From: a virus
Reading direction: 5' to 3' (one strand)
DNA length: 58,954 bases
IMG/VR virus record: IMGVR_UViG_3300038436_000160
Span: 1-58,954 of that record
Both the position numbers and the translations under genes were made by a program. Shown piece by piece: positions 1 to 58,954 of this stretch; the stretch's first letter is position 1; every line of letters starts with the position of its first letter. Below the pieces are notes generated by a model. The model was not told the DNA's origin. It saw nothing but the letters and a program-made list of their open reading frames with translations, and made no database searches.

Positions 1-124
1 AAAAAAAAGTAAGCAAAATTGGTAACAATAAACTTGTTCTTTGTTTAAGTGCTGGGCTCTGTTCAAGCGGAGCACTATCTGATTGCTGAGAATTTTGTGA
101 GTTTGTGGCAGGTTGATTTTCCAT
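1..124 (-). CDS. Partial membrane protein, N-terminus only
   Basis: An open frame starts at an ATG (complement of 122-124) and stays open to the left edge, giving about 41 residues. The first 27 are polar and rich in Gln, Asn and Ser, ending in a Lys/Arg pair. A hydrophobic run (SLLLPILLTFF) then begins, as expected for an N-terminal cytoplasmic tail entering a membrane helix. It is truncated by the window, so its function cannot be judged. It may be the first host gene beyond the element or a further phage gene. Confidence 0.5.
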   Translation of the reverse strand, partial: MENQPATNSQNSQQSDSAPLEQSPALKQRTSLLLPILLTFF

Positions 125-497
125 AATTAAATTCTAGGAATTTTTGAAATGATTTACTATACGATTTGTTGGTGATCTGTGTAAATTACTGTACATTTCT
201 GTCCCTTTTTGAGCTGGTCACCGTACTTTGCTCGAACCTAAGGCCTCTTATCGAGCCTAGTTTGGAACTCCAGCTTAGTTTTCTTAAAGAACATATTGGC
301 ATCAAATCTTTCGCTGTCACTTATCAATAAGACGTCTTTATTTTACTTTATTAACCCCTGTGGACACAAGGTTGTTTCTGTCACTTTCTGTTGTTGCGCT
401 GATCTTGAGTTAGATGTATTGTATAATACCCATAACCTACATTAAAGATTATTCTTTATAGTAGGACATTTCTCGGTGGGTTAGTTGCCGTTTTTAA
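125..497. other. Intergenic region upstream of the AbrB-like gene
   Basis: No gene is visible in these 373 bases. They hold a perfect 10-bp palindrome AAGACGTCTT (329-338), two CTGTCACTT copies (from about 314 and 378) and a good -10 box TATAAT at 422-427 pointing to the AbrB-like gene, without a clear -35. Bases 375-391 are repeated at 18896-18912. Because the recombinase lies at the opposite end, the left attachment site might be near here, but I found no tRNA-like fragment to mark it. Confidence 0.4.
375..391. repeat. 17-bp dispersed repeat, copy 1
   Basis: TTTCTGTCACTTTCTGT occurs here and again at 18896-18912. Both copies are intergenic, and the second lies between divergent genes. A shorter relative (CTGTCACTT) is at about 314-322. 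This looks like a binding site for a regulator rather than a mobile repeat, but the protein is unknown. Confidence 0.5.
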
Positions 498-812
498 ATG
501 ACTATGAAAGATACAGGCTCAAAAAAGAAGCCACAAGTAAAGATGACAGTCTTCGGGACCGCTCCGGTGAGTTCGCGCGGTCAAATTGTTATACCTGCAA
601 AACTGCGTAAAGCTCAGAACATTAATCCTGGTGATACTTTAATCTTTACCGGTAATCCTGATGCGGGATACTTCCATGTATTGAATGCTAACTCATTTAA
701 GGGATTTACTAATGATTTGAATAATCTTGTGTTCAATAACAAGTCAGAAGAAAAGCCTGTCAAAAAAGACAAGAAGACTAAGTCTTCTACCGAAAAAGAA
801 TACGGAAAATAA
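498..812 (+). CDS. AbrB/SpoVT-fold transcription regulator
   Basis: A 104-aa protein with a swapped-hairpin AbrB/MazE-type DNA-binding domain at about residues 22-55. The family signature VSSRGQIVIPAKLRK is followed by a Gly-Asp turn and a beta strand. The C-terminal third is Lys-rich and probably disordered. Family members act as antitoxins or transition-state regulators. No toxin gene is adjacent, so a stand-alone regulator of phage or host genes is more likely. It converges on the holin-like gene and overlaps its end by 26 nt. A -10 box TATAAT lies 71 nt upstream. Confidence 0.75.
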   Translation: MTMKDTGSKKKPQVKMTVFGTAPVSSRGQIVIPAKLRKAQNINPGDTLIFTGNPDAGYFHVLNANSFKGFTNDLNNLVFNNKSEEKPVKKDKKTKSSTEKEYGK

Positions 813-1035
813 AATCTCCAACTATTGTTGCTACCGCCGCCGCAATACTGATCTTCACTGCCAAAGTACTTACCTTTACTTTTAAGTCGCTAACATCCGC
901 TTGTAATTGGTGTAAGTGGTTTTCTTTAATTTCCTTGAGCTCTTTATTCACAGAACCAAACCCACCATCAACCCGTTCTTCGAGTTTGGCTACCCGCTCG
1001 AGCATTTCAACGGTGTTTACTGGTTCGTTGTTCAT
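787..1035 (-). CDS. XhlA-like holin-associated membrane protein
   Basis: An 82-aa protein with an amphipathic, coiled-coil-prone segment (about residues 8-58, heptads containing ELKEIKENHLHQLQADVSDLK) and one C-terminal membrane helix ending in Arg. This is the layout of XhlA/haemolysin-type accessory lysis proteins. It lies directly after the holin and endolysin genes, at the end of the late operon. The call rests on topology and position rather than conserved catalytic residues. Confidence 0.6.
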   Translation of the reverse strand: MNNEPVNTVEMLERVAKLEERVDGGFGSVNKELKEIKENHLHQLQADVSDLKVKVSTLAVKISIAAAVATIVGDFIFRILFR

Positions 1036-1037
1036 GG

Positions 1038-1262
1038 TTAGTTGGATTCAATATATTTACTATCGGTGAGCCATTTCCTAATGGTATTCACAACGACTGA
1101 CCAGAAAGCAACAACAATCGGAGTCCATTGGCCGAAGTCTATATTGGGAATCTTTTCAGTCAAATACGTTAATGCTGCTCCGAGGAGTGCAATTCCCAAA
1201 CCCGTACCAAGCTTTTTAAAGTCGTCGACTGTCAACTGATATTTTGGGCTGGTAACTATCAT
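1038..1262 (-). CDS. Phage holin
   Basis: A 74-aa protein with two hydrophobic segments (about residues 20-37 and 45-60) separated by a short loop, and a charged C-terminus. Size, topology and position between the M23 endolysin and the XhlA-like gene fit a small phage holin that permeabilises the membrane to trigger lysis. It overlaps the endolysin stop by 4 nt (ATGA), so translation is probably coupled. Confidence 0.7.
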   Translation of the reverse strand: MIVTSPKYQLTVDDFKKLGTGLGIALLGAALTYLTEKIPNIDFGQWTPIVVAFWSVVVNTIRKWLTDSKYIESN

Positions 1263-2326
1263 GATTTTTCACCTCCTTTAGGTAATTTGTTACTGAGATA
1301 CTGAACAACTAGAGAAAAAATTAATTGTGGAGTTGGGACCAACGTGCCCTTTTGACAGGCATCCAACTGGCTTTTGGCCTCCTGAGCATCGTTGAGAGCT
1401 CTCCCCTTGGCTTTATTAGCCTCATCTAGCTGGCCCTCCAATACCCCAATCCGAGCTTGTGCTAAGGGGAGGGCATCTGAGCCGTTTTTGAGCTGTTTAT
1501 TCAACGCGTCAATCAGAGCTTTATAGTATTTATCTTTGTCTAGCAAATCCTTCTCAAGTCTGCCAACTTGTTCAGTTCTATTGGTTATCTCCTGGGTGGC
1601 TTTGCTGACTTCAATAGACTTCTCATTTAGCTTGTTAGATAGGTCAGTTTCTCTACTTTTATACCCTCCGACTATACTCTTGATTCTGTCGCTGGGGGTA
1701 GTGTTAGGGTCGTCTGCAACCTCTAAAATTTTGAGTGTATCGGCCCACTTGGTTGCGGAAGAGACAACCTGCTCGTACTTGGTCCGCCATTCAGGTGTGT
1801 TTGGCACCAGACAGCCTTCAGGAGCAGAGGTAGTGCCTTTTTCTTTCTTGTATTTTCTGAGCTCATCAAAGAACTCCTGGGGGTTAATTGCTCCGAAGTA
1901 GCCATTGTTATAGTTGTCACTGACAAATTTGCCATTCTGAAGCTGGCCTCGTTTTACAGTTAAATGGAGATGACTACCGGTACTGTTGCCGGTATTATCG
2001 CTGATGGCCAGCGTGTCACCTTCGTTCTTATTCTCAAAGTTTTCAATGGATTTGCAGTGAGCATAGGTCAGCTTGTAAGTGTTATAAAGTTGTACGATGA
2101 CTTCAACGTACAGCCCGAAGCCATCATTTCCTTCGTTGCCTTGCGTATAAAATTTAGAAGCCCAAGAAGAGAGAATATTTCGAAAGCCTTGTGGAGTATC
2201 GGGAAACTTTGTTTTTAAGTCCCAGCCGTTATGTCCTTTGAGTCCAAACCGAGCATAGTCTGCGGGGTTTTCTCCAAATCCCTGGTTTAGTTCAAATGGT
2301 TCAATTGGTCTGGTTATATCTGCCAT
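1259..2326 (-). CDS. M23-family metallopeptidase, endolysin or tail lysin
   Basis: A 355-aa protein with an N-terminal M23 (LytM-type) zinc peptidase domain at about residues 10-155. Both metal motifs are present: HNGWD near residue 33 and HLH near residue 120 (TGSHLHLTV). The enzyme should cut peptidoglycan cross-bridges. From about residue 190 to 330 it is strongly coiled-coil, and it ends in a short hydrophobic segment, which is unusual for a free endolysin and suggests oligomerisation or anchoring. Its place directly before the holin favours host lysis. A virion-associated role in wall penetration cannot be excluded. Confidence 0.8.
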   Translation of the reverse strand: MADITRPIEPFELNQGFGENPADYARFGLKGHNGWDLKTKFPDTPQGFRNILSSWASKFYTQGNEGNDGFGLYVEVIVQLYNTYKLTYAHCKSIENFENKNEGDTLAISDNTGNSTGSHLHLTVKRGQLQNGKFVSDNYNNGYFGAINPQEFFDELRKYKKEKGTTSAPEGCLVPNTPEWRTKYEQVVSSATKWADTLKILEVADDPNTTPSDRIKSIVGGYKSRETDLSNKLNEKSIEVSKATQEITNRTEQVGRLEKDLLDKDKYYKALIDALNKQLKNGSDALPLAQARIGVLEGQLDEANKAKGRALNDAQEAKSQLDACQKGTLVPTPQLIFSLVVQYLSNKLPKGGEKS

Positions 2327-2332
2327 AACTGT

Positions 2333-5300
2333 TTATCTATAAATCAAACTCTTAATACTTTGATTGTCTGTGGAACTGGGCACATTCTTCAATGGATTTA
2401 GTGTTGATTTCTGTTCATCACTGTCCGTTTCTTGAGGAATACCACCGGGAAGAGTCGTTTTTAATAAGCGTTGTAAATCATTCGCATTGAAGGTGATGCT
2501 GCTTTGGAAAAGCGATGCTTCTTTAGGATCGTCTTTCATCAGAAGCGGGACAACCTGTGGAATTAGCTTTTCCGCTTCCTCATTCCACCTCAGTGCCATT
2601 TGCTGTGCTCCCTGAAGATCACCTGCCTCGACAAGCTTCTTCATTTGCAGACGGGTGGTGTTGTAGCCTACCTCGGCTTCATATTTGATATCCCAGGCTC
2701 TACGTTGTTTCTCACCGCCCTGAGTTCGGTAAAAACGATCCATTGTAAGTCCGAGGACATCTGCAGGGCTCAATAGCTCGCGCGCCAGGCTCCCTGTAAG
2801 CCCGTAAACGGCGTGTGTGAGCTTCATGGGGCTTACACCAAGTGCGCGACCGATTGTGACTGCTAAATCAGGTGTTCTACTATCGTATTGTTCTGATGGG
2901 GCGACCTTTTCTAATTTTCTTGGGACCACTGGAAATCCGGTGAAGAAGTTTGTGTTTGTGGCTATTTCAAGAGGTGTTCGAATAATTGGTGGTAAGGCAC
3001 CAGAGAAGAATGCTTGAGATGATAATTCTCCATCCCTTGTAAATGGAACTGGTGCCAACTGGCTCATCCATTCCAGACCCAGCTTAAAGAGATTCTGAGG
3101 TTCCTGCTTACGCACGTACTCAAATGAGTACATCAGGGGGTTGAAGAAAATTGTCCCGACATCACCTTTAGGAATCTGGATCACTTTGGGAACTTTATTA
3201 CCATCCTCATCTTTTTCCTCGCCGACAATAATGATGAAGTAGGTATCCTTTGCCCACTGTGGGATGTCATCCCACAATTCCTCATGGTTCATGACATTGT
3301 AAAAATAAGTAGCGATTCCAGGAAGAACAGTCATGGCAAGAGCTCTGGCGGCAGTCCGGACAGGATTATCTTTCATGACACGGGTGACATTTAGTAACCC
3401 TTGCCAGCGGGCATTTACAAACGGAACCCACATATTAATCAGGCGGGCTTCAACTCCTGCTTTGGCAAAGTCGACAGTGACATTTCGTGCTTCAAATGCT
3501 GCTTCTAAAGGACTGGCACCTTTGCTCAGAGCTTTTTTGTAGATTCCGAGTCGTGGAGCAAGCTCTATGGCTTCAGAAAAGTTTCCTATCAGCTCAAAGG
3601 GATTAAGGACCGCTTTTGTCCTTTCCATCCATCTGGGTCGGAATAATTGCTCAGAAGCAACTGATAGCCCTTTTGTTGATTCAATGTAGCTCCCATAGCC
3701 ACCTTGGTTTCTCATAAATTCGTCGTAGGCTTTAGATTCCCATTTAAATGCTGAGCGGAAACCGTCTTTAAATCCTGATAACCACACCGCAGGATTAAAA
3801 CCGTATTTGGAAACCATCGTAGCGGTTTGATAGTCACGGACTGCATTGGAGAGGGTGAAAGGAAAATAAAGAGTTGTTGTACCTGCCTTGAACGCTTTTG
3901 AAGACATCATTACCAATTTACCCATCAGGCCCGACTCTGCCGGACTCATGGCATGCATGGCTTCAGACAACTCTTTTGGCACAGCCCAGCGTGTTACCTT
4001 GCCACCAATAAACACACTAATTGATTCCCAATCTTGCGGAGCATTTTCTTTATTGGGTAAAAATCTAATCAACCCCTTGGTTGCATCAGGATGAGTCTTG
4101 CGAAGCTCTACCAATTTCAGGGCTACTTTATTTCGCTCCACTAGACTAACTGCTTTGGTGAGGTTGTCTATTACGGAGATAAATGGATCCCGAATGACTT
4201 TGTCTGTTCCTTCAAGAGCACTCACAACACCCTGTTTACTTACTGAGAATGTTTCAGAGCCGACTGCCATCTTATCTGCTTCTTCCAGTGTGGGGATGTA
4301 TTCCAGAACATGGAATGGTAACCAGTTTTTGTTTTTCTCTACGACGGCGTTGAAGGCTTTGTTACTTAAAATACCGGAATCTCTCATGGGCTCGAGAATT
4401 GCTTTCACTGCCCAATTCTGCATTCCATTACCAACTTGTTGGAATGTTTGAAATGTTTTATCACCAACTTTAGTTTTTAGTTCTTGAAGTGCTTTTTCTG
4501 CAGTTTCTTGGGTAACTTCAAGTGGATTTTCAACACCTCTGGCGGCTCTTTCTGCTGTTCTCTGGGCAAGTACGTAGCGAGTAAAGTCTGCCCGTAATTT
4601 TCTGACAGGTTGAAGTGCTGTATATAAATCTCGAAAACTTCCTTCTACGATGCCAAAGCGTCCGGCGTACATTCTGGCGCCAACATAAGGACTTGAATCA
4701 ATATCGATAGGCTTTCCTTGCAGTTTACTCACCTTGTTTTCAAACTCCCGAATAGGGGCAAAGCGGTCAGTAAATAATCTTGGGAAAACCTGGATTGCTT
4801 TTTTGGCTTTGTCCAAAAGATTTGCAGCAGGAGACAGTTTTCCAACCATTGCATCGATCTGACTTAAAGCACTCCCTTCCGGTGATGACGAGTCAGAACC
4901 GATAGGCGTTTCCTGGTGAGGTCTGGGAGGACTACCTGGCGGTGGATCTTTCATTTCATCTACTCGCGGTTGTTCCGGTGCAACTATTTGACCTTCGCGC
5001 CGTTTTTGAATGAGAGTTGTTTGTGATACATCCTTGTTAGTTCGTTCAAGTTTTTCTAGTTCGGTTTCACCAGGGACTCGGTATTTATCTCGTATCTCTG
5101 CAGCTTTGGCCGCTTTTTGATCTAAAACGGAGAAAGAGGTGGTTAGCGGAATGGAAGGCTTACCATCAACAATAGGTACTACATTTTTGGGGTCAAAAAT
5201 GACCATTTGATTCAAACCTTTGACTCCGTCATACCCTTTCTTTTGTAGAACTTCAGTAATTTTTTCAGGGTCGCCATACTTAGTCGCTTCGGTGTAGAGT

Positions 5301-6925
5301 TCATCAATCTTGCCGGACCAGTTGAAAAGTTTTAATCCTTTTTTAATCTTTGTGTCTATTACTGTACCGTATAATTTTGCTCCTTCACCACCTGGGGTAA
5401 GATCCAAATAAACACCCTTACCCATAACTCCGCCATAACCGCTCGTTTTTCCGGACTCCGCTAAACTAAAGCCTTCCTTTAAGATCTTTTCAGGAACTGG
5501 CGTGCCATGTTTATATGTTTCTGCACTTAACTCAGGCTGCTTAGAAGGGGTAACCGGTATTTTGTTTTCCATGGCCACTGTCACTAAATCAGCATCGGTT
5601 AGTTCTGCAACTCGTCCAAGTCTGGTTTTCGCTTCCTGTCCTCCAAGCGCAGTTACGATTTCACTTCTTTGAGCATCGTTGAGTGTGGCTCTGATTGAAA
5701 GGCCTGCAGGCATATTGCGGACTGCTCTGATGATGATGGCTCTTTTGTCAGGAACATTTTTCCAGAGTTCGTAATAAAGGTCCTGGAACTCCTGCCTGAA
5801 AGATTTGCCGGTATATCCAGTGGGATTGCTTACTTTTGCTAAAAACTCATAGGCTCTATTAGCTGTATTCCAGGCTTGATTAAATTGACCCATCTCTTGT
5901 GGTGTTTGGTTGGCTTGGGCTGGAAACTGTTTAGTAATACCTACTACTTTATTTTTCCATGCTTGTTTGACCTGTTCTGCTGTTGCAGTCTCATTTATTC
6001 CAAGATATTCGAACGCTTGTTTTTTGGTTATTTTCAATTGTTCGCTGGCAGCTTTCTCAATCTGGCTTTCTACAGCTGATTTGTTGGGTAAATACTTTGC
6101 TACAGCAAAGTTAAGAGAGTGGAGTCCAATCATTGCTGCAGTATTTTTTAGAGCGTCTTCATTGGAGTCGCCTTTAATAAGCGAAGTAACGTAAGTTGCT
6201 GGCCCGATAATTGCAGAAGACTTAAGAAATGAAGGTTTCATTCCGGCAATAGAAAAAGCTCCACCTAAAGCGAAATCACTGACAAAGTCTTTAGCGCGGT
6301 GTTGTGCATCTTTGTAGGATTCTTCTTTTTGTAGTTGAGTTAGTCCTGCAAAGGTAAGTCCATTCGAGAGTAGGCTAAATGTTCTTGGAGCAACTGTGGC
6401 GACTCTGCCCAGAAGAGGGACACCTTTTAGTGCTCCTTGGACAAGACCGCCACCTACGACAAAAGTTCCTATTGTTCCTAAAACATTAAACTCTACCTCG
6501 GTCATGTCGCCGGCCATTTTTTCAATGTCATTGGCATACTTTATTTCGGGATTCCACCAGCCAAAAGTTAATGCTTGAGCAAGCCCATCTCCGGCACCCT
6601 TCAAGGCTCCGATTGTGGCACTTGGCAAACGCTCTAGTACATCTGTGTCTCGGGCACCCAGACCAAGTGTTTGAGCGGCCGCTTCTACATAAATATTTTT
6701 AAACGGTTTATATGATCCGGTTGTAGGACCTGGAATGGCAATATCGTATTGTTCAGGCTTTAGTTTTTCGAGCGGTTTTAGGATGTCCTGAATTTTTTCG
6801 GAGCCTGAACGCACTAATGAAGAAGCCGCTTGTTGTGATTTCCCAAAGATGCCACCAAGAGTCTGACTCGTATTCTGAATTGACGAGGTAATATTTTTCT
6901 TGAGTTGTGATAAAAAGTTATCCAT
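2333..6925 (-). CDS. Giant polyvalent virion protein with J-like, ADP-ribosyltransferase-like and LPD38-like regions
   Basis: A 1530-aa protein. The frame opens upstream, but the ATG at 6925 begins just after the preceding stop, so I use it. About residues 295-365 resemble a DnaJ J-domain without the HPD loop. About 465-590 contain an ART-like fold seen in phage polyvalent proteins (YKHGTPVP, GKGVYLD and a final YDGVKG...VIFDP block). About 770-1390 match the large polyvalent-protein-associated region (LPD38 type) with membrane-active stretches. Such proteins are packaged and ejected into the host, like internal virion proteins of short-tailed phages. The ART-like part may modify host proteins, but activity is not shown. 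Confidence 0.7.
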   Translation of the reverse strand: MDNFLSQLKKNITSSIQNTSQTLGGIFGKSQQAASSLVRSGSEKIQDILKPLEKLKPEQYDIAIPGPTTGSYKPFKNIYVEAAAQTLGLGARDTDVLERLPSATIGALKGAGDGLAQALTFGWWNPEIKYANDIEKMAGDMTEVEFNVLGTIGTFVVGGGLVQGALKGVPLLGRVATVAPRTFSLLSNGLTFAGLTQLQKEESYKDAQHRAKDFVSDFALGGAFSIAGMKPSFLKSSAIIGPATYVTSLIKGDSNEDALKNTAAMIGLHSLNFAVAKYLPNKSAVESQIEKAASEQLKITKKQAFEYLGINETATAEQVKQAWKNKVVGITKQFPAQANQTPQEMGQFNQAWNTANRAYEFLAKVSNPTGYTGKSFRQEFQDLYYELWKNVPDKRAIIIRAVRNMPAGLSIRATLNDAQRSEIVTALGGQEAKTRLGRVAELTDADLVTVAMENKIPVTPSKQPELSAETYKHGTPVPEKILKEGFSLAESGKTSGYGGVMGKGVYLDLTPGGEGAKLYGTVIDTKIKKGLKLFNWSGKIDELYTEATKYGDPEKITEVLQKKGYDGVKGLNQMVIFDPKNVVPIVDGKPSIPLTTSFSVLDQKAAKAAEIRDKYRVPGETELEKLERTNKDVSQTTLIQKRREGQIVAPEQPRVDEMKDPPPGSPPRPHQETPIGSDSSSPEGSALSQIDAMVGKLSPAANLLDKAKKAIQVFPRLFTDRFAPIREFENKVSKLQGKPIDIDSSPYVGARMYAGRFGIVEGSFRDLYTALQPVRKLRADFTRYVLAQRTAERAARGVENPLEVTQETAEKALQELKTKVGDKTFQTFQQVGNGMQNWAVKAILEPMRDSGILSNKAFNAVVEKNKNWLPFHVLEYIPTLEEADKMAVGSETFSVSKQGVVSALEGTDKVIRDPFISVIDNLTKAVSLVERNKVALKLVELRKTHPDATKGLIRFLPNKENAPQDWESISVFIGGKVTRWAVPKELSEAMHAMSPAESGLMGKLVMMSSKAFKAGTTTLYFPFTLSNAVRDYQTATMVSKYGFNPAVWLSGFKDGFRSAFKWESKAYDEFMRNQGGYGSYIESTKGLSVASEQLFRPRWMERTKAVLNPFELIGNFSEAIELAPRLGIYKKALSKGASPLEAAFEARNVTVDFAKAGVEARLINMWVPFVNARWQGLLNVTRVMKDNPVRTAARALAMTVLPGIATYFYNVMNHEELWDDIPQWAKDTYFIIIVGEEKDEDGNKVPKVIQIPKGDVGTIFFNPLMYSFEYVRKQEPQNLFKLGLEWMSQLAPVPFTRDGELSSQAFFSGALPPIIRTPLEIATNTNFFTGFPVVPRKLEKVAPSEQYDSRTPDLAVTIGRALGVSPMKLTHAVYGLTGSLARELLSPADVLGLTMDRFYRTQGGEKQRRAWDIKYEAEVGYNTTRLQMKKLVEAGDLQGAQQMALRWNEEAEKLIPQVVPLLMKDDPKEASLFQSSITFNANDLQRLLKTTLPGGIPQETDSDEQKSTLNPLKNVPSSTDNQSIKSLIYR

Positions 6926-6930
6926 ATGTT

Positions 6931-7998
6931 TTAAACTCCAGGTGTAAACAGTCTCCTTAAGAAGCCCATGACACCTGGCTGGGTTTTTAATTGCCATTCT
7001 TCATCGATCACTTGTGTTGCTGATTTTCCTTTGTCCGTTGTTACGCCTGAGAGGTTAGTTTTGAGCTGATCTGCGTTATAGCCCTGTTTCCAGGCAGATC
7101 TGATTTCGGTTCTTAGATCACCTTCATTTACTGTGGTGGTTTGTGATTGACTCGATGGCTGTTCGTAAAGATTTGTCTTACCTGAGGTTGGATCGAAGAA
7201 ACCAACGACATTACCAAAGGCATCCTTGACTTGTTGTTTGGCGTAAGTTCCGCTACCGCCTTCACCAGCTCTTAACCTGCTGGTTTGAGCGTCGTAGAGT
7301 TTGAGTTCAAATTCCCGCTCCCAGCGTTCATCTTCTTTTGCCGAGGAAAGTTCAGACGACCTGATTTGGTTATAGGTATTTAAGAGACCACCTAAAAATT
7401 GGAGATCGTAGCGGAGATTATTCAGTTTGGCTTCTTTGCCCTGGGCTTCTGAGGTTACTTTACGGGTTATTTCGCCCAGACGTGCATTGTAGTCTTCTGC
7501 TTTGGCATTTCGTTCTTCAATGAGATTGCCAATCTTAGCATTGGCGAGGCGCTGAACCTCTCCGGACTCTCCGGTTATGGTGGCCGCTGAATAGCCTGGG
7601 TTCTTGCGAATCTTACTGACTGACTCATCGCGAACATTTTTCTCACTTGCGATGCTTGTATCCAAAGCACTAATGGTATCTTTGAGTTTGCCTAGTTCTG
7701 CCTTGACGTATTCCTCGTCATAACGCCTTGTCTGATAGGTTTCGAGATCAGAAGATAAATCCTGGGCTTGCTTATAAGTATCCTGGAATTTAGAGTTGAG
7801 CGTTCCTACATCAAAACCCAAGATACTAGAACCGCCAACCTGAGAAAGCCCGCTACTTAAGTTGCTGACAGATTGTTGTTTGCCTGGTTCATCACCGGTT
7901 GTGTAAATGTCTTTGCCAGAGGCATCAGTTCCCCACCATCTGAGAGCTTTATTTTGATCTGGTTGCCAATACCAACCGCCGTATTGTTTATCTGCCAT
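6931..7998 (-). CDS. Coiled-coil virion protein
   Basis: A 355-aa protein. The N-terminus carries a W-rich motif (GGWYWQPDQNKALRWW) typical of phage structural proteins preceding internal proteins. The middle (about residues 65-235) is highly charged and coiled-coil. The C-terminal 80 residues contain a short helical repeat-like segment. It lies directly upstream of the giant internal protein and overlaps the 80-aa gene by 11 nt. A role in the internal core or ejection channel is inferred from position. No enzyme motif is visible. Confidence 0.55.
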   Translation of the reverse strand: MADKQYGGWYWQPDQNKALRWWGTDASGKDIYTTGDEPGKQQSVSNLSSGLSQVGGSSILGFDVGTLNSKFQDTYKQAQDLSSDLETYQTRRYDEEYVKAELGKLKDTISALDTSIASEKNVRDESVSKIRKNPGYSAATITGESGEVQRLANAKIGNLIEERNAKAEDYNARLGEITRKVTSEAQGKEAKLNNLRYDLQFLGGLLNTYNQIRSSELSSAKEDERWEREFELKLYDAQTSRLRAGEGGSGTYAKQQVKDAFGNVVGFFDPTSGKTNLYEQPSSQSQTTTVNEGDLRTEIRSAWKQGYNADQLKTNLSGVTTDKGKSATQVIDEEWQLKTQPGVMGFLRRLFTPGV

Positions 7999-8230
7999 GA
8001 GGAGCTACCTCCTTTCTGGCTGGAGTAACCTCGGAAATTTCACCGGTTACTACATCAAAGTTGTATTCTTTTTGACTATCGAGGCCATACTTGAAAAATT
8101 TTCCAAGAAGCCACACGACCAATTGAGAATCAAGAGCCTGAGCTGTTAGCTGATGCTCTTTTATCATCTGCTTTCGTAACTGCAGTTCTTTTAAATCGGA
8201 CTTATCTAATTTAGTTTGTTTTTTCGACAT
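7988..8230 (-). CDS. Small helical protein of unknown function
   Basis: An 80-aa protein with a Lys-rich, helical first half and a hydrophobic centre (SQLVVWLLGKFFKYGLD). It overlaps both neighbours (20 nt upstream, 11 nt downstream), which supports a translated, coupled gene in the virion operon. I do not recognise the family. Confidence 0.55.
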   Translation of the reverse strand: MSKKQTKLDKSDLKELQLRKQMIKEHQLTAQALDSQLVVWLLGKFFKYGLDSQKEYNFDVVTGEISEVTPARKEVAPHGR

Positions 8231-9545
8231 GACCTATGGCCTCCTTTCTACCAACTGTGGTGATAAATTCACTTCGCAGTTGGGCAATTTGTTCCTGGAC
8301 GTTGGGACCACCTTTTTTGGTAATCTCGTTTATTCGGTGTTCCAGGTAACGCTCTTTGAAAGTTTCCTCGTCTTCGTCATCGCGTTTAATCGCAATGTCG
8401 CCTTCAGGTTCGAAATCAAAGTCGAAAAATTTATCGCGGACTGTGACGACCATGTAGTCAAACTGAGCGGAGGACATGCCTCCTTGCAGTTCTTGCACGA
8501 CAAGATGGTCGTTTGTTATTTCGACAATGAAAAGTCCGTTGCAGTTTTGCTTGGGAGTCAGATATGCGGTAATGTTTCTGGGATCGCTGACCGCTATGAA
8601 GTGGTCTGGGAAGTCAATTCGTGTCTGTCCGTTACTTAGAGTTGCGGTTCCTCGATGAACGAGGAGAACTTCTGCTGCCTCAATACCAGTATAGACCAAT
8701 CTATGGCCCTTTTTCAATGGATGAGGAATTGAGAAGTTTGAGGTACCACTTTTATTAATATTTCCTGCCACATTCAGAGCTTCCAATCCCGACATCAAAA
8801 TATTTATTCTGGTGAAATATCCGGTCCCTCCGTAAATACGTTCAGCACTCATTGAGCCGGCAGTGATCTTGCCGGCGTTTAAGTCGTTAATTTCAGCATC
8901 GGTAACTGCCAAGTCTTGAATCTTCGCTGTGCTGATTGCTGCGTTGGCAATTCTCGAATTGCCAACTTCAAGTGCTCCTATCTTGGCATTGGTAATTGCG
9001 GCATCAGCTATTTCGGCGTTAGTGACAGCTGCATCCTGAATTTTTGCCGTGCTGATAGCGGCATTAGCGATTCTGGAGTTTCCGACTTCCAAAGCACCGA
9101 TTTTTGCATTTGTAATCGCTGCATCTGCTATTTCGGCATTTGTTATGGCGGCTGTCTGGATTTTCGCAGTAGAAATTGAGGCGTTAGCAATTTTGGCATT
9201 GGTAATCTGAGCTGTTCCTATGTGAGCGGTGAGAATAATTGCTTCGGCTATTTGAGCAGAGACAGTAATAACGGATCCTGCCTTGTAAACCTTTGCAGCG
9301 GTAATGGCATCATCTTTTATCTTTTGAGTAGCTACTGCTGCATCCGCCAGTTTTTGCTCGGTAACAGAAAAGTCATCAAGCTCGTTATCTCCGACAGCGC
9401 CTGGCTTAATGTTGACGCTGTCGACAGTGTTTGCACCAAGAGCAGGTGAGTCGACTCCGTTGTGGGTATGAGGCACCACTTCAGGAAATGGTTGGTCTTC
9501 AACTTCCCGATTTGTTAATATTTTTTTAATATCTTTGGTCAACAT
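8211..9545 (-). CDS. Decapeptide-repeat fibre-like protein
   Basis: A 444-aa protein. Residues about 41-230 form decapeptide repeats of the type (N/D)AAI(T/S)xAKI, including two 40-residue blocks (131-170 and 171-210) identical at 38 positions. Such repeats form elongated trimeric shafts in phage fibres and collar proteins. After the shaft comes a compact beta-rich domain (about 240-370) and a charged tail. The N-terminus has an HTHNGVDSP motif typical of phage fibre attachment regions. Fibre or spike is the likely role, with host recognition at the distal domain. Confidence 0.7.
   Translation of the reverse strand: MLTKDIKKILTNREVEDQPFPEVVPHTHNGVDSPALGANTVDSVNIKPGAVGDNELDDFSVTEQKLADAAVATQKIKDDAITAAKVYKAGSVITVSAQIAEAIILTAHIGTAQITNAKIANASISTAKIQTAAITNAEIADAAITNAKIGALEVGNSRIANAAISTAKIQDAAVTNAEIADAAITNAKIGALEVGNSRIANAAISTAKIQDLAVTDAEINDLNAGKITAGSMSAERIYGGTGYFTRINILMSGLEALNVAGNINKSGTSNFSIPHPLKKGHRLVYTGIEAAEVLLVHRGTATLSNGQTRIDFPDHFIAVSDPRNITAYLTPKQNCNGLFIVEITNDHLVVQELQGGMSSAQFDYMVVTVRDKFFDFDFEPEGDIAIKRDDEDEETFKERYLEHRINEITKKGGPNVQEQIAQLRSEFITTVGRKEAIGHVEKTN
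8916..9155 (-). repeat. Two tandem 120-bp coding repeats with scrambled synonymous codons
   Basis: The two copies (9036-9155 and 8916-9035) encode almost the same 40 residues. By hand count they differ at about 32 of 120 bases, nearly all synonymous. They are therefore old, or selected to be different at the DNA level while the shaft sequence is held constant. Confidence 0.8.
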
Positions 9546-9549
9546 AAGT

Positions 9550-10995
9550 TTATAAGACTCCTAAAGGTTCGAAATACGTTGTTGCTGAAATAACTTCGGG
9601 CGTATCGTTGCCGTTGGGGTGCAGATTCATTGCCAGTTCGTAATCTTCACCTGTACCTGGATCATCCTCATTACCTCCGGTTTCAATGGTGAAAATTGCT
9701 TTTGATCTTCCTTCTTGGTCAAAGAGTTCTGAGCCATCCTGCATAGTTGCCAATTGCCATTCGGCTTGTTGGTTTACTTTGTAGAAAACTTCAATGCTGC
9801 AATCTTTGGGAAGAGGTTTAGTTACTAACTTGATGTGACGGAATCCTTTTTGGGTGAATGACTCACCACCGTCGAAGACCAAACCTTCGTAGCGTGCTTC
9901 CGCTTTGTTGTCAGGGTCGATGACGTCTGTTCCAAAAGTAGCTCCGTCTTTCCATGAACAATAAATTTTGTCCTCATACATGGTCAGAGCTCCAATCAAA
10001 ACGTTTTCCATCTTGCCGCGTGAAGGGATGTACTCAAGGTTTAGGGCATAGGGTTCGTTTTTATTGAGGCGGCCATAAGAATAAATGCCACATTTATCAC
10101 TGCCGTTAACTCCCAGAAGAGGTAATCCACCCATGATAGTTACTCCACCTGGATTTACCCAAGCAAATTCTCCTGGCAGTTTTTTAATTCGCAAAAGACT
10201 TGAGGTATCCCAGAAATACAAACCACCACGTACTCCTGCCTGTATCATCAAAAACTCGCCTTGAAGCAAAGCATTAATTCCACGCTCGGCAACCATTCTT
10301 CTTTGGATCCATGAGGGTTGAATTTTGTCCCAAGTCCAGAGCCAGCCTTCTTCGACTTTGTCACCTTTAGTCGAGCCAAACACTACCAGTTGATCTAATC
10401 CAAGTAAGCACTTATTTCGATGGCTTCGGGGAAGATCAATAGCATCCAGATTAAATCCTCCTTCATAGTCGACCATTGCCAAATCTTTACTGTCACAAAT
10501 CAGAAGTACTCCCAGAGCTTCTGACATGGTATGCCAAGCAGGATCACCATCAAGTGTTTGCCAATCGTGTTCTACATCAGTGGGCCAGGTTCCAGAAAGT
10601 TTAATTCTGCTGACTTTTGTTTCAGTAGCCCAATAAAGGTAGGGAATATAATTGTCACTGCCATCATTATTGGTGTATTCAGCTGCACCGGTGATTTTTC
10701 CGTTTGGGTCGGTATAAACCAGCTCCCAAGCACTAGCTCCACCAGCTTTTCTATAAATCTTGCCTGTATCACCAAAGCCGTATAAGTTGCCATTCGAAGC
10801 AGGAACATAGAAGAGAATAAGATCGGTGATAACTGTGTCACTGCCTAAATCCTCTTTTAATCGTTGGTTACATTTGAGAGTGTTTTCTTCACCTCGGATA
10901 TTTAAGCCATAGCCGAAACGAAAAGCCTCTCTGACCCCTTGGAACGGGTCGTCAGCTATTCCTCCTCGAAATCCCTGTAATCTGTATGCATTCAT
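9550..10995 (-). CDS. Phage tail or hub protein, propeller-like
   Basis: A 481-aa protein. The frame extends 34 codons further, but the ATG at 10995 starts 5 nt after the previous gene ends and gives an N-terminus (MNAYRLQGFRGGI) typical of phage proteins of this type. The body is rich in repeated W and G motifs with regularly spaced beta strands, suggesting a beta-propeller or jelly-roll hub. It lies between the adaptor and the fibre-like gene, which fits a tail nozzle or hub of a short-tailed particle. Function is inferred from context. Confidence 0.6.
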   Translation of the reverse strand: MNAYRLQGFRGGIADDPFQGVREAFRFGYGLNIRGEENTLKCNQRLKEDLGSDTVITDLILFYVPASNGNLYGFGDTGKIYRKAGGASAWELVYTDPNGKITGAAEYTNNDGSDNYIPYLYWATETKVSRIKLSGTWPTDVEHDWQTLDGDPAWHTMSEALGVLLICDSKDLAMVDYEGGFNLDAIDLPRSHRNKCLLGLDQLVVFGSTKGDKVEEGWLWTWDKIQPSWIQRRMVAERGINALLQGEFLMIQAGVRGGLYFWDTSSLLRIKKLPGEFAWVNPGGVTIMGGLPLLGVNGSDKCGIYSYGRLNKNEPYALNLEYIPSRGKMENVLIGALTMYEDKIYCSWKDGATFGTDVIDPDNKAEARYEGLVFDGGESFTQKGFRHIKLVTKPLPKDCSIEVFYKVNQQAEWQLATMQDGSELFDQEGRSKAIFTIETGGNEDDPGTGEDYELAMNLHPNGNDTPEVISATTYFEPLGVL

Positions 10996-10999
10996 ATAT

Positions 11000-11704
11000 T
11001 TATGACCATCGGGTACTTTTTGCCTGTCCCACGAAGACGGCCGATGGTTCCTCGTCCTCGCGATCTTTGGTTTGTTGTAATAAAGCGTGAGCTTCAATAA
11101 CTTCTTTTTCTGCTTCGTTTTTTCTCCCTGGCTCTTTTGCCAGACAGGTTGCTAGTGCTAGTTTCAAAATGGGTTCATCCATCTCTTCAGGAGTAATCGG
11201 CTCGTCAGTTTCTTCAACCATCCGAACCGGGCGGCGTTTGTAAAATAGGTCGATTACCTTACCTGCAACGTCAGAGGGAGGATCTATAAAATATTGATCT
11301 CCGATTATGGCGTAGATTTTTTGCCATCGCCAATCGGTGTGAAGAGAGGGATGGACTATGTCGAGAGAAGGGTGAAAAGTAGGGGCTATCTTGTTATCTG
11401 ACTTACGACTGAGGTACTGGTTTTCGGTGGCTTTGTGGTATTCCTCACCATCTACCGAGATAAAAACCATGCCGCCTGGCTTAAAGTCGAAAGGAAGGAA
11501 GTACGATTCTTTGCCGGAACCGTCAGGATTTAATTCTGTGAGTTGACTGGCGTGTTTACTAAGGAATTTCCAACGAGCAAAGTTACAAGCCCGCACAACT
11601 GCCTTGTTAATCCAGCGATCTTTATCAGCATCTTTCCAGAAACCGCTTATCTTTGAAGCAGTCATTCTGGCGTTTAAGTCTTGTCTATATTCTTGTAATT
11701 GCAT
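11000..11704 (-). CDS. Head-to-tail adaptor-like protein
   Basis: A 234-aa protein beginning with a helical segment (MQLQEYRQDLNARM) followed by W-rich helices, a beta-rich middle and a final helix. The pattern and length resemble short-tailed-phage adaptor (gp6/gp11-like) proteins that join portal and tail. It ends 4 nt before the tail hub gene. No catalytic motif is present. Confidence 0.55.
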   Translation of the reverse strand: MQLQEYRQDLNARMTASKISGFWKDADKDRWINKAVVRACNFARWKFLSKHASQLTELNPDGSGKESYFLPFDFKPGGMVFISVDGEEYHKATENQYLSRKSDNKIAPTFHPSLDIVHPSLHTDWRWQKIYAIIGDQYFIDPPSDVAGKVIDLFYKRRPVRMVEETDEPITPEEMDEPILKLALATCLAKEPGRKNEAEKEVIEAHALLQQTKDREDEEPSAVFVGQAKSTRWS

Positions 11705-11709
11705 ATGTT

Positions 11710-13374
11710 TTATTGCAAACTTCCGGTTGCCCTGTATCTCTGGATATAAGGCAATAAGGCGTTTCCTGGGCAGTCTGTAGCTGATTCAGGAACTTCCCCA
11801 TGACCAAAAACTCTTTCTTTTGGAATACTTCTTTCTTGACGTAAGTCGTCTAAAACTTTCTGCAGGGTTGTTAATTGGGCGGAAGTGGGGGTTTCGCTGT
11901 TATGGAAGCTGCCGCATAGAACAACTCCTAGCGAGCGATAGTTCATTTTGTTGCTGTCGCAATGGGCACCGATAACATTGTCTGGTCGACCTAAGATCAG
12001 TACGCCATCTCCGTCAAGGGCTCCGGCTATCCATTTGTGGTATCCGATGTCATCCCAACCAAAGCCGATATGAGCTCTCTTAATGGTTTCAAAGCGGGTG
12101 TTATCCCGAGGAGTTGCTGAATGATGGACAATGATGAATTCAGGGTAGTTGGCTTTGTTGAAAGTCTCTACATCTTTATCTCTGGCGGTTACCCTCCGTT
12201 CTCGAGTCCAGGTGATAACTAACCGAGGTGCGTACTTTCCTGAGTCTTGGTTATAGTCCCAAATCTTTTTTACACTGCCATGACCTGATTCGTAGTTCTC
12301 AATAACAATCCCTATCTTGCTTGAGGTAAAACCCGGGCGATCCACAATTTCCTGAATGATCTCTTTTATTTCAGGACTCTCATAAACACTTTCTGCGCTC
12401 CAGTGATCTCCTATAAGCACACCTGCTTCAGCGTGGCCCAAGTTCCATTGAAGCTTGGCGTTTGTTTTACTTCGCAGAGAAGGTCTATTTGATCCGTTGG
12501 AAGCAAAGACTGCGACATCATCTTCGGCTATTCCTTTAATCCAGAGATTCGGCATGCCATTGTTTTGTTGAGAAGAGGTGACAAGTATTTTGGCTGAGAT
12601 AATTTCTGCGCCAGGCGGAATATTCACCGGACTGAAGATAAGACCTAAATCATTTGCTGATTCATTCGGGTCGTTACTGCCGTCATCGCCAAAGGTTGTG
12701 ATGTTGTTTTGGAATCCGCTAGGATACCATGTCGTGTCATAATCTTCTTCACCATCACGGTCATTTCCCTGGATTAAGCCAATGGTTATTTGTTCATGTA
12801 AACCCTGCGGAAGATAGTAAATTTCGAGCTCTGCTTCATAGCCTTCACCCTTACTGCTGTCGTAACAAGTCTTGGAGTTTTCAGCAGGACTTCCATCATC
12901 GGTGATAATAAAAACCATTGCGTTCCCTGGCTTCCATCCGTTTTGAGCGAGGAGTTCTTCCACGACTAGATTCAAGTTTGGTGTTTGAACCCATTCGTGG
13001 ACTTCCCATTTTTTGATGATGTCCCAATCAACAGCGTTTATAGTTTTCGTTCGAGTTGACGGTCGATTTGAGCCATCGGATTTAAATGGAGAGGGATCTG
13101 GCTCCTTAATTCCCTGGATTCTTAAGTTTGTGGTGAAGTCTGTATCATCAGTAAAAGCAGGTCTCAAGCGAAGCCTTGCTAGTAAGACTTTAGAAAATTT
13201 AGGGATATCAATAGCACGGAATCTAAAGGCTCCGGTTTGAGCCCCTGAGAAGTTGCCCAAGGTTATAACGTTCGAGGCATTACCATCTTTATTCCAAGTA
13301 GAAGATCCAGCTTCTTTGCCGTCATCAGAGTTCTCTTGGATTGTTGCTTTGATCTTCAATACTTGGTTTTTCAT
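11710..13374 (-). CDS. Virion N-acetylmuramoyl-L-alanine amidase with two DNRLRE-like domains
   Basis: A 554-aa protein from the ATG at 13374; an earlier ATG at 13401 is possible. About residues 1-195 and 200-395 are two beta-rich domains, each with a (S/N)DDG or DRDGEEDYDTTW motif and a conserved strand (APRLVITW), of the DNRLRE/carbohydrate-binding kind. The C-terminus (about 410-550) is a PGRP/amidase_2 domain with zinc ligands in VHHS, GHGEV and TDCPG. It should cleave the MurNAc-L-Ala bond. Its place among tail genes suggests wall penetration at infection. The start overlaps the KH gene by 50 nt. Confidence 0.8.
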   Translation of the reverse strand: MKNQVLKIKATIQENSDDGKEAGSSTWNKDGNASNVITLGNFSGAQTGAFRFRAIDIPKFSKVLLARLRLRPAFTDDTDFTTNLRIQGIKEPDPSPFKSDGSNRPSTRTKTINAVDWDIIKKWEVHEWVQTPNLNLVVEELLAQNGWKPGNAMVFIITDDGSPAENSKTCYDSSKGEGYEAELEIYYLPQGLHEQITIGLIQGNDRDGEEDYDTTWYPSGFQNNITTFGDDGSNDPNESANDLGLIFSPVNIPPGAEIISAKILVTSSQQNNGMPNLWIKGIAEDDVAVFASNGSNRPSLRSKTNAKLQWNLGHAEAGVLIGDHWSAESVYESPEIKEIIQEIVDRPGFTSSKIGIVIENYESGHGSVKKIWDYNQDSGKYAPRLVITWTRERRVTARDKDVETFNKANYPEFIIVHHSATPRDNTRFETIKRAHIGFGWDDIGYHKWIAGALDGDGVLILGRPDNVIGAHCDSNKMNYRSLGVVLCGSFHNSETPTSAQLTTLQKVLDDLRQERSIPKERVFGHGEVPESATDCPGNALLPYIQRYRATGSLQ

Positions 13375-13645
13375 AGTCGTTTTTGCTTTTGCGCGGGACA
13401 TCTAATTTGATGTTTATTCGGGCGTTGGCTTTAACTCCCACGAGCTTCATAATTCTTCGGATCGCTGCTATGGTTTCTCCGCCTCTACCTATCAATGCGC
13501 CGGCATCCTTGTCATCCAGTCGGACTGATAACAGAACTCCCATTTCGTCTACTTTTCTTTCGATAACAACTTTTTCCGGTTTGGCAACTATGGCTTGTAT
13601 GATTTGTTCTAGTAGTGCTACATCGCTTTCTTGCATGGTTTTCAC
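13325..13645 (-). CDS. KhpA-like KH-domain RNA-binding protein
   Basis: A 106-aa protein with a KH domain similar to the bacterial RNA chaperone KhpA. The GxxG loop is IGRGGETI at about residues 52-59, followed by the typical AIRRIMK helix and a final beta strand. KhpA (about 80 aa) binds RNA with KhpB. Here it lies between two structural genes that share a beta domain and overlaps the amidase gene. An RNA-binding protein in a tail operon is unusual. It may regulate phage translation or host RNA. The start codon is preceded by GGAGGTG. Confidence 0.75.
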   Translation of the reverse strand: MKTMQESDVALLEQIIQAIVAKPEKVVIERKVDEMGVLLSVRLDDKDAGALIGRGGETIAAIRRIMKLVGVKANARINIKLDVPRKSKNDYEKPSIEDQSNNPREL

Positions 13646-13649
13646 CTCC

Positions 13650-14237
13650 TTATAAATCTGGCTCTATCGTTAATATGAGTTGTGGAGCATTTGCGGCACC
13701 ACTGTTAAAGTCCCAGACGTTTTCATAGTTGTTGGACGGGCTGGCGTTGTCTTCAATCGCTATGCCAATCGCCTTATTGGTAAATTCAGTCTGGTCAATA
13801 ATTTCCTGAATGATTGATTTAATGTCCGGACTTTCATACCAAGTGTTAAGTACCCAATCAGCTCCCGGTACCCAAGCAACTGTAGCCGTAGTCTTTGGTT
13901 GTTGTGAGGGTCTGTGAGTTGAATCGAAACTCAAAGTACTCGGTTGCTTAATACCTTTAATTGTCCAGACGGGACGCTTAGTTGAGTTAACGGCAGACTT
14001 CACCCGTAGAACGGCTTTCGTAATCTTGACGTTATTTGAAAGAAGCGGTCGTAAAAATCTTAATCCAGCATCATTGCTGCCTGTACCGTCGTGGCCTATT
14101 GATATTTGATTGCTCGCAAAACCATTGGGGTACCATGTTGTGTCGTAATCTTCTTCACCATCATCGGAGTTAACGATAATTCTCAATTTTGAGAACATTC
14201 TTTTAATATTCGCTTGTGATGGTTTAAATTTCGCCAT
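13650..14237 (-). CDS. DNRLRE-like virion protein
   Basis: A 195-aa protein that is a single copy of the beta domain found twice in the amidase (shared DDGEEDYDTTWYP, ESPDIKSIIQEI and final AAPQL-type strand). It is a paralogue without the enzyme domain. The ATG at 14237 follows the preceding stop by 4 nt and is preferred over an in-frame upstream start. It is likely a capsid or tail decoration that binds the cell surface. Confidence 0.6.
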   Translation of the reverse strand: MAKFKPSQANIKRMFSKLRIIVNSDDGEEDYDTTWYPNGFASNQISIGHDGTGSNDAGLRFLRPLLSNNVKITKAVLRVKSAVNSTKRPVWTIKGIKQPSTLSFDSTHRPSQQPKTTATVAWVPGADWVLNTWYESPDIKSIIQEIIDQTEFTNKAIGIAIEDNASPSNNYENVWDFNSGAANAPQLILTIEPDL

Positions 14238-14241
14238 ATAT

Positions 14242-14538
14242 TTACAATTCGCTAATAACCTCGGCAATTTGACCGGAAACTCCGGAACTAACAACTACCT
14301 GAGCCGCACCTTTGATTTTCAGAGAAATACTGTCGCCGGGATTATCCAAGATAAACGGCGCGTTTTTGCTTGCCGTGTCATCGTGCGCAACTTTAAGAGC
14401 ACTGGTATTTGTTGCTTTACTTTTGATAACAACTTCACATCCCTCACCAACTTTGATATCTGGTAACGGGTACCAGGTATCAGCATCGGTCAGAGTCACC
14501 TGAGCCGTAGTAAATGTCGGTCGACTATCTGTTGACAT
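14242..14538 (-). CDS. Small beta-rich virion protein
   Basis: A 98-aa protein made of alternating strands (DADTWYPLPD, CEVVIKSKATN, DSISLKIKG). Size and pattern resemble small phage decoration or head-completion proteins. It lies in the head-to-tail interval. The family is not recognised. Confidence 0.5.
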   Translation of the reverse strand: MSTDSRPTFTTAQVTLTDADTWYPLPDIKVGEGCEVVIKSKATNTSALKVAHDDTASKNAPFILDNPGDSISLKIKGAAQVVVSSGVSGQIAEVISEL

Positions 14539-14548
14539 ATTTTTCTGT

Positions 14549-15157
14549 TTAAAACTTTGGCTGGTCTGCCGTACTTCTAACTCCGGACTTTGCCGTAGGC
14601 TGAGTAGCTCCTTCTTCTGCGCCGTTCAGTTCGACCTCTCGTTTGCGAAGTGCTGCTTCCCGGGCCTCAATTTCTTTCTCGCGTTCTTCAAGAGTTTTGA
14701 ATTTATCCTGGTAGATTTGATCAACACTCTTGCCGCCCTTTAAGTCTGCAGTTTCAATTTTTCTAAAGACGCTTCCGAAATTGGGGTGATTATCGAGATA
14801 TTCAACTTCCTCAGGGTTTGTGGTTTTGTACACGCCCTCATGGAATTGGATGTATGTACCTCGAATAATGAGCACTTTGCCACCGACTTCTTTTAAGTAG
14901 GAGGGGGACATTACCAACTTGAGTTCGTAATAGCGAGAGATATAAACAGTTTCTTTTGGAGTTTGAGCCTTAGCGGTTTTTGGTTGCTGGGGTGCTGGTG
15001 CTGGAGGAATGCCTCCTTGCTGCTCCTGAGCTTGTTTAATGCGTGCAATCAGTTCATCTCGCTTGCCGTCTTTGGAGACACCGAGCAATTTTGCAACGCT
15101 CCAGAGTTCTGCCATTGACATTTCGTCTATTGATTTTGCGTTTCTTTCTTCAGTCAT
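14549..15157 (-). CDS. SAP-like domain structural protein
   Basis: A 202-aa protein. The N-terminal 45 residues form a SAP/Rho-N-like helix-turn-helix (SMAELWSVAKLLGVSKDGKRDELIARIK), a fold used for nucleic-acid binding. A Pro/Ala linker, a beta domain (about 75-130) and a Glu/Arg-rich coiled coil follow. It is the first gene after the capsid gene and is separated from it by three hairpins. A head-completion role is inferred from position. Confidence 0.55.
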   Translation of the reverse strand: MTEERNAKSIDEMSMAELWSVAKLLGVSKDGKRDELIARIKQAQEQQGGIPPAPAPQQPKTAKAQTPKETVYISRYYELKLVMSPSYLKEVGGKVLIIRGTYIQFHEGVYKTTNPEEVEYLDNHPNFGSVFRKIETADLKGGKSVDQIYQDKFKTLEEREKEIEAREAALRKREVELNGAEEGATQPTAKSGVRSTADQPKF

Positions 15158-15192
15158 ATTTTTTCACCTCGCTTTCTTTTTTGTCTGATTAA

Positions 15193-15271
15193 CAACCCCA
15201 AGACTTGGGTTGAAGGGGTGATTACGCTCACCCCTTCTTAGGCGACTACACTGAGTAAGAAAGTGTGTAGT
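15193..15271 (-). other. Three consecutive RNA hairpins after the capsid gene
   Basis: Reading the minus strand there are three stem-loops in about 80 nt: a 7-bp stem (15245-15251 with 15265-15271), a perfect 9-bp stem GAAGGGGTG/CACCCCTTC (15212-15220 with 15229-15237), and a bulged 8-bp stem (15193-15211). None is followed by a U run. They may act as processing or stability elements that separate abundant capsid mRNA from the downstream genes, or as a partial terminator. Confidence 0.65.
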
Positions 15272-15321
15272 GACTTTCGTTGCGTTGCTTTTTTATTCAT
15301 AGGTTTCAGTAATGCTTAGGT

Positions 15322-16491
15322 TTAGAGAGCGCCGATACTCATAATGGCGTGGCGTTGCTCTTGCTCCATTTGCAGTCCACATTCGGTTAGGTACTCATCG
15401 ACCTGACTATCTTCACCAGGGTTTTGACGATTAGTCATAAGCTTGGTGTCACGATTTGTCAGATATCGGTATGTCAAAGCTTCCATGTCTAACCCGACGG
15501 CATAGTTTCCGTAGGTTGTTCCGATTAAGAGCGGATGCTTGATGATGTGCAGTGTGCCGTGTGGAGAATCGTAGGTAACGATTCTGAGTCCATAGGCTTT
15601 GGTCGGATTGACTACTTGGAGTTTCCCTTTTGCCCAGCCATTGATCATCGAAACGACCGAAGCTGAAGCGAAGAGATATTTTTCAGTGTTGCCGTGCGCA
15701 AAGAGACTTTCCAGCCATGAGTCAAACTCAGACTCGGTGTCAACGTTGGCGGTGGCGTAGGTAGCAATCCTTCCTAAGATTCCGCTTGTAAACCTCTTGG
15801 GGTGAGTTCCGGAAGTAAGAATGCCTTTTTTACCAAAGATAAATGTGCGCTCGATATCGACATAATGTTCAATACCTTTTTTGCGCCTCTGGTAGTCAAA
15901 GTCATTTTCTTTCACCCATCCTTGAGTATTTCGGGCAGTTTCAGTGATACCGACCGGAGTTCTGAAAATCTGACAGTAGTTGGACACTTCGGCAATGGTG
16001 GTCGATTTGATATCTCGCAAACCTGCACCTTCCTCATTGGCATTACCAATGAGCCAGACGTCTCCGACTGCTGACGCAGCCGAGCCTGTTGCTCCACCGA
16101 GTTCGGGACCAACTGTTACTGTGTTTGCGTCTACGATAGCGGTTACCTGAAAGACCCATTTCTGTGAGGACACCAAGATGATGTCACCAACTTGAAGATA
16201 CTGCGATTGCCCTGTGACCGTTAAGTTACCGCCATCAGGATCGACAGTGCTTGAGCCGGTAAGCTGTCGCTTTCCAAACTCATCTTCAAACCATTTAAAT
16301 TCTGGGTCAGTGGATTCTTTCTTTTTGAGTGCTTCGCCCTCGCCGGTTGCTGGATCCTTACCAGCGTTTGTTAATATCGCCATTAACGGATATCGGTTGA
16401 CATCCAATAGCGATACAACGTCTGCGACGTCATACTTTCGGGTTGCCCCTAAATTACCTGAACCTCTGATTCCTGTTGCTGATGCTGGCAT
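15322..16491 (-). CDS. Major capsid protein, SU10/DUF5309-like
   Basis: A 389-aa protein with features of the SU10-type HK97-fold capsid family: a flexible N-terminus, a strand-rich insertion (about 85-150) with VGDI and VTVGP turns, a central helix with RRKKGIEHYVDIERTFIFGKK, and an ERxxxxGK-like P-domain helix. A strong Shine-Dalgarno (GGGAGGTGA) lies upstream. It follows the scaffold gene, as usual. It forms the head shell. Confidence 0.85.
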   Translation of the reverse strand: MPASATGIRGSGNLGATRKYDVADVVSLLDVNRYPLMAILTNAGKDPATGEGEALKKKESTDPEFKWFEDEFGKRQLTGSSTVDPDGGNLTVTGQSQYLQVGDIILVSSQKWVFQVTAIVDANTVTVGPELGGATGSAASAVGDVWLIGNANEEGAGLRDIKSTTIAEVSNYCQIFRTPVGITETARNTQGWVKENDFDYQRRKKGIEHYVDIERTFIFGKKGILTSGTHPKRFTSGILGRIATYATANVDTESEFDSWLESLFAHGNTEKYLFASASVVSMINGWAKGKLQVVNPTKAYGLRIVTYDSPHGTLHIIKHPLLIGTTYGNYAVGLDMEALTYRYLTNRDTKLMTNRQNPGEDSQVDEYLTECGLQMEQEQRHAIMSIGAL

Positions 16492-16530
16492 ATATTTTTT
16501 TCACCTCCCTTCTTTTAATAACGTAGGGAG

Positions 16531-17400
16531 TTAGATTCCTAACCCTCCTAAGGGGCTTTTTGACCCGCTTCCGGCGAGGGCTTTCTGGATGCGTTTTGTT
16601 TCGGCATCCGAGCCATCGGGCTGTGTCGGAGCGCCCGCTCCACTCTCAACTTGAGCTTTGGCTTTTTTGAGCCGGCTCTTTTCTTCATCTGATAATTCCT
16701 CAGATCCATCTTTGTTCTCAGCTTCATCTTTAGCCTTATGCTTGCCGAGGAAAGCATCGACCTGAACACACGCTTCTTTTAGAGAAATCGTGGTTCCTTT
16801 AGCACTGGCTGCGTCCATTATGGTTTGCACCATTTTTCGGTAGTCAGGATCCTGCAGTGGGTGGTCTTTCTTTGCTTCTGCAATTTCTTTGCGAACTGAC
16901 TCACGGATTTTTTCCTGAGTTTCTATAGTCTTTTTGACTCCATCATCAATACGGGAGATTACCCATTTGGCAAAATCCGAAGGAGTCATTTTTTGAAGTT
17001 CATCTGCTGTGGGAAGATTTAAGTTTTCTTCTTCTTTGTCTTTAGCCTTAGAGTCTTCAGGCTGATTTTTTTCATCAGGCTTTTTGTCTTCGAGGGCTGC
17101 GACACGAGCTTCGAGAGTTTCATACTCTTTAATTACTTCTTCACGGCTTTTGCCGTTCCAGCGATCCTTATTTTCTTTGTCCTTGTTTTGGTTTTTAGAG
17201 TCTTTACCCGACTCATCCTCAGAACTTTCGGTGTTAGGTTTCTCGTCTTTGCCAGCTTCAGGTTTTTTGTCTTTATCTTTATCGGCATCTTCAGTTGGTT
17301 TGGTGTCTTTGTTTTTATCAGAAGAATCCTCCTCGTCTGGTGAATCGAGTAGGGCTCGTAGTTCTTCTTGTTCTTTTTGTTTCAGTTGTTCTTCGTCCAT
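16531..17400 (-). CDS. Scaffold protein
   Basis: A 289-aa protein, extremely charged (Glu, Asp, Lys) with a disordered N-terminal half and a helical C-terminal half (about 140-215). This composition and the position immediately before the major capsid gene are typical of phage scaffolding proteins that guide prohead assembly. No protease motif is visible, so scaffold removal would need another enzyme or simple exit. Confidence 0.75.
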   Translation of the reverse strand: MDEEQLKQKEQEELRALLDSPDEEDSSDKNKDTKPTEDADKDKDKKPEAGKDEKPNTESSEDESGKDSKNQNKDKENKDRWNGKSREEVIKEYETLEARVAALEDKKPDEKNQPEDSKAKDKEEENLNLPTADELQKMTPSDFAKWVISRIDDGVKKTIETQEKIRESVRKEIAEAKKDHPLQDPDYRKMVQTIMDAASAKGTTISLKEACVQVDAFLGKHKAKDEAENKDGSEELSDEEKSRLKKAKAQVESGAGAPTQPDGSDAETKRIQKALAGSGSKSPLGGLGI

Positions 17401-17404
17401 ATAT

Positions 17405-17659
17405 TTATTCCTTTCGTAAATCCTGAGCAGTTTCGTCTCGCTCTTTAATAACGCTGTCGACCATGCTCAAAACTTTTCTGTATGCCTTGATCATTTGTTT
17501 ATGTTCAAGGTCTTCTTCTATGGGGCAGTCCAGTAAATCTTTACTTTCAATCTCCAGCTCTTGATCGATAAGGCTTTTGATAATCTGCCAGCCTTCGGTT
17601 TGGGTCATTTCCCAAACTGCTCGGCCCCGATCAAGTTTTTCGTCAATATTGCTTGCCAT
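17405..17659 (-). CDS. Small helical phage protein
   Basis: An 84-aa, highly helical protein (RGRAVWEMTQTEGWQIIKS, IKAYRKVLSMVDSVIKE). Small acidic proteins of this sort are common between portal and capsid genes in phages and may bind the scaffold. The function is unknown. Confidence 0.55.
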   Translation of the reverse strand: MASNIDEKLDRGRAVWEMTQTEGWQIIKSLIDQELEIESKDLLDCPIEEDLEHKQMIKAYRKVLSMVDSVIKERDETAQDLRKE

Positions 17660-17664
17660 AGGTT

Positions 17665-17991
17665 TTATAAGTTCGGATTAGCCGTTTCTTCTTCCTTCTC
17701 CGACTGTTCCTGATCTTCTAACTTCATTTTGTTTTTCTGAGTTAACCCACCAAGAGGGCGTACCTCGTTTTCCTTCATGTCCTGCAAGGTAGCGATTAAG
17801 CTATCCAGCACTTCTACAAAGGTGGAATTGCCCTGAAAGAATGTATTACGGGCGACTGTGAATAATGAGTCAACCTTGTCCCACATTTGAGCTTCATTTG
17901 GCTGAGTCGATGCACCAGCCTCAGGCTTTTTGTCTGCAGGCTTTTGATCCTGCATTGGCGCTTTTGGTTGTTTGTTTTGATCTGGTTCCAT
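17665..17991 (-). CDS. Small acidic phage protein
   Basis: A 108-aa protein with a disordered Pro/Lys/Gln-rich N-terminus, a helical centre (DKVDSLFTVARNTFFQGN, VLDSLIATLQDM) and an acidic tail. It is part of the head operon, 9 nt after the preceding gene. The family is not recognised. Confidence 0.5.
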   Translation of the reverse strand: MEPDQNKQPKAPMQDQKPADKKPEAGASTQPNEAQMWDKVDSLFTVARNTFFQGNSTFVEVLDSLIATLQDMKENEVRPLGGLTQKNKMKLEDQEQSEKEEETANPNL

Positions 17992-18000
17992 AGTTTTCCT

Positions 18001-18399
18001 TTAAGTAATTGGGAACGGTCTTTGTGCGTCCCACAGTAATGCTCCGACATATACTTCAGCTGACGGGGTGGACCCGGCAGTAATTGTTACAACTGCCCGA
18101 AAATATCTTTTCTTCCGTTCAATCTGCATCTTGTAGCCAGTGTCTGCTTCAACAGTTATTTCCTCTCCGCCTTTGGCAATGCTTACACTAGAAGAAAAAT
18201 CCGAGGCATCAGACTCCTCAATCTTTACCTTAGTGGAGGTTTGATCGCCGAGGTTCCCGATAGCGATGTCGACAAGACCAGAGTCGTAAGCTGGTCGGCC
18301 GGAGAGATATGAATCAACAGCTACGCCTTCAGTGGTTTCTGTAATTACTCCGATAGGGAGAAGAGTAGCTGGATGGATGTTCTGATTAAGTGTTTTCAT
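18001..18399 (-). CDS. Beta-rich head protein, decoration-like
   Basis: A 132-aa protein made of strands typical of a widespread small phage head protein: a hydrophobic DIAIGNLGDQ turn, TSTKVKIEESD, and a final KRYFRAVVTI strand. It is the first gene of the head operon, transcribed from the promoter and leader just upstream. A decoration or head-completion role is inferred. Confidence 0.5.
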   Translation of the reverse strand: MKTLNQNIHPATLLPIGVITETTEGVAVDSYLSGRPAYDSGLVDIAIGNLGDQTSTKVKIEESDASDFSSSVSIAKGGEEITVEADTGYKMQIERKKRYFRAVVTITAGSTPSAEVYVGALLWDAQRPFPIT

Positions 18400-18413
18400 T
18401 TCTTTTAGTAACT

Positions 18414-18491
18414 AAAAAGGGCTGCAACTTCTAAACACACGCACGAATTGGCGTATATTCAGAAGCCACAGCCCCGATTGTTTCGTTAGGC
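18414..18491 (-). promoter_or_regulatory. Leader with conserved box and terminator-like hairpin, head operon
   Basis: On the minus strand the leader has GCCTAACGAA, then a few bases, then ATCGGGGCT, which begins a long stem-loop closing with AGCCC and a run of five U. The stem is GGGCTG/CAGCCC, a 2-nt internal mismatch, CTTCT/AGAAG and an inner ACGC/GCGT helix. The same layout stands upstream of the portal gene with a different but compensated stem. It reads as an early terminator in a late leader, needing antitermination. Confidence 0.75.
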
Positions 18492-18510
18492 TTTACTTCC
18501 TAATAGCTAC

Positions 18511-18539
18511 AGTCTAGTAAAGGGGAAAATAGTTCTCAA
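18511..18539 (-). promoter_or_regulatory. Late promoter of the head operon
   Basis: On the minus strand TTGAGA (18534-18539) and TAGACT (18511-18516) are spaced by 17 bp, about 13 nt before the conserved leader box. The -10 is a weak match and is shared with the portal promoter as TAG(A/T)CTG, so an activator may be needed. Confidence 0.5.
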
Positions 18540-18568
18540 TACAGTTTCTGTTACTTTGTGGTGATTAA

Positions 18569-18823
18569 CTAGTAAACACGCTCGCTATAAAGCCTGTTTT
18601 TAAGATCCCGCAGTTGATTGAAGTAGCTTTGAGGGGTAACCATAATCTTATTTGTGAAATACTCATCTACGGTTTTTTCCAACTCCGCAGACCTTCTGAA
18701 GACAAATGCCGCTTTTCTTGGGTTACCACGATCAATGTCTTCCAGCGGAAAAGACATATTTAGTGTTGTTGCCAATGCTAAATCACTAGTTAGGAAAAAA
18801 TTGTTTGTGACATCCTGTTTCAT
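18569..18823 (-). CDS. DUF5659-domain protein
   Basis: An 84-aa protein that matches the DUF5659 pattern from end to end: NFFLTSDLALATTLNM, then EDIDRGNPRKAAFVFRRS, then a YFNQLRDLKNRLYS C-terminus. Such proteins are frequent in Patescibacteria genomes and their elements. The function is unknown. A promoter with the same -35 region as the early promoters lies upstream. Confidence 0.75.
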   Translation of the reverse strand: MKQDVTNNFFLTSDLALATTLNMSFPLEDIDRGNPRKAAFVFRRSAELEKTVDEYFTNKIMVTPQSYFNQLRDLKNRLYSERVY

Positions 18824-18861
18824 AGTATTTTTGGTACTCTCTGTTAATTAGTAATACGTTT

Positions 18862-18898
18862 ATGTTAATTAATGCCCAGAAGCCGTTCAATAAACTTT
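18862..18898 (-). promoter_or_regulatory. Promoter of the DUF5659 gene with the early-promoter element
   Basis: On the minus strand AAAGTTTATTGA (18887-18898) covers a -35 of TTGAAC (18885-18890). After 17 bp comes TAACAT (18862-18867). The first 12 bases are identical to the start of the 19-bp element at the Cro-like and recombinase-partner promoters, so this gene may belong to the same regulon. Confidence 0.55.
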
Positions 18899-18912
18899 CT
18901 GTCACTTTCTGT
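18896..18912. repeat. 17-bp dispersed repeat, copy 2
   Basis: Identical to 375-391. It lies in the divergent region between the DUF5659 gene and the methyltransferase and abuts the AAAGTTTATTGA element. Confidence 0.5.
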
Positions 18913-18922
18913 AAATAAGAAA

Positions 18923-18940
18923 AGTAAGATTTATCTAGCA
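18923..18940 (+). promoter_or_regulatory. Partial repressor-type operator near the methyltransferase promoter
   Basis: AGTAAGA followed after 4 bp by TCTAGCA. The left half is identical to the perfect AGTAAGA-N4-TCTTACT operators at 55034 and 57260; the right half matches at 4 of 7 positions. A possible -10 TACATT lies at 18960-18965, 23 nt before the methyltransferase start. Confidence 0.35.
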
Positions 18941-18987
18941 AGTAACGCTATTTTCCTGATACATTAGCGGTGTTAAGATTATTAAAT

Positions 18988-19704
18988 ATGACACAGAATA
19001 AAGCTTATTGGTCATCCATCGCACAAAATTACGACACTGTCGTCAAAGAAACAGGAGATCAGTCTCAGCAGCTTATAATCAATCCTATCGTTCAAGAATT
19101 ACTCGGTGACCTTCAAGGAAAAGTTGTTCTCGATGCTGGCTGTGGGAATGGTTATTGGACTCGCCGAATCTCCGAAACCGCTCAGAGAGTGGTTGGAGTA
19201 GATTTTACTGAAGAGCTTATTGAAAGGGCTAGATCGAGAGGAGTTCCTAAAAATGCCGAGTTCATTATTGGCAATCTAGAAAGACTACTCTTAGCAAAAA
19301 ACACGTTTGATGTGGCTTTAATGAGCATGGTGCTTCTGGATCTCGAGGATCTATCGACTCCTATCGCTGAAGTTGCGAGGGTAACCAGACCAGAGGGATG
19401 TATTATTGTTAGCACCACCCACCCATGTTTTGAAAATCCACCTTATACTCGTTCACTAAGGGATGATAATGGAAATAAAACCGGTAGAGTGATTACGAAT
19501 TATTTTGCAACAGGCTTAGTCAAAGATGAAGTTAACAGCTATCAACATTGGCATTACAAAATATCAGATATTATCAATACTTTTGCCACGAATAGGTTAT
19601 TCGTAGAAAAAATGGTTGAGCCTACCAGTAATGGAGTTATGAAAAATGGTGGACCTGATCACTTTCCTTATTTTTTAATTATAAGATTTAGAAAGATAGT
19701 GTAG
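18988..19704 (+). CDS. Class I SAM-dependent methyltransferase
   Basis: A 238-aa protein from the ATG at 18988; a GTG 18 nt upstream is also in frame. It has the Methyltransf_11-type Rossmann pattern: motif I VVLDAGCGNGYWTR near residue 48, an acidic end to strand 2 (VVGVDFTEELIERA), and motif IV-like FDVALMSMVLLDLED near 110. The substrate is unknown. It is a cargo gene facing the minus-strand phage genes and converges on the signal-peptidase gene with 15 nt between stops. A partial repressor operator lies upstream, hinting at expression in the lysogen. Confidence 0.7.
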   Translation: MTQNKAYWSSIAQNYDTVVKETGDQSQQLIINPIVQELLGDLQGKVVLDAGCGNGYWTRRISETAQRVVGVDFTEELIERARSRGVPKNAEFIIGNLERLLLAKNTFDVALMSMVLLDLEDLSTPIAEVARVTRPEGCIIVSTTHPCFENPPYTRSLRDDNGNKTGRVITNYFATGLVKDEVNSYQHWHYKISDIINTFATNRLFVEKMVEPTSNGVMKNGGPDHFPYFLIIRFRKIV

Positions 19705-19719
19705 GGATACGGTTTATTA

Positions 19720-21519
19720 TTACCTTCCGTTGAGCTTAGTAGCCAACGCTTCTTGCTCGTTATACAAGGTTTTGTCTTGATCAACCATTTTCTGCTCAGC
19801 TCCAGTGAGCCACTGATTGGCCTCCATCCTTGAAACAATTGCTGATATATTCCCAATTCTTACTGCAATGATTTCACTCATCCTATCAACATCAGTTTTG
19901 TTATCTTGATAGAAGTTGGAATTATCTTTGAGGCTGTTCCATCCTGGCTGTATCTCTCTAAGTCTTGTGAGACTAGTTTTCCATGAATCAATATCTGCTT
20001 GCTTATAGTTAGGTGGAACATATCCGGCAAAGTGCTGCACAATAACTTGAGTTGGGCACCCATTAATTTCGCCTTCAACTTCAGAAATACCTACTTCTTG
20101 ATATGTTTTATCTGTTAAAAATTTCTTGGACTCTGGAAATTGAAATTGATTGTCTATGAGTTCTCCTGCTTCGTAGTACCCTTGAGTAGGGGCTTCACCC
20201 CAAACTGTATTTGAGTAACCAGCATCTCTCATGGACTTGGACATGGTATAGCCGCTTTCGGTTGCTTCAAATGAAAAATCATCAAATTTAAGAATTATTT
20301 CACCTCTCTTACTGGCCGAAGTTTCAAGTTTCGGCTGATACTTAAGTTCTTTAGCTCCAGCTTCTTTTCGCTTCTCATTAAGCAACTGCAAATATTTGTC
20401 TTTGTCTAGTTTAATTTTTGACTTTTCATCAAAATCGTTAGCAGTATCTCGCCAGGCATTATCAAGGGTCCCTGTTTGATTTTTTAGAGGCAGTACATGG
20501 TTAATTGCACTTATTTCTATAAATCCTATTTCTCGGGAGTCACCACTTCCTTTGCGGTTATCACCCATAACAAATATTGAATTTTCAGGGACTGTAACTT
20601 TGGTGCATTCGCTAAGGAATGTTTCCCCAAAAGTTGATCTTGGTTGTGCAGTGTAGGATTCTTTCAAGGGCTCACCGTTTAAATAAACAATCCCTTCACG
20701 AAGCTCAATAGTGTCTCCCGGCATTCCTACCACTCTTTTAACCCAGCCAGAAGGATCGCCATATATATTCTTTGTCATTTCTCTGATTTTGTCGTTTTCT
20801 ATTACGACGATGTCGCCTCGACCGATTTCATAGCCGAAGTAACGTCTTCCTGCAATTACAAGCCCGTTTGGATAACGCATCATTCCAGGAGTACCAACGA
20901 TCTGTTTTGCCAGTTCTTTTGGATCCTTACCCTCACCTTTAGGAAAGGTGGGAAACATAGAACCAGTACCAGATATCGTTATAAACTCAGTGCCATAGCC
21001 AAGAGCTTGTTGAACTGTTACTGCCGCCACAGCGTAGCCGCCAATCCAGATTGGGAGCATTACGAGTGTGATCGCTGCAGCTAATGCGAATCGTCCCAAT
21101 ACTCGTTTTGGGTGCAGGGATTTAAGTAACCCTTTTATTCCAGAGTGTTTGACCCTCTTGATCAACTGCAGGGGTTTTAAGATGTGGTTGAGTAGGTAGA
21201 GAGGAAAAATTGCCAGTACAAAAAACAACCTAATGAGAAACAGCAACGGATTCTGTTTTTGTTTTGACCTCGATATTAACAGCGATGCAAGCGCAAATAT
21301 TCCAACAAGAAACGCCAAACTCCCCAATAAAATTAGCCCTAGGAGAGAAAAAGCAAATATTTCAGGGGCATTATCAAAAAGTTCCTTCCTGATCAGCAAG
21401 ACGTAGCCAAAAATGGATACAACTCCTATGACACAAGCTGCCCAAATTAGAAATGATATCTTTGTAACACTTAACAGATATTTATGCTCTGCCTGTCCTG
21501 CAGGCTTTTCTTTATTCAT
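19720..21519 (-). CDS. lepB-like: Type I signal peptidase fused to a CAP domain
   Basis: A 599-aa membrane protein. About five hydrophobic segments occupy residues 20-168. The S26 signal-peptidase domain follows with the catalytic Ser in SGTGSMFPT (Ser187), Lys in GWVKRVVGMPGD (Lys261) and box E MGDNRKGSGDSRE (319-331), so it looks active. Residues about 370-500 resemble a CAP/SCP domain (YLQLLNEKRKEAGAKEL, GYTMSKSMRDAGY, QVIVQHFAG). CAP domains are extracellular and bind or process other molecules. The fusion on a phage suggests it matures secreted cargo proteins at the surface. A TATAAT lies 13-18 nt upstream, giving a near-leaderless mRNA. Confidence 0.75.
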   Translation of the reverse strand: MNKEKPAGQAEHKYLLSVTKISFLIWAACVIGVVSIFGYVLLIRKELFDNAPEIFAFSLLGLILLGSLAFLVGIFALASLLISRSKQKQNPLLFLIRLFFVLAIFPLYLLNHILKPLQLIKRVKHSGIKGLLKSLHPKRVLGRFALAAAITLVMLPIWIGGYAVAAVTVQQALGYGTEFITISGTGSMFPTFPKGEGKDPKELAKQIVGTPGMMRYPNGLVIAGRRYFGYEIGRGDIVVIENDKIREMTKNIYGDPSGWVKRVVGMPGDTIELREGIVYLNGEPLKESYTAQPRSTFGETFLSECTKVTVPENSIFVMGDNRKGSGDSREIGFIEISAINHVLPLKNQTGTLDNAWRDTANDFDEKSKIKLDKDKYLQLLNEKRKEAGAKELKYQPKLETSASKRGEIILKFDDFSFEATESGYTMSKSMRDAGYSNTVWGEAPTQGYYEAGELIDNQFQFPESKKFLTDKTYQEVGISEVEGEINGCPTQVIVQHFAGYVPPNYKQADIDSWKTSLTRLREIQPGWNSLKDNSNFYQDNKTDVDRMSEIIAVRIGNISAIVSRMEANQWLTGAEQKMVDQDKTLYNEQEALATKLNGR

Positions 21520-21531
21520 ACTATTAAGTAA

Positions 21532-21571
21532 ATTATATCGAACTTGAGTTAAAATGGCATTGTCGTATGAT
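21532..21571. promoter_or_regulatory. Divergent promoters of the signal-peptidase and PD-(D/E)XK genes
   Basis: To the right, TTGAGT (21544-21549), 16 bp, TATGAT (21566-21571), then the ATG at 21582, about where transcription should begin. To the left, TATAAT on the minus strand (21532-21537) lies 12 nt before the signal-peptidase ATG. Both would give leaderless or almost leaderless messages. Confidence 0.5.
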
Positions 21572-21581
21572 CAAACCATTT

Positions 21582-22070
21582 ATGAATCAAAGTGAAGATA
21601 ACACATATAAGTATTTTTTTAGGACAAAACACGTAATTAACAGGGTGTCAGAGACGAATATGAAAACTCCTGATTTTGAGGGTGAAAACGTTTTAGTCGA
21701 AGTTAAACAAATTTCTCCCGATGAAGTTGAAGGTTTAAGTAATGATTCTACGTATAACGCCATCAAAAATAATCTTCGTGATGCCGCCAGAAAATTTCGG
21801 GCTTATGACTCGAGTCATTCAAAAAGACATATCGTAGTGATTTACTCTGATGAAATTGTTAGAAACGATATTTATAGTGTATGGACTGGAGAATGGTCAC
21901 CAGAACATAAAGATAGAATTTTTAAAGGTGGTATGCTCCTCTCAAGTAACCACAAACAACATATCGATGGCATAGCCTGGTTCAAGAAGACCACTGACAA
22001 AGCTCCCGCTTATGTGTGGGCAGCAATTGAGGATATAAGGCAATATTTCCCCGAAATAAGCAATGAATAA
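21582..22070 (+). CDS. Predicted PD-(D/E)XK nuclease-fold protein
   Basis: A 162-aa protein. I start at the ATG at 21582, because the earlier in-frame ATG (21567) lies inside the -10 box. Near residues 30-42 it carries TPDFEGENVLVEVKQ, the PD-x(n)-ExK signature of restriction-like nucleases, at the end of a helix and strand as expected. The C-terminal part has a strand (RHIVVIYSDEI) and helices. It ends 76 nt before the NACHT-like gene and is probably its partner in a two-gene defence unit. Confidence 0.6.
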   Translation: MNQSEDNTYKYFFRTKHVINRVSETNMKTPDFEGENVLVEVKQISPDEVEGLSNDSTYNAIKNNLRDAARKFRAYDSSHSKRHIVVIYSDEIVRNDIYSVWTGEWSPEHKDRIFKGGMLLSSNHKQHIDGIAWFKKTTDKAPAYVWAAIEDIRQYFPEISNE

Positions 22071-22146
22071 TTTAGTAAAAAGTTTTATAATTGAACTGGT
22101 ATGAACTGCCCAATAAGTACCGCTCAACTGACTATTTTTGATAACT

Positions 22147-25100
22147 ATGAAAATGAAGTACCAATGGAGAAGATATTGGAGTCCGCCAGAAGGCAGAATA
22201 AGCCTTGCTGATGATGGTTTCCTTGACGATCCCTCTGAGAAATTTGGCAAAATCGTTAACCCTGACCTCGTTGAATTAAATACTCCTGATGACACTGGTT
22301 GTTTGGTAATGCTTGGTGAACCAGGTATTGGCAAAAGTGTGGAGATAGAAAATCTGTTTCAGTCTACGCTGTCCAAACACAGTGCAGACCACGTGCTCAT
22401 GATTGATCTTAGGAATATCCCCACACCGGAAATTTTTCGCGATGAACTTACGGGTGATGCTCGCTATCAAAATTGGGCAACCAATGGAGAGCCGCTTTAT
22501 TTATTCTTGGATAGTTTTGATGAAGGAATGACTTCATCTTCTTTTAAGTCATTTGCTAAATATTTTTACACTTTACTTTCTCGGTACCCAGACAAACTTT
22601 CAAAACTTTATCTTCGTGTTTCGTGCCGCACAGCTCTTTGGCAATCATATTTTGAAAATGACCTCAAGCGATTGTGGAGTACCGGAGATACTTTTCGGAA
22701 ATATGAGCTGTGTCCACTCATTAAAAGCGATGTTGAGAGCGCTTTAGAAGCTCGAGGGATCGATAAAGGACAATTTTTAAAGGACTTGCGAGCTAAGGAA
22801 GTCGTGGGGCTCGCAGGGAAACCACTTACCCTAAATCTCCTAATGGATGTTTATCAACGTGATGGCCAGTTTCCTGAGATGAAAAGTCAGATTTACTCTC
22901 AAGGGTGTGACCTCTTGATTCAGGAGCAAGATCCAGCAAAAAAGAATGATCCAACTGCGAGACCCACTCTCACGCTTGCTCAAAAGATTGCAGTAGCTGA
23001 AAGGATAGCTGCTGCAACAGTCATTGGTGGTAAACCAACAGTTGATCTAGATGGGGAGCTTGGAGAAGGAGAAATAGGATTATCTCAACTTCATGGCAAA
23101 GAATATGTTGACGAGATTCCTGTAGCTGTAGGCGATCAACAAATTCTGGAGGTATTAAATACGGGACTCTTTTCTTCGAGAGGTAATGGCAAAATGGGCT
23201 GGGCCCATCAAACCTACGGAGAGTTTCTGGCTGCAAGATATATCTTTAGACACAAACTCGATTGGCAGCAGACTCAAAGCTTGCTCTTCCATGATCCACT
23301 CAAGATTGGTACTTTTCAAGTTGTACCACAGTTGTATGAGGTTAGCGCATGGATAGCTAGTCTAGATCCATCTTTTTTTGATAACGCTGTTCAGCTTGAT
23401 CCTGAATTTTTGTTGTTGAGTGATGCAAATGTCATTACGGACCTTCAAAAGCAAGGTCTTACCGGACGTTTACTGGTCAAGCTTGATAAGGGAGAATTAT
23501 TCGACCGACGGGAAATCTATAACACCACTAACTACAAAAAGTTGAATTATCCAGGTCTTGGCGAGCAATTGAAACCATATATTGCTGATAACACAAAAGG
23601 TGTTGTTGTCAGAAGAGCCGCCACAGAAATTGCGCTAGCTTGTGCAGTAATCGACTTAGAAGATACTCTTATCAAAATTGCCTTAGACGAATCTGATGAA
23701 TTATCAGTACGTGTATGGGCGATTATAGCTATTGCCAACTTCGGCTCCGACAAATCAAGGGAGAGTATTAAACCACTCATAACCTCAGGCTTCGAAAATG
23801 ATCCGGAAGACGAGCTAAAGGGAGTTGTCCTTAGGGCATTGTGGCCAAAACACATCAGTATAGATGAAGTCCTCTCTTTACTTACACCACCTAAAAAACG
23901 AAGTCTCCACGGCACATATCATGGCTTTATGGGTGAAGATCTTGCCTCATCACTTCGTTCTGAAGATGTAATCCCCGGTTTGGAATGGATAGAAAAGAAT
24001 GTTGATAAGGCTCGAGATCTCGAATACTCCCAAAGAAAGTTGGTTGACGCCATTATGCTCAAGGCATGGGAGCATGCATCTGCTCCTGGGGTACTTGAGA
24101 AGTTTTCCAGCATAGCTTACGACCGGTTGAAAGAATATGAAGAGATAGTTGGAGAAAGAGCTTTAAGCGAAGATATTGCTACCAAGTTCCAGGGAATGCT
24201 AGACGCTCAAGTTGAAGATCGTCACAACTTGATCAAAAAGTTAGTTCGCCTCACGCTAGAAAACGATACTTCTTCAGGAAGGAAGGGATATATTCTTCTC
24301 CACCATAACAACGTGAGAATCGTTACACCTCAAGATATTCCCTGGTTGGTTGATTGGTTGTTGTCAGAAAAAGACGAAGAGACGCAAAAAGTTATTTCTG
24401 AAGTAGTCATGCGAGTTCTGGATGTCCACAGCGTGTCTCAGATTGACCTTGTCTTTCATGCCCGAGAGAAAAACAAATATTTGAAGGAGGACACTCATTT
24501 TTGGTTCCAAACTATAGAGCTCGCTTCTGAATCGGCAAAAACTCAACGAGAGCAATGGGAAGAGCAACAGAGCTGGCAAACAAAGGTTGAAAAAGACGAA
24601 AAAGAAGAAATACTGAAAACACTCTCACTAGAGAGAATCATGGGTCTACTAGAAAAAGTTGAAGGGGGTGATCTCGATTCTTGGTGGCAATTACATAACA
24701 ATCTTTGTATGTATCGTCACGAGTTGGAGGAGGATGACATTCGAGAGTTGCCAGGGTGGAAAATATTGAGTGAAGATCAACAAAAGAAACTTATTGAGTA
24801 TGGGAAAGCTTATCTAGAGAAAATGGAGTCCAAGCCAGAAATGTGGCTCGGGCAAGGTAAAATCTATTATCCTGCACTCGCTGGCTATAGAGCCATTAAG
24901 GCATACTACAGAGAGGAACCACAGTATATTGAAGACCAGGGTGCGGATTTTTGGAAACGCTGGGCGCCGATCACGCTCGGGTTTCCACTTGTCTCCAATG
25001 ACCCTGAAAATGGCAAGCTAATCGCTCTTGCTTATAAGAATGCTCCTGAGAAAGTGCTTTCAACTTTAAGTGTTTTGATTGATGATGAGGCTCAAAAGTA

Positions 25101-26361
25101 TAACGGCCTGTTTATCAATGATTTGCTCGAAGATTCTCTGGATCCAAAACTGAGCCAATTTTTACTAGAGAAAGCCAAGCAAGAAGGTTTTAGTCCGAAA
25201 GCTGCCGGCGAGATTGTTAGATTTTTATTGAGTCATGGAGATCCAGCCACTAAAGAATATGTGAAATCTTTAATCTCGATTCCTCTACCCGAAGATGAGG
25301 AGAAGAGAAACGAAATACTATCAGCCGCTGCTTCCCTAATGTGGAATGCTGACCTCAATGATTGGGAGTTTCTTTGGGGCTTAATGCAGAAAGATAACGA
25401 TTTTGCTAGGGCATTGGTTATCAGAGCCAATGACAGCCCACTAAGAGGCTCGACTGTACTGCAAAGCATGAGCGAACCGTTACTTGCTGATTTATATATT
25501 TGGCTCACCAGGGAGTTTCCACCTGAGAAATATACCCGACCCGAAGGCGTTCATACGGTTACACCACAAATTTCAATTGGCGATTGGCGTGATTCTACTT
25601 TGCGAGTGCTAATGGATAAAGGTACAGCCGAGGCTTGCCGTCAGATTGAACGGGTTGCTGCTATTTTTCCTCAGCATAAGTGGCTCCAACAATACACTCT
25701 TGTGGAAACACGCAGGATTGCCTTACAAAAAACCTGGCATCCACCAGCAGTAGACCAGATATTTAAATTGGTTGAAAACCATGAATTAAGGTTGGTAAAT
25801 AGCCCTGATGAATTGATGGATATTGTTATTGGTTCACTGAAGCGGCTAGAGAGTAAACTCCAAAGAGGTGAACATCCTCAAGCTATTAATCTTTGGAATG
25901 AAAAGCGACCCAAAGATGAAAATCGACTATCTGACTATGTCAAAGTCCATCTTGAAGAGGATTTGAAAAACAAGGGCATTATTGTAAACCGGGAAGTTGA
26001 AATCAAACGTGGGAATAAAACCGACATCCACATAAGCGTGTACGGTCGAGACCACCTAGGAAGGCCAACCGGAGACCCCATGAAAGTCACTATTGAGACT
26101 AAGGGCTGCTGGCATCCAGAACTAGACACTGCTATGGAGTCTCAGCTTGTTGGGCAGTATCTTTCCACAGATGTTTGCCGTCATGGCATTTATTTGATTG
26201 GTTGGTTTGTATGCGATGCCTGGACTGATCGGAAAAATCAAAAGGTTCCGTCTATAGACATCGTTGAAGCGAAAAAACAATTTGATGAGCAAGCCCAAGA
26301 AGTATCTACAAAAACTTCTTACAGAATTGAACCTTTTGTCTTGGATGCAAGGTTAAGGTGA
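22147..26361 (+). CDS. NACHT-like STAND ATPase with HEAT-type repeats and C-terminal nuclease motif
   Basis: A 1404-aa protein from the ATG at 22147. The P-loop is LGEPGIGKS near residue 57, and Walker B is LFLDSFDEG near 119-127, as in NACHT NTPases. A winged-helix/ARC-like region follows (to about 390). Long alpha-helical repeats of HEAT/armadillo type run from about 400 to 1240. The C-terminus has TDIHI near residue 1291 and TIETKG near 1315, a PD-(D/E)XK core. STAND proteins sense phage molecules and trigger an effector. Here the effector could be this C-terminal nuclease, an unusual order. It is not a clear Avs protein. Confidence 0.75.
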   Translation: MKMKYQWRRYWSPPEGRISLADDGFLDDPSEKFGKIVNPDLVELNTPDDTGCLVMLGEPGIGKSVEIENLFQSTLSKHSADHVLMIDLRNIPTPEIFRDELTGDARYQNWATNGEPLYLFLDSFDEGMTSSSFKSFAKYFYTLLSRYPDKLSKLYLRVSCRTALWQSYFENDLKRLWSTGDTFRKYELCPLIKSDVESALEARGIDKGQFLKDLRAKEVVGLAGKPLTLNLLMDVYQRDGQFPEMKSQIYSQGCDLLIQEQDPAKKNDPTARPTLTLAQKIAVAERIAAATVIGGKPTVDLDGELGEGEIGLSQLHGKEYVDEIPVAVGDQQILEVLNTGLFSSRGNGKMGWAHQTYGEFLAARYIFRHKLDWQQTQSLLFHDPLKIGTFQVVPQLYEVSAWIASLDPSFFDNAVQLDPEFLLLSDANVITDLQKQGLTGRLLVKLDKGELFDRREIYNTTNYKKLNYPGLGEQLKPYIADNTKGVVVRRAATEIALACAVIDLEDTLIKIALDESDELSVRVWAIIAIANFGSDKSRESIKPLITSGFENDPEDELKGVVLRALWPKHISIDEVLSLLTPPKKRSLHGTYHGFMGEDLASSLRSEDVIPGLEWIEKNVDKARDLEYSQRKLVDAIMLKAWEHASAPGVLEKFSSIAYDRLKEYEEIVGERALSEDIATKFQGMLDAQVEDRHNLIKKLVRLTLENDTSSGRKGYILLHHNNVRIVTPQDIPWLVDWLLSEKDEETQKVISEVVMRVLDVHSVSQIDLVFHAREKNKYLKEDTHFWFQTIELASESAKTQREQWEEQQSWQTKVEKDEKEEILKTLSLERIMGLLEKVEGGDLDSWWQLHNNLCMYRHELEEDDIRELPGWKILSEDQQKKLIEYGKAYLEKMESKPEMWLGQGKIYYPALAGYRAIKAYYREEPQYIEDQGADFWKRWAPITLGFPLVSNDPENGKLIALAYKNAPEKVLSTLSVLIDDEAQKYNGLFINDLLEDSLDPKLSQFLLEKAKQEGFSPKAAGEIVRFLLSHGDPATKEYVKSLISIPLPEDEEKRNEILSAAASLMWNADLNDWEFLWGLMQKDNDFARALVIRANDSPLRGSTVLQSMSEPLLADLYIWLTREFPPEKYTRPEGVHTVTPQISIGDWRDSTLRVLMDKGTAEACRQIERVAAIFPQHKWLQQYTLVETRRIALQKTWHPPAVDQIFKLVENHELRLVNSPDELMDIVIGSLKRLESKLQRGEHPQAINLWNEKRPKDENRLSDYVKVHLEEDLKNKGIIVNREVEIKRGNKTDIHISVYGRDHLGRPTGDPMKVTIETKGCWHPELDTAMESQLVGQYLSTDVCRHGIYLIGWFVCDAWTDRKNQKVPSIDIVEAKKQFDEQAQEVSTKTSYRIEPFVLDARLR

Positions 26362-26364
26362 ATT

Positions 26365-26622
26365 TTATTTGAAAGAATTATAGCAGTCGTTGGTGAGTTT
26401 TGTTTCATCATCAACAAGCTTATTCCACTGCTCTGATCCGAAATCAGTTATTCCCAATTCTTTTTTGCCTATTTCCAGATAAGCAACTCCAAGTTCTGCA
26501 CAATTTTTAGGAGCATCCTTACGCCCAATTTGAAAACCGATGAATAGAGCCGTGATAGCAAGAACAGCAGTTATTAATATTGCCGTAGACATTCTTATTT
26601 TTCTTACTTCCTTTACGTTCAT
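26365..26622 (-). CDS. Small single-pass membrane protein
   Basis: An 85-aa protein from the ATG at 26622. That start lies 8 nt after a consensus promoter, so an in-frame ATG further upstream at 26685 is rejected. It has a short basic N-terminus, one membrane helix (about residues 12-31) and an outer domain with two Cys. It converges on the NACHT-like gene with only 3 nt between stops. The function is unknown. Confidence 0.6.
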   Translation of the reverse strand: MNVKEVRKIRMSTAILITAVLAITALFIGFQIGRKDAPKNCAELGVAYLEIGKKELGITDFGSEQWNKLVDDETKLTNDCYNSFK

Positions 26623-26629
26623 ATCTTTA

Positions 26630-26657
26630 ATTATATTAATTAGTTGACACAAGTCAA
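26630..26657 (-). promoter_or_regulatory. Strong promoter, leaderless start
   Basis: On the minus strand TTGACT (26652-26657), 16 bp, TATAAT (26630-26635), then the ATG at 26622. The predicted start of transcription coincides with the start codon within a base or two. Confidence 0.65.
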
Positions 26658-26671
26658 ATCTAGAAAGAGAT

Positions 26672-26719
26672 GAGGAGGTAGACATAACTACAAAGTAGAC
26701 TTGATGTGCCTACCTCCTC
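26672..26719. terminator. Long hairpin between cargo genes
   Basis: Perfect 10-bp arms GAGGAGGTAG (26672-26681) and CTACCTCCTC (26710-26719) with an inner CTAC/GTAG helix in the loop. It lies downstream of the secreted-protein gene and upstream of the next promoter. The U run is poor, so it may be a weak or bidirectional terminator. Confidence 0.55.
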
Positions 26720-26774
26720 GGTTTGCCAGCTCTTAGATGGATGTTACTTGACTATCTGGGAGAACCAGTAGCGA

Positions 26775-27164
26775 TTACTGGACCCAAACGTACAGGTATG
26801 CTTCGACATTGCCGGGACCGCCTGCACTCCATGTGTCCGTGAATCCGGTGCAGATGTAAGCATCTGACGCCGTTTCGAGTTGATACCCGATCACAGATTT
26901 ACCACTGAAGGCGCTTGCGACAGTTCCGTTTGATGCATTGAGGCGGTAGTCTTCGGGGTCTGCGCTGAAGGTCTTCACGAGTTCGAACCCGTAATCGTTC
27001 CAGTCGCAGTTTGCGTACCCCATTCCCATCGAGTCTAGCGAATACCGCCAGGCATTGGGATTGTCCGCCCATTCGACGGGTTGATCGTTGGCGAGTGCAA
27101 CACCAACGATTGTGAGCATTGCCACTGCTGTCAGCAGTAGGGCCGCAATCAGCTTACGCTTCAT
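26775..27164 (-). CDS. Secreted protein of unknown function
   Basis: A 129-aa protein with a clear signal peptide (Lys/Arg start, hydrophobic core, cleavage likely after GVALA near residue 25). The mature part is strand-rich, with aromatic residues and two Cys (near 54 and 112) that may pair. It is visibly richer in GC than neighbouring genes, which suggests a separate origin. It has its own promoter and a good Shine-Dalgarno (AAAGGAGAG). Confidence 0.65.
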   Translation of the reverse strand: MKRKLIAALLLTAVAMLTIVGVALANDQPVEWADNPNAWRYSLDSMGMGYANCDWNDYGFELVKTFSADPEDYRLNASNGTVASAFSGKSVIGYQLETASDAYICTGFTDTWSAGGPGNVEAYLYVWVQ

Positions 27165-27204
27165 CTAACACTCTCCTTTGAGCTGTTAAAGAGCTGGCAT
27201 ATTT

Positions 27205-27245
27205 AGAATAAACAACTATGTATGAATTGTAAAGAATATCTTACT
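27205..27245 (-). promoter_or_regulatory. Promoter with partial repressor operator, secreted-protein gene
   Basis: On the minus strand TTTACA (27228-27233), 17 bp, TATTCT (27205-27210). The -35 lies inside an 18-bp site (27228-27245) whose right half TCTTACT equals the repressor operator and whose left half matches at 4 of 7. Confidence 0.45.
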
Positions 27246-27253
27246 AATATGAA

Positions 27254-29143
27254 TTATTGCTGTATCATTTTCCCTAACCCTGGAATCTTGCTGATAAGCT
27301 CTCTAATTTTGTTTTGGTTGGCCACAGGTGGCGTACTACTCGTTTGAGCGGGCAAAGTATCGCTAGAAGGCGCCACAGGGGTCACAATCTCGTCATTTAA
27401 CGGTTCTTCCTCTTTAGCTTCTTGAGATTGAGTAATTTCGGGACCAAGGAGAATATCGACATATTGATCAAGATCTAACTCCTCCAGAATCATTTTTTGC
27501 AAGGCACGCTTGCGGATTAGCCAACGTTTTACATCGGCAGTACTGTTGGGATCCGGTTTATCTTGGGCAATAAATTTGTCGTAAAGAAGCAATATCTGGT
27601 TAAGTCGGGCTTGTTTATCCGGAGGAATGACTGGCTCAACTTCAACAATTGCATCTACCTGGATTTTCTTATCTTCAGATTTAAACTCTTTGAAGTCGAC
27701 ATTGTTGCCAACAATGCGATAGAGTTTGTCTTCACCTATAAACTCACGGTTTAGTTGAATAAGGATGTTAGCCACTATTGTCAGGGCATTCGAAATGTTT
27801 TGAGCATTCATGCTTAGTCTGAGGTTGCTTTGACCCAATAGCATTGCCACCTTACCAAGTGGTTCACCTGATGATTGTGGAAGTCCTTGTAAGTATTCAC
27901 CGAGTGCAAGTGTTCTGGAGATTTCGTCTCGAAGAAGTTTGTCTTCATTCACACCCATTAGACTTATATCAGGTGGTCGCTCGATTACCACATCATCCAT
28001 TTTTCTGAGTTCCCATACAGCTCCCGGTGAGAAAATGATGTCATTCTTGGTTATACCAGTATCTTTCCGAATCTTTACTACTGGATCCAACATCAGCACT
28101 ACGTCATCCATTCTTTGGTTACGGAGATCTGCAATTTCCATAATGGTGCTTTCAACAGGTTCGACGTGACCGGTTGCCCAAAACTCCCAAAGCAGTGACA
28201 TATCAGGGAGGTCTACAAAAATGTGTCCGTTATTGACATCAAGGTAGGGATTTTCGTCATCTCGAATAACTACTTCACCGTTCGCAATAACTATCAGTTG
28301 ATCTTCTTCATAGTCCCAGCACTCCCAGAGCTCCAATTGTTTTTCCTGGTCGTTTTTAACAGGCAAAACTTTTTGTTCTCCGGTTTCTGGTTTTTTGATG
28401 TCACCATCGATTTGAGACATCTTTTTGGTGTTGATTTCATAGCGCTCTTTCTTCCAGTCCTCAACAACTTTTGGTTCACAAAACTCTAAGTTCTTATATA
28501 TTTTGTTCTCACCCCGGTTTTCTTCTTCTTTTGTGATCTTTTCCTTTGGCTTTACAATGCGGTGAATAAGCCACGGACATCCTTCCTGCAAATCTTCAGT
28601 TTCCGGAGCAGGTAAAAAGTCCCACAGATCGCAGAGGATCATTGTCGGGTCGTCGTAAATAGTTTTTATTTTCCCGTCTGATCGTTTCCTGTTGATTATT
28701 TTCCAGGCAAGCTTAACTATTCCGTTCCCATATAAAACTGAAGATTCAATCCAGTTAGGCAACTTTCTTGCGAGCTCAATAATGTCAAAGTCATAGTTAA
28801 CCAAATCTGCCCAGGAGCCGAGGGCAGTTGATTGAATATCAGCTTTTTCTCTGGGAATGACTCTGGTCTTTCGCTTCGCAGTGGCAAGCCTTGATACAAC
28901 GGTTTTAACGATCTCAAAAGCGATCGGAGGCATTAGCCTGGTGTTGTACGCATAGTTTTGTTTGTGCTGATAGGCGCGGTAGAGGCGATACATCCGCAAC
29001 CACTTGGCTTGGTATGGATCACGGAATTCTTTTGCTCGCTTAAATCGGGCTTTCCACTTAGTCAGAAGTGCTGCGTCACGCTCTGAAGGCTGGTATCTGG
29101 CTACTTGGGTGATTTTTACTTCTTTTACTTCGGGTTTTGGCAT
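27254..29143 (-). CDS. Phage portal protein
   Basis: A 629-aa protein with the layout of podovirus/P22-type portals: an N-terminal helix with RDPYQAKWLRMYRLYRAYQHK, a stem and clip region, a long wing with YDDPTMILCDLWDFLPAPE, and a C-terminal helical crown and disordered tail. It forms the dodecameric vertex for DNA packaging. It stands alone between two cargo blocks, about 10 kb from the head operon and 18 kb from the terminase genes, and has its own late promoter and leader. Confidence 0.85.
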   Translation of the reverse strand: MPKPEVKEVKITQVARYQPSERDAALLTKWKARFKRAKEFRDPYQAKWLRMYRLYRAYQHKQNYAYNTRLMPPIAFEIVKTVVSRLATAKRKTRVIPREKADIQSTALGSWADLVNYDFDIIELARKLPNWIESSVLYGNGIVKLAWKIINRKRSDGKIKTIYDDPTMILCDLWDFLPAPETEDLQEGCPWLIHRIVKPKEKITKEEENRGENKIYKNLEFCEPKVVEDWKKERYEINTKKMSQIDGDIKKPETGEQKVLPVKNDQEKQLELWECWDYEEDQLIVIANGEVVIRDDENPYLDVNNGHIFVDLPDMSLLWEFWATGHVEPVESTIMEIADLRNQRMDDVVLMLDPVVKIRKDTGITKNDIIFSPGAVWELRKMDDVVIERPPDISLMGVNEDKLLRDEISRTLALGEYLQGLPQSSGEPLGKVAMLLGQSNLRLSMNAQNISNALTIVANILIQLNREFIGEDKLYRIVGNNVDFKEFKSEDKKIQVDAIVEVEPVIPPDKQARLNQILLLYDKFIAQDKPDPNSTADVKRWLIRKRALQKMILEELDLDQYVDILLGPEITQSQEAKEEEPLNDEIVTPVAPSSDTLPAQTSSTPPVANQNKIRELISKIPGLGKMIQQ

Positions 29144-29158
29144 AATGATTTAGACAAC

Positions 29159-29227
29159 AAAAAAGGGGCTTGGGTTCATCTACTTTTGAAAAATAGAGAA
29201 ACCTAAGCCCCGATAGATTCGTTAGGC
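29159..29227 (-). promoter_or_regulatory. Leader with conserved box and terminator-like hairpin, portal gene
   Basis: On the minus strand the leader carries GCCTAACGAA, then ATCGGGGCT, which opens a stem (GGGGCTT/AAGCCCC, one mismatch, GGTT/AACC) ending in six U (29159-29164). The flanking box is the same as at 18469-18491, but the stem sequence differs with compensating changes. The start codon lies only about 15 nt further on, so a stop here would silence the portal gene. Confidence 0.75.
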
Positions 29228-29245
29228 GGTTTTATTTCTGTTCTC

Positions 29246-29274
29246 AGACTATAAAATTGAACCCAAAAACTCTA
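29246..29274 (-). promoter_or_regulatory. Late promoter of the portal gene
   Basis: Aligned with the head promoter at a shared TAG(A/T)CTG, the -10 is TAGTCT (29246-29251), overlapping TATAGT (29248-29253). The -35 TAGAGT (29269-29274) is weak. The distance to the leader box differs from the head promoter by one base. Confidence 0.4.
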
Positions 29275-29326
29275 GGTCGTTAATGTTAGTAAGTGAAAAT
29301 GCCTGATTGAAGTTATAATGAAACTG

Positions 29327-29355
29327 TTGAAATAACATCTGATATTATGTATTCT
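29327..29355 (+). promoter_or_regulatory. Promoter of the defence operon
   Basis: TTGAAA (29327-29332), 17 bp, TATTCT (29350-29355), then the ATG at 29367. Predicted transcription begins 4-5 nt before the start codon, so the message is nearly leaderless. Confidence 0.55.
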
Positions 29356-29366
29356 ATTAGTATCTA

Positions 29367-29555
29367 ATGGTAAGTAAACCTATGGAAGAATTGCTAACTC
29401 TGGGCGAGGCAGCGAAAGTGCTAAAAGTCCATCCTAATACACTTAGGTTGTGGGACAAAAAAGGTGTGCTTATTGCCATCCGGATCGGTGTTAAAAAAGT
29501 AAGGCGTTACAAAAGGGAAGATATTGAAAAATTCATCAATACCAAGAATAAATAA
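29367..29555 (+). CDS. MerR/excisionase-type DNA-binding protein
   Basis: A 62-aa protein with a winged helix-turn-helix typical of MerR and excisionase families (LTLGEAAKVLKVHPNTLRLWDKKG, then a wing with RIGVKKVRRYKREDIEKF). It is the first gene of the defence operon and stands 2 nt before the helicase gene. It may autoregulate the operon. It is too short to carry an effector-sensing domain. Confidence 0.8.
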   Translation: MVSKPMEELLTLGEAAKVLKVHPNTLRLWDKKGVLIAIRIGVKKVRRYKREDIEKFINTKNK

Positions 29556-29557
29556 AT

Positions 29558-32500
29558 ATGGCACTAATTGATAATAAAAACCAGACATTACAGGAAGCAC
29601 TTAAAAATGCCTTATTATCAGCTGACAGCGTAGATATAGCGGTCGGCTTTTTTTATTTTTCTGGCTTCCAAGCTCTCTTTGATCAATTAAAGGATAAGAA
29701 AATTAGAATTTTAGTTGGCTTGGAAGTCGATCCTCAGCTCGTTCCTATGATTGTTCAACAGTCTAAAGAAGGTGATATTGATCTTTCCAAGTGGCAAACA
29801 AGGAACAACGCCAACTCTAGAACCGTTCGGAAGCTCAATTACATTGATGCCTTTGTAAGTTTCATGAATGACAGTGATATTTTTGATAGCGATAGATCGA
29901 ATGATGTTTTTGACCTCTATATTCAGAAGGTAAAAGATGGAACGCTCGAAATTAGAAAGACTGTTTCTGACTATCATGGTAAGTTTTACCTCATTCATAA
30001 CAAACCAGAAGCATCTCAAAACGGAGATTTTCCTGGCACGATGTTTATGGGTTCCAGCAACCTTACCTATCGAGGGCTCATAGGGCAAGGCGAGCTAAAC
30101 GATTCCAACCGTGAGAAGAGTAAGTTTGAAGAGTACCAGACAGAATTTGAACGCATGTGGAATGATGCTCAGTCGATTGCCATTGCAGACATCAACACCA
30201 AAGAAGATTTTATCAAAGCTATAAAGCCTCGTATTTGGAAATATGCCGTTCCCGCACCTTACGACATCTATATTCGCATTCTCCATGAGCTATTTCAGCA
30301 AAAAGAGGTTGATTCCCTTAAAACTCCCAAAGTTATTACTGGAGGCTTATACAGTGACCTTGAATATCAAATCGATGCAGTAAAAATGGTTATCGATAAA
30401 TTAAGTAAATATGATGGAGCTATACTGGCTGACGTTGTAGGACTCGGTAAAAGTATTATTTCCTCGGCGGTTGCCCACAACATGGATATGCGAACAGTGG
30501 TTATCTCGCCACCTCACCTTATTCCACAGTGGGAAGATTACAAAGAGCAGTTTGGTATCAGAGGATCGAAAGTGTTTAGCTCTGGGAAAATTGGCGATGT
30601 CTATGAGCGGTATCAGGATTCTAGAGAGCCAATCTTATTCATACTTGATGAAGCCCACCGTTATCGCAATGAAGATACTTATGACTATAAACTCCTTCAC
30701 CAGGTCTGTAGAGGCAATCCAGACAACAAAGTATTATTACTTACGGCTACTCCCTTCAACAACGATCCCAAGGACGTGTTTGCTCTTCTTAAGTTATTTC
30801 AAACTCCAGGGCAATCAACTATTCGCTCTGTAGATAATCTGAGCTTACGTTATAGAGAACTGATTCAAAGGTATAAAAAACTTCGCCGAGACATGGCGCG
30901 GGATATGGATGCAGACGAAATTGATAAAGAGGCACAGGAAATTGCGGCAGAACAACGTCGACTTATTGAGCCAATTATCATTCGCCGCTCAAGGTTAGAT
31001 CTCAAATATATTACTCGTTATAGAGAAGATTTAGATGCTCAAGGTGTAGCTTTCTCTGAAGTCCTCGGGCCAAATTTGCTTGAGTATGACCTTGGTGACT
31101 TGTACGAGCTTTATATCGAAACTCTGAATTTGATTACAAAATCAGAAAATCAAGGTTTTATCGGTGCTCGCTATAAGCCAACAGATTCCGAGTACATGAA
31201 TGAAGAGAGTCGAAAGAAGTTTATTGAAAAATATAAGGATGAATTTGATGACGTCGAAGACATTAAAATTGCTCAATCCAACTTGGCTCAATTCATGAGA
31301 CGGTTGCTGGTTATGCGTTTTGAAAGTTCCAAAGATGCTTTCCGCTCAACTCTAGAGAAAATGATCGAATCCAATGAAAAGATCGAGAATTGGTGGAACG
31401 AGCTCGGCACTGTCCCTATTATGAAAAAGGGGCAACTACCTGATCCGAAGGATTATGATTTGGAGGATGGTGAAAATGGAGACGCTCTTTCTCAAGACTT
31501 GGAACTTTTACGCAACAGAGGTGGTTTTCTTGAAATAGACAAAGACCTGCTGAACCCTCGTTTTATTGAAGATGTTCGACATGACACTCAATTACTCAAG
31601 TCAATTCACAAGCAGTGGTATGGCAACTCCACATATGCTGATCTTGATCCCAAACTAGACGAATTAGTCTCTAAACTCAAAGACTTCCTTTCTGAAAATC
31701 CTGATAGAAAAATAGTTATCTTCTCTAGCTATAAGGACACAGTAGATTATCTTTTGGATCAACTTCACAAGCGTGGTTTCGATCGCGTAACTAAGTACAC
31801 TGCGGCAGAGGGAACTGATGCTTATAAACAGATAATAAAAGCCAACTTTGATGCTTCTTTCCCCTCTGAGCAACAAAAGAACGATTACGATGTTTTGTTG
31901 GCAACGGATGCCTTAAGCGAAGGTTTTAACCTGCATCGTGCCGGCATCGTCATTAACTATGACATTCCTTACAATCCTACTCGGGTAATTCAGCGTGTTG
32001 GACGTATCAATCGTATAAACAAGAAGGTTTTTGATTCCCTATTCGTTTACAACTGTTTCCCTACAGCAGTAGGTGAAGAAGAAACTCGAGTTAAATCAAT
32101 TTCGACTCTTAAGATTAAGTTAATAAACGCTGTGGTTGGCAGTGATACAAGAACTCTAACCAGCGACGAGGAGCTAAAGAGTTTCTTTAAAGATGAATTT
32201 GATAAAGCTAAACAGCAAGAGGAGCAATTGTCATGGGATGCTCCGCACCGAGAGGCGTATGAGAGAGCTCTTAGAAGTGAAAATATGCAGAGAATCTACG
32301 ATTTACCCAGGAGAAGCCGAATTATGCGTAGTGAAAGCGGCAAGCAAGGTGTGGTTGTTTTTGGAAAGAAAGGAGCTAATTCAATCTTCACCTACGGAAC
32401 AGTGCCTGAAGAGGCAGATGTAGTTTCTGCAGAATATGCTCTCACCTATTTCCAAGCAAAAAAAGACGAAGATGGATCCTCCGTTGGTGACAATTTCACT

Positions 32501-32842
32501 CTTGCCTTTAATACTGCTAAAGAAAAATTATTTGGTAAACACGAGTTGCCAAAAATTCAAGGTCGTAGAGCTAAATCAATTCAGGTATTGAAGGTTATCT
32601 CTGAAGAATTACCAACCTCAAGAGATTACTGCGAGGATATTATTTCTATTATCAAGACTTTGGATGACTTAAGTGACGGAGCCTTAAAGGATATTTCTCA
32701 CCTTGATCTTCGCAATGTTGAAAAAGCCTATGAAAAATTGCTTGAAATTGTTCCTGAGACGTATATCAGAAATGTACTTACTAGAGCGAATCGCACAGAA
32801 AGTGAACAGGAACTGCTCTTATTTGCAGAACAATTTGTATGA
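29558..32842 (+). CDS. PLD-domain SNF2/SF2 helicase
   Basis: A 1094-aa protein. Residues about 1-200 form a phospholipase-D-like domain (YHGKFYLI near 138 and MGSSNLTYRG near 163), of the type used for DNA cleavage or binding in restriction systems. The helicase core has GLGKS near 296, DEAH near 363 and the motif VI QRVGRINRINK near 811. PLD-helicases of this kind drive DNA translocation in RM-like systems (DISARM DrmD and relatives). It overlaps the methyltransferase start by 4 nt. It should track on incoming unmethylated DNA. Confidence 0.8.
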   Translation: MALIDNKNQTLQEALKNALLSADSVDIAVGFFYFSGFQALFDQLKDKKIRILVGLEVDPQLVPMIVQQSKEGDIDLSKWQTRNNANSRTVRKLNYIDAFVSFMNDSDIFDSDRSNDVFDLYIQKVKDGTLEIRKTVSDYHGKFYLIHNKPEASQNGDFPGTMFMGSSNLTYRGLIGQGELNDSNREKSKFEEYQTEFERMWNDAQSIAIADINTKEDFIKAIKPRIWKYAVPAPYDIYIRILHELFQQKEVDSLKTPKVITGGLYSDLEYQIDAVKMVIDKLSKYDGAILADVVGLGKSIISSAVAHNMDMRTVVISPPHLIPQWEDYKEQFGIRGSKVFSSGKIGDVYERYQDSREPILFILDEAHRYRNEDTYDYKLLHQVCRGNPDNKVLLLTATPFNNDPKDVFALLKLFQTPGQSTIRSVDNLSLRYRELIQRYKKLRRDMARDMDADEIDKEAQEIAAEQRRLIEPIIIRRSRLDLKYITRYREDLDAQGVAFSEVLGPNLLEYDLGDLYELYIETLNLITKSENQGFIGARYKPTDSEYMNEESRKKFIEKYKDEFDDVEDIKIAQSNLAQFMRRLLVMRFESSKDAFRSTLEKMIESNEKIENWWNELGTVPIMKKGQLPDPKDYDLEDGENGDALSQDLELLRNRGGFLEIDKDLLNPRFIEDVRHDTQLLKSIHKQWYGNSTYADLDPKLDELVSKLKDFLSENPDRKIVIFSSYKDTVDYLLDQLHKRGFDRVTKYTAAEGTDAYKQIIKANFDASFPSEQQKNDYDVLLATDALSEGFNLHRAGIVINYDIPYNPTRVIQRVGRINRINKKVFDSLFVYNCFPTAVGEEETRVKSISTLKIKLINAVVGSDTRTLTSDEELKSFFKDEFDKAKQQEEQLSWDAPHREAYERALRSENMQRIYDLPRRSRIMRSESGKQGVVVFGKKGANSIFTYGTVPEEADVVSAEYALTYFQAKKDEDGSSVGDNFTLAFNTAKEKLFGKHELPKIQGRRAKSIQVLKVISEELPTSRDYCEDIISIIKTLDDLSDGALKDISHLDLRNVEKAYEKLLEIVPETYIRNVLTRANRTESEQELLLFAEQFV

Positions 32843-35800
32843 TGAACTTAAATGAAAAATACAATCGAGATGAATTTATCAACTTCCTAAGTGAGATTTT
32901 TCTTCAGGATTATCAAAGAGATGTTCGACCAATTTCCACTAGTGACTATAAGTCAATTAATAAAGCTTTCAGCCTTGGTAGAAGTGAGTCACTTGACCTA
33001 CAGGTTTTTGAATTTGAGTACTCGGGTTCCTTTAATAAGCGCATAGCATTAGCAAAAGATGCCTTTCAGGTAATGAAACAAAGTGCTGTTTTTCAAGCAC
33101 TAGCGGTCTTTCACTCTCACGGAAGTGATGACTGGCGGTTTTCGTTGATGACTGCAAACCCACAAAAAACTGACAGAGGAGGAGTTGCCCTCGCTTATTC
33201 AAATCCGAGAAGATACTCTTTTTTCTTAGGACCAAATGCTAAGGTAAACACTCCAATTAAGTTTTTATTAAAACGTGGAACCGTTCATAATTTAGTTGAC
33301 TTAAAAGACAGATTCTCCTTGGAGGTTGTAAATAAAGAGTTCTATAAGGAAATTTCTGAAAACTTCGTCAAGTTGGTAGGGGGGACTCTCGGTGTCGGCC
33401 GAGGAAAAACTACATATAAAGGTGTACTTAAGTTACCATCTATTCCTGAACACAGCCAAATAAGTGCTGAGTTTGCAGTTCGTTTGATAGGAAGAATTAT
33501 CTTTGGCTGGTTTTTGAGAGAAAAAAGAAGTCCTGATAGTGGATCGTTAATGCCTAGAGAGTTGCTTTCGCTTGACGCTGCAAAAACAAATAAAGACTAT
33601 TATCACAGTATACTTGAGCCGATATTTTTTGAGATCTTGAATCAGCCGGTTAAATCGAGGAAGGACGCTTATTTTAAAGAGCCTTATTCACTAATTCCAT
33701 ACCTTAACGGTGGTCTTTTTTCTCCACACGAAAGCGATTTCTATAAACGTCGAAATGGCGATTTGCAATCCCAATTCCACAACACTGTGGTTGTTCCCGA
33801 CGAATGGTTTGTCGAATTCTTTCAAACTCTAGAAACTTATAACTTCACCATTGATGAAAATACTAGCTTTGATGAGGAGTTATCTATTGATCCAGAAATG
33901 CTTGGGCGAATTTTTGAAAACTTGTTGGCAGAAATAAACCCAGAGACTGGAGAATCTGCTCGTAAGAGTACGGGAAGCTACTATACACCTCGTATGATCG
34001 TGGACTACATGGTTGATGAGAGTCTACTCCTGTACTTAAAACAACACACATCAATTAGTGAGGAAAAACTAAAAGCTATTATTAGCTATGATTTAACTGA
34101 TGATTCGGAATATCCTCTTAACGAGGATGAAAAGCAAGAAGTAATCAATGCTTTAGAGCGAGTGAAAATCTTGGATCCAGCGTGCGGATCAGGCGCTTTT
34201 CCTATTGGTGCATTGCAAAAAATGGTTTTTGTCCTCCAGCAAGTTGATCCAGAGGGGCACCTTTGGTTTAAGAAGCAAATCAAAAGCACTTCGCCAGAAA
34301 TAAGGAGAGTCATAGAAAGAGAGTTTACTCACAAAAACTTTGATTATATTCGTAAGCTCGGTGTGATTAGGGAGAATATTTATGGAGTTGATATTCAACC
34401 CATTGCTACTGAAATCTCCAGACTTCGATGTTTCCTAACACTTGTTGTCGATGAACGAATTGACGATTCTCTTGAGAATAGGGGCATTGAACCATTGCCA
34501 AACCTTGATTTCAAATTCGTGGCAGCCAACAGTTTGATTGGTCTTCCGACCACCAATAAGCAAGTTCAGGTTGGTCTTTTTGAAGACAATGAGGGTATCT
34601 CTGAACTAAAAGAGATCAGGGATATGTTTTTCAACGCTTCAGGGTCTGAACGTGATGCGCTAAAACTTCAGTTTGTCCAGGCACAGAATAAGATGTTCCA
34701 GCGCTTAATTAGCGAAGGTCGTCGTGGTCATGCTGACTTAACTACCAAGCTTACGAGTTGGGATCCGTTCAGTAACAAAGCCTCATCTTGGTTTGACCCT
34801 GAGTGGATGTTTGGCATAAATGAAGGTTTTGACATCGTTATTGCAAACCCACCTTACATAAGTTATGGCTTAAGAGGTACGCAAAAAATGACTCCTGAGG
34901 AGAGGAAAACTTTAGTTAGTTTTTACCCCAATTCGGCAGAGTATAAAATCAGCATTTATGCCATTTTTATGGATAAAGCTATTCAACTCTCTAAGGTTGA
35001 TGGTGGGATTCAAACTTATATCGTCCCAGACAGCTTCCTTCTTGGTAGATATTTCTCAAAAGTTAGAGGACAAATTCTCAATCACTGCGAAATAATTCAT
35101 CTTTCGTGGATGCCTTATAAAATTTTCGAGGCAACGGTTGGTTTCTCTATTGTTTACACTTTCCATCGAAAAATAAGTATAAATCCAGATCATAAATTGG
35201 CTGCACGCTATATTGCAAACAATAATCAGATATCAGATAAAACATACCAAGAGTTTAAATATAGGCAAGCGTACTTTAAGGCTCAGAAGCATCATCGTTT
35301 TAGAATGTTCTTTGACAAAAAGACTATGGATCTTGTCGATAAAATTGAGCACGAGACAGTGCCACTTGGAGACTACTTTATTGGAAGAACTGGTGTAAGG
35401 TCGTTAATTGGACAAAAAAACATAGTCGCAAAAGAAAAGAAAACGGAAACTTGGCAGAAGGGATTAACTTCTGGAGGACAAATTCTGAAGTATCGAATCA
35501 AATACGACGATGATTATATAAATATCGACCCAAAGCTACTTAATAAAGGCGGTTGGGACTATGATGTTATTCACAATCCAAAGATATTAATCCGTCAAAC
35601 AGCAGATTCTCTAACTGCATCTTTGGATACAAATAATTACTACCATTTAAACAACGTACACTCTTTTGCACCGAAAAACCCAGACGGAGAAATAAAACTT
35701 AAGTATTTGTTGTCCCTCCTAAATTCTAGATTATTTACATGGTTCTACCAAACAACCTCCCTTGAAACAGGGAGAACAATGGCTCAAACAGACATAGAAA

Positions 35801-36030
35801 CTTTAGAGTGTCTGCCAATTAAAAAAATTAGCATTACAGAGCAAGAGGTATTTATTAGTATTGTCGACGAATTACTGGCATTGGGAAGTGAGCCAAGTTT
35901 TGATAACGATAGTTCCAAACGATTAACGCTTTCAAAACTACAGGAAAAGATTGATTCAATGGTATATGGCCTTTATGAGTTGAATGAGAAAGAGGTTGCC
36001 ATTGTGGAAGGAGGCAGTAATGTTTCCTAG
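32839..36030 (+). CDS. Eco57I-type N6-adenine DNA methyltransferase
   Basis: A 1063-aa protein. Motif I is LDPACGSGAFPIG near residue 445, and the catalytic motif IV is NPPYI near 669, typical of N6-adenine enzymes of the Eco57I/PglX group. The N-terminal 400 residues are an uncharacterised helical region. The C-terminal 250 residues resemble a TaqI/type I-like target-recognition region. It probably marks self DNA while the helicase attacks unmarked DNA. The next gene overlaps its end by 11 nt. Confidence 0.85.
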   Translation: MMNLNEKYNRDEFINFLSEIFLQDYQRDVRPISTSDYKSINKAFSLGRSESLDLQVFEFEYSGSFNKRIALAKDAFQVMKQSAVFQALAVFHSHGSDDWRFSLMTANPQKTDRGGVALAYSNPRRYSFFLGPNAKVNTPIKFLLKRGTVHNLVDLKDRFSLEVVNKEFYKEISENFVKLVGGTLGVGRGKTTYKGVLKLPSIPEHSQISAEFAVRLIGRIIFGWFLREKRSPDSGSLMPRELLSLDAAKTNKDYYHSILEPIFFEILNQPVKSRKDAYFKEPYSLIPYLNGGLFSPHESDFYKRRNGDLQSQFHNTVVVPDEWFVEFFQTLETYNFTIDENTSFDEELSIDPEMLGRIFENLLAEINPETGESARKSTGSYYTPRMIVDYMVDESLLLYLKQHTSISEEKLKAIISYDLTDDSEYPLNEDEKQEVINALERVKILDPACGSGAFPIGALQKMVFVLQQVDPEGHLWFKKQIKSTSPEIRRVIEREFTHKNFDYIRKLGVIRENIYGVDIQPIATEISRLRCFLTLVVDERIDDSLENRGIEPLPNLDFKFVAANSLIGLPTTNKQVQVGLFEDNEGISELKEIRDMFFNASGSERDALKLQFVQAQNKMFQRLISEGRRGHADLTTKLTSWDPFSNKASSWFDPEWMFGINEGFDIVIANPPYISYGLRGTQKMTPEERKTLVSFYPNSAEYKISIYAIFMDKAIQLSKVDGGIQTYIVPDSFLLGRYFSKVRGQILNHCEIIHLSWMPYKIFEATVGFSIVYTFHRKISINPDHKLAARYIANNNQISDKTYQEFKYRQAYFKAQKHHRFRMFFDKKTMDLVDKIEHETVPLGDYFIGRTGVRSLIGQKNIVAKEKKTETWQKGLTSGGQILKYRIKYDDDYINIDPKLLNKGGWDYDVIHNPKILIRQTADSLTASLDTNNYYHLNNVHSFAPKNPDGEIKLKYLLSLLNSRLFTWFYQTTSLETGRTMAQTDIETLECLPIKKISITEQEVFISIVDELLALGSEPSFDNDSSKRLTLSKLQEKIDSMVYGLYELNEKEVAIVEGGSNVS

Positions 36031-38830
36031 AGGATCACAGTGGCGTAGATGGGATCTCCATATTCACACCAAAGGCACAGCCAAAAATGACCAATTCACT
36101 AGCGATACTTTTGACGATTTCTGCATTGATCTTTTTAGGAAGGCCATCGATAAAGAAATAGCAGTTATCGGTATTACTGATTACTTCGCTATTGAGAACT
36201 ATAGAAAAGTTGTGGACTTTGTTCGTAACATTGACACTTTTACTAACACTAATACATCTGGGCAAACTATCTTTTCGAATGATGATAAACAGAGAATTAA
36301 AGAAATATTTATACTTCCCAATGTAGAACTTCGAATGATGCCTAGCACTAACAGTGGGCGTCTGGTTAACATCCATTGTCTATTTAATCCAGAGTTTCTT
36401 GGTTTTATTGAAAACGATTTTTTTGGGTCCATTGAATACTCAGCTGGTACTGCCACTAAGTTTAAGATGAATAGGCAGGGCATGATAGGTTTGGGAAAGT
36501 CTCTTGACTCGAGTCTAAATGAAGAAGTTGCATACAAGAAAGGATTGGCTAATTTTGTTGTTTCTCATGGAGATCTCCAAGCTTTATATGACAATAACAA
36601 AAACTTTAGAAACAATGTTGTCATCGTAGTTAGTAATTCCAATAATGATGGTGCTTCAGCATTCCAACAGCATTATGATTTGTTCGAAAACAATACTGAG
36701 AGTCAGTTAGATGCCGTTCGTAAATCGATCTACTGCATATCTCATGCGGTATTTTCAAGTAACCCAGAAGATAGAAAATATTTCTTAGGAGAACGGGTCG
36801 ATAATGAGGAAGTAGTTTCTGAAAAATGCGGTTCACTTAAACCATGCATACATGGGTCCGATGCTCACACAGAAGATAAGCTCTTTAATCCAAACAATAA
36901 TCTATATTGCTGGATAAAAGCAGACCCCACTTTTGAAGGACTGAAACAAATAATTTGGGACCCGAAAGAGAGAGTAAGGATTCAAGAGAGAAATCCTGCA
37001 GACAGCAAATCAGGCAGGATTATTATTGATAACATTACATACAAAGACGGCTCTGGACAAGTGAAAACGGTTCCCTTAAATCAGGATCTTAACTCAATTA
37101 TTGGTACTCGTGGAAGTGGTAAATCTACTCTTCTAAAGAATATTGCCTCAAAAGTTGATCCTATTCAGTTTTCTGAAAAAGACAAATTCGATAAGTTATA
37201 TAACTTGGACGAGTTCAAGGTTCACTGGGGAGATGGCGAGGAAGATCATGGCAATGATGACAGTCCAAAGAATGTATTTTATATTCCTCAAAATTATCTG
37301 AGTTCTCTTGCCTACGAAGAAGAAGATAAAGCACAAGAGCGAGATAAGTTTTTAACAAAACTCCTTAAAAAACACATTCGATTTGCTAATGCAATCCAGT
37401 CTTATGAGGAGTTTGTTTCGAACAGTAAGATACAAATTGAGGGACAGATTCAAGATTTACTGAGTGCTAATTCAACATTAATTGAAAATAGTAGCTTACT
37501 TAAGAAGCAGGGCTCTAAAAAAGAAATTGAAGGAGAAATATCGAACAAGAATGATGAGATCAAAAAATATAAAGGTTCAGGTGATCAGGCAGTTACCGAA
37601 AAAGAATTAGAAGATTATTCTGCTGCTAAAAAGACAGCTAGTGAAAGCAGCGATAAAATCATCATCTTGAACCAAGATAGAACTATTTTAGATGCGCTTC
37701 AGCAAAATGAAACGAACGTGCTCGTTACTAACCAAGAATTCAACAGACTATCTATTAAAAGGCAGGAGGCCTTAAGAGAAGAGTTAACAAAAAAGGGCAG
37801 GGAGAATTTAACAGATCTTATAAAAACTGAGATAGCTAAGATAGATCAGGAAATAAAAACCTTGAATAAGATTATTGTTGATCAAAATAAAATTATTGGA
37901 CCGTTAGACAAAAAGATTAAAGCAAACAAAGCGTTAGAAGGACTCACCAAGGAGCTTGCGGATTTGCAAATAATTCTTTCAAAGATAAACGAATATACAG
38001 AGAAAATAAAACAGGCAACAGCTCAAAAAACTGAGGCTATAGGCAAGTTGGTAGATTCCTATGCTAACTTTGATAACCAACAGCAAGCAATTTTTGGGAC
38101 TGCTCAATTTGATGATACCTTTTCTTTCTTAAAAATAGAAACAGTAACTGTCTACAACAGTAATGATCTAAAGAGATTTGTAGAAAGAAACATAAATACA
38201 AGAGATTCCGATCCCCAGGTAAAACAAGAGGAAGATATAGTTACTTTGTTCAGTGAATCTCCCATTAAACCATCAGAAGATACTATAAAAAAAGTTATCG
38301 TTGGCTTAGTAGATGGAAAAATCAAAACAAAGGTTGAAGTTAATGATGTATCACAAGTTATCTCACAACTACTAAAGAATAGATATGAAATTGATTACTT
38401 AAACTCGGTGAAGACTAAAGACGAAAATACTCATTTTAAAGACATGACTGGAGGACAGAAAGCCATAGCCCTTCTTGAGCTTGTTTTTAACTATGACGAC
38501 GAAAAATATCCGATCTTGATTGATCAGCCAGAAGACGACCTCGATGTCGTTGGCGTGGCAACTGATCTAGTAAGATTTGTGAAACAAGAAAAAGAAGAGA
38601 GACAAATAATCATTGTGTCTCACAATGCCAGTTTAGTCGTATGTGCTGATACAGAAGAAGTGTTGGTTTCCGAAAGTCATAGACAAGAGAATGGTAAGTA
38701 TGATTTCTCCTACCAAACAGGGGCGATAGAAGATTTAAATGTCAGAGACGAGATAATCAGGGTTTTGGAAGGTGGGAAAGCTGCTCTCAAACAAAGAGCT
38801 AGAAAGCTTAATTTTAAGCATGAAATTTAA
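36020..38830 (+). CDS. PHP-ATPase (Ppl/TrlF-like) defence protein
   Basis: A 936-aa protein from the ATG at 36020, which has AAGGAGG in front; a longer frame exists. The N-terminal PHP phosphoesterase domain has WDLHIHTKGT near residues 12-21 and GSDAHTED near 280. The C-terminal SMC/ABC-like ATPase has GTRGSGKS near 361, a long coiled coil (about 480-710), the signature TGGQKAIALLEL near 810 and Walker B LIDQPEDDLD near 830. Single-gene Ppl systems of this kind give phage resistance. Here it is embedded in a helicase-methyltransferase operon, so it may be the nuclease arm. Confidence 0.8.
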   Translation: MFPRGSQWRRWDLHIHTKGTAKNDQFTSDTFDDFCIDLFRKAIDKEIAVIGITDYFAIENYRKVVDFVRNIDTFTNTNTSGQTIFSNDDKQRIKEIFILPNVELRMMPSTNSGRLVNIHCLFNPEFLGFIENDFFGSIEYSAGTATKFKMNRQGMIGLGKSLDSSLNEEVAYKKGLANFVVSHGDLQALYDNNKNFRNNVVIVVSNSNNDGASAFQQHYDLFENNTESQLDAVRKSIYCISHAVFSSNPEDRKYFLGERVDNEEVVSEKCGSLKPCIHGSDAHTEDKLFNPNNNLYCWIKADPTFEGLKQIIWDPKERVRIQERNPADSKSGRIIIDNITYKDGSGQVKTVPLNQDLNSIIGTRGSGKSTLLKNIASKVDPIQFSEKDKFDKLYNLDEFKVHWGDGEEDHGNDDSPKNVFYIPQNYLSSLAYEEEDKAQERDKFLTKLLKKHIRFANAIQSYEEFVSNSKIQIEGQIQDLLSANSTLIENSSLLKKQGSKKEIEGEISNKNDEIKKYKGSGDQAVTEKELEDYSAAKKTASESSDKIIILNQDRTILDALQQNETNVLVTNQEFNRLSIKRQEALREELTKKGRENLTDLIKTEIAKIDQEIKTLNKIIVDQNKIIGPLDKKIKANKALEGLTKELADLQIILSKINEYTEKIKQATAQKTEAIGKLVDSYANFDNQQQAIFGTAQFDDTFSFLKIETVTVYNSNDLKRFVERNINTRDSDPQVKQEEDIVTLFSESPIKPSEDTIKKVIVGLVDGKIKTKVEVNDVSQVISQLLKNRYEIDYLNSVKTKDENTHFKDMTGGQKAIALLELVFNYDDEKYPILIDQPEDDLDVVGVATDLVRFVKQEKEERQIIIVSHNASLVVCADTEEVLVSESHRQENGKYDFSYQTGAIEDLNVRDEIIRVLEGGKAALKQRARKLNFKHEI

Positions 38831-38832
38831 TT

Positions 38833-39588
38833 ATGTCCCAATACTATAACTCACAACGAACCAAAGGCTTATACGACCCGGCTTCTCCTGAGACGTTCAA
38901 GCTTTCTCGTTCTAAAATAGATCTTTTCTTGCAGTGTCCAAGATGTTTTTACTTTGATCGCCGACTAGGAGTAGCTCGCCCTCCTGGTTTCCCATTTGCT
39001 CTGAATTCGGCTGTTGACCATCTTCTGAAGCTAGAGTTCGATGTTCATCGAATTAATGGCACAAAGCATCCCTTGATTGAGAAATATGGCATTGATGCCC
39101 GACCTGTTGCTCATGTTGATCTTGATAAATGGCGACACAACTTCACTGGTGTTCAGTACCTTCATCAACCTACAAATCTGCTCATTTTTGGCGCAATTGA
39201 CGATCTCTGGATTAACTCTGAGGGTGAGTACATCGTCGTCGACTACAAATCTACTTCTAAGAGCGAAGTTATCACTGAACTTAACAAGGATTGGCAGGAT
39301 GGCTACAAACGTCAAATGGAGGTTTACCAGTGGTTGCTAAGAAAAAATGGGTTCAAGGTATCCAACACTGGCTACTTCGTTTATTGTAATGGACAAACGG
39401 ACAGGAAAGCCTTTGATGGAAAGCTTGAGTTTGAAATCACCCTCATTCCCTATAAAGGTGATGACTCCTGGGTCGAAAATGCCGTCACAGAGGCTCACAA
39501 ATGCCTTCAATCGGCTGAGTGCCCTGATAGTGGTGCAGACTGCGATTATTGTGCATATAGAAAAGCTGCCTATGAAATTGAGCAATAA
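38833..39588 (+). CDS. Cas4/RecB-like PD-(D/E)XK nuclease with Cys cluster
   Basis: A 251-aa protein with an N-terminal SRSKIDLFLQCPRCFYF and a C-terminal CPDSGADCDYC, four or more Cys that could hold an iron-sulfur cluster, as in Cas4 and AddB. The nuclease core has GAIDD near 120, VVDYKS near 134-139 and a QMEVYQW helix near 155. Stand-alone relatives are common in Patescibacteria. It sits 2 nt after the PHP-ATPase gene. Confidence 0.75.
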   Translation: MSQYYNSQRTKGLYDPASPETFKLSRSKIDLFLQCPRCFYFDRRLGVARPPGFPFALNSAVDHLLKLEFDVHRINGTKHPLIEKYGIDARPVAHVDLDKWRHNFTGVQYLHQPTNLLIFGAIDDLWINSEGEYIVVDYKSTSKSEVITELNKDWQDGYKRQMEVYQWLLRKNGFKVSNTGYFVYCNGQTDRKAFDGKLEFEITLIPYKGDDSWVENAVTEAHKCLQSAECPDSGADCDYCAYRKAAYEIEQ

Positions 39589-39590
39589 AA

Positions 39591-40877
39591 ATGACAGATA
39601 TTTTAGAAAAATATTTTGATAAGCTATCGAAAGGTATTAAGGCTAAAGCCAAGAGCCTTTTGAGTAGATTTCGTGCGTATCTCAAGCGACTTGTTTTCCC
39701 TCTTTATTTATTTCCAATTAAGCTCATAAGCTACACTGCTTACTATTTAGTTACTTTTTCTTTTAAGTTCCTTATTTCCCTGATAAGGATAGTTATTGAT
39801 GTCATTGTCTTTCCGTTCAAAAGCTTGAAGAACTTCTTGAAAGCTATGTTTGTAATGGGAACCATGGTTTACATGATTGCTTCTTTGTTTGTAATTTTCG
39901 ACTACTTGTCCAAGGAGTATGGAAACCTCGACAAATTTTTCTGTGGCGTGGGCGTGCGAGATAAAGTACAAAACTCGGTAGTCAGAGTAGTTGGTGGTTA
40001 CTCAGAGGGTACTGGCTTCTTCATTGCCCCTGATCAGGTCTTGACTAACTTCCATGTTATTGCAGATGAACCAAGCCCAAAAGTGATCTTTCCTAATGGA
40101 GATTTCATTACAGTAACCAGGATTGTCGGGAATAAAGAAGCTGATCTGGCACTACTGTACACTAATGGTGTATATCCAGATTTAGTTATGCCTTTACCCG
40201 ATAGAGTGGCCGTACTGGAAGACGAACAATTGATTGCTGCAGGTTACCCGCTTGGGACCGGACTAACAGGCGATGCAACACTTCTCAAGGGAAGAATGAT
40301 TGACTTTAGGAAGTCCAAACAAACGCCTATGGCATACATCCAGACTGATATTAGCTTGGTCGAGGGTATGAGTGGTGGCCCACTGATTGATCAGTGTGGA
40401 GCAGTAGTTGGTGTTAACACCATGAGCTTGGCTGGTATCTCATTATTCATCAGTGCTGACTGGGCTAAAATGGCTGTACCTGATCTTACCGATCAAAATA
40501 TTACCAAAATTGAGGTTGATGCTTCAGTCTCACCCGAGAAAGCAGTCGAGGCGTTTTACACTTATCTTAAAGCTCGACGGATGGAAGACGGTTTCGCACT
40601 CCTGAGTCGTGAGTACCTAACAAAAACCAACTACGAGGAATGGACAAATAGATTTACTGACATTCTGGATGTCGATGTTATTTCCACCAAACCTTTTGAA
40701 GAAACCGATGATACTGTTTCTATTAAATTTTCGACTAAGAACTGGAACGATGGTGAAGTTGACTATCATTACTATGAGGGGACCTGGCAGACTGTCGAGG
40801 AAGATGGTATGTACAAGATGCTAAAAAGCAAGATAGTCGAGGTGGAGAATCCTGGTTGGGGTTGGTATTACGAGTAA
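39591..40877 (+). CDS. Membrane-anchored trypsin-like (S1C) protease
   Basis: A 428-aa protein. About residues 35-108 hold two or three hydrophobic segments. An HtrA-like trypsin domain follows with the catalytic triad: His155 (NFHVIAD), Asp near 184 (EADLALLY) and Ser261 (GMSGGPLID). Residues about 310-428 form an NTF2-like domain rather than a PDZ. It begins 2 nt after the nuclease gene, so it is co-transcribed with the defence genes. A protease may act as effector or as quality control. The pairing is unusual. Confidence 0.75.
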   Translation: MTDILEKYFDKLSKGIKAKAKSLLSRFRAYLKRLVFPLYLFPIKLISYTAYYLVTFSFKFLISLIRIVIDVIVFPFKSLKNFLKAMFVMGTMVYMIASLFVIFDYLSKEYGNLDKFFCGVGVRDKVQNSVVRVVGGYSEGTGFFIAPDQVLTNFHVIADEPSPKVIFPNGDFITVTRIVGNKEADLALLYTNGVYPDLVMPLPDRVAVLEDEQLIAAGYPLGTGLTGDATLLKGRMIDFRKSKQTPMAYIQTDISLVEGMSGGPLIDQCGAVVGVNTMSLAGISLFISADWAKMAVPDLTDQNITKIEVDASVSPEKAVEAFYTYLKARRMEDGFALLSREYLTKTNYEEWTNRFTDILDVDVISTKPFEETDDTVSIKFSTKNWNDGEVDYHYYEGTWQTVEEDGMYKMLKSKIVEVENPGWGWYYE

Positions 40878-40885
40878 GATTAACT

Positions 40886-41455
40886 CTACTCAAAGGTTGC
40901 AGTTGATAAAATCTGCTCAGTAATTGCCTTATTTTCTTCTGTGTATGGAATAGTTGAGAAAGAGATCGGTTTGCTGTCTTTAATTATGTAAGTGGCATAT
41001 CTGGCTCTCGGGCCTTCAATTTGCCCTTCAACGCCTTTGTAGCCCCCTACAACCGTTTCACGAATGGTCAGAGGGTTCATTTCCTTTTTAATTCGTTCGA
41101 GTCCATCATCTGTGATATTTTCCTCTTGATATAAGCCATATAGTTTGTATGTTCCATCGTTTTTTTCTATGTAAAAACCCACACTCCTAATTACGCCTGA
41201 ATCGTCGGCTATCTCTTTTCGGAAGGTCATCCCATCAGGAACTGTGATATAGAGTCCAACAGGACTGATGAATTGTTCATTGGGTGCGAGATCCCTACTT
41301 GGTTTTTTATCAGGAGTTGCTGGTTTCTGAGCCACTGGAGCGGGGGTGGGTGATATCGAGGATGTGTTATTTAGAGAGGATAGTGTCTTTATTCCCAAAC
41401 TGATGGCTACTATAGCTATGATGCATATTAAGAATGTTTTCAGCTTCATATACAT
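40886..41455 (-). CDS. Membrane-anchored extracytoplasmic protein
   Basis: A 189-aa protein with an N-terminal membrane helix (about residues 5-25), a Pro/Lys-rich linker and a beta-rich outer domain of about 120 residues (PNEQFISPVGLYITVPDGM onward). It converges on the protease gene with 8 nt between stops. It is the last gene of the envelope block. The family is not recognised. Confidence 0.55.
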   Translation of the reverse strand: MYMKLKTFLICIIAIVAISLGIKTLSSLNNTSSISPTPAPVAQKPATPDKKPSRDLAPNEQFISPVGLYITVPDGMTFRKEIADDSGVIRSVGFYIEKNDGTYKLYGLYQEENITDDGLERIKKEMNPLTIRETVVGGYKGVEGQIEGPRARYATYIIKDSKPISFSTIPYTEENKAITEQILSTATFE

Positions 41456-41473
41456 ATTTTACTAGATTTTTTA

Positions 41474-41998
41474 CTAGTTATCCGGTGTTTTCTGATTTTC
41501 AGCTGGTAAATCATTTGGCATGAATATGTAATTGTAGCTGTCTCCTTGTAGGTAATTGGGGCGGTTGAGCAAAATGTTTGCGACTTCTTGTGTGGGCAAC
41601 CCCTTTTTTAGCTGATAGTAGGCATTGACGTCTATAGTATTGTTGCCCACCTTGAGAGCACCTGACTTTCCTGGTAGGTTATCCTTTGTTTGTTCTAATG
41701 CCCTCCTTAACGTTTCTTTGTCTTTTATAAGACTGTATTCGTGAAGGTTTTTTACTACTTCATCGAGGGTGGTGTCTTTTGTTATAAAAAATGAGAAGTC
41801 GTTCTCTGCGAATTGTTTTGCTTCCTCAGCAGACATACCTAGTTTTTCAATGAAGTAGTCATCTAATTCTTTACTGCCCGAATTGAATATTGATATCTTG
41901 AGCCCATCTGTCAGGCCGTACGAAAAATAGAAATATGATCCTATGCCTATTACTAGGCACCCTAAGACAATAATTAGTATTTCCTTAACCTTTTTCAT
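41474..41998 (-). CDS. YceG/LysM-like membrane protein without the catalytic domain
   Basis: A 174-aa protein with an N-terminal membrane helix and an outer region with the GxNTIDVNAYYQLKKGLPTQ motif and EVANILL helix. That is the LysM-like part of MltG/YceG. The transglycosylase domain is absent. A second such fragment is at 44733, and a complete MltG is at 43749. It may bind glycan strands or regulate MltG. Confidence 0.6.
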   Translation of the reverse strand: MKKVKEILIIVLGCLVIGIGSYFYFSYGLTDGLKISIFNSGSKELDDYFIEKLGMSAEEAKQFAENDFSFFITKDTTLDEVVKNLHEYSLIKDKETLRRALEQTKDNLPGKSGALKVGNNTIDVNAYYQLKKGLPTQEVANILLNRPNYLQGDSYNYIFMPNDLPAENQKTPDN

Positions 41999-42039
41999 AT
42001 TAATTTCATATAAGTTATCTTTTTTAGGGATAGAGCCAG

Positions 42040-42061
42040 ACCAGCCCCTTGCGAGGCTGGT
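42040..42061 (-). terminator. Hairpin after the golvesin-like gene
   Basis: Seven-bp arms ACCAGCC (42040-42046) and GGCTGGT (42055-42061) with an 8-nt loop. It lies 19 nt downstream of the stop at 42080. No strong U run follows, so termination may be partial. Confidence 0.5.
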
Positions 42062-42079
42062 GCTGACTTTCCCACGACC

Positions 42080-42706
42080 TTAATCCCTTCTTACGTGATT
42101 ACCAGGACAGTTGGAACTCCATTGTCCAGATTCATAACACTTCTGAACTTCGTCAAATCCGATCTGTCTTGATGGACTCTCGTAAGTGACATCTGTTAGC
42201 CAGGTATTCATGATCTGAGTAAAATTCTCAGTTCGTGAACCCGGTGTCACCCAGATGTTAGAGTACGAATTTTGGTTTATAGTGAAGTTGTATCCACTTC
42301 CACCAGCATACGTAATCGTATATGGTGCCGCAGTGGTTGTAGCATAGTTGCTTGGGATAAAAGCGAACCAGTACCACCATCCACCAGCATTACCCATATT
42401 CCAGCGGGCGTAGTTGCTCTGAGAGCTACCTGAGTAGGTCTTCCACATACTGCGGGATACAGTGTTGTATGGTGAATTGTGTGCACACTCACCGTGTTCA
42501 CACCAGTTGTTGCCTGAAGGGGCATTACACCATCCCATACTGCCATGTTCCCACCAGTATTCACTCGGACCAAACCTATCGAAGTAACCTCCACCTGTAC
42601 AGTAAATAGATGCTTCGCCATAGGCAGAGACACTATTGACTGCGGAGAAGCCAAAGACGACTACTAAGGCCAATGCTAGAAAGATTTTTGATACTAAATT
42701 TTTCAT
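42080..42706 (-). CDS. Secreted golvesin-like domain protein
   Basis: A 208-aa protein with a signal peptide (cleavage likely after VSA near residue 28). A Cys-, Trp- and Gly-rich region follows, with six or so Cys that may pair. Around residues 95-160 there is a WNMGNAGGWWYWFAFIPS, YTITYAGGSGYNFTI and SNIWVTPG pattern typical of golvesin C-terminal-like carbohydrate-binding domains. It is probably a cell-surface binding protein. It overlaps the previous gene by 4 nt. Confidence 0.6.
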   Translation of the reverse strand: MKNLVSKIFLALALVVVFGFSAVNSVSAYGEASIYCTGGGYFDRFGPSEYWWEHGSMGWCNAPSGNNWCEHGECAHNSPYNTVSRSMWKTYSGSSQSNYARWNMGNAGGWWYWFAFIPSNYATTTAAPYTITYAGGSGYNFTINQNSYSNIWVTPGSRTENFTQIMNTWLTDVTYESPSRQIGFDEVQKCYESGQWSSNCPGNHVRRD

Positions 42707-43491
42707 AGTTGATCAAAAAAGCCTGCATTGATGTAGCCAATCAATTGCCCACCTTGGGTATAAGCAACGTACAAGAAAGGTTGTACTCCATCGGCTATCT
42801 TTTCACCTTCCCAAGTGTAGAAGAATGTCCCGACTTTTTGATTCTTCTCAAGTTTCAAAGAATCAAGGTTCACGCCTAGTTTTTGTGACTCGATTAATTC
42901 TCGAGCTTTTTGCTCTAACTGAGCATCGTTATAGCGTGGCGTCATATCTTCATACTGTTTTGGTTCACCAACTTCTTTTGGTCGGACATACATCTCGAGC
43001 ATTTTGTTGGTTTGTGGGTCAACGGTGAATTGATAATCCTGAGAGAAGTAACGCTCTGCACCAACTCGTTTGGTACCTTGAACTTGTCCTGAGCGACCAG
43101 CATATTGGATTGCCTGTTTAGGCATTCCTTCTGCAGTTGGATGGAGATACTTATCGTTCCATTCATTGATAGCTGTGATAGTTTTCGATCTATCCTCTGC
43201 AGGCCTTGCGGTTAGCTCACGAATTTCAGCACCTACTTCTTTCTCTAGTCGTAGCAAGTCTTCTGCTGTTTTACCGGCATAGACTTTTTCGCCAAATTGA
43301 TTGGTAGTAAATTCACCATTCTTTTTAGCGTCTTCAACTGCATCTAGATACTTTTGTTGGAGAGCTTCAACCTTCGCTTGTTTCTGGTCTTGCTGCGCGC
43401 CTACTGGGCTAGTCTTTGTAAGACTAAAGCCTACAAAAGCTGATATTGCAAGCAAGGGAAGGATTACGAGCATTTTTTTTGGATATCGCAT
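42703..43491 (-). CDS. Exported paralogue of the anti-sigma outer domain
   Basis: A 262-aa protein with a signal peptide (cleavage near VGAQ, about residue 32). The mature part is homologous to the outer domain of the anti-sigma-like protein at 45469: both share an ARPAEER/K element, a (Y/F)xxxxTxxNxxxEM strand, and a final YTQGGQLI block. It lacks the cytoplasmic sigma-binding part. It may be a soluble sensor or competitor. It has its own promoter with a shared element. Confidence 0.55.
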   Translation of the reverse strand: MRYPKKMLVILPLLAISAFVGFSLTKTSPVGAQQDQKQAKVEALQQKYLDAVEDAKKNGEFTTNQFGEKVYAGKTAEDLLRLEKEVGAEIRELTARPAEDRSKTITAINEWNDKYLHPTAEGMPKQAIQYAGRSGQVQGTKRVGAERYFSQDYQFTVDPQTNKMLEMYVRPKEVGEPKQYEDMTPRYNDAQLEQKARELIESQKLGVNLDSLKLEKNQKVGTFFYTWEGEKIADGVQPFLYVAYTQGGQLIGYINAGFFDQL

Positions 43492-43637
43492 AGCTTTTTA
43501 TTTTTTCACCTCCTTTCTACAGCTTTAGTTATAAATAAACCCGGATTTCGCTGTTAACCTGGGTTTGCAAAGGAAGGGAAAATGGTCGAGACTGATTACA
43601 CGGTGTCGGAATTTTGTACTGAAGAAGAGGGAGTGGT

Positions 43638-43662
43638 GTAAGTATATTCATACTATTCTTAC
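43638..43662 (-). promoter_or_regulatory. Shared ECF-block element A
   Basis: On the minus strand a 25-bp imperfect inverted repeat GTAAG-N15-CTTAC. Its first bases, AGTAAGAATAGTATGAATAT, match element B at 18 of 20 positions. It lies about 150 nt before the exported paralogue. Proposed sigma- or regulator-recognition site. Confidence 0.5.
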
Positions 43663-43748
43663 TTCTCATATTTCCATGATTGCAGAACATTTTCTAAATG
43701 TCAAGTTCTGTTTATTAGTGGTGATTATAAAACTCTAAAGGGAGTGAA

Positions 43749-44726
43749 TTAGCGGAGATATCGGTCTATATTCAACTCATGTTCTGCGAAGGAGGCACTG
43801 CAATGGATCACTCCATCGCTGTCGTGAAGGTAGTAAATGCAGTCTGTTTCTTGTGGATTTAGGACTGCATCAATGGCATCCATTCCTGGATTAGAAATTG
43901 GGTGTGGCGGTAAGCCTTTATTGAGGTAGGTGTTGAATGGTGATTCCAGACTTCTGGTTTCACTCCCTTTAATCGGTGTCCACCAGCCCTTTTCTGTCTT
44001 TCCTCTGGCGTATTGTACTGTAGCATCTATCTCGAGTTGCTTATTTTTGTCGAGTCTATTCCATAAGATACCTGCGATTAAAGGCATATCGTGGGATCCT
44101 GCAGCCTCACGTTGGATGATAGAGGCTAGGGTGAGTGCCGTTGTCCATTTTATGTTTTTAGCTGCAAACATGTCTGGGTATCCTTGAAACCTTTCGTTGA
44201 AGCGATTGATCATCCTCTTGGCTGTATCAAGTCCATTTTCATCGACTGGAATGAGGTAAGTATCGGGGAAGTAAACTCCTTCCCGGTAATCGTACTGCAT
44301 GGCTGTATAAGTGTTGTTCCATTTTTCCAGTTCTTCGTTAGTCCAGTGGAGCTGCTTTGCAAGACGTTCGCCAATTTCTTCTTTCCGGAGTCCTTCAGGG
44401 AAAGTGATCCATTTGAGCTGTGGTTCTGAAGTTAGAATCATAACTAATTCTCTGGCACTCATACTCTGAGAAATTTTGTATCCACCTGGTTCAATCCCTC
44501 CAAATCGCAAAGTCATTAAACGGGCTATTGGTAGTATCCATCGGGACTTGATGTATCCACCCTCTACTAGTCTTTCAGTGGTCTGGTTTTGGTTCGTTTT
44601 ACTGATGGTGAAAACGCTGATGTTTGCTTGTTTCTGTGAAGCACTTGTCAATAAAAATCCTAAGATGATAAAGATAACTAGTGAGATGGGTATTATAAAG
44701 AGTGGATTTTTAAAGTTAAATTGCAT
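43749..44726 (-). CDS. mltG: Endolytic transglycosylase MltG/YceG
   Basis: A 325-aa protein with an N-terminal membrane helix, a LysM-like domain (about 45-110) and the YceG catalytic domain. Signature stretches are EGVYFPDTYLIP near 148 and LASIIQREAAG near 205, with the catalytic Glu in the latter. The enzyme cuts nascent glycan strands and sets their length. It lies 6 nt after the YceG-like fragment and shares its promoter. A phage copy under ECF control suggests remodelling of the host wall during lysogeny. Confidence 0.85.
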   Translation of the reverse strand: MQFNFKNPLFIIPISLVIFIILGFLLTSASQKQANISVFTISKTNQNQTTERLVEGGYIKSRWILPIARLMTLRFGGIEPGGYKISQSMSARELVMILTSEPQLKWITFPEGLRKEEIGERLAKQLHWTNEELEKWNNTYTAMQYDYREGVYFPDTYLIPVDENGLDTAKRMINRFNERFQGYPDMFAAKNIKWTTALTLASIIQREAAGSHDMPLIAGILWNRLDKNKQLEIDATVQYARGKTEKGWWTPIKGSETRSLESPFNTYLNKGLPPHPISNPGMDAIDAVLNPQETDCIYYLHDSDGVIHCSASFAEHELNIDRYLR

Positions 44727-44732
44727 ACCGTT

Positions 44733-45371
44733 TTATGGTGAAGGTTGGTCACTCCACCCTTCCTTGCCTTGAGTAAATTCTCTACCATCAGGGGAGACGC
44801 AAAGTCGTATTCCAGTTCGTTCGTAATATTGTTCTGAGGACAACTGTCCTCCGTCACTTCCTATCGCATCCGCACAATCTTCATATGTCTTGACCCATTG
44901 GTACTTCACCTGCATTCTCTCTTTCAAGGTAGGGGCAACATCTCCACCTGGGAGTAGCTCGGGGGTAAAGGGGTGTGAGTTTGGACATCCGTGATCACAG
45001 TTACTTGGACTTGGGGTACCCTGATTAAGAAGTATGTTTGCTATCTCCCATGCGGTCATTGATTGAGATATGTTGTAAGAGGATTCCGTGTCTATGGTAT
45101 TACTCCCAACTTTAATTGCACCCTCATTACCTGGAGTGTTATCTCTAGAATTTTTGAGAGCATCCAGGAAGGCTTCCTCATTTTTTACAAATCCGTAGTA
45201 ATGAAGGTTCCCTGTAACCGCCGTAATTGTATTTTGTTTTGATATCCTGAATTCCATCATCGGTGCGTTTGTTCTGGGAGCGGCAAATCTCTCTCCGCTG
45301 TTTTTCTTCCAGGCGAAGGCTAATGTCGAGAGTATCAGTATTAAGATGATTGCACTTATTATCTTTTTCAT
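44733..45371 (-). CDS. YceG/LysM-like membrane protein without the catalytic domain, second copy
   Basis: A 212-aa protein from the ATG at 45371; a longer frame exists but starts inside the promoter region. It has an N-terminal membrane helix, a GSNTIDTESSYNISQSMTAW motif and an EIANILL helix, as in the 41474 protein, then a Cys-containing region (NCDHGCPNSH) and a C-terminal domain with a further Cys pair. It is the first gene of the mltG transcription unit. Confidence 0.6.
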   Translation of the reverse strand: MKKIISAIILILILSTLAFAWKKNSGERFAAPRTNAPMMEFRISKQNTITAVTGNLHYYGFVKNEEAFLDALKNSRDNTPGNEGAIKVGSNTIDTESSYNISQSMTAWEIANILLNQGTPSPSNCDHGCPNSHPFTPELLPGGDVAPTLKERMQVKYQWVKTYEDCADAIGSDGGQLSSEQYYERTGIRLCVSPDGREFTQGKEGWSDQPSP

Positions 45372-45420
45372 ATATTTACAGGCATCACCATTCTTGAACC
45401 AAGTATACCGGCTCATATCA

Positions 45421-45443
45421 AGAATATCCATACAATTCTTACT
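45421..45443 (-). promoter_or_regulatory. Shared ECF-block element B
   Basis: On the minus strand GTAAGAATTGTATGGATAT, closely related to element A. It also forms an AAGAAT/ATTCTT inverted repeat (45421-45441). It lies 50-72 nt upstream of the mltG-unit start. Confidence 0.5.
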
Positions 45444-45468
45444 TTTACTACTTTTCCGAGAAATCTGG

Positions 45469-46374
45469 CTAATTTTTCAATTCATTTAAGAAGTGAATAA
45501 GCTGACCACCTTGAGTATATGTGATAAGTACTGTGCCATTATTTCCTTCCCACTTCAAAAAATAGGTTAACTGGTTTTCTTCGGCACCCTTAGATTCTAC
45601 CTCTAGTGTCATATCGTTCAGCTTTATCTTTCCTAAAGCCAACTCGTGCTCATTGATGAATTCTAGAGCCAGTTTTTTGACTCCCTCTTGTGAATAATGT
45701 GGAGTAAAATCGTAATCCTTTTGAGGACTAAACCAGCGGGAGCCGTCTTTATTTGTACCCCAGGTGCCTTCCTTTGGTGACATTTCAATTACCAGATTAG
45801 TCTTGGTATCTACGGTGAATCGGTCAAAGTCAACGGTATAGCTTTCTGTTTGAGGCTGTTCATCGGGATTACTGTTCGGATTCCTCACACATTCATACTC
45901 AACGTTGGCATCAGGCCTGTCCAGAAAATCCCTGACTGCTTCAACGGCTTTTTCGCGCTCTTCAGCCGGTCTTGCACTGACAAGACACCACTCTTTCTGA
46001 GCCTGTTGATACTTTTGAGTACCTTTGTCCCTGTAGCTGGGGTCATTGTTCAAAAGGTTAGATAGTTCCTGCTGAAGCGCATTTCTCAGGTTCAAGAGCA
46101 TCTCTATAACTGAGCCTCTCGCCATCACGTTGGTCGCAGTGAAACTTATTAATAAAACGCCTAAAACAACTACAGCAAAAGCGTAGGGGATTCTTATGTT
46201 TAGAAAGTCCCAGAATGGCCGCGGTGCTTGAGAGAATGATTTATCTAATTTTTCTTCTAACTTCTGTTCTTCTCTTACTCGAGCCAATATTTGACTCTCT
46301 AAAGCGCTAATGTGCTTGAACTCTTTTTTGCTCTCCTGAAGGAAGAATGATCGGATAATGTTTTTTAGTCTCAT
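45469..46374 (-). CDS. Anti-sigma-like membrane protein
   Basis: A 301-aa protein. Residues about 1-60 are cytoplasmic and charged, as in sigma-binding domains, followed by one membrane helix (about 62-84) and an outer domain of about 215 residues homologous to the 42703 protein. The gene overlaps the sigma gene stop by 4 nt, the usual arrangement of sigma and anti-sigma pairs. It should hold the sigma factor inactive until an envelope signal arrives. The sigma-binding motif is not the standard zinc type, so this is inference from order and topology. Confidence 0.65.
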   Translation of the reverse strand: MRLKNIIRSFFLQESKKEFKHISALESQILARVREEQKLEEKLDKSFSQAPRPFWDFLNIRIPYAFAVVVLGVLLISFTATNVMARGSVIEMLLNLRNALQQELSNLLNNDPSYRDKGTQKYQQAQKEWCLVSARPAEEREKAVEAVRDFLDRPDANVEYECVRNPNSNPDEQPQTESYTVDFDRFTVDTKTNLVIEMSPKEGTWGTNKDGSRWFSPQKDYDFTPHYSQEGVKKLALEFINEHELALGKIKLNDMTLEVESKGAEENQLTYFLKWEGNNGTVLITYTQGGQLIHFLNELKN

Positions 46375-46874
46375 ATCAGTGATTCTTTGAGCTTAACTAT
46401 AGCTCTATAAAAACGCATCTTAACTGCTGCTTCTTTTGAATCGAGGGCAGTAGCGATATCACAAAACTGCATATCCTCGGTAACCCGTAGCCTGATGATT
46501 TCCTGTTCGGCTGGCTTGAGCTTTTTAAGTGCTGCGGTAACTTTCTTTATATCTTCTTCCTGGGTGATTTTTGCCTCAAGCATAACCTCAACATCACTAT
46601 CATCAAAAAGTTCAATGTTATTCTGCTCGATAGACAGGTGGTTATTATGCTTTGACCTGAGCATGTCCGTAATTACGTGACGGCAAATAATAAGGAGCCA
46701 ACTTTTCAACTCACCCTCGCTTTTGAATTTAAAGTTTGTGTATGCTTTCATAGCCTTTAAAAATGTTTCCTGGACGACATCATCAATGTCATCCTGTTGG
46801 GACAGGGACTTTTTCGCAAAAAAATAAACTAATCTGATGTAATCTCTGACTACATCTTCAAAAGGTGGTTTCAT
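46371..46874 (-). CDS. ECF-type RNA polymerase sigma factor
   Basis: A 167-aa protein with sigma region 2 (DDIDDVVQETFLKAMKAY near 28-45, then LKSWLLIICRHVITDMLR) and region 4 (LKKLKPAEQEIIRLRVTEDM, CDIATALDSKEAAVKMRFYRA). Regions 1 and 3 are missing, as in ECF (group 4) factors. It would direct polymerase to the envelope block and possibly to other cargo. It is the first gene of its unit. Confidence 0.85.
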   Translation of the reverse strand: MKPPFEDVVRDYIRLVYFFAKKSLSQQDDIDDVVQETFLKAMKAYTNFKFKSEGELKSWLLIICRHVITDMLRSKHNNHLSIEQNNIELFDDSDVEVMLEAKITQEEDIKKVTAALKKLKPAEQEIIRLRVTEDMQFCDIATALDSKEAAVKMRFYRAIVKLKESLI

Positions 46875-46945
46875 TTTGTTTTATTTGTCCTGTCCCACCC
46901 TTCTACTAAAGTAAACGGATGAGTTAGGAAAAGTAACATTTTTAC

Positions 46946-46961
46946 TTCTTACACAATTATA
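46946..46961 (-). promoter_or_regulatory. Sigma-gene promoter region, element C
   Basis: On the minus strand TATAAT (46956-46961) followed by GTAAGAA (46946-46952), the core shared with elements A and B. The -35 for the TATAAT is weak. Both a housekeeping and an autoregulated promoter may be present. Confidence 0.4.
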
Positions 46962-46988
46962 GCTAAATTCTTAAGAAGAGGCTTGGGG

Positions 46989-47129
46989 TTATTGCTCAGT
47001 AGAAGGGGCTAGGTTTATTTTCTTCATCAACGCTTTGATTTCGTTAACCAGGGTCTGAGCTTTATCGAGCTTTTTGAGAATAATGTATTTGATTTTTTGT
47101 TCTTCATCGAAGTCTATTTTTTGTGTCAT
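46989..47129 (-). CDS. Small helical protein, last gene of the early operon
   Basis: A 46-aa charged helical protein (MTQKIDFDEEQKIKYIILKK, ending PSTEQ). It overlaps the preceding stop by 4 nt (ATGA) and has a strong GGAGGTGA in front, so it is probably translated. The function is unknown. Confidence 0.55.
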   Translation of the reverse strand: MTQKIDFDEEQKIKYIILKKLDKAQTLVNEIKALMKKINLAPSTEQ

Positions 47130-47308
47130 GTTTCCGTCACCTCCCATTGTTTTTTGTATTTTCGATAGTTTGTCATTATTTCCAGGATTTTCTCTCTGGA
47201 GAGACCTGATAGTTTTACAACGTTTCTGAGATCAAACATATTGGTTTCGCCGGAATTCTGTACTTTTAAGTACGCTTGAAAATCCTCTTTTGTTATCGTA
47301 ATAGCCAT
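47126..47308 (-). CDS. Small protein of unknown function
   Basis: A 60-aa protein with a helix-turn-helix-like helical pattern (DLRNVVKLSGLSREKILEIM) and a Lys-rich end. It overlaps both neighbours by a few bases. DNA binding is possible but not shown. Confidence 0.5.
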   Translation of the reverse strand: MAITITKEDFQAYLKVQNSGETNMFDLRNVVKLSGLSREKILEIMTNYRKYKKQWEVTET

Positions 47309-47484
47309 AGGACTCCTTTAATTGCTAATAGGGCGATAACAATGACGTAAATGAAACCGAAGAAGTAAGCTAAACGTTTTTCTAACTTGGGGTCGGCGTA
47401 GTTTTCTTGGCGTTTCATAGCGATGCAACAAGCAATTATCATCAAACAACTCAGGAAGTCAAACTTTATTCTATAGTTCGACAT
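47293..47484 (-). CDS. Small membrane protein
   Basis: A 63-aa protein from the ATG at 47484, chosen because an earlier in-frame start lies deep inside the preceding gene. It has one hydrophobic segment near the start (FDFLSCLMIIACCIAM) and one near the end (FGFIYVIVIALLAIKGVLW). It could be an accessory holin or superinfection-exclusion protein. Nothing decides between these. Confidence 0.5.
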   Translation of the reverse strand: MSNYRIKFDFLSCLMIIACCIAMKRQENYADPKLEKRLAYFFGFIYVIVIALLAIKGVLWLLR

Positions 47485-47692
47485 CGCTTTGCTTTTTGGG
47501 TGTTTCTCCGGCACTACCACCTTCTTTAGGGTCTATTCTTTGTTGTTCTGTGATTTCCTTGCGGTAAGGCTTGCCGTTCTGTATAAACACTTCAACCTTA
47601 CCGAATTTAACCGCTCGGATGTCCTCAATGATTTTGGCTTCTGCCGGTGTAACAGCGATGGTGGTAATGGTTGGTTTATTTGTTTGGCTCAT
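47471..47692 (-). CDS. DUF2292/YezD-like protein
   Basis: A 73-aa protein whose centre (IRAVKFGKVEVFIQNGKPYRKEITEQQRI) fits the DUF2292/YezD pattern of a short beta-hairpin protein of unknown role. It overlaps the large terminase end by 17 nt. Confidence 0.6.
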   Translation of the reverse strand: MSQTNKPTITTIAVTPAEAKIIEDIRAVKFGKVEVFIQNGKPYRKEITEQQRIDPKEGGSAGETPKKQSDVEL

Positions 47693-49250
47693 ATTTGAGT
47701 CTTTTCTTCATGGCTATCTGCCAATAAATAAGTGATAGCCAGAAATCATTTGGTCCGGTGTTGGCCCACTCACGTTTTGCCTGACCAAACTTGTCTGTGA
47801 CTGTTCTCGCATACATTGTCTGGGCATGGGTAATAAGGAGCTTGAAAGCTGGATTACTTGCTGGCACGGCAAATTTAATATCTCCACGCCTGAGTGCTGA
47901 GATAGTGTCGTCCATGATTCTGGTACGGGAGGAGAAGACTTTTACTTCATCCTCAAAAACCGCGTCTTTACTTTCTTTCTCATCAAAAAAGCGAATAACC
48001 TCAAGCATTTTGGGGTCATCTTTGAACCAGCTCAGGTAAACCCTGTAAGGAAATTCCTTGGCCAGGTCAAAGGCTTCTGCGGTATAAGGTTGACCATCGA
48101 TAACAACAACTCTCACATCAAAAAACTTAATCAAATCGGAGGTTTGCTTCCAGCGATCTTGGCCTTCATTGTCTTGGAGAATGCCGATCCAAAATATGCC
48201 TTTATTATTGCCAATCATTACGTGATTGCCTTTGCCGGTTCCCATGCCCGTATCAATGCCCATAACGTTATATTCACCTGTGGTGTCGGCTTTTGTTTCA
48301 GTTACATTGCGAATAAAGAGGCTGGCTGGAATCTTCTGGTCGGTAGCAAGATATGGCAACCCTAGCACAAAGTTGAAGAAGTAAGTGTCATCATCTGCGT
48401 CTTTTCGTTCTTTGATAAGATCTATCGCTGTTCTCCAAGGACAGTGCATTTGGCTAATCCAGTATCCGGAGATGGGCCTGCCTGGGAAGCGGGCTTCCCA
48501 GCTCCCTAACTCACCGATTTCTTTAGACGTGAGTTCTTTCTTACAGTTTTGACAGTAGTAAATTCCTCTTTCTTCATCAACATTTTTCTCCCATTCCATG
48601 TGTTGCCTATAGTCACAGTTCGGGCAGTTGAAGCGCCAGTGTTTCTGGTCGGATTGTTCAAAAAGTTTATTAATCCCGAAGTCGGGGATGGTTGGTGTTG
48701 ACAGGAAATGTTGACTTCTTACTTTTGAGTAACCCATCCGGGAAGTGTAATCCCTGACTACCTCAGGTTTCGATTTATCCAGTTCATCATGAATATTTCT
48801 GTCGGATGTAAGCATAATTGCCTCCCGACCTGTAAACGTACCCTTGAAGTGTATAAAGGCCTTACCGAATTGTTTCTGCTCTACGGAGTCAATGTTTTTA
48901 GAATCAACTCCCTCTTTTATGCAGGGGTTTGTCCTGATAATTTGATTCACTTTGCTTGGAACAAATTTGAGGACGTCATCAGTGGTTGGCAGGGTATAGA
49001 TCTGACCAATACCCCAAAATCTTGCTGCGTGCAAAACTCTCAATATCTCCATGGTACTCGCTCCGACCTGTGAAGCTTTTTGTATAACCTGAATCCGGGA
49101 AGTGTCGCGATAAATGTCGACCATAAACCTATGGTTTTCAAATTCGATAAGCTCACCGTTTTCATTTTTAATTTTGTTTCTTGAGATCCAGTAATCAACA
49201 CCGGCTTTTTCAAGATTTTTTATTATTTCCAGATTTCCGTCTTGCATCAT
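47676..49250 (-). CDS. Large terminase subunit, GpA type
   Basis: A 524-aa protein from the ATG at 49250, preceded by GGAGG; the frame is open 17 codons further. The ATPase motif QKASQVGAST near residue 58 follows the lambda gpA pattern with an early Lys rather than a standard GKS. A zinc ribbon follows (CPNC...CQNC, about 210-240). The C-terminal nuclease has GIDTGMGTGKGN near 330 and further acidic residues. It packages DNA into the prohead. Confidence 0.85.
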   Translation of the reverse strand: MMQDGNLEIIKNLEKAGVDYWISRNKIKNENGELIEFENHRFMVDIYRDTSRIQVIQKASQVGASTMEILRVLHAARFWGIGQIYTLPTTDDVLKFVPSKVNQIIRTNPCIKEGVDSKNIDSVEQKQFGKAFIHFKGTFTGREAIMLTSDRNIHDELDKSKPEVVRDYTSRMGYSKVRSQHFLSTPTIPDFGINKLFEQSDQKHWRFNCPNCDYRQHMEWEKNVDEERGIYYCQNCKKELTSKEIGELGSWEARFPGRPISGYWISQMHCPWRTAIDLIKERKDADDDTYFFNFVLGLPYLATDQKIPASLFIRNVTETKADTTGEYNVMGIDTGMGTGKGNHVMIGNNKGIFWIGILQDNEGQDRWKQTSDLIKFFDVRVVVIDGQPYTAEAFDLAKEFPYRVYLSWFKDDPKMLEVIRFFDEKESKDAVFEDEVKVFSSRTRIMDDTISALRRGDIKFAVPASNPAFKLLITHAQTMYARTVTDKFGQAKREWANTGPNDFWLSLIYWQIAMKKRLKYEPNK

Positions 49251-49791
49251 GTTCTTTCCTCCAAACTTGCAACGCTTTTTGAGTTGGCTCGTCAATGTCA
49301 AGATTTTGTTCGGCAGGGTTTATAACGTTAACGTCCTGTTTCCCTGTACTTAGTCCGGACTCCAAACGAATCATCTCCCAAGCCTTTTTAAAGTCATCGA
49401 CCGTCAACACTCTATTTGCAGTTATTTGAGGAAGGAGATAAGTCTTTATTCTGTGGAATAATCTGGCAACACTAATACCTCTCTCGTCAACAATTTGCTG
49501 AAATTCAAGGGCTGATATCTTCTTTCGTTCCTCAGTCCACTTTTTAGCTCTTTCCTGCCAGTGAAATTTAGCGGACCAGGAAAGAGCTGTTGTTTTGGAA
49601 ACAGGTTTTCCCAGCCTGATACCGGAGTTTTGCTGCTCCAATTCCTGACCAAGTTTTGACCAGGTTTTGACCAGGTCTCTAACATTTCTTTTTAGCATCA
49701 AACAGTAAGCTAAAAAGGCCGCAAATTGCTGCTCGGTTTCACCCGGCATACGCTCAATAATTATTTGTGCATTTGTCTGTTTTTTCTTCAT
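49210..49791 (-). CDS. Small terminase subunit
   Basis: A 193-aa protein with an N-terminal helical region, a helix-turn-helix-like VSKTTALSWSAKFHWQERAK near 63-82, a coiled centre and a basic tail. Position directly before the large subunit, with a 41-nt overlap, and the DNA-binding helix support a small terminase that recognises packaging sites. Confidence 0.7.
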   Translation of the reverse strand: MKKKQTNAQIIIERMPGETEQQFAAFLAYCLMLKRNVRDLVKTWSKLGQELEQQNSGIRLGKPVSKTTALSWSAKFHWQERAKKWTEERKKISALEFQQIVDERGISVARLFHRIKTYLLPQITANRVLTVDDFKKAWEMIRLESGLSTGKQDVNVINPAEQNLDIDEPTQKALQVWRKEHDARRKSGNNKKS

Positions 49792-49793
49792 AC

Positions 49794-51050
49794 TTAAAGT
49801 TTCAAACGCCTAGCACGCTTTCTAATCAGATCGCAAAACTTCTCATCACGTTCCATCAGATAAGCAATCCTGCCAGTTTTATGTGCAGCCATTAGAGTGC
49901 TTCCGGAACCTCCAAAGAGATCCAGCACAATGTTTCCGAACCGGCTACCTCCTTTGAGAGCTTTCATAATCAACCACTCTGGTTTCTCGGTTGGGTGAAC
50001 CATTTCAGTCACTGCTTTTCTTGGCATGTTCCAAACATCACTTTCGTTTGTCTCTCCGGTGAATACATGCTTCTCTCCTTGCTTCCAACCGTAAATAATG
50101 CCTTCAGCTTTGGTTTTACCTTTGCCTTTTTTACCCTTCATAATTTGCTCATATTGCTTTTTATAGTCACTCCAGCCGACCGCGAAAGAAGGTTTTACCC
50201 AAACGATGGCACTACTAAACACAAAGCCTGAGTTCAGCATTTGATAGTAGAAAAGTGGGTAGGAGGTGTATCCAGTACAGACGTAAATAATCCCTCCGGT
50301 TTTTAGAGCATCGTGCATCGTATTGAAAAACCCTTCTGTAAATTTCTTGAAGTCTTCCTGACTTTGGTCGTCGCCAAGAATTATTCCTTTTTCTGTATGA
50401 AACTTACCTTGTTTTTCTTTACTAGTATGGGCAACGTTATAAGGCGGATCGGTAAAGACCATGTCTGCCAGTTTTTCTCCCATGAGTTTTCTGACGTCAT
50501 CTGCGTTAGTAGAGTCGCCACACATTAGCCGATGGGGACCAATCTGATAAACCTCACCATACTTCGATATTGGTTCAGTGATGTTTTTTATTTCTTCTTC
50601 AGTGTCCCACGGTTTTTCTTCTTCCTGCTCCAGAAGCATTGTTGTATCCAAAAGATTACTTACCTCTACTTCATTAAATCCGGTAAGGGAGATATCAAAG
50701 TCTGACTGAGTCAGATCTGTTATTATCTGCGCAAGTTTTTCCTCATCCCACTGGTCTTCAATCTTGTTAAGAGCCAGATTTAGTGCCTTTTCCTTTTGTA
50801 GTGGAATATCAACGGAGTTATAAGGAATCTCCGTCCAGCCCAGCTCTGTTGCTGCACGTACTCTTTTTTCACCACCCACAATGACATTTTCTCTGCCTTT
50901 ATGGGTGTTAATCACAATAGGCACAGGGCATCCGAACTCTTGAAGTGAGCGCTTTAATTGTTCAATAACACTCCTGGTGACTTTGCGGGGATTGTACTCC
51001 GCAAACCTCAATGAGCTTATTGCTATTGTTGGGTACGTTTTGCTTTCCAT
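49794..51050 (-). CDS. ParB-like domain fused to beta-class DNA methyltransferase
   Basis: A 418-aa protein. About 1-110 is a ParB/Srx-like domain (NPRKVTRSVIEQLKRSLQEFG, VGGEKRVRAA). The methyltransferase follows with TDPPYN near 195 and the SAM motif LDLFGGSGSTLMAA near 377. This order (DPPY first) marks the beta class. Such fusions are common in phages and methylate adenine or N4-cytosine. It likely protects phage DNA. Confidence 0.85.
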   Translation of the reverse strand: MESKTYPTIAISSLRFAEYNPRKVTRSVIEQLKRSLQEFGCPVPIVINTHKGRENVIVGGEKRVRAATELGWTEIPYNSVDIPLQKEKALNLALNKIEDQWDEEKLAQIITDLTQSDFDISLTGFNEVEVSNLLDTTMLLEQEEEKPWDTEEEIKNITEPISKYGEVYQIGPHRLMCGDSTNADDVRKLMGEKLADMVFTDPPYNVAHTSKEKQGKFHTEKGIILGDDQSQEDFKKFTEGFFNTMHDALKTGGIIYVCTGYTSYPLFYYQMLNSGFVFSSAIVWVKPSFAVGWSDYKKQYEQIMKGKKGKGKTKAEGIIYGWKQGEKHVFTGETNESDVWNMPRKAVTEMVHPTEKPEWLIMKALKGGSRFGNIVLDLFGGSGSTLMAAHKTGRIAYLMERDEKFCDLIRKRARRLKL

Positions 51051-51220
51051 AGATTAAAAAATTTATTAATAAATACTTTTATTCTCAAAATTGTGTATCC
51101 GAAAATTGAGACTTTTTGACCTTCAATGGGTAATAAGGGGATGTATCTTTTTTGTGTTTCGTCTTGAAGGTTCCCAAATTTAAGGTCAATTGATGGAACT
51201 TGATGAATGATATTTTTCAT
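51023..51220 (-). CDS. Small basic protein
   Basis: A 65-aa protein from the ATG at 51220, just after the preceding stop. It has a strand-rich middle (SIFGYTILRIKVFINKFF) and a basic tail, and overlaps the ParB-methyltransferase start by 28 nt. The family is unknown. Confidence 0.4.
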   Translation of the reverse strand: MKNIIHQVPSIDLKFGNLQDETQKRYIPLLPIEGQKVSIFGYTILRIKVFINKFFNLWKAKRTQQ

Positions 51221-51228
51221 ATTTGTTC

Positions 51229-51444
51229 TTAAATAAATTTGCCTTCCAACGCCTCGAGTAAAAGTTGTAGCCAAGCTCTCTTTCCGATTTCATCAATCAT
51301 TCTTTCGTTTATTGATATCCACTTCTCTTTATTAATCAATCTTGGACCATCGTTTGTTCTAAATAACCGATGCAACCGAATTACATAAAAAGGGTTTACA
51401 TACACTCTTTTTTCGCGTTTTGTTAAAATTTCGTTTTCTGTCAT
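51229..51444 (-). CDS. Small protein of unknown function
   Basis: A 71-aa protein, with a basic N-terminal half and a C-terminal helix (RAWLQLLLEALEGKF). It overlaps the previous gene by 4 nt. No family recognised. Confidence 0.45.
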   Translation of the reverse strand: MTENEILTKREKRVYVNPFYVIRLHRLFRTNDGPRLINKEKWISINERMIDEIGKRAWLQLLLEALEGKFI

Positions 51445-51701
51445 ACTTTCTCCGGTGATAATTTTTTTATTATTGCTAGAACCTTTTGTCGTTTTTTAAT
51501 GTCTTCTGCATATCGGGCAAGGATGTCTTTCTTGGTCAGGCTTTCTTCCCGCGCACCCAAAGGGGACCGCTTAACTACAGTCTCGATAACTTTGTCATCT
51601 GGGACATCAGCCAAGGTTGCTGTGGCAATCTCCATTCTGAGGATTTCCTCATGAACGCTGTTATATATCTCATCTAGTAGTTCAATTCTAGTTTTGGTCA
51701 T
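51441..51701 (-). CDS. Small helical protein
   Basis: An 86-aa, almost entirely helical protein from the ATG at 51701, placed 4 nt after the preceding stop. It may be a coiled-coil accessory of DNA metabolism. The family is not recognised. Confidence 0.45.
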   Translation of the reverse strand: MTKTRIELLDEIYNSVHEEILRMEIATATLADVPDDKVIETVVKRSPLGAREESLTKKDILARYAEDIKKRQKVLAIIKKLSPEKV

Positions 51702-51705
51702 ATGT

Positions 51706-51879
51706 TTAATATTCAACTTTCGATTTATTTTTATTGAATGTCTCCTCTGACCATTCCAAGGTTTTTCCTGTTTTGAGGTCTAAAACCATATAAATCGTTT
51801 TGCCTGATTCACTTTGCTTAGTTCCTTCAAAGTGATATTTCGGATTTTTAGGGTTTTGGTCATTTAATCCTGGCTTCAT
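51706..51879 (-). CDS. Small protein of unknown function
   Basis: A 57-aa protein from the ATG at 51879, which overlaps the Dcm stop by 4 nt. An earlier start in frame lies within the Dcm gene and is rejected. A short strand pair (KTIYMVLDLKTGKTLEW) is visible. Confidence 0.45.
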   Translation of the reverse strand: MKPGLNDQNPKNPKYHFEGTKQSESGKTIYMVLDLKTGKTLEWSEETFNKNKSKVEY

Positions 51880-53147
51880 ATTTGATTCACCTCCATTGTT
51901 TGAATAAGTTTTCGACCTATTTCTGCGATAACTAAGGTGGTTACCGCATTTCCTAAACACTTGTATCGCTGGGTGTCGCTGATGCCTTCAGTCCAGTTGT
52001 CCGGAAAGCCTTGCAGTCGTTCGCACTCGACAGGAGTTAAGCGGCGAATGCTTAAACCGTCGTACACGCCATGTTTGTCCTGACTGGTTAAAGTAAAGGC
52101 TGGATCACCATCATTTTTAAACCTTCGGCCGTTTTGTCGTTTCTCCATTCGATTGGGAGTTAGAACCGGAATTGCTACGCCATTAGGATTGGAAGCTCTG
52201 ACGGTAAATGCCTCGTTCCGGTCACCAATGACTGTTCCTGCCTTAGCAGCCCGGCTCTTTTTTCCTTGACCAACTTGAACCGGCACTGCATAGAGTCCTG
52301 TCTTGCCACCTAGGCCACCGGCATTTCCAGCAATGGTTGAAGCTATACCATCGGAGGAGTAGACCCTCTGGCCTTGACTAAAGTTTCGACTGTTTTGTTT
52401 ATTGTCTTTTAACCACATATCTCTTTTCCCTTTAATGCCTCCGATGTAATGGAGGTAGGTTTCTCCGGCGTTTCGGAGTGATCCATAACGGGCATCAATC
52501 GTGCTCGAAATCCTCGACCTTCCTGCTTGTTCTGCATACTTCGTCTGATGAGAAATTGAGTAGCTTTCGCCGATAGGAAATACTTCCGGTCGACTTGTTC
52601 CTCTAAGATGTCCGATAATGAATACCCGCTCTCTGTTCTGGGGAACTCCGAAATTCTTGCTGTTAAGAACTTGCCATTGATACTCATACCCCAGGTCGGA
52701 GAGAACCCCAAGTATTGTCTGGAAAGTTTTTCCTTCGTCATGACTAAGTAGCCCTTTAACATTTTCAAGGAGAAAATATCGGGGTCTCTTGTCTCTGATA
52801 ATCCGAGCGATTTCAAAAAACATAGTCCCTCTGGTGTCCTCAAATCCCAATCTTTTTCCTGCGATGCTAAATGATTGACAAGGAAAGCCAGCACAGAGGA
52901 GATCATGGTCTGGGATCTCGCTTGTGTTGACTGTTCTGATGTCTCTGGTGTCACATTCTCCATAGTGTTTTTTGTATATTTGGTTTGCATATTTATCCCA
53001 TTCGTTGGACCAGACGCAATGAAATGCACACTGGCCGTGTTGTGATGTTCCGCTCTCACTGTCGGAGCCACTTTCGGATTCAGCTGCCACTCTCTGTAGC
53101 CCATATCTGAATCCTCCAATGCCGGCAAATAAATCTATAAATTTCAT
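51876..53147 (-). CDS. C5 cytosine DNA methyltransferase
   Basis: A 423-aa protein with the family motifs: I (FIDLFAGIGGFRYGL), IV with the catalytic Cys (CAGFPCQSFS near 90), VI (YFLLENVKG near 137), VIII (QNRERVFIIG), and IX-X near the end (RRLTPVECERLQGFPDNW, CLGNAVTT). The variable region is long and carries an unusual repetitive segment (about 265-360). It probably protects phage DNA from host restriction. It is translationally coupled (4-nt overlap) to the lysozyme-like gene. Confidence 0.9.
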   Translation of the reverse strand: MKFIDLFAGIGGFRYGLQRVAAESESGSDSESGTSQHGQCAFHCVWSNEWDKYANQIYKKHYGECDTRDIRTVNTSEIPDHDLLCAGFPCQSFSIAGKRLGFEDTRGTMFFEIARIIRDKRPRYFLLENVKGLLSHDEGKTFQTILGVLSDLGYEYQWQVLNSKNFGVPQNRERVFIIGHLRGTSRPEVFPIGESYSISHQTKYAEQAGRSRISSTIDARYGSLRNAGETYLHYIGGIKGKRDMWLKDNKQNSRNFSQGQRVYSSDGIASTIAGNAGGLGGKTGLYAVPVQVGQGKKSRAAKAGTVIGDRNEAFTVRASNPNGVAIPVLTPNRMEKRQNGRRFKNDGDPAFTLTSQDKHGVYDGLSIRRLTPVECERLQGFPDNWTEGISDTQRYKCLGNAVTTLVIAEIGRKLIQTMEVNQI

Positions 53148-53878
53148 GATTCATGTTTTGTTTGTTGTAGAGCTCTTTCATTTGCTCTGATAAGAATTTC
53201 TATTACTTCAAGTGTTGCTCCGGTGGCTTTTTGGGCATGGGACTTTAGGACTTGAGTGTTTATCTTCAGTTCCTGAGCTGATTTTTGGTGAGGTGTGAGA
53301 GTCGCTAGTTCCTTCAGGGCGAAGACCAGCTCGCGTTCTTCTAGATCAGTAATTACTGAATCAACTGTTTCTATCCAGTGTTCAGTGTTACAACCGCTTG
53401 AAGATGGGCAATATGTTTCTCCCAGATCTTTGGTTTTGCCAGAGTTTCGGTATTCCTCGTAGTACGGCAAAGTTGCAATTCCTTTTGATACCGCTTGGCA
53501 TGCCAACTCAAATGTTGAGAAGTGATTACGGCAGCTACTCCAACCAAACGGATTTCCTTCACAGGTATTCTTACCAAAGGTGCTCTCGACTTTGCTTATT
53601 CCAACCAGAAGGTAAGGGGAAATATTGTTCTCATCCGCACAGTCAACAAAACTTTCGCTTTTCTCAGTTAACGGACTTTCAAATTCCCCGAGAAGTTCGT
53701 GGATCGCATCAGTTTTATAAGTGAAATACTCTTGCTTTTGAGTTGGCCTGGGTTCGTAGGTCGGAGTTGGAACAGGTGAGATAAGTTCTTCTGGCTTATT
53801 ATTTCTTGCATCATTGATAAACCCAATAAAGGCTATGCAAAGAATGACCACTAGTATTATTGCTATTAGTTTTTTCAT
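53144..53878 (-). CDS. Membrane-anchored lysozyme-like protein
   Basis: A 244-aa protein from the ATG at 53878, which overlaps the previous stop by 4 nt. An N-terminal membrane helix (about 3-22) and Pro-rich linker precede a domain of the lysozyme/Slt superfamily: LVGISKVESTFGKN near 100, NPFGWSSC and Y-rich stretches. The Glu in KVEST is the expected catalytic residue. It may process host wall during entry or support superinfection exclusion. Confidence 0.65.
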   Translation of the reverse strand: MKKLIAIILVVILCIAFIGFINDARNNKPEELISPVPTPTYEPRPTQKQEYFTYKTDAIHELLGEFESPLTEKSESFVDCADENNISPYLLVGISKVESTFGKNTCEGNPFGWSSCRNHFSTFELACQAVSKGIATLPYYEEYRNSGKTKDLGETYCPSSSGCNTEHWIETVDSVITDLEERELVFALKELATLTPHQKSAQELKINTQVLKSHAQKATGATLEVIEILIRANERALQQTKHES

Positions 53879-54606
53879 ACTTCGTTGCCGGCACAATGCC
53901 AGTAAAATAACTGCTCTTTATTGCGGACACCGACAGCATCATTGCAATAGGAAAGGGCTGCCGACAATCTGCCTTCCTGGTTATTAAGAAATGCTTTCTT
54001 AACATGACTGAAAAATTGACGGGTTGGTTCACCCACCATACCGAGCTCACTCCAGATTCTGATGGCATCGACCTGCCATTCATAAATAATGCCGTCGTTT
54101 TTTCTTTTAGATAACTTATGGTGTTTAACTATTTCTCCTATCGAAGCAATTCCGTTTCCTGAATTTTTATGACCCACAGTACTATTGTCTTTTTCTTTGT
54201 CTATATCTTTGTTTGCTCTCATTTTGAGACGCGGTGGAGTCTCAATTTGATACGAGTCGTATCCCGATTTGATACTGGCAGTCTCATTTTGAGACTCGAA
54301 TTTAATCATGACTTCATCGAACCAATTAGAGGTTGCTTTTATGAGTGCTGGCTGATCGGGATGTTTTTCCAGAAGGCGAAGAGCTAATCCTTTGTTTATT
54401 GCTCTGAATACTGTTGCTCGGCCGAGGTCTAAATATGCTGCCAAGGTTTCTTTCTTTGCGTAGCACCAACCCATTTGGGCGTTTTTGGGATTAGTGGCTA
54501 GGTTATGTATTAGGTCAATCACACAGTATTCGTTAATAGTTAAGCCAAGTCTCACCCTGGCATCGTGATTTATAGTTGTATAGTTGAGTCTTGCTACTTT
54601 GCTCAT
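53875..54606 (-). CDS. Replication-type winged-helix protein
   Basis: A 243-aa protein. The N-terminal 90 residues look like a phage replication-initiator winged helix (INEYCVIDLIHNLA, KKETLAAYLDLGRATVFRAINKGLALRLLEK). A Ser/Lys-rich linker with KMRANKDIDKEK follows, then a helical C-terminal domain. It is the second gene after the Cro-like regulator, where replication organisers are usual. No helicase-loader motif is visible. Confidence 0.6.
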   Translation of the reverse strand: MSKVARLNYTTINHDARVRLGLTINEYCVIDLIHNLATNPKNAQMGWCYAKKETLAAYLDLGRATVFRAINKGLALRLLEKHPDQPALIKATSNWFDEVMIKFESQNETASIKSGYDSYQIETPPRLKMRANKDIDKEKDNSTVGHKNSGNGIASIGEIVKHHKLSKRKNDGIIYEWQVDAIRIWSELGMVGEPTRQFFSHVKKAFLNNQEGRLSAALSYCNDAVGVRNKEQLFYWHCAGNEV

Positions 54607-54649
54607 GTTTGGTTTTCGTGCAACTTTTCATAGGCATTACTGTTTTTTG

Positions 54650-54937
54650 CTATGCTTCATTCGTTTCGGGAATATCTGTCGTATCAAGTGGTTCTCTGTC
54701 GATGTACCACTTTTCAGCTGGAATGCCTAAGTAATCGCCGACTTTTTTAACGGTCGAAGGGCGTGGGTCACCACCAATTACCAAGACCCGTCTGACTGTT
54801 TGGGGAGAGAGCTCAACGTCTATAGCTAATTTAAATCTGGAAAGGCCCTTTGTAAGTCGAATTTCATCAAAGAGTTCACTATGAACTCTTTTGTCCTTAT
54901 TGATGTAGATTGTCTTTTTGTGGGCAGTAGTTGTCAT
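54650..54937 (-). CDS. Cro-like Xre regulator
   Basis: A 95-aa protein with a helix-turn-helix (RFKLAIDVELSPQTVRRVL near 34-52) and a short acidic tail. It is divergent from the repressor at 55090, as in lambda-type switches. It opens the early operon. Its promoter carries the 19-bp element, and its mRNA is predicted to be leaderless. Confidence 0.7.
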   Translation of the reverse strand: MTTTAHKKTIYINKDKRVHSELFDEIRLTKGLSRFKLAIDVELSPQTVRRVLVIGGDPRPSTVKKVGDYLGIPAEKWYIDREPLDTTDIPETNEA

Positions 54938-54947
54938 CTTTAATACT

Positions 54948-54984
54948 AAAGTACAGATTGTTGTAATTTACCTCAATAAACTTT
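54948..54984 (-). promoter_or_regulatory. Early promoter with the 19-bp element
   Basis: On the minus strand AAAGTTTATTGAGGTAAAT (54966-54984) contains the -35 TTGAGG. After 17 bp comes TACTTT (54948-54953), about 10 nt before the Cro-like start codon. An exact copy in the same arrangement precedes the recombinase partner gene. Confidence 0.7.
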
Positions 54985-55033
54985 ATGATGATTTATGTTC
55001 ATTTGTGTAAACTATTCTCATTATAGTATGATT

Positions 55034-55065
55034 AGTAAGAGATTTCTTACTTTATTTGCTACAAT
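55034..55065 (+). promoter_or_regulatory. Repressor promoter with perfect operator
   Basis: AGTAAGA-GATT-TCTTACT (55034-55051) is a perfect 7-bp inverted repeat with a 4-bp spacer. A -10 TACAAT follows at 55060-55065. The same operator and the same -10 occur before the recombinase. Confidence 0.65.
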
Positions 55066-55089
55066 AAATTAGTCGGGAAATTTTTAACT

Positions 55090-55548
55090 ATGAAAAATAC
55101 ACCAGTACCAAAAACCACGCTTCAGGGACCTGACGACTTTTCAACCGTCTGGGAATATCTCAGATCTATAAGAGAAGCCAAGGGGTATACGATCCGCGTT
55201 GTCATCGATTTAATAAATCAAGCCATCACAGAAGAAAAGCTGGAACCTCAGGCTGCAATATCTCGAGGTTACCTTTCTAACTTGGAGTCAGGTAAATATC
55301 TTCATCCCTCTCCTTTTAAACTCAAGGGACTGGCTGTCGCTTATAACATTCCTTACGAACTACTGCTAAATAAAGCTGGGTATTTGGATAAAACAAGTAA
55401 GAGAGTCAAAGAGGATGCAACATTTACTCTTATGTTGAAAGAAGTTCAGGATATGACAGTTCTCGAAAGACAAACCGTTCTGGACTACATCGAGTATGTG
55501 AAGTCCAGAAGGAATAAAAAATATGATAAAAGCCCAAAAAAGGGCTAG
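55090..55548 (+). CDS. Xre-family phage repressor
   Basis: A 152-aa protein with an N-terminal helix-turn-helix (YLRSIREAKGYTIRVVIDLI, then ISRGYLSNLESGKYLHPS) followed by a helical C-terminal region. It lacks a LexA-type protease tail and is followed by an ImmA/IrrE-like gene that overlaps by 26 nt, so induction by ImmA-type cleavage would be expected. It probably binds the inverted-repeat operators nearby. Confidence 0.75.
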   Translation: MKNTPVPKTTLQGPDDFSTVWEYLRSIREAKGYTIRVVIDLINQAITEEKLEPQAAISRGYLSNLESGKYLHPSPFKLKGLAVAYNIPYELLLNKAGYLDKTSKRVKEDATFTLMLKEVQDMTVLERQTVLDYIEYVKSRRNKKYDKSPKKG

Positions 55549-55975
55549 GCAGGTTTTGCGAAAGTACAACCTGACTACTGCCCCTATTAATTTACAGACA
55601 ATTATTGACGGTGAAGAGCTGATACTTGATAGTTGGGCATTTCATGGAAGGGTAAAGGAAGTCTACCTCGGCGACAGCATCGGCATTAACAAAAACGAGT
55701 GCCCAAAAAAACAGCGTGAGCTGATTGCTCACGCCTTAGGACACCATTTCTTACACCAGGGAAATCATCTCTACTTTGAACGACGGGATCAGTTCACCGC
55801 TTTTAAACAGGAGCACGAAGCCCAATGTTTTGCAGCAGAACTTCTCCTACCCAAAGCAGAGCTTCAAAAAGTTAAGCATCTTTCTATTGCAGAAATCGCC
55901 AACTTTTTTTCTGTCCCAGAGGATTTTACTCAGTATGGGGTAAACGTTGTTTTAAAGGGGGGCTTATGCCGCTAG
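55523..55975 (+). CDS. ImmA/IrrE-like protein with an altered zinc motif
   Basis: A 150-aa protein aligning with ImmA/IrrE peptidases: KQRELIAHALGHHFLHQGN near 66-82, then an EHEAQCFAAELLLPKAEL helix. The usual HExxH is HALGH here, with codon GCC for Ala where the catalytic Glu should be. The third zinc ligand region (EAQCFAAELLLP) is kept. It may be catalytically dead, acting as a binding partner or a trapped antirepressor. It overlaps the repressor by 26 nt. Confidence 0.75.
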   Translation: MIKAQKRARQVLRKYNLTTAPINLQTIIDGEELILDSWAFHGRVKEVYLGDSIGINKNECPKKQRELIAHALGHHFLHQGNHLYFERRDQFTAFKQEHEAQCFAAELLLPKAELQKVKHLSIAEIANFFSVPEDFTQYGVNVVLKGGLCR

Positions 55976-56601
55976 CGATGCTCATTTTTATGGATGAGTC
56001 CGGAGACACTGGATTCAAACTGAAGACTGCCTCCAGTAGGTATTTTGTATTAACGATTGTTATTTTTGACAACCTCGAAAGCGCAGCCGAGGCAAATGAG
56101 GCGATTAACGAGTTACATAGGGAACTTAAATTTCCTGAGAACAAAGAGTTCAAATTTAGCACCGGCACATCGAATAAGTATAAGACGGTGTTTCTTAGTA
56201 AACTCTCAAAATATGACTTCCGATATCGAACGATAGTTATCGACAAGGAAAAATTGGCACAGCTTGAACCAAACAATCCGGAAGAAAGCTTATACATGCT
56301 AGTAACAGACCAATTATTCCTCAGGGCTCAGGGTCGGGTTAAGAACGCTTCGCTTTTCGTTGATAGAACGGCTCAATCAAAAGCCTTCATTCAGAAATTC
56401 AATCGGTACTTAAAGAAAAAATTAAACACTGATATGAATAAGTTAATCGGGGAAATCCGGCACAAAGACTCCAAAAGCAACAACCTGTTGCAGCTCGCTG
56501 ACATGGTCTGCGGTGCAATTTATAGAAAATACAACAAAAAGGACGACTCGTTTTATAAGATGATCAGGAAGCGAGAAGAAGACTTGTGGAAACCCTACTA
56601 A
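55966..56601 (+). CDS. DUF3800 protein
   Basis: A 211-aa protein with the DUF3800 signature: MDESGDTG near 9-16 at the N-terminus, a central catalytic-like region (SLFVDRTAQSKAF), and a final SNNLLQLADMVCGAIYRKY helix. The fold is RNase H-like and often lies in defence or phage loci. It overlaps the ImmA-like gene by 10 nt and belongs to the same operon. Confidence 0.75.
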   Translation: MPLAMLIFMDESGDTGFKLKTASSRYFVLTIVIFDNLESAAEANEAINELHRELKFPENKEFKFSTGTSNKYKTVFLSKLSKYDFRYRTIVIDKEKLAQLEPNNPEESLYMLVTDQLFLRAQGRVKNASLFVDRTAQSKAFIQKFNRYLKKKLNTDMNKLIGEIRHKDSKSNNLLQLADMVCGAIYRKYNKKDDSFYKMIRKREEDLWKPY

Positions 56602-56734
56602 ACAAAAGCGACCTCTGTGGCTAAGCTGAATCACTATTTCTAGTGTCAACAGTTCCCTAAAAGTAAGGTACCTTCACCACAAAGGTCATTCGGTACTGTT
56701 AATATACCAAACTCACCACCCAGAGTCAATGCCG
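56602..56734 (+). other. Structured intergenic region
   Basis: No gene is seen. The stretch has several pairing options: ACCTCTGTGG (56611-56620) with CCACAAAGGT (56677-56686), an 8-of-9 pairing of AACAGTTCC (from 56649) with GGTACTGTT, a palindrome AAGGTACCTT (56665-56674) and a CACTA/TAGTG hairpin. A small RNA or a terminator of the repressor operon is possible. Confidence 0.3.
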
Positions 56735-56884
56735 CTAGGTAAAAATCAGGTACAGCCCGAGTAATAAACCTGTAAGCAAAATACCTCCGATAACCCGACC
56801 AGAATAGTTTGGTTTACTTCTACGAGTTTCTATTGCTGAATACATAATTGGCTGTTTTTTCTCCTGACGGAAAAAGGTTGGCAT
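56735..56884 (-). CDS. Small single-pass membrane protein
   Basis: A 49-aa protein from the ATG at 56884, chosen because TATGAT (56891-56896 on the minus strand) lies just upstream and fits a leaderless start. It has a basic N-terminal half and one C-terminal membrane helix (GRVIGGILLTGLLLGLYLIFT). The role is unknown. A superinfection-exclusion protein is one option. Confidence 0.4.
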   Translation of the reverse strand: MPTFFRQEKKQPIMYSAIETRRSKPNYSGRVIGGILLTGLLLGLYLIFT

Positions 56885-56970
56885 GTTTTTATCATAGCAA
56901 ATTCGGGGTAATTGATCAGTAATGTACACAAGCTTCCTACTAATTTACATAAGTGGACAAACTCACTCAC

Positions 56971-57007
56971 AAAGTTTATTGAGGTAAATCAACAGTTTCT
57001 GTACCTT
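56971..57007 (+). promoter_or_regulatory. Promoter of the recombinase partner with the 19-bp element
   Basis: AAAGTTTATTGAGGTAAAT (56971-56989) contains the -35 TTGAGG. After 17 bp comes TACCTT (57002-57007), 12 nt before the ATG at 57019. It matches the Cro-like promoter exactly over 19 bp and shares TCTGTAC further on. Confidence 0.7.
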
Positions 57008-57018
57008 TGGTTATAAAG

Positions 57019-57264
57019 ATGACAGAAACTGCTGCTCAGGTATCACAAAATATAGGAAATAATCCCATACTAACCAACTCCTTAATGACAAGACAGGAGC
57101 TGGATAAGTTTAAAGAAATTGTCCGTAAAGATTATGGAGTATCGCTCTCTGATGAGCAGGCTTTTGAGCAAGCTACGGCCCTGCTTAACCTGTTTGATTA
57201 CGTAATCGAGTCCCGACTTGATTCAAGGCGGAATAGAGTTAATATGAACAACAACCAGAAGTAA
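57019..57264 (+). CDS. Recombinase-associated small protein
   Basis: An 81-aa protein from the ATG at 57019; a TTG 12 nt upstream lies in the -10 box. Its C-terminal half (TRQELDKFKEIVRKDYGVSLSDEQAFEQATALLNLFDYV) is a small helical domain that commonly precedes large serine recombinases in Patescibacteria. It may act as a directionality factor. It overlaps the operator of the recombinase. Confidence 0.6.
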   Translation: MTETAAQVSQNIGNNPILTNSLMTRQELDKFKEIVRKDYGVSLSDEQAFEQATALLNLFDYVIESRLDSRRNRVNMNNNQK

Positions 57265-57289
57265 GATTTTTCTTACTATCCGGTACAAT
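57260..57289 (+). promoter_or_regulatory. Recombinase promoter with perfect operator
   Basis: AGTAAGA-TTTT-TCTTACT (57260-57277) has the same arms and spacing as the operator at 55034. A -10 TACAAT lies at 57284-57289, followed by the recombinase start at 57312. Repression of integrase and repressor by one protein is implied. Confidence 0.65.
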
Positions 57290-57311
57290 CAGTTTGACAG
57301 TCACTATAGCT

Positions 57312-58925
57312 ATGAATACTTGTTTTATATACTGCAGAAAATCGTCCGAAGATAAAGACCGACAAATTCTTTCCCTCAATGATCAGGAGAATATTTGTAC
57401 TGAATTAGCTCAGGATAAAGGATTCATTATTCTTGGGGTATACAAAGAGAGCAAGTCAGCTAAAAGACCAGACAAAAGACCAGAGTTCAAGGCAATGATA
57501 AAAAGACTAGCCAATGGTGAAGCTAGTCACGTTGTGTGTTGGAAAGCTGATCGCCTTTGCAGAAATGCTAAAGAAGGTGGAACACTCATCGATAAAGTTG
57601 ATTATGATGGCATGCAGATTGTCACTCCCACAATGGATTATGACCGCAATAATTCTACATTTCTTTTTATTGAATTCGGCATGGCCACTAAGTTTAGTAA
57701 GGATCTCTCAGACAACGTAAAGCGTGGCATGAATACAAAGTTGCAAATGGGTTGGCAGCCGTCTAAGGCTCCTATGGGATACCTTAATGACAAGATAAAT
57801 CCCAAGGGACAAAAAGAAATATCGCCGGATCCAGAACGCTTTGATTTATGCCGTAAGTGGTGGGAGCTTATGTTAACCGGCACTGAAACTGTAGAAAGCT
57901 CACTGGAAAAAATTACAACCCTAGGGCTTCGCAGCACACGTACAGGAAAAGCCATTAGTAAAACCGAGGCTTTTCGTTTCTTCAGAAGAGTGTTTTATAC
58001 AGGTTTGTTTGACTACAAAGGCGAGAGATACGAAGGTAAGCACCTGCCGATGGTCAGTATTGCAGAATTTAATAGGGTGCAGGAAATCATTGATGGTCGG
58101 AAAAAAGTTATCCAAAATAAGAATGACTTCTACTTCATGCGTATTTTGAAATGTGGTGAGTGCGGTTCCGCTATCACTTGTGAGACTCATACCAAGCGAT
58201 ATAAAAATGGAACTTTTCAAACTTTTACCTATGCCCGGTGTACCAAAAAAAGCAAAAACTGCAGCCAGCCTTTTCTTAATGCAAACGAGCTAGAGAAACA
58301 AGTCAGAGCGTTCATTGAGGGATTAGAAATTTCACCGGACCTGGTCGTATGGATTAAAGATAATATAAAACGCCGAAACGAGAAAGAATTCGAGTTTGAA
58401 AAGTCGCAAAAGGGCAAGCTCACTAAGCGTCTTGATGGTCTTTTGACTGAAAAGAAGAACCTCTATGGAATGAAAATAGAAGGTTTAATCAGCGAGGAAG
58501 ATTATCAGAAGGAAAAAGCCCGCCTCATGGCTGAGGAAAAACAAATTAACAAAGGAATTACCACTGATGGTATAGCGTCATGGACTCAGACTATGGAAGA
58601 AGCACTCTATTTTGCATCTAAACTTTCGCTCTTATTTGATGCGGCAAAACAGGACCCTGAAGCTCAAAGAATGATCCTAAGGATACTTGGCTCGAACCTA
58701 AAGCTAAAAGATAAAATAGTGCGAATTGACGGGCAAAAAGCGTTTGTCTTCTTCAAACAGATAGAAAAATTACAAAAAGGTGAAATTGATCCGCTCGAAC
58801 CTGAAAATGGATTGATAACTGGGGATAATCAGGCTTTTTCGCCTTCTCATTCCCCTATGGAGCGGGATACGGGAATTGAACCCGTGTTTTTTGCTTGGGA
58901 AGCAAATGTTCTACCGTTGAACTAA
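57312..58925 (+). CDS. Large serine recombinase (integrase)
   Basis: A 537-aa protein from the ATG at 57312. The N-terminal resolvase domain has YCRKSSED (catalytic Ser11) and NDQENI helices (about 1-140). A recombinase domain (about 160-260) and a zinc ribbon (CGECGSAITC ... C..C near 280-325) follow, then a coiled C-terminal region. The last 23 or so codons run antisense through the tRNA-Gly gene, so the true C-terminus depends on the attachment site. It should integrate the phage at the tRNA. Confidence 0.9.
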   Translation: MNTCFIYCRKSSEDKDRQILSLNDQENICTELAQDKGFIILGVYKESKSAKRPDKRPEFKAMIKRLANGEASHVVCWKADRLCRNAKEGGTLIDKVDYDGMQIVTPTMDYDRNNSTFLFIEFGMATKFSKDLSDNVKRGMNTKLQMGWQPSKAPMGYLNDKINPKGQKEISPDPERFDLCRKWWELMLTGTETVESSLEKITTLGLRSTRTGKAISKTEAFRFFRRVFYTGLFDYKGERYEGKHLPMVSIAEFNRVQEIIDGRKKVIQNKNDFYFMRILKCGECGSAITCETHTKRYKNGTFQTFTYARCTKKSKNCSQPFLNANELEKQVRAFIEGLEISPDLVVWIKDNIKRRNEKEFEFEKSQKGKLTKRLDGLLTEKKNLYGMKIEGLISEEDYQKEKARLMAEEKQINKGITTDGIASWTQTMEEALYFASKLSLLFDAAKQDPEAQRMILRILGSNLKLKDKIVRIDGQKAFVFFKQIEKLQKGEIDPLEPENGLITGDNQAFSPSHSPMERDTGIEPVFFAWEANVLPLN

Positions 58926-58931
58926 TCCCGC
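58858..58931 (-). tRNA. tRNA-Gly (CCC)
   Basis: A 74-nt cloverleaf on the minus strand with acceptor GCGGGAT/ATCCCGC, an anticodon arm TTTGC-TTCCCAA-GCAAA giving anticodon CCC, a TTCAATTC T-loop and an encoded CCA (58858-58860). The discriminator base is U. The recombinase gene ends inside it, which marks it as the likely attachment site. Confidence 0.9.
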
Positions 58932-58954
58932 TGATGGGGATATTTTACTACAGG

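What the first reader, a model, noticed from the sequence alone, without database searches (positions are those of the whole stretch)
18414..18539. Late leader of the head operon begins with a terminator-like hairpin
A 17-bp-spaced promoter is followed within about 13 nt by the box GCCTAACGAA, then ATCGGGGCT leading into a long stem and U5, all before the first gene. This is the layout of lambda pR'-tR' or of HK022 put elements, where polymerase must be modified to go on. No Q or N homologue is obvious in the window.
Basis: partly seen in the sequence, partly recalled or inferred. Interest (0 to 1): 0.75.

Follow-up and report, generated by a model that had tools for sequence, protein, structure and literature searches.

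The report
Terminator-gated leader of CPR-phage late operons
In prophages of tiny, mostly uncultured CPR bacteria, the genes for building the virus head each start with the same folded RNA switch: a short conserved signal and then a strong 'stop' hairpin before the first gene. RNA polymerase must probably be licensed to pass that stop, by a control that no RNA catalogue yet describes.

Summary
On the minus strand a promoter, the box CCTAACGAA, ATCGGGGCT, a 24-25-bp stem and a U5 tract precede the first head gene. A second copy precedes the portal gene. Relatives come from IMG/VR contigs and from Microgenomates and other CPR (Patescibacteria) genomes. There I found 27 distinct copies of this form. 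The stem covaries strongly, the box is nearly invariant, and 25 of 27 copies end in a U-run. The copies sit at the same two operons and only in prophages: 8 of 374 genomes of the host class carry one. More distant relatives have a second form in which a small hairpin also covaries, usually before the portal gene. Some of these have a second terminator before the first gene. Rfam has no match. No NusG paralogue or Q/N homologue was found.

My best reading is a conditional leader terminator gating the structural operons, with the box/small-hairpin module as the read-through signal. It works like put, nut or RAT leaders but is not shown to belong to any of them. Termination and read-through are inferred, not measured; the licensing factor is unknown.

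The parts
18536..18561 (-). Direct-repeat motif CCACAAAGTAACAGAAACTGTATTGA overlapping the -35 of the head promoter (operator/activator-like)
   Evidence: the repeat finder family D2; motif conserved upstream of head copies in relatives
18511..18539 (-). Head-operon promoter TTGAGA-N17-TAGACT; may be read by the phage-encoded sigma factor
   Evidence: conserved spacing in relatives; sigma correlation
18482..18491 (-). Box GCCTAACGAA; CCTAACGAA invariant in the 21 aligned copies, CCTGACGAA in genome G100
18470..18478 (-). ATCGGGGCT: TCGGGG invariant; 5' foot of the long stem
18419..18475 (-). Long hairpin (25 pairs counting the closing G-U with U18418, 7 G-U, 8-nt loop)
18414..18418 (-). U5 tract directly after the stem (intrinsic-terminator-like)
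18001..18399 (-). First gene of the head operon (phrog_5707); SU10-type major capsid gene follows at 15322-16491
29246..29274 (-). Portal promoter region TAGAGT-N17-TAGTCT (weak sigma70 match)
   Evidence: read from sequence; position conserved in relatives
29218..29227 (-). Box GCCTAACGAA, second copy
29165..29211 (-). Hairpin of the second copy, GGGGCTTAGG...CCCAAGCCCC
29159..29164 (-). U6 tract of the second copy
27254..29143 (-). Portal protein gene (SU10/P22-like), first gene after the second copy
46371..46874 (-). Phage-encoded sigma factor (Sigma70_r2/r4); candidate reader of the non-consensus late promoters

Best explanation
The element is a conditional leader terminator (attenuator) that gates the portal and head operons of a lineage of CPR prophages. 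Transcription starts about 13 nt before the conserved box. The box module (CCURACGR...YCGGGG, with an inserted small hairpin in the distant form) is the read-through signal. The long hairpin plus U-tract is the terminator that stops unlicensed polymerase before the first gene. Licensing probably needs a trans factor, phage-encoded or host, that acts on the box or on RNAP at the box. It may act by holding CCURA paired with the first Gs of the terminator stem. Shown by comparison: the parts, their strand, RNA-level pairing, positional conservation and restriction to prophages. Inferred: termination, conditional read-through, and a trans factor.
For: RNA-level selection: 96.1% of stem cells paired over 21 copies; 9 pairs with changes on both sides; covariation 0.342 against 0.173 in shuffles (0/500) and at most 0.136 for slid versions. 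103 of 535 pairs are G-U, and the sense strand folds at least as well as the antisense in 24/24 copies (nearly equal in two portal copies). A run of at least 4 U within 6 nt after the stem in 25 of 27 copies against 2.3% background (the script prints 23 because two ATTTTTGT tails were mis-anchored). Strict position: portal and head operon starts, two sense copies in each of G000-G010 and G100. Absent from 43 of 45 genomes of the host order and 366 of 374 of the class. Form II has a covarying small hairpin (4 of 6 pairs with double changes) plus the long stem, found by the form I model at the portal leader. A second terminator before the first gene in L034, L044, L047, L048, L067, L068 and L116. 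In G004, G008 and G100 both copies share the variable triplet, and in G100 also the box change, as expected for a shared reader. In the window no same-strand gene or promoter space lies between hairpin and ATG, so these genes must be reached through the hairpin.
Against: No transcription data. No trans factor identified: no NusG paralogue, Q or N; DUF5659 is not co-distributed. The U-tract is weak in three head copies (L002, L005, L026) although box and stem persist. The proposed antiterminator pairing is weak in form I (-1.5 kcal/mol; 43% of shuffles at least as stable) and cannot be tested by covariation because the bases are invariant. One lineage (L027/L047) keeps the hairpin but has lost the box.
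Confidence: 0.55

Rival explanations
1. Factor-independent put-like antitermination: the two-part nascent RNA itself binds RNAP and makes it resistant to this and later terminators.
For: Two covarying hairpins directly after the promoter in form II. Promoter-proximal position, like putL (PMC9378689). Tandem terminators in some relatives. No trans factor found. Hairpin and box kept where the U-tract decays.
Against: The second hairpin ends in a U-tract and would terminate before it could act. If every polymerase were licensed, the terminator would be pointless. The window's head operon lacks strong internal terminators. No putRNA sequence comparison was made, and Rfam gives no match.
Confidence: 0.17
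2. Constitutive 5' hairpin that stabilises or processes the late mRNA (5'-end protection or RNase III site); the U-run is incidental.
For: Stems of 20-25 bp or more are longer than termination needs and fit RNase III. The U-tract is weakened in L002, L005 and L026 while the stem persists.
Against: U-run in 25 of 27 copies against 2.3% background. Invariant box outside the strong stem. Second terminators in several form II leaders.
Confidence: 0.15
3. Insulator: a plain terminator that stops read-through from upstream into late genes, with promoter-started polymerase passing because it is promoter-proximal or modified at the start.
For: Prophage context; same logic as described for conAn in conjugation operons (PMC8955417).
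Against: The promoter lies upstream of the hairpin in every copy seen, so its own transcripts meet the terminator. In the window the portal copy has divergent genes upstream.
Confidence: 0.08
4. The promoter-hairpin unit makes a short stable RNA (about 90 nt) with a function in trans, for example a late regulatory or packaging RNA, beside any leader role.
For: The unit is a complete small-RNA gene: promoter, structured body, terminator; lambda's pR'-tR' makes 6S RNA (own knowledge).
Against: Genes start 15-40 nt downstream in every copy. Two diverged copies per genome. It always tracks operon starts.
Confidence: 0.05

Closest known systems
HK022 putL/putR RNA (factor-independent antitermination; PMC9378689)
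   Same: Nascent RNA of about 70 nt, two stem-loops (form II), close behind a phage promoter, two copies per genome at two operons.
   Different: The second hairpin here ends in a U-tract and has a box. It sits on late structural operons, in CPR. RNAP contact is untested. Form I has only a marginal first hairpin.
Lambda-type pR'-tR' with Q protein
   Same: Late promoter followed by a leader terminator before structural or lysis genes.
   Different: No Q homologue found. The conserved signal is transcribed, not a DNA site between -35 and -10. The terminator is within about 70-80 nt of the start.
LoaP leaders (UNCG hairpin + intrinsic terminator before the first gene; PMC12691694)
   Same: Small hairpin then intrinsic terminator before the first gene; form III leaders have UACG-loop hairpins.
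   Different: No NusG paralogue in phages; one NusG per host genome. Form I, the form in the window, lacks a UNCG-loop hairpin.
RAT/LicT-SacY and ANTAR leader antiterminators
   Same: Early hairpin that overlaps the foot of a leader terminator (possible CCURA:YCGGGG pairing; second hairpin in form III).
   Different: No such protein found among the window genes scanned. Pairing in form I is weak and invariant. They are metabolic operons, not phage late operons.

Membership tests
HK022 put | Nascent RNA with two stem-loops directly behind a phage promoter | tested here: inconclusive
   Form II has two covarying hairpins; form I, the one in the window, has one strong stem and only a 3-5 bp marginal first hairpin.
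HK022 put | Acts on RNAP through the beta' zinc-binding domain without protein factors | not testable with these tools
   Needs in vitro transcription.
HK022 put | Operon has downstream terminators that are read through | tested here: inconclusive
   None strong in the window's head operon; a second terminator in several form II leaders.
Lambda-type Q antitermination | Q protein encoded by the phage | tested here: not met
   No Q family match among the window proteins scanned against PHROGs (about 50) and Pfam (20).
Lambda-type Q antitermination | Q-binding element in the promoter spacer | tested here: not met
   Spacer sequence differs between portal and head promoters and between relatives.
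Lambda N/nut | boxA plus boxB hairpin and a small Arg-rich N protein | tested here: inconclusive
   Form II has box plus small hairpin; host rRNA leaders carry CTTTAACA-type boxA unlike the phage box; small N proteins are easily missed.
LoaP/RfaH | Specialised NusG paralogue | tested here: not met
   PF02357: none in 6 phage records, exactly one in each of 8 host genomes.
RAT/ANTAR-type antiterminator leaders | Antiterminator hairpin mutually exclusive with the terminator | tested here: inconclusive
   Pairing CCURA:YCGGGG possible, strong in form II, weak in form I.
Any Rfam 15 family | Covariance-model match above the gathering score | tested here: not met
   Only tRNA in the window; LOOT lies beside, not on, two form II leaders.
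Intrinsic terminator | G+C-rich stem directly followed by a U-run | tested here: met
   25 of 27 form I copies.

The most novel reading that the evidence does not exclude
A new family of leader RNAs through which CPR phages control structural gene expression. A box or hairpin signal makes RNAP pass an adjacent terminator without any known antitermination protein, either by the RNA alone or with a new phage factor.
Probability: 0.25. Interest if true: 0.8.

Novelty: new variant of a known kind. Interest (0 to 1): 0.6.

Why it matters
Almost nothing is known of gene control in phages of CPR bacteria; my searches for CPR/Patescibacteria prophages with antitermination or late promoters gave no paper on the subject. 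This gives a precise, portable RNA element with covariation support and two matched copies per genome. It could be tested in vitro with any RNAP. If it is factor-independent it would be a further natural case beside put and EAR. If factor-dependent it leads to a new class of antiterminator. It also gives a sequence tag for late operons of CPR prophages.

Tried and rejected
Integron attC-like site (GCCTAAC...GTT): the downstream GTT is not a conserved complement, and G-U pairs show selection on RNA.

Box as ribosomal boxA or 16S-complementary sequence: host rRNA leaders carry a different boxA and no shared complementarity was found.

LoaP-type NusG paralogue: excluded at Pfam level.

DUF5659 as trans factor (its gene lies just upstream of the head promoter, and copies of the element drive DUF5659 genes in G190 and G428): rejected, because it is absent from phages G001-G005 and common in genomes without the element.

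Conserved pairing of the box with UUUGUUG after the U-run: present in most portal copies, not in form II or several head copies.

Form II pattern scans of IMG/VR gave three chance hits inside genes of unrelated phages. L009 is a chance hit. The MIR9486 hit is far below its gathering score.

Full report
Observation. The promoter TTGAGA-N17-TAGACT (18539-18511) is followed by the box GCCTAACGAA (18491-18482), ATCGGGGCT, a stem of 24-25 bp with an 8-nt loop, U5 (18418-18414), and the first ATG at 18399. The stretch folds at -49.5 kcal/mol, z = -7.2. An identical box with its own hairpin and U6 lies before the portal gene (29227 to 29159; ATG 29143). Rfam 15 has no match in the window except a tRNA.

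Host and setting. The window is a virus record with an SU10-type capsid protein, portal, TerL, serine recombinase and tRNA-Gly. A profile search with the portal found the same phage type in genomes named Woesebacteria, Roizmanbacteria, Gottesmanbacteria, Daviesbacteria, Shapirobacteria, Amesbacteria and Doudnabacteria, that is, CPR/Patescibacteria, mostly Microgenomates. One MAG named Anaerolineaceae is probably mis-binned (inference).

Conservation, form I. A pattern scan of IMG/VR returned the signature only in this phage group, apart from one chance hit. Together with loci around portal and capsid genes and genome searches there are 27 distinct copies. Twenty-one were aligned. CCTAACGAA and TCGGGG are invariant there; later copies in genome G100 read CCTGACGAA. 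The stem has 96.1% paired cells and 9 pairs changed on both sides. Its covariation score is 0.342 against 0.173 in shuffles and 0.03-0.14 in slid versions. Of 535 pairs 103 are G-U, and the sense RNA folds at least as well as the antisense in 24 of 24 copies, nearly equally in two. So selection acts on the transcribed strand. A run of at least 4 U within 6 nt of the stem is present in 25 of 27 copies against a background of 2.3% (its count of 23 misses two ATTTTTGT tails that one search shows). Three head copies have weaker tails (L002, L005, L026).

Place. Covered genomes have two sense copies, one before the portal and one before the head operon, from adjacent operons (G008, G004) to 41.6 kb apart (G010). 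In three of them the head copy precedes the second head gene because the first is missing, so the element belongs to the operon start and not to a gene. Only 2 of 45 genomes of the host order and 8 of 374 of the class have it. In G190 it precedes a DUF5659 gene.

Form II and III. More distant relatives (portal 58-66% identical) have, mostly before the portal only, CCTGACGGC + small hairpin + CTAA linker + ACGGGGCT long hairpin + U-run. Both hairpins covary. The form I model finds these places (E 5e-5 to 0.3), and G100 carries an intermediate box, CCTGACGAA, in both its copies. In L034, L044, L047, L048, L067, L068 and L116 a second terminator-like hairpin stands before the first gene. Still more distant phages (L049-L053, L060) have two early UACG-loop hairpins, the second overlapping the 5' arm of a long terminator. 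L047 keeps the hairpin but lacks the box.

Promoters. In phages that carry the sigma factor at 46371-46874, the late promoters are non-consensus and many share ACAGAAA..ATTGA near -35. In G004, G008, G019 and G020, which lack it, the promoters are consensus-like TTGACA..TACAAT or TTAAAAT. So the 'sigma70' promoter of the finding may belong to the phage sigma. This is a correlation, not a test.

Mechanism. In the window there is no same-strand gene upstream of the portal copy and only about 20 nt between hairpin and ATG, so the transcript of these genes must cross the hairpin. A strong terminator kept there for so long makes sense only if crossing it is conditional or if polymerase is changed at the start (inference). 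The box, invariant yet outside the strong stem, is the natural signal. In three genomes both copies share the same variable triplet, and in one also the box change, although the stems differ, as expected for one shared reader; gene conversion is the alternative. A pairing CCURA:YCGGGG would occupy the foot of the terminator. It is strong in form II and weak in form I, so it is only a hypothesis. It could explain why the 5' Gs are invariant while their 3' partners drift to U or A. No NusG paralogue, Q or N was found. DUF5659 is not co-distributed. The factor, if there is one, is unknown.

Verdict. A new family of conserved leader RNAs of CPR prophages, of the general kind 'leader terminator with a promoter-proximal read-through signal'. 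It works like put, nut or RAT leaders; membership in any of these is not shown. Termination and antitermination remain to be measured.

Noticed in passing
window 366-391 (-), 18536-18561 (-), 18887-18912 (-), 54973-54998 (-), 56967-56982 (+): Repeated motif ACAGAAAGTGACAGAAAGTTTATTGA (11-bp direct repeat) at several promoters: a possible phage regulon operator or activator site, including the promoter of a small HTH gene and one near the recombinase.
   Followed up: partly
window 54948-55014 and 56941-57007: 67-nt inverted pair, 73% complementary: two diverged copies of what looks like one promoter region, facing away from each other around 55-57 kb.
   Followed up: no
window 46371-46874 (-): Phage-encoded sigma factor, present in relatives with non-consensus late promoters and absent in those with consensus promoters.
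   Followed up: partly
window 29558-40877 (+): Defence-like cargo: HKD+SNF2 helicase, type IIG restriction-methylase, Ppl-like protein, Cas4-like nuclease, trypsin-like protease, inserted next to the portal leader.
   Followed up: partly
window 18970-26361: Second cargo block (methyltransferase, S26 peptidase protein, HEAT-repeat giant) separates portal and head operons, each of which has its own leader copy; in form II relatives portal and head genes are adjacent with one leader.
   Followed up: partly
L034:805-929, L068:1847-1967: LOOT RNA (RF03000) lies about 120 nt upstream of form II leaders; may help place this orphan RNA in CPR prophages.
   Followed up: no
L047/L048 leader, L044 leader (just before position 3001): Between element and portal: interleaved complementary segments (GCATCGC..GCGATGC with GTTTCTTCC..GGAAGAAAC; GCATCCC..GGGATGC in L048), read by eye as a pseudoknot, before a second terminator.
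   Followed up: no
L049, L050, L051, L053, L060 upstream of portal: Form III leaders with UACG-loop hairpins, one overlapping the terminator arm (LoaP- or ANTAR-like layout).
   Followed up: partly
window 57294-58931: Large serine recombinase gene overlaps a tRNA-Gly(ccc) gene on the opposite strand by about 68 nt; possible attachment site.
   Followed up: no
L116 (G428), L104 (G190): Element copies that precede a DUF5659 gene instead of portal or head genes.
   Followed up: yes
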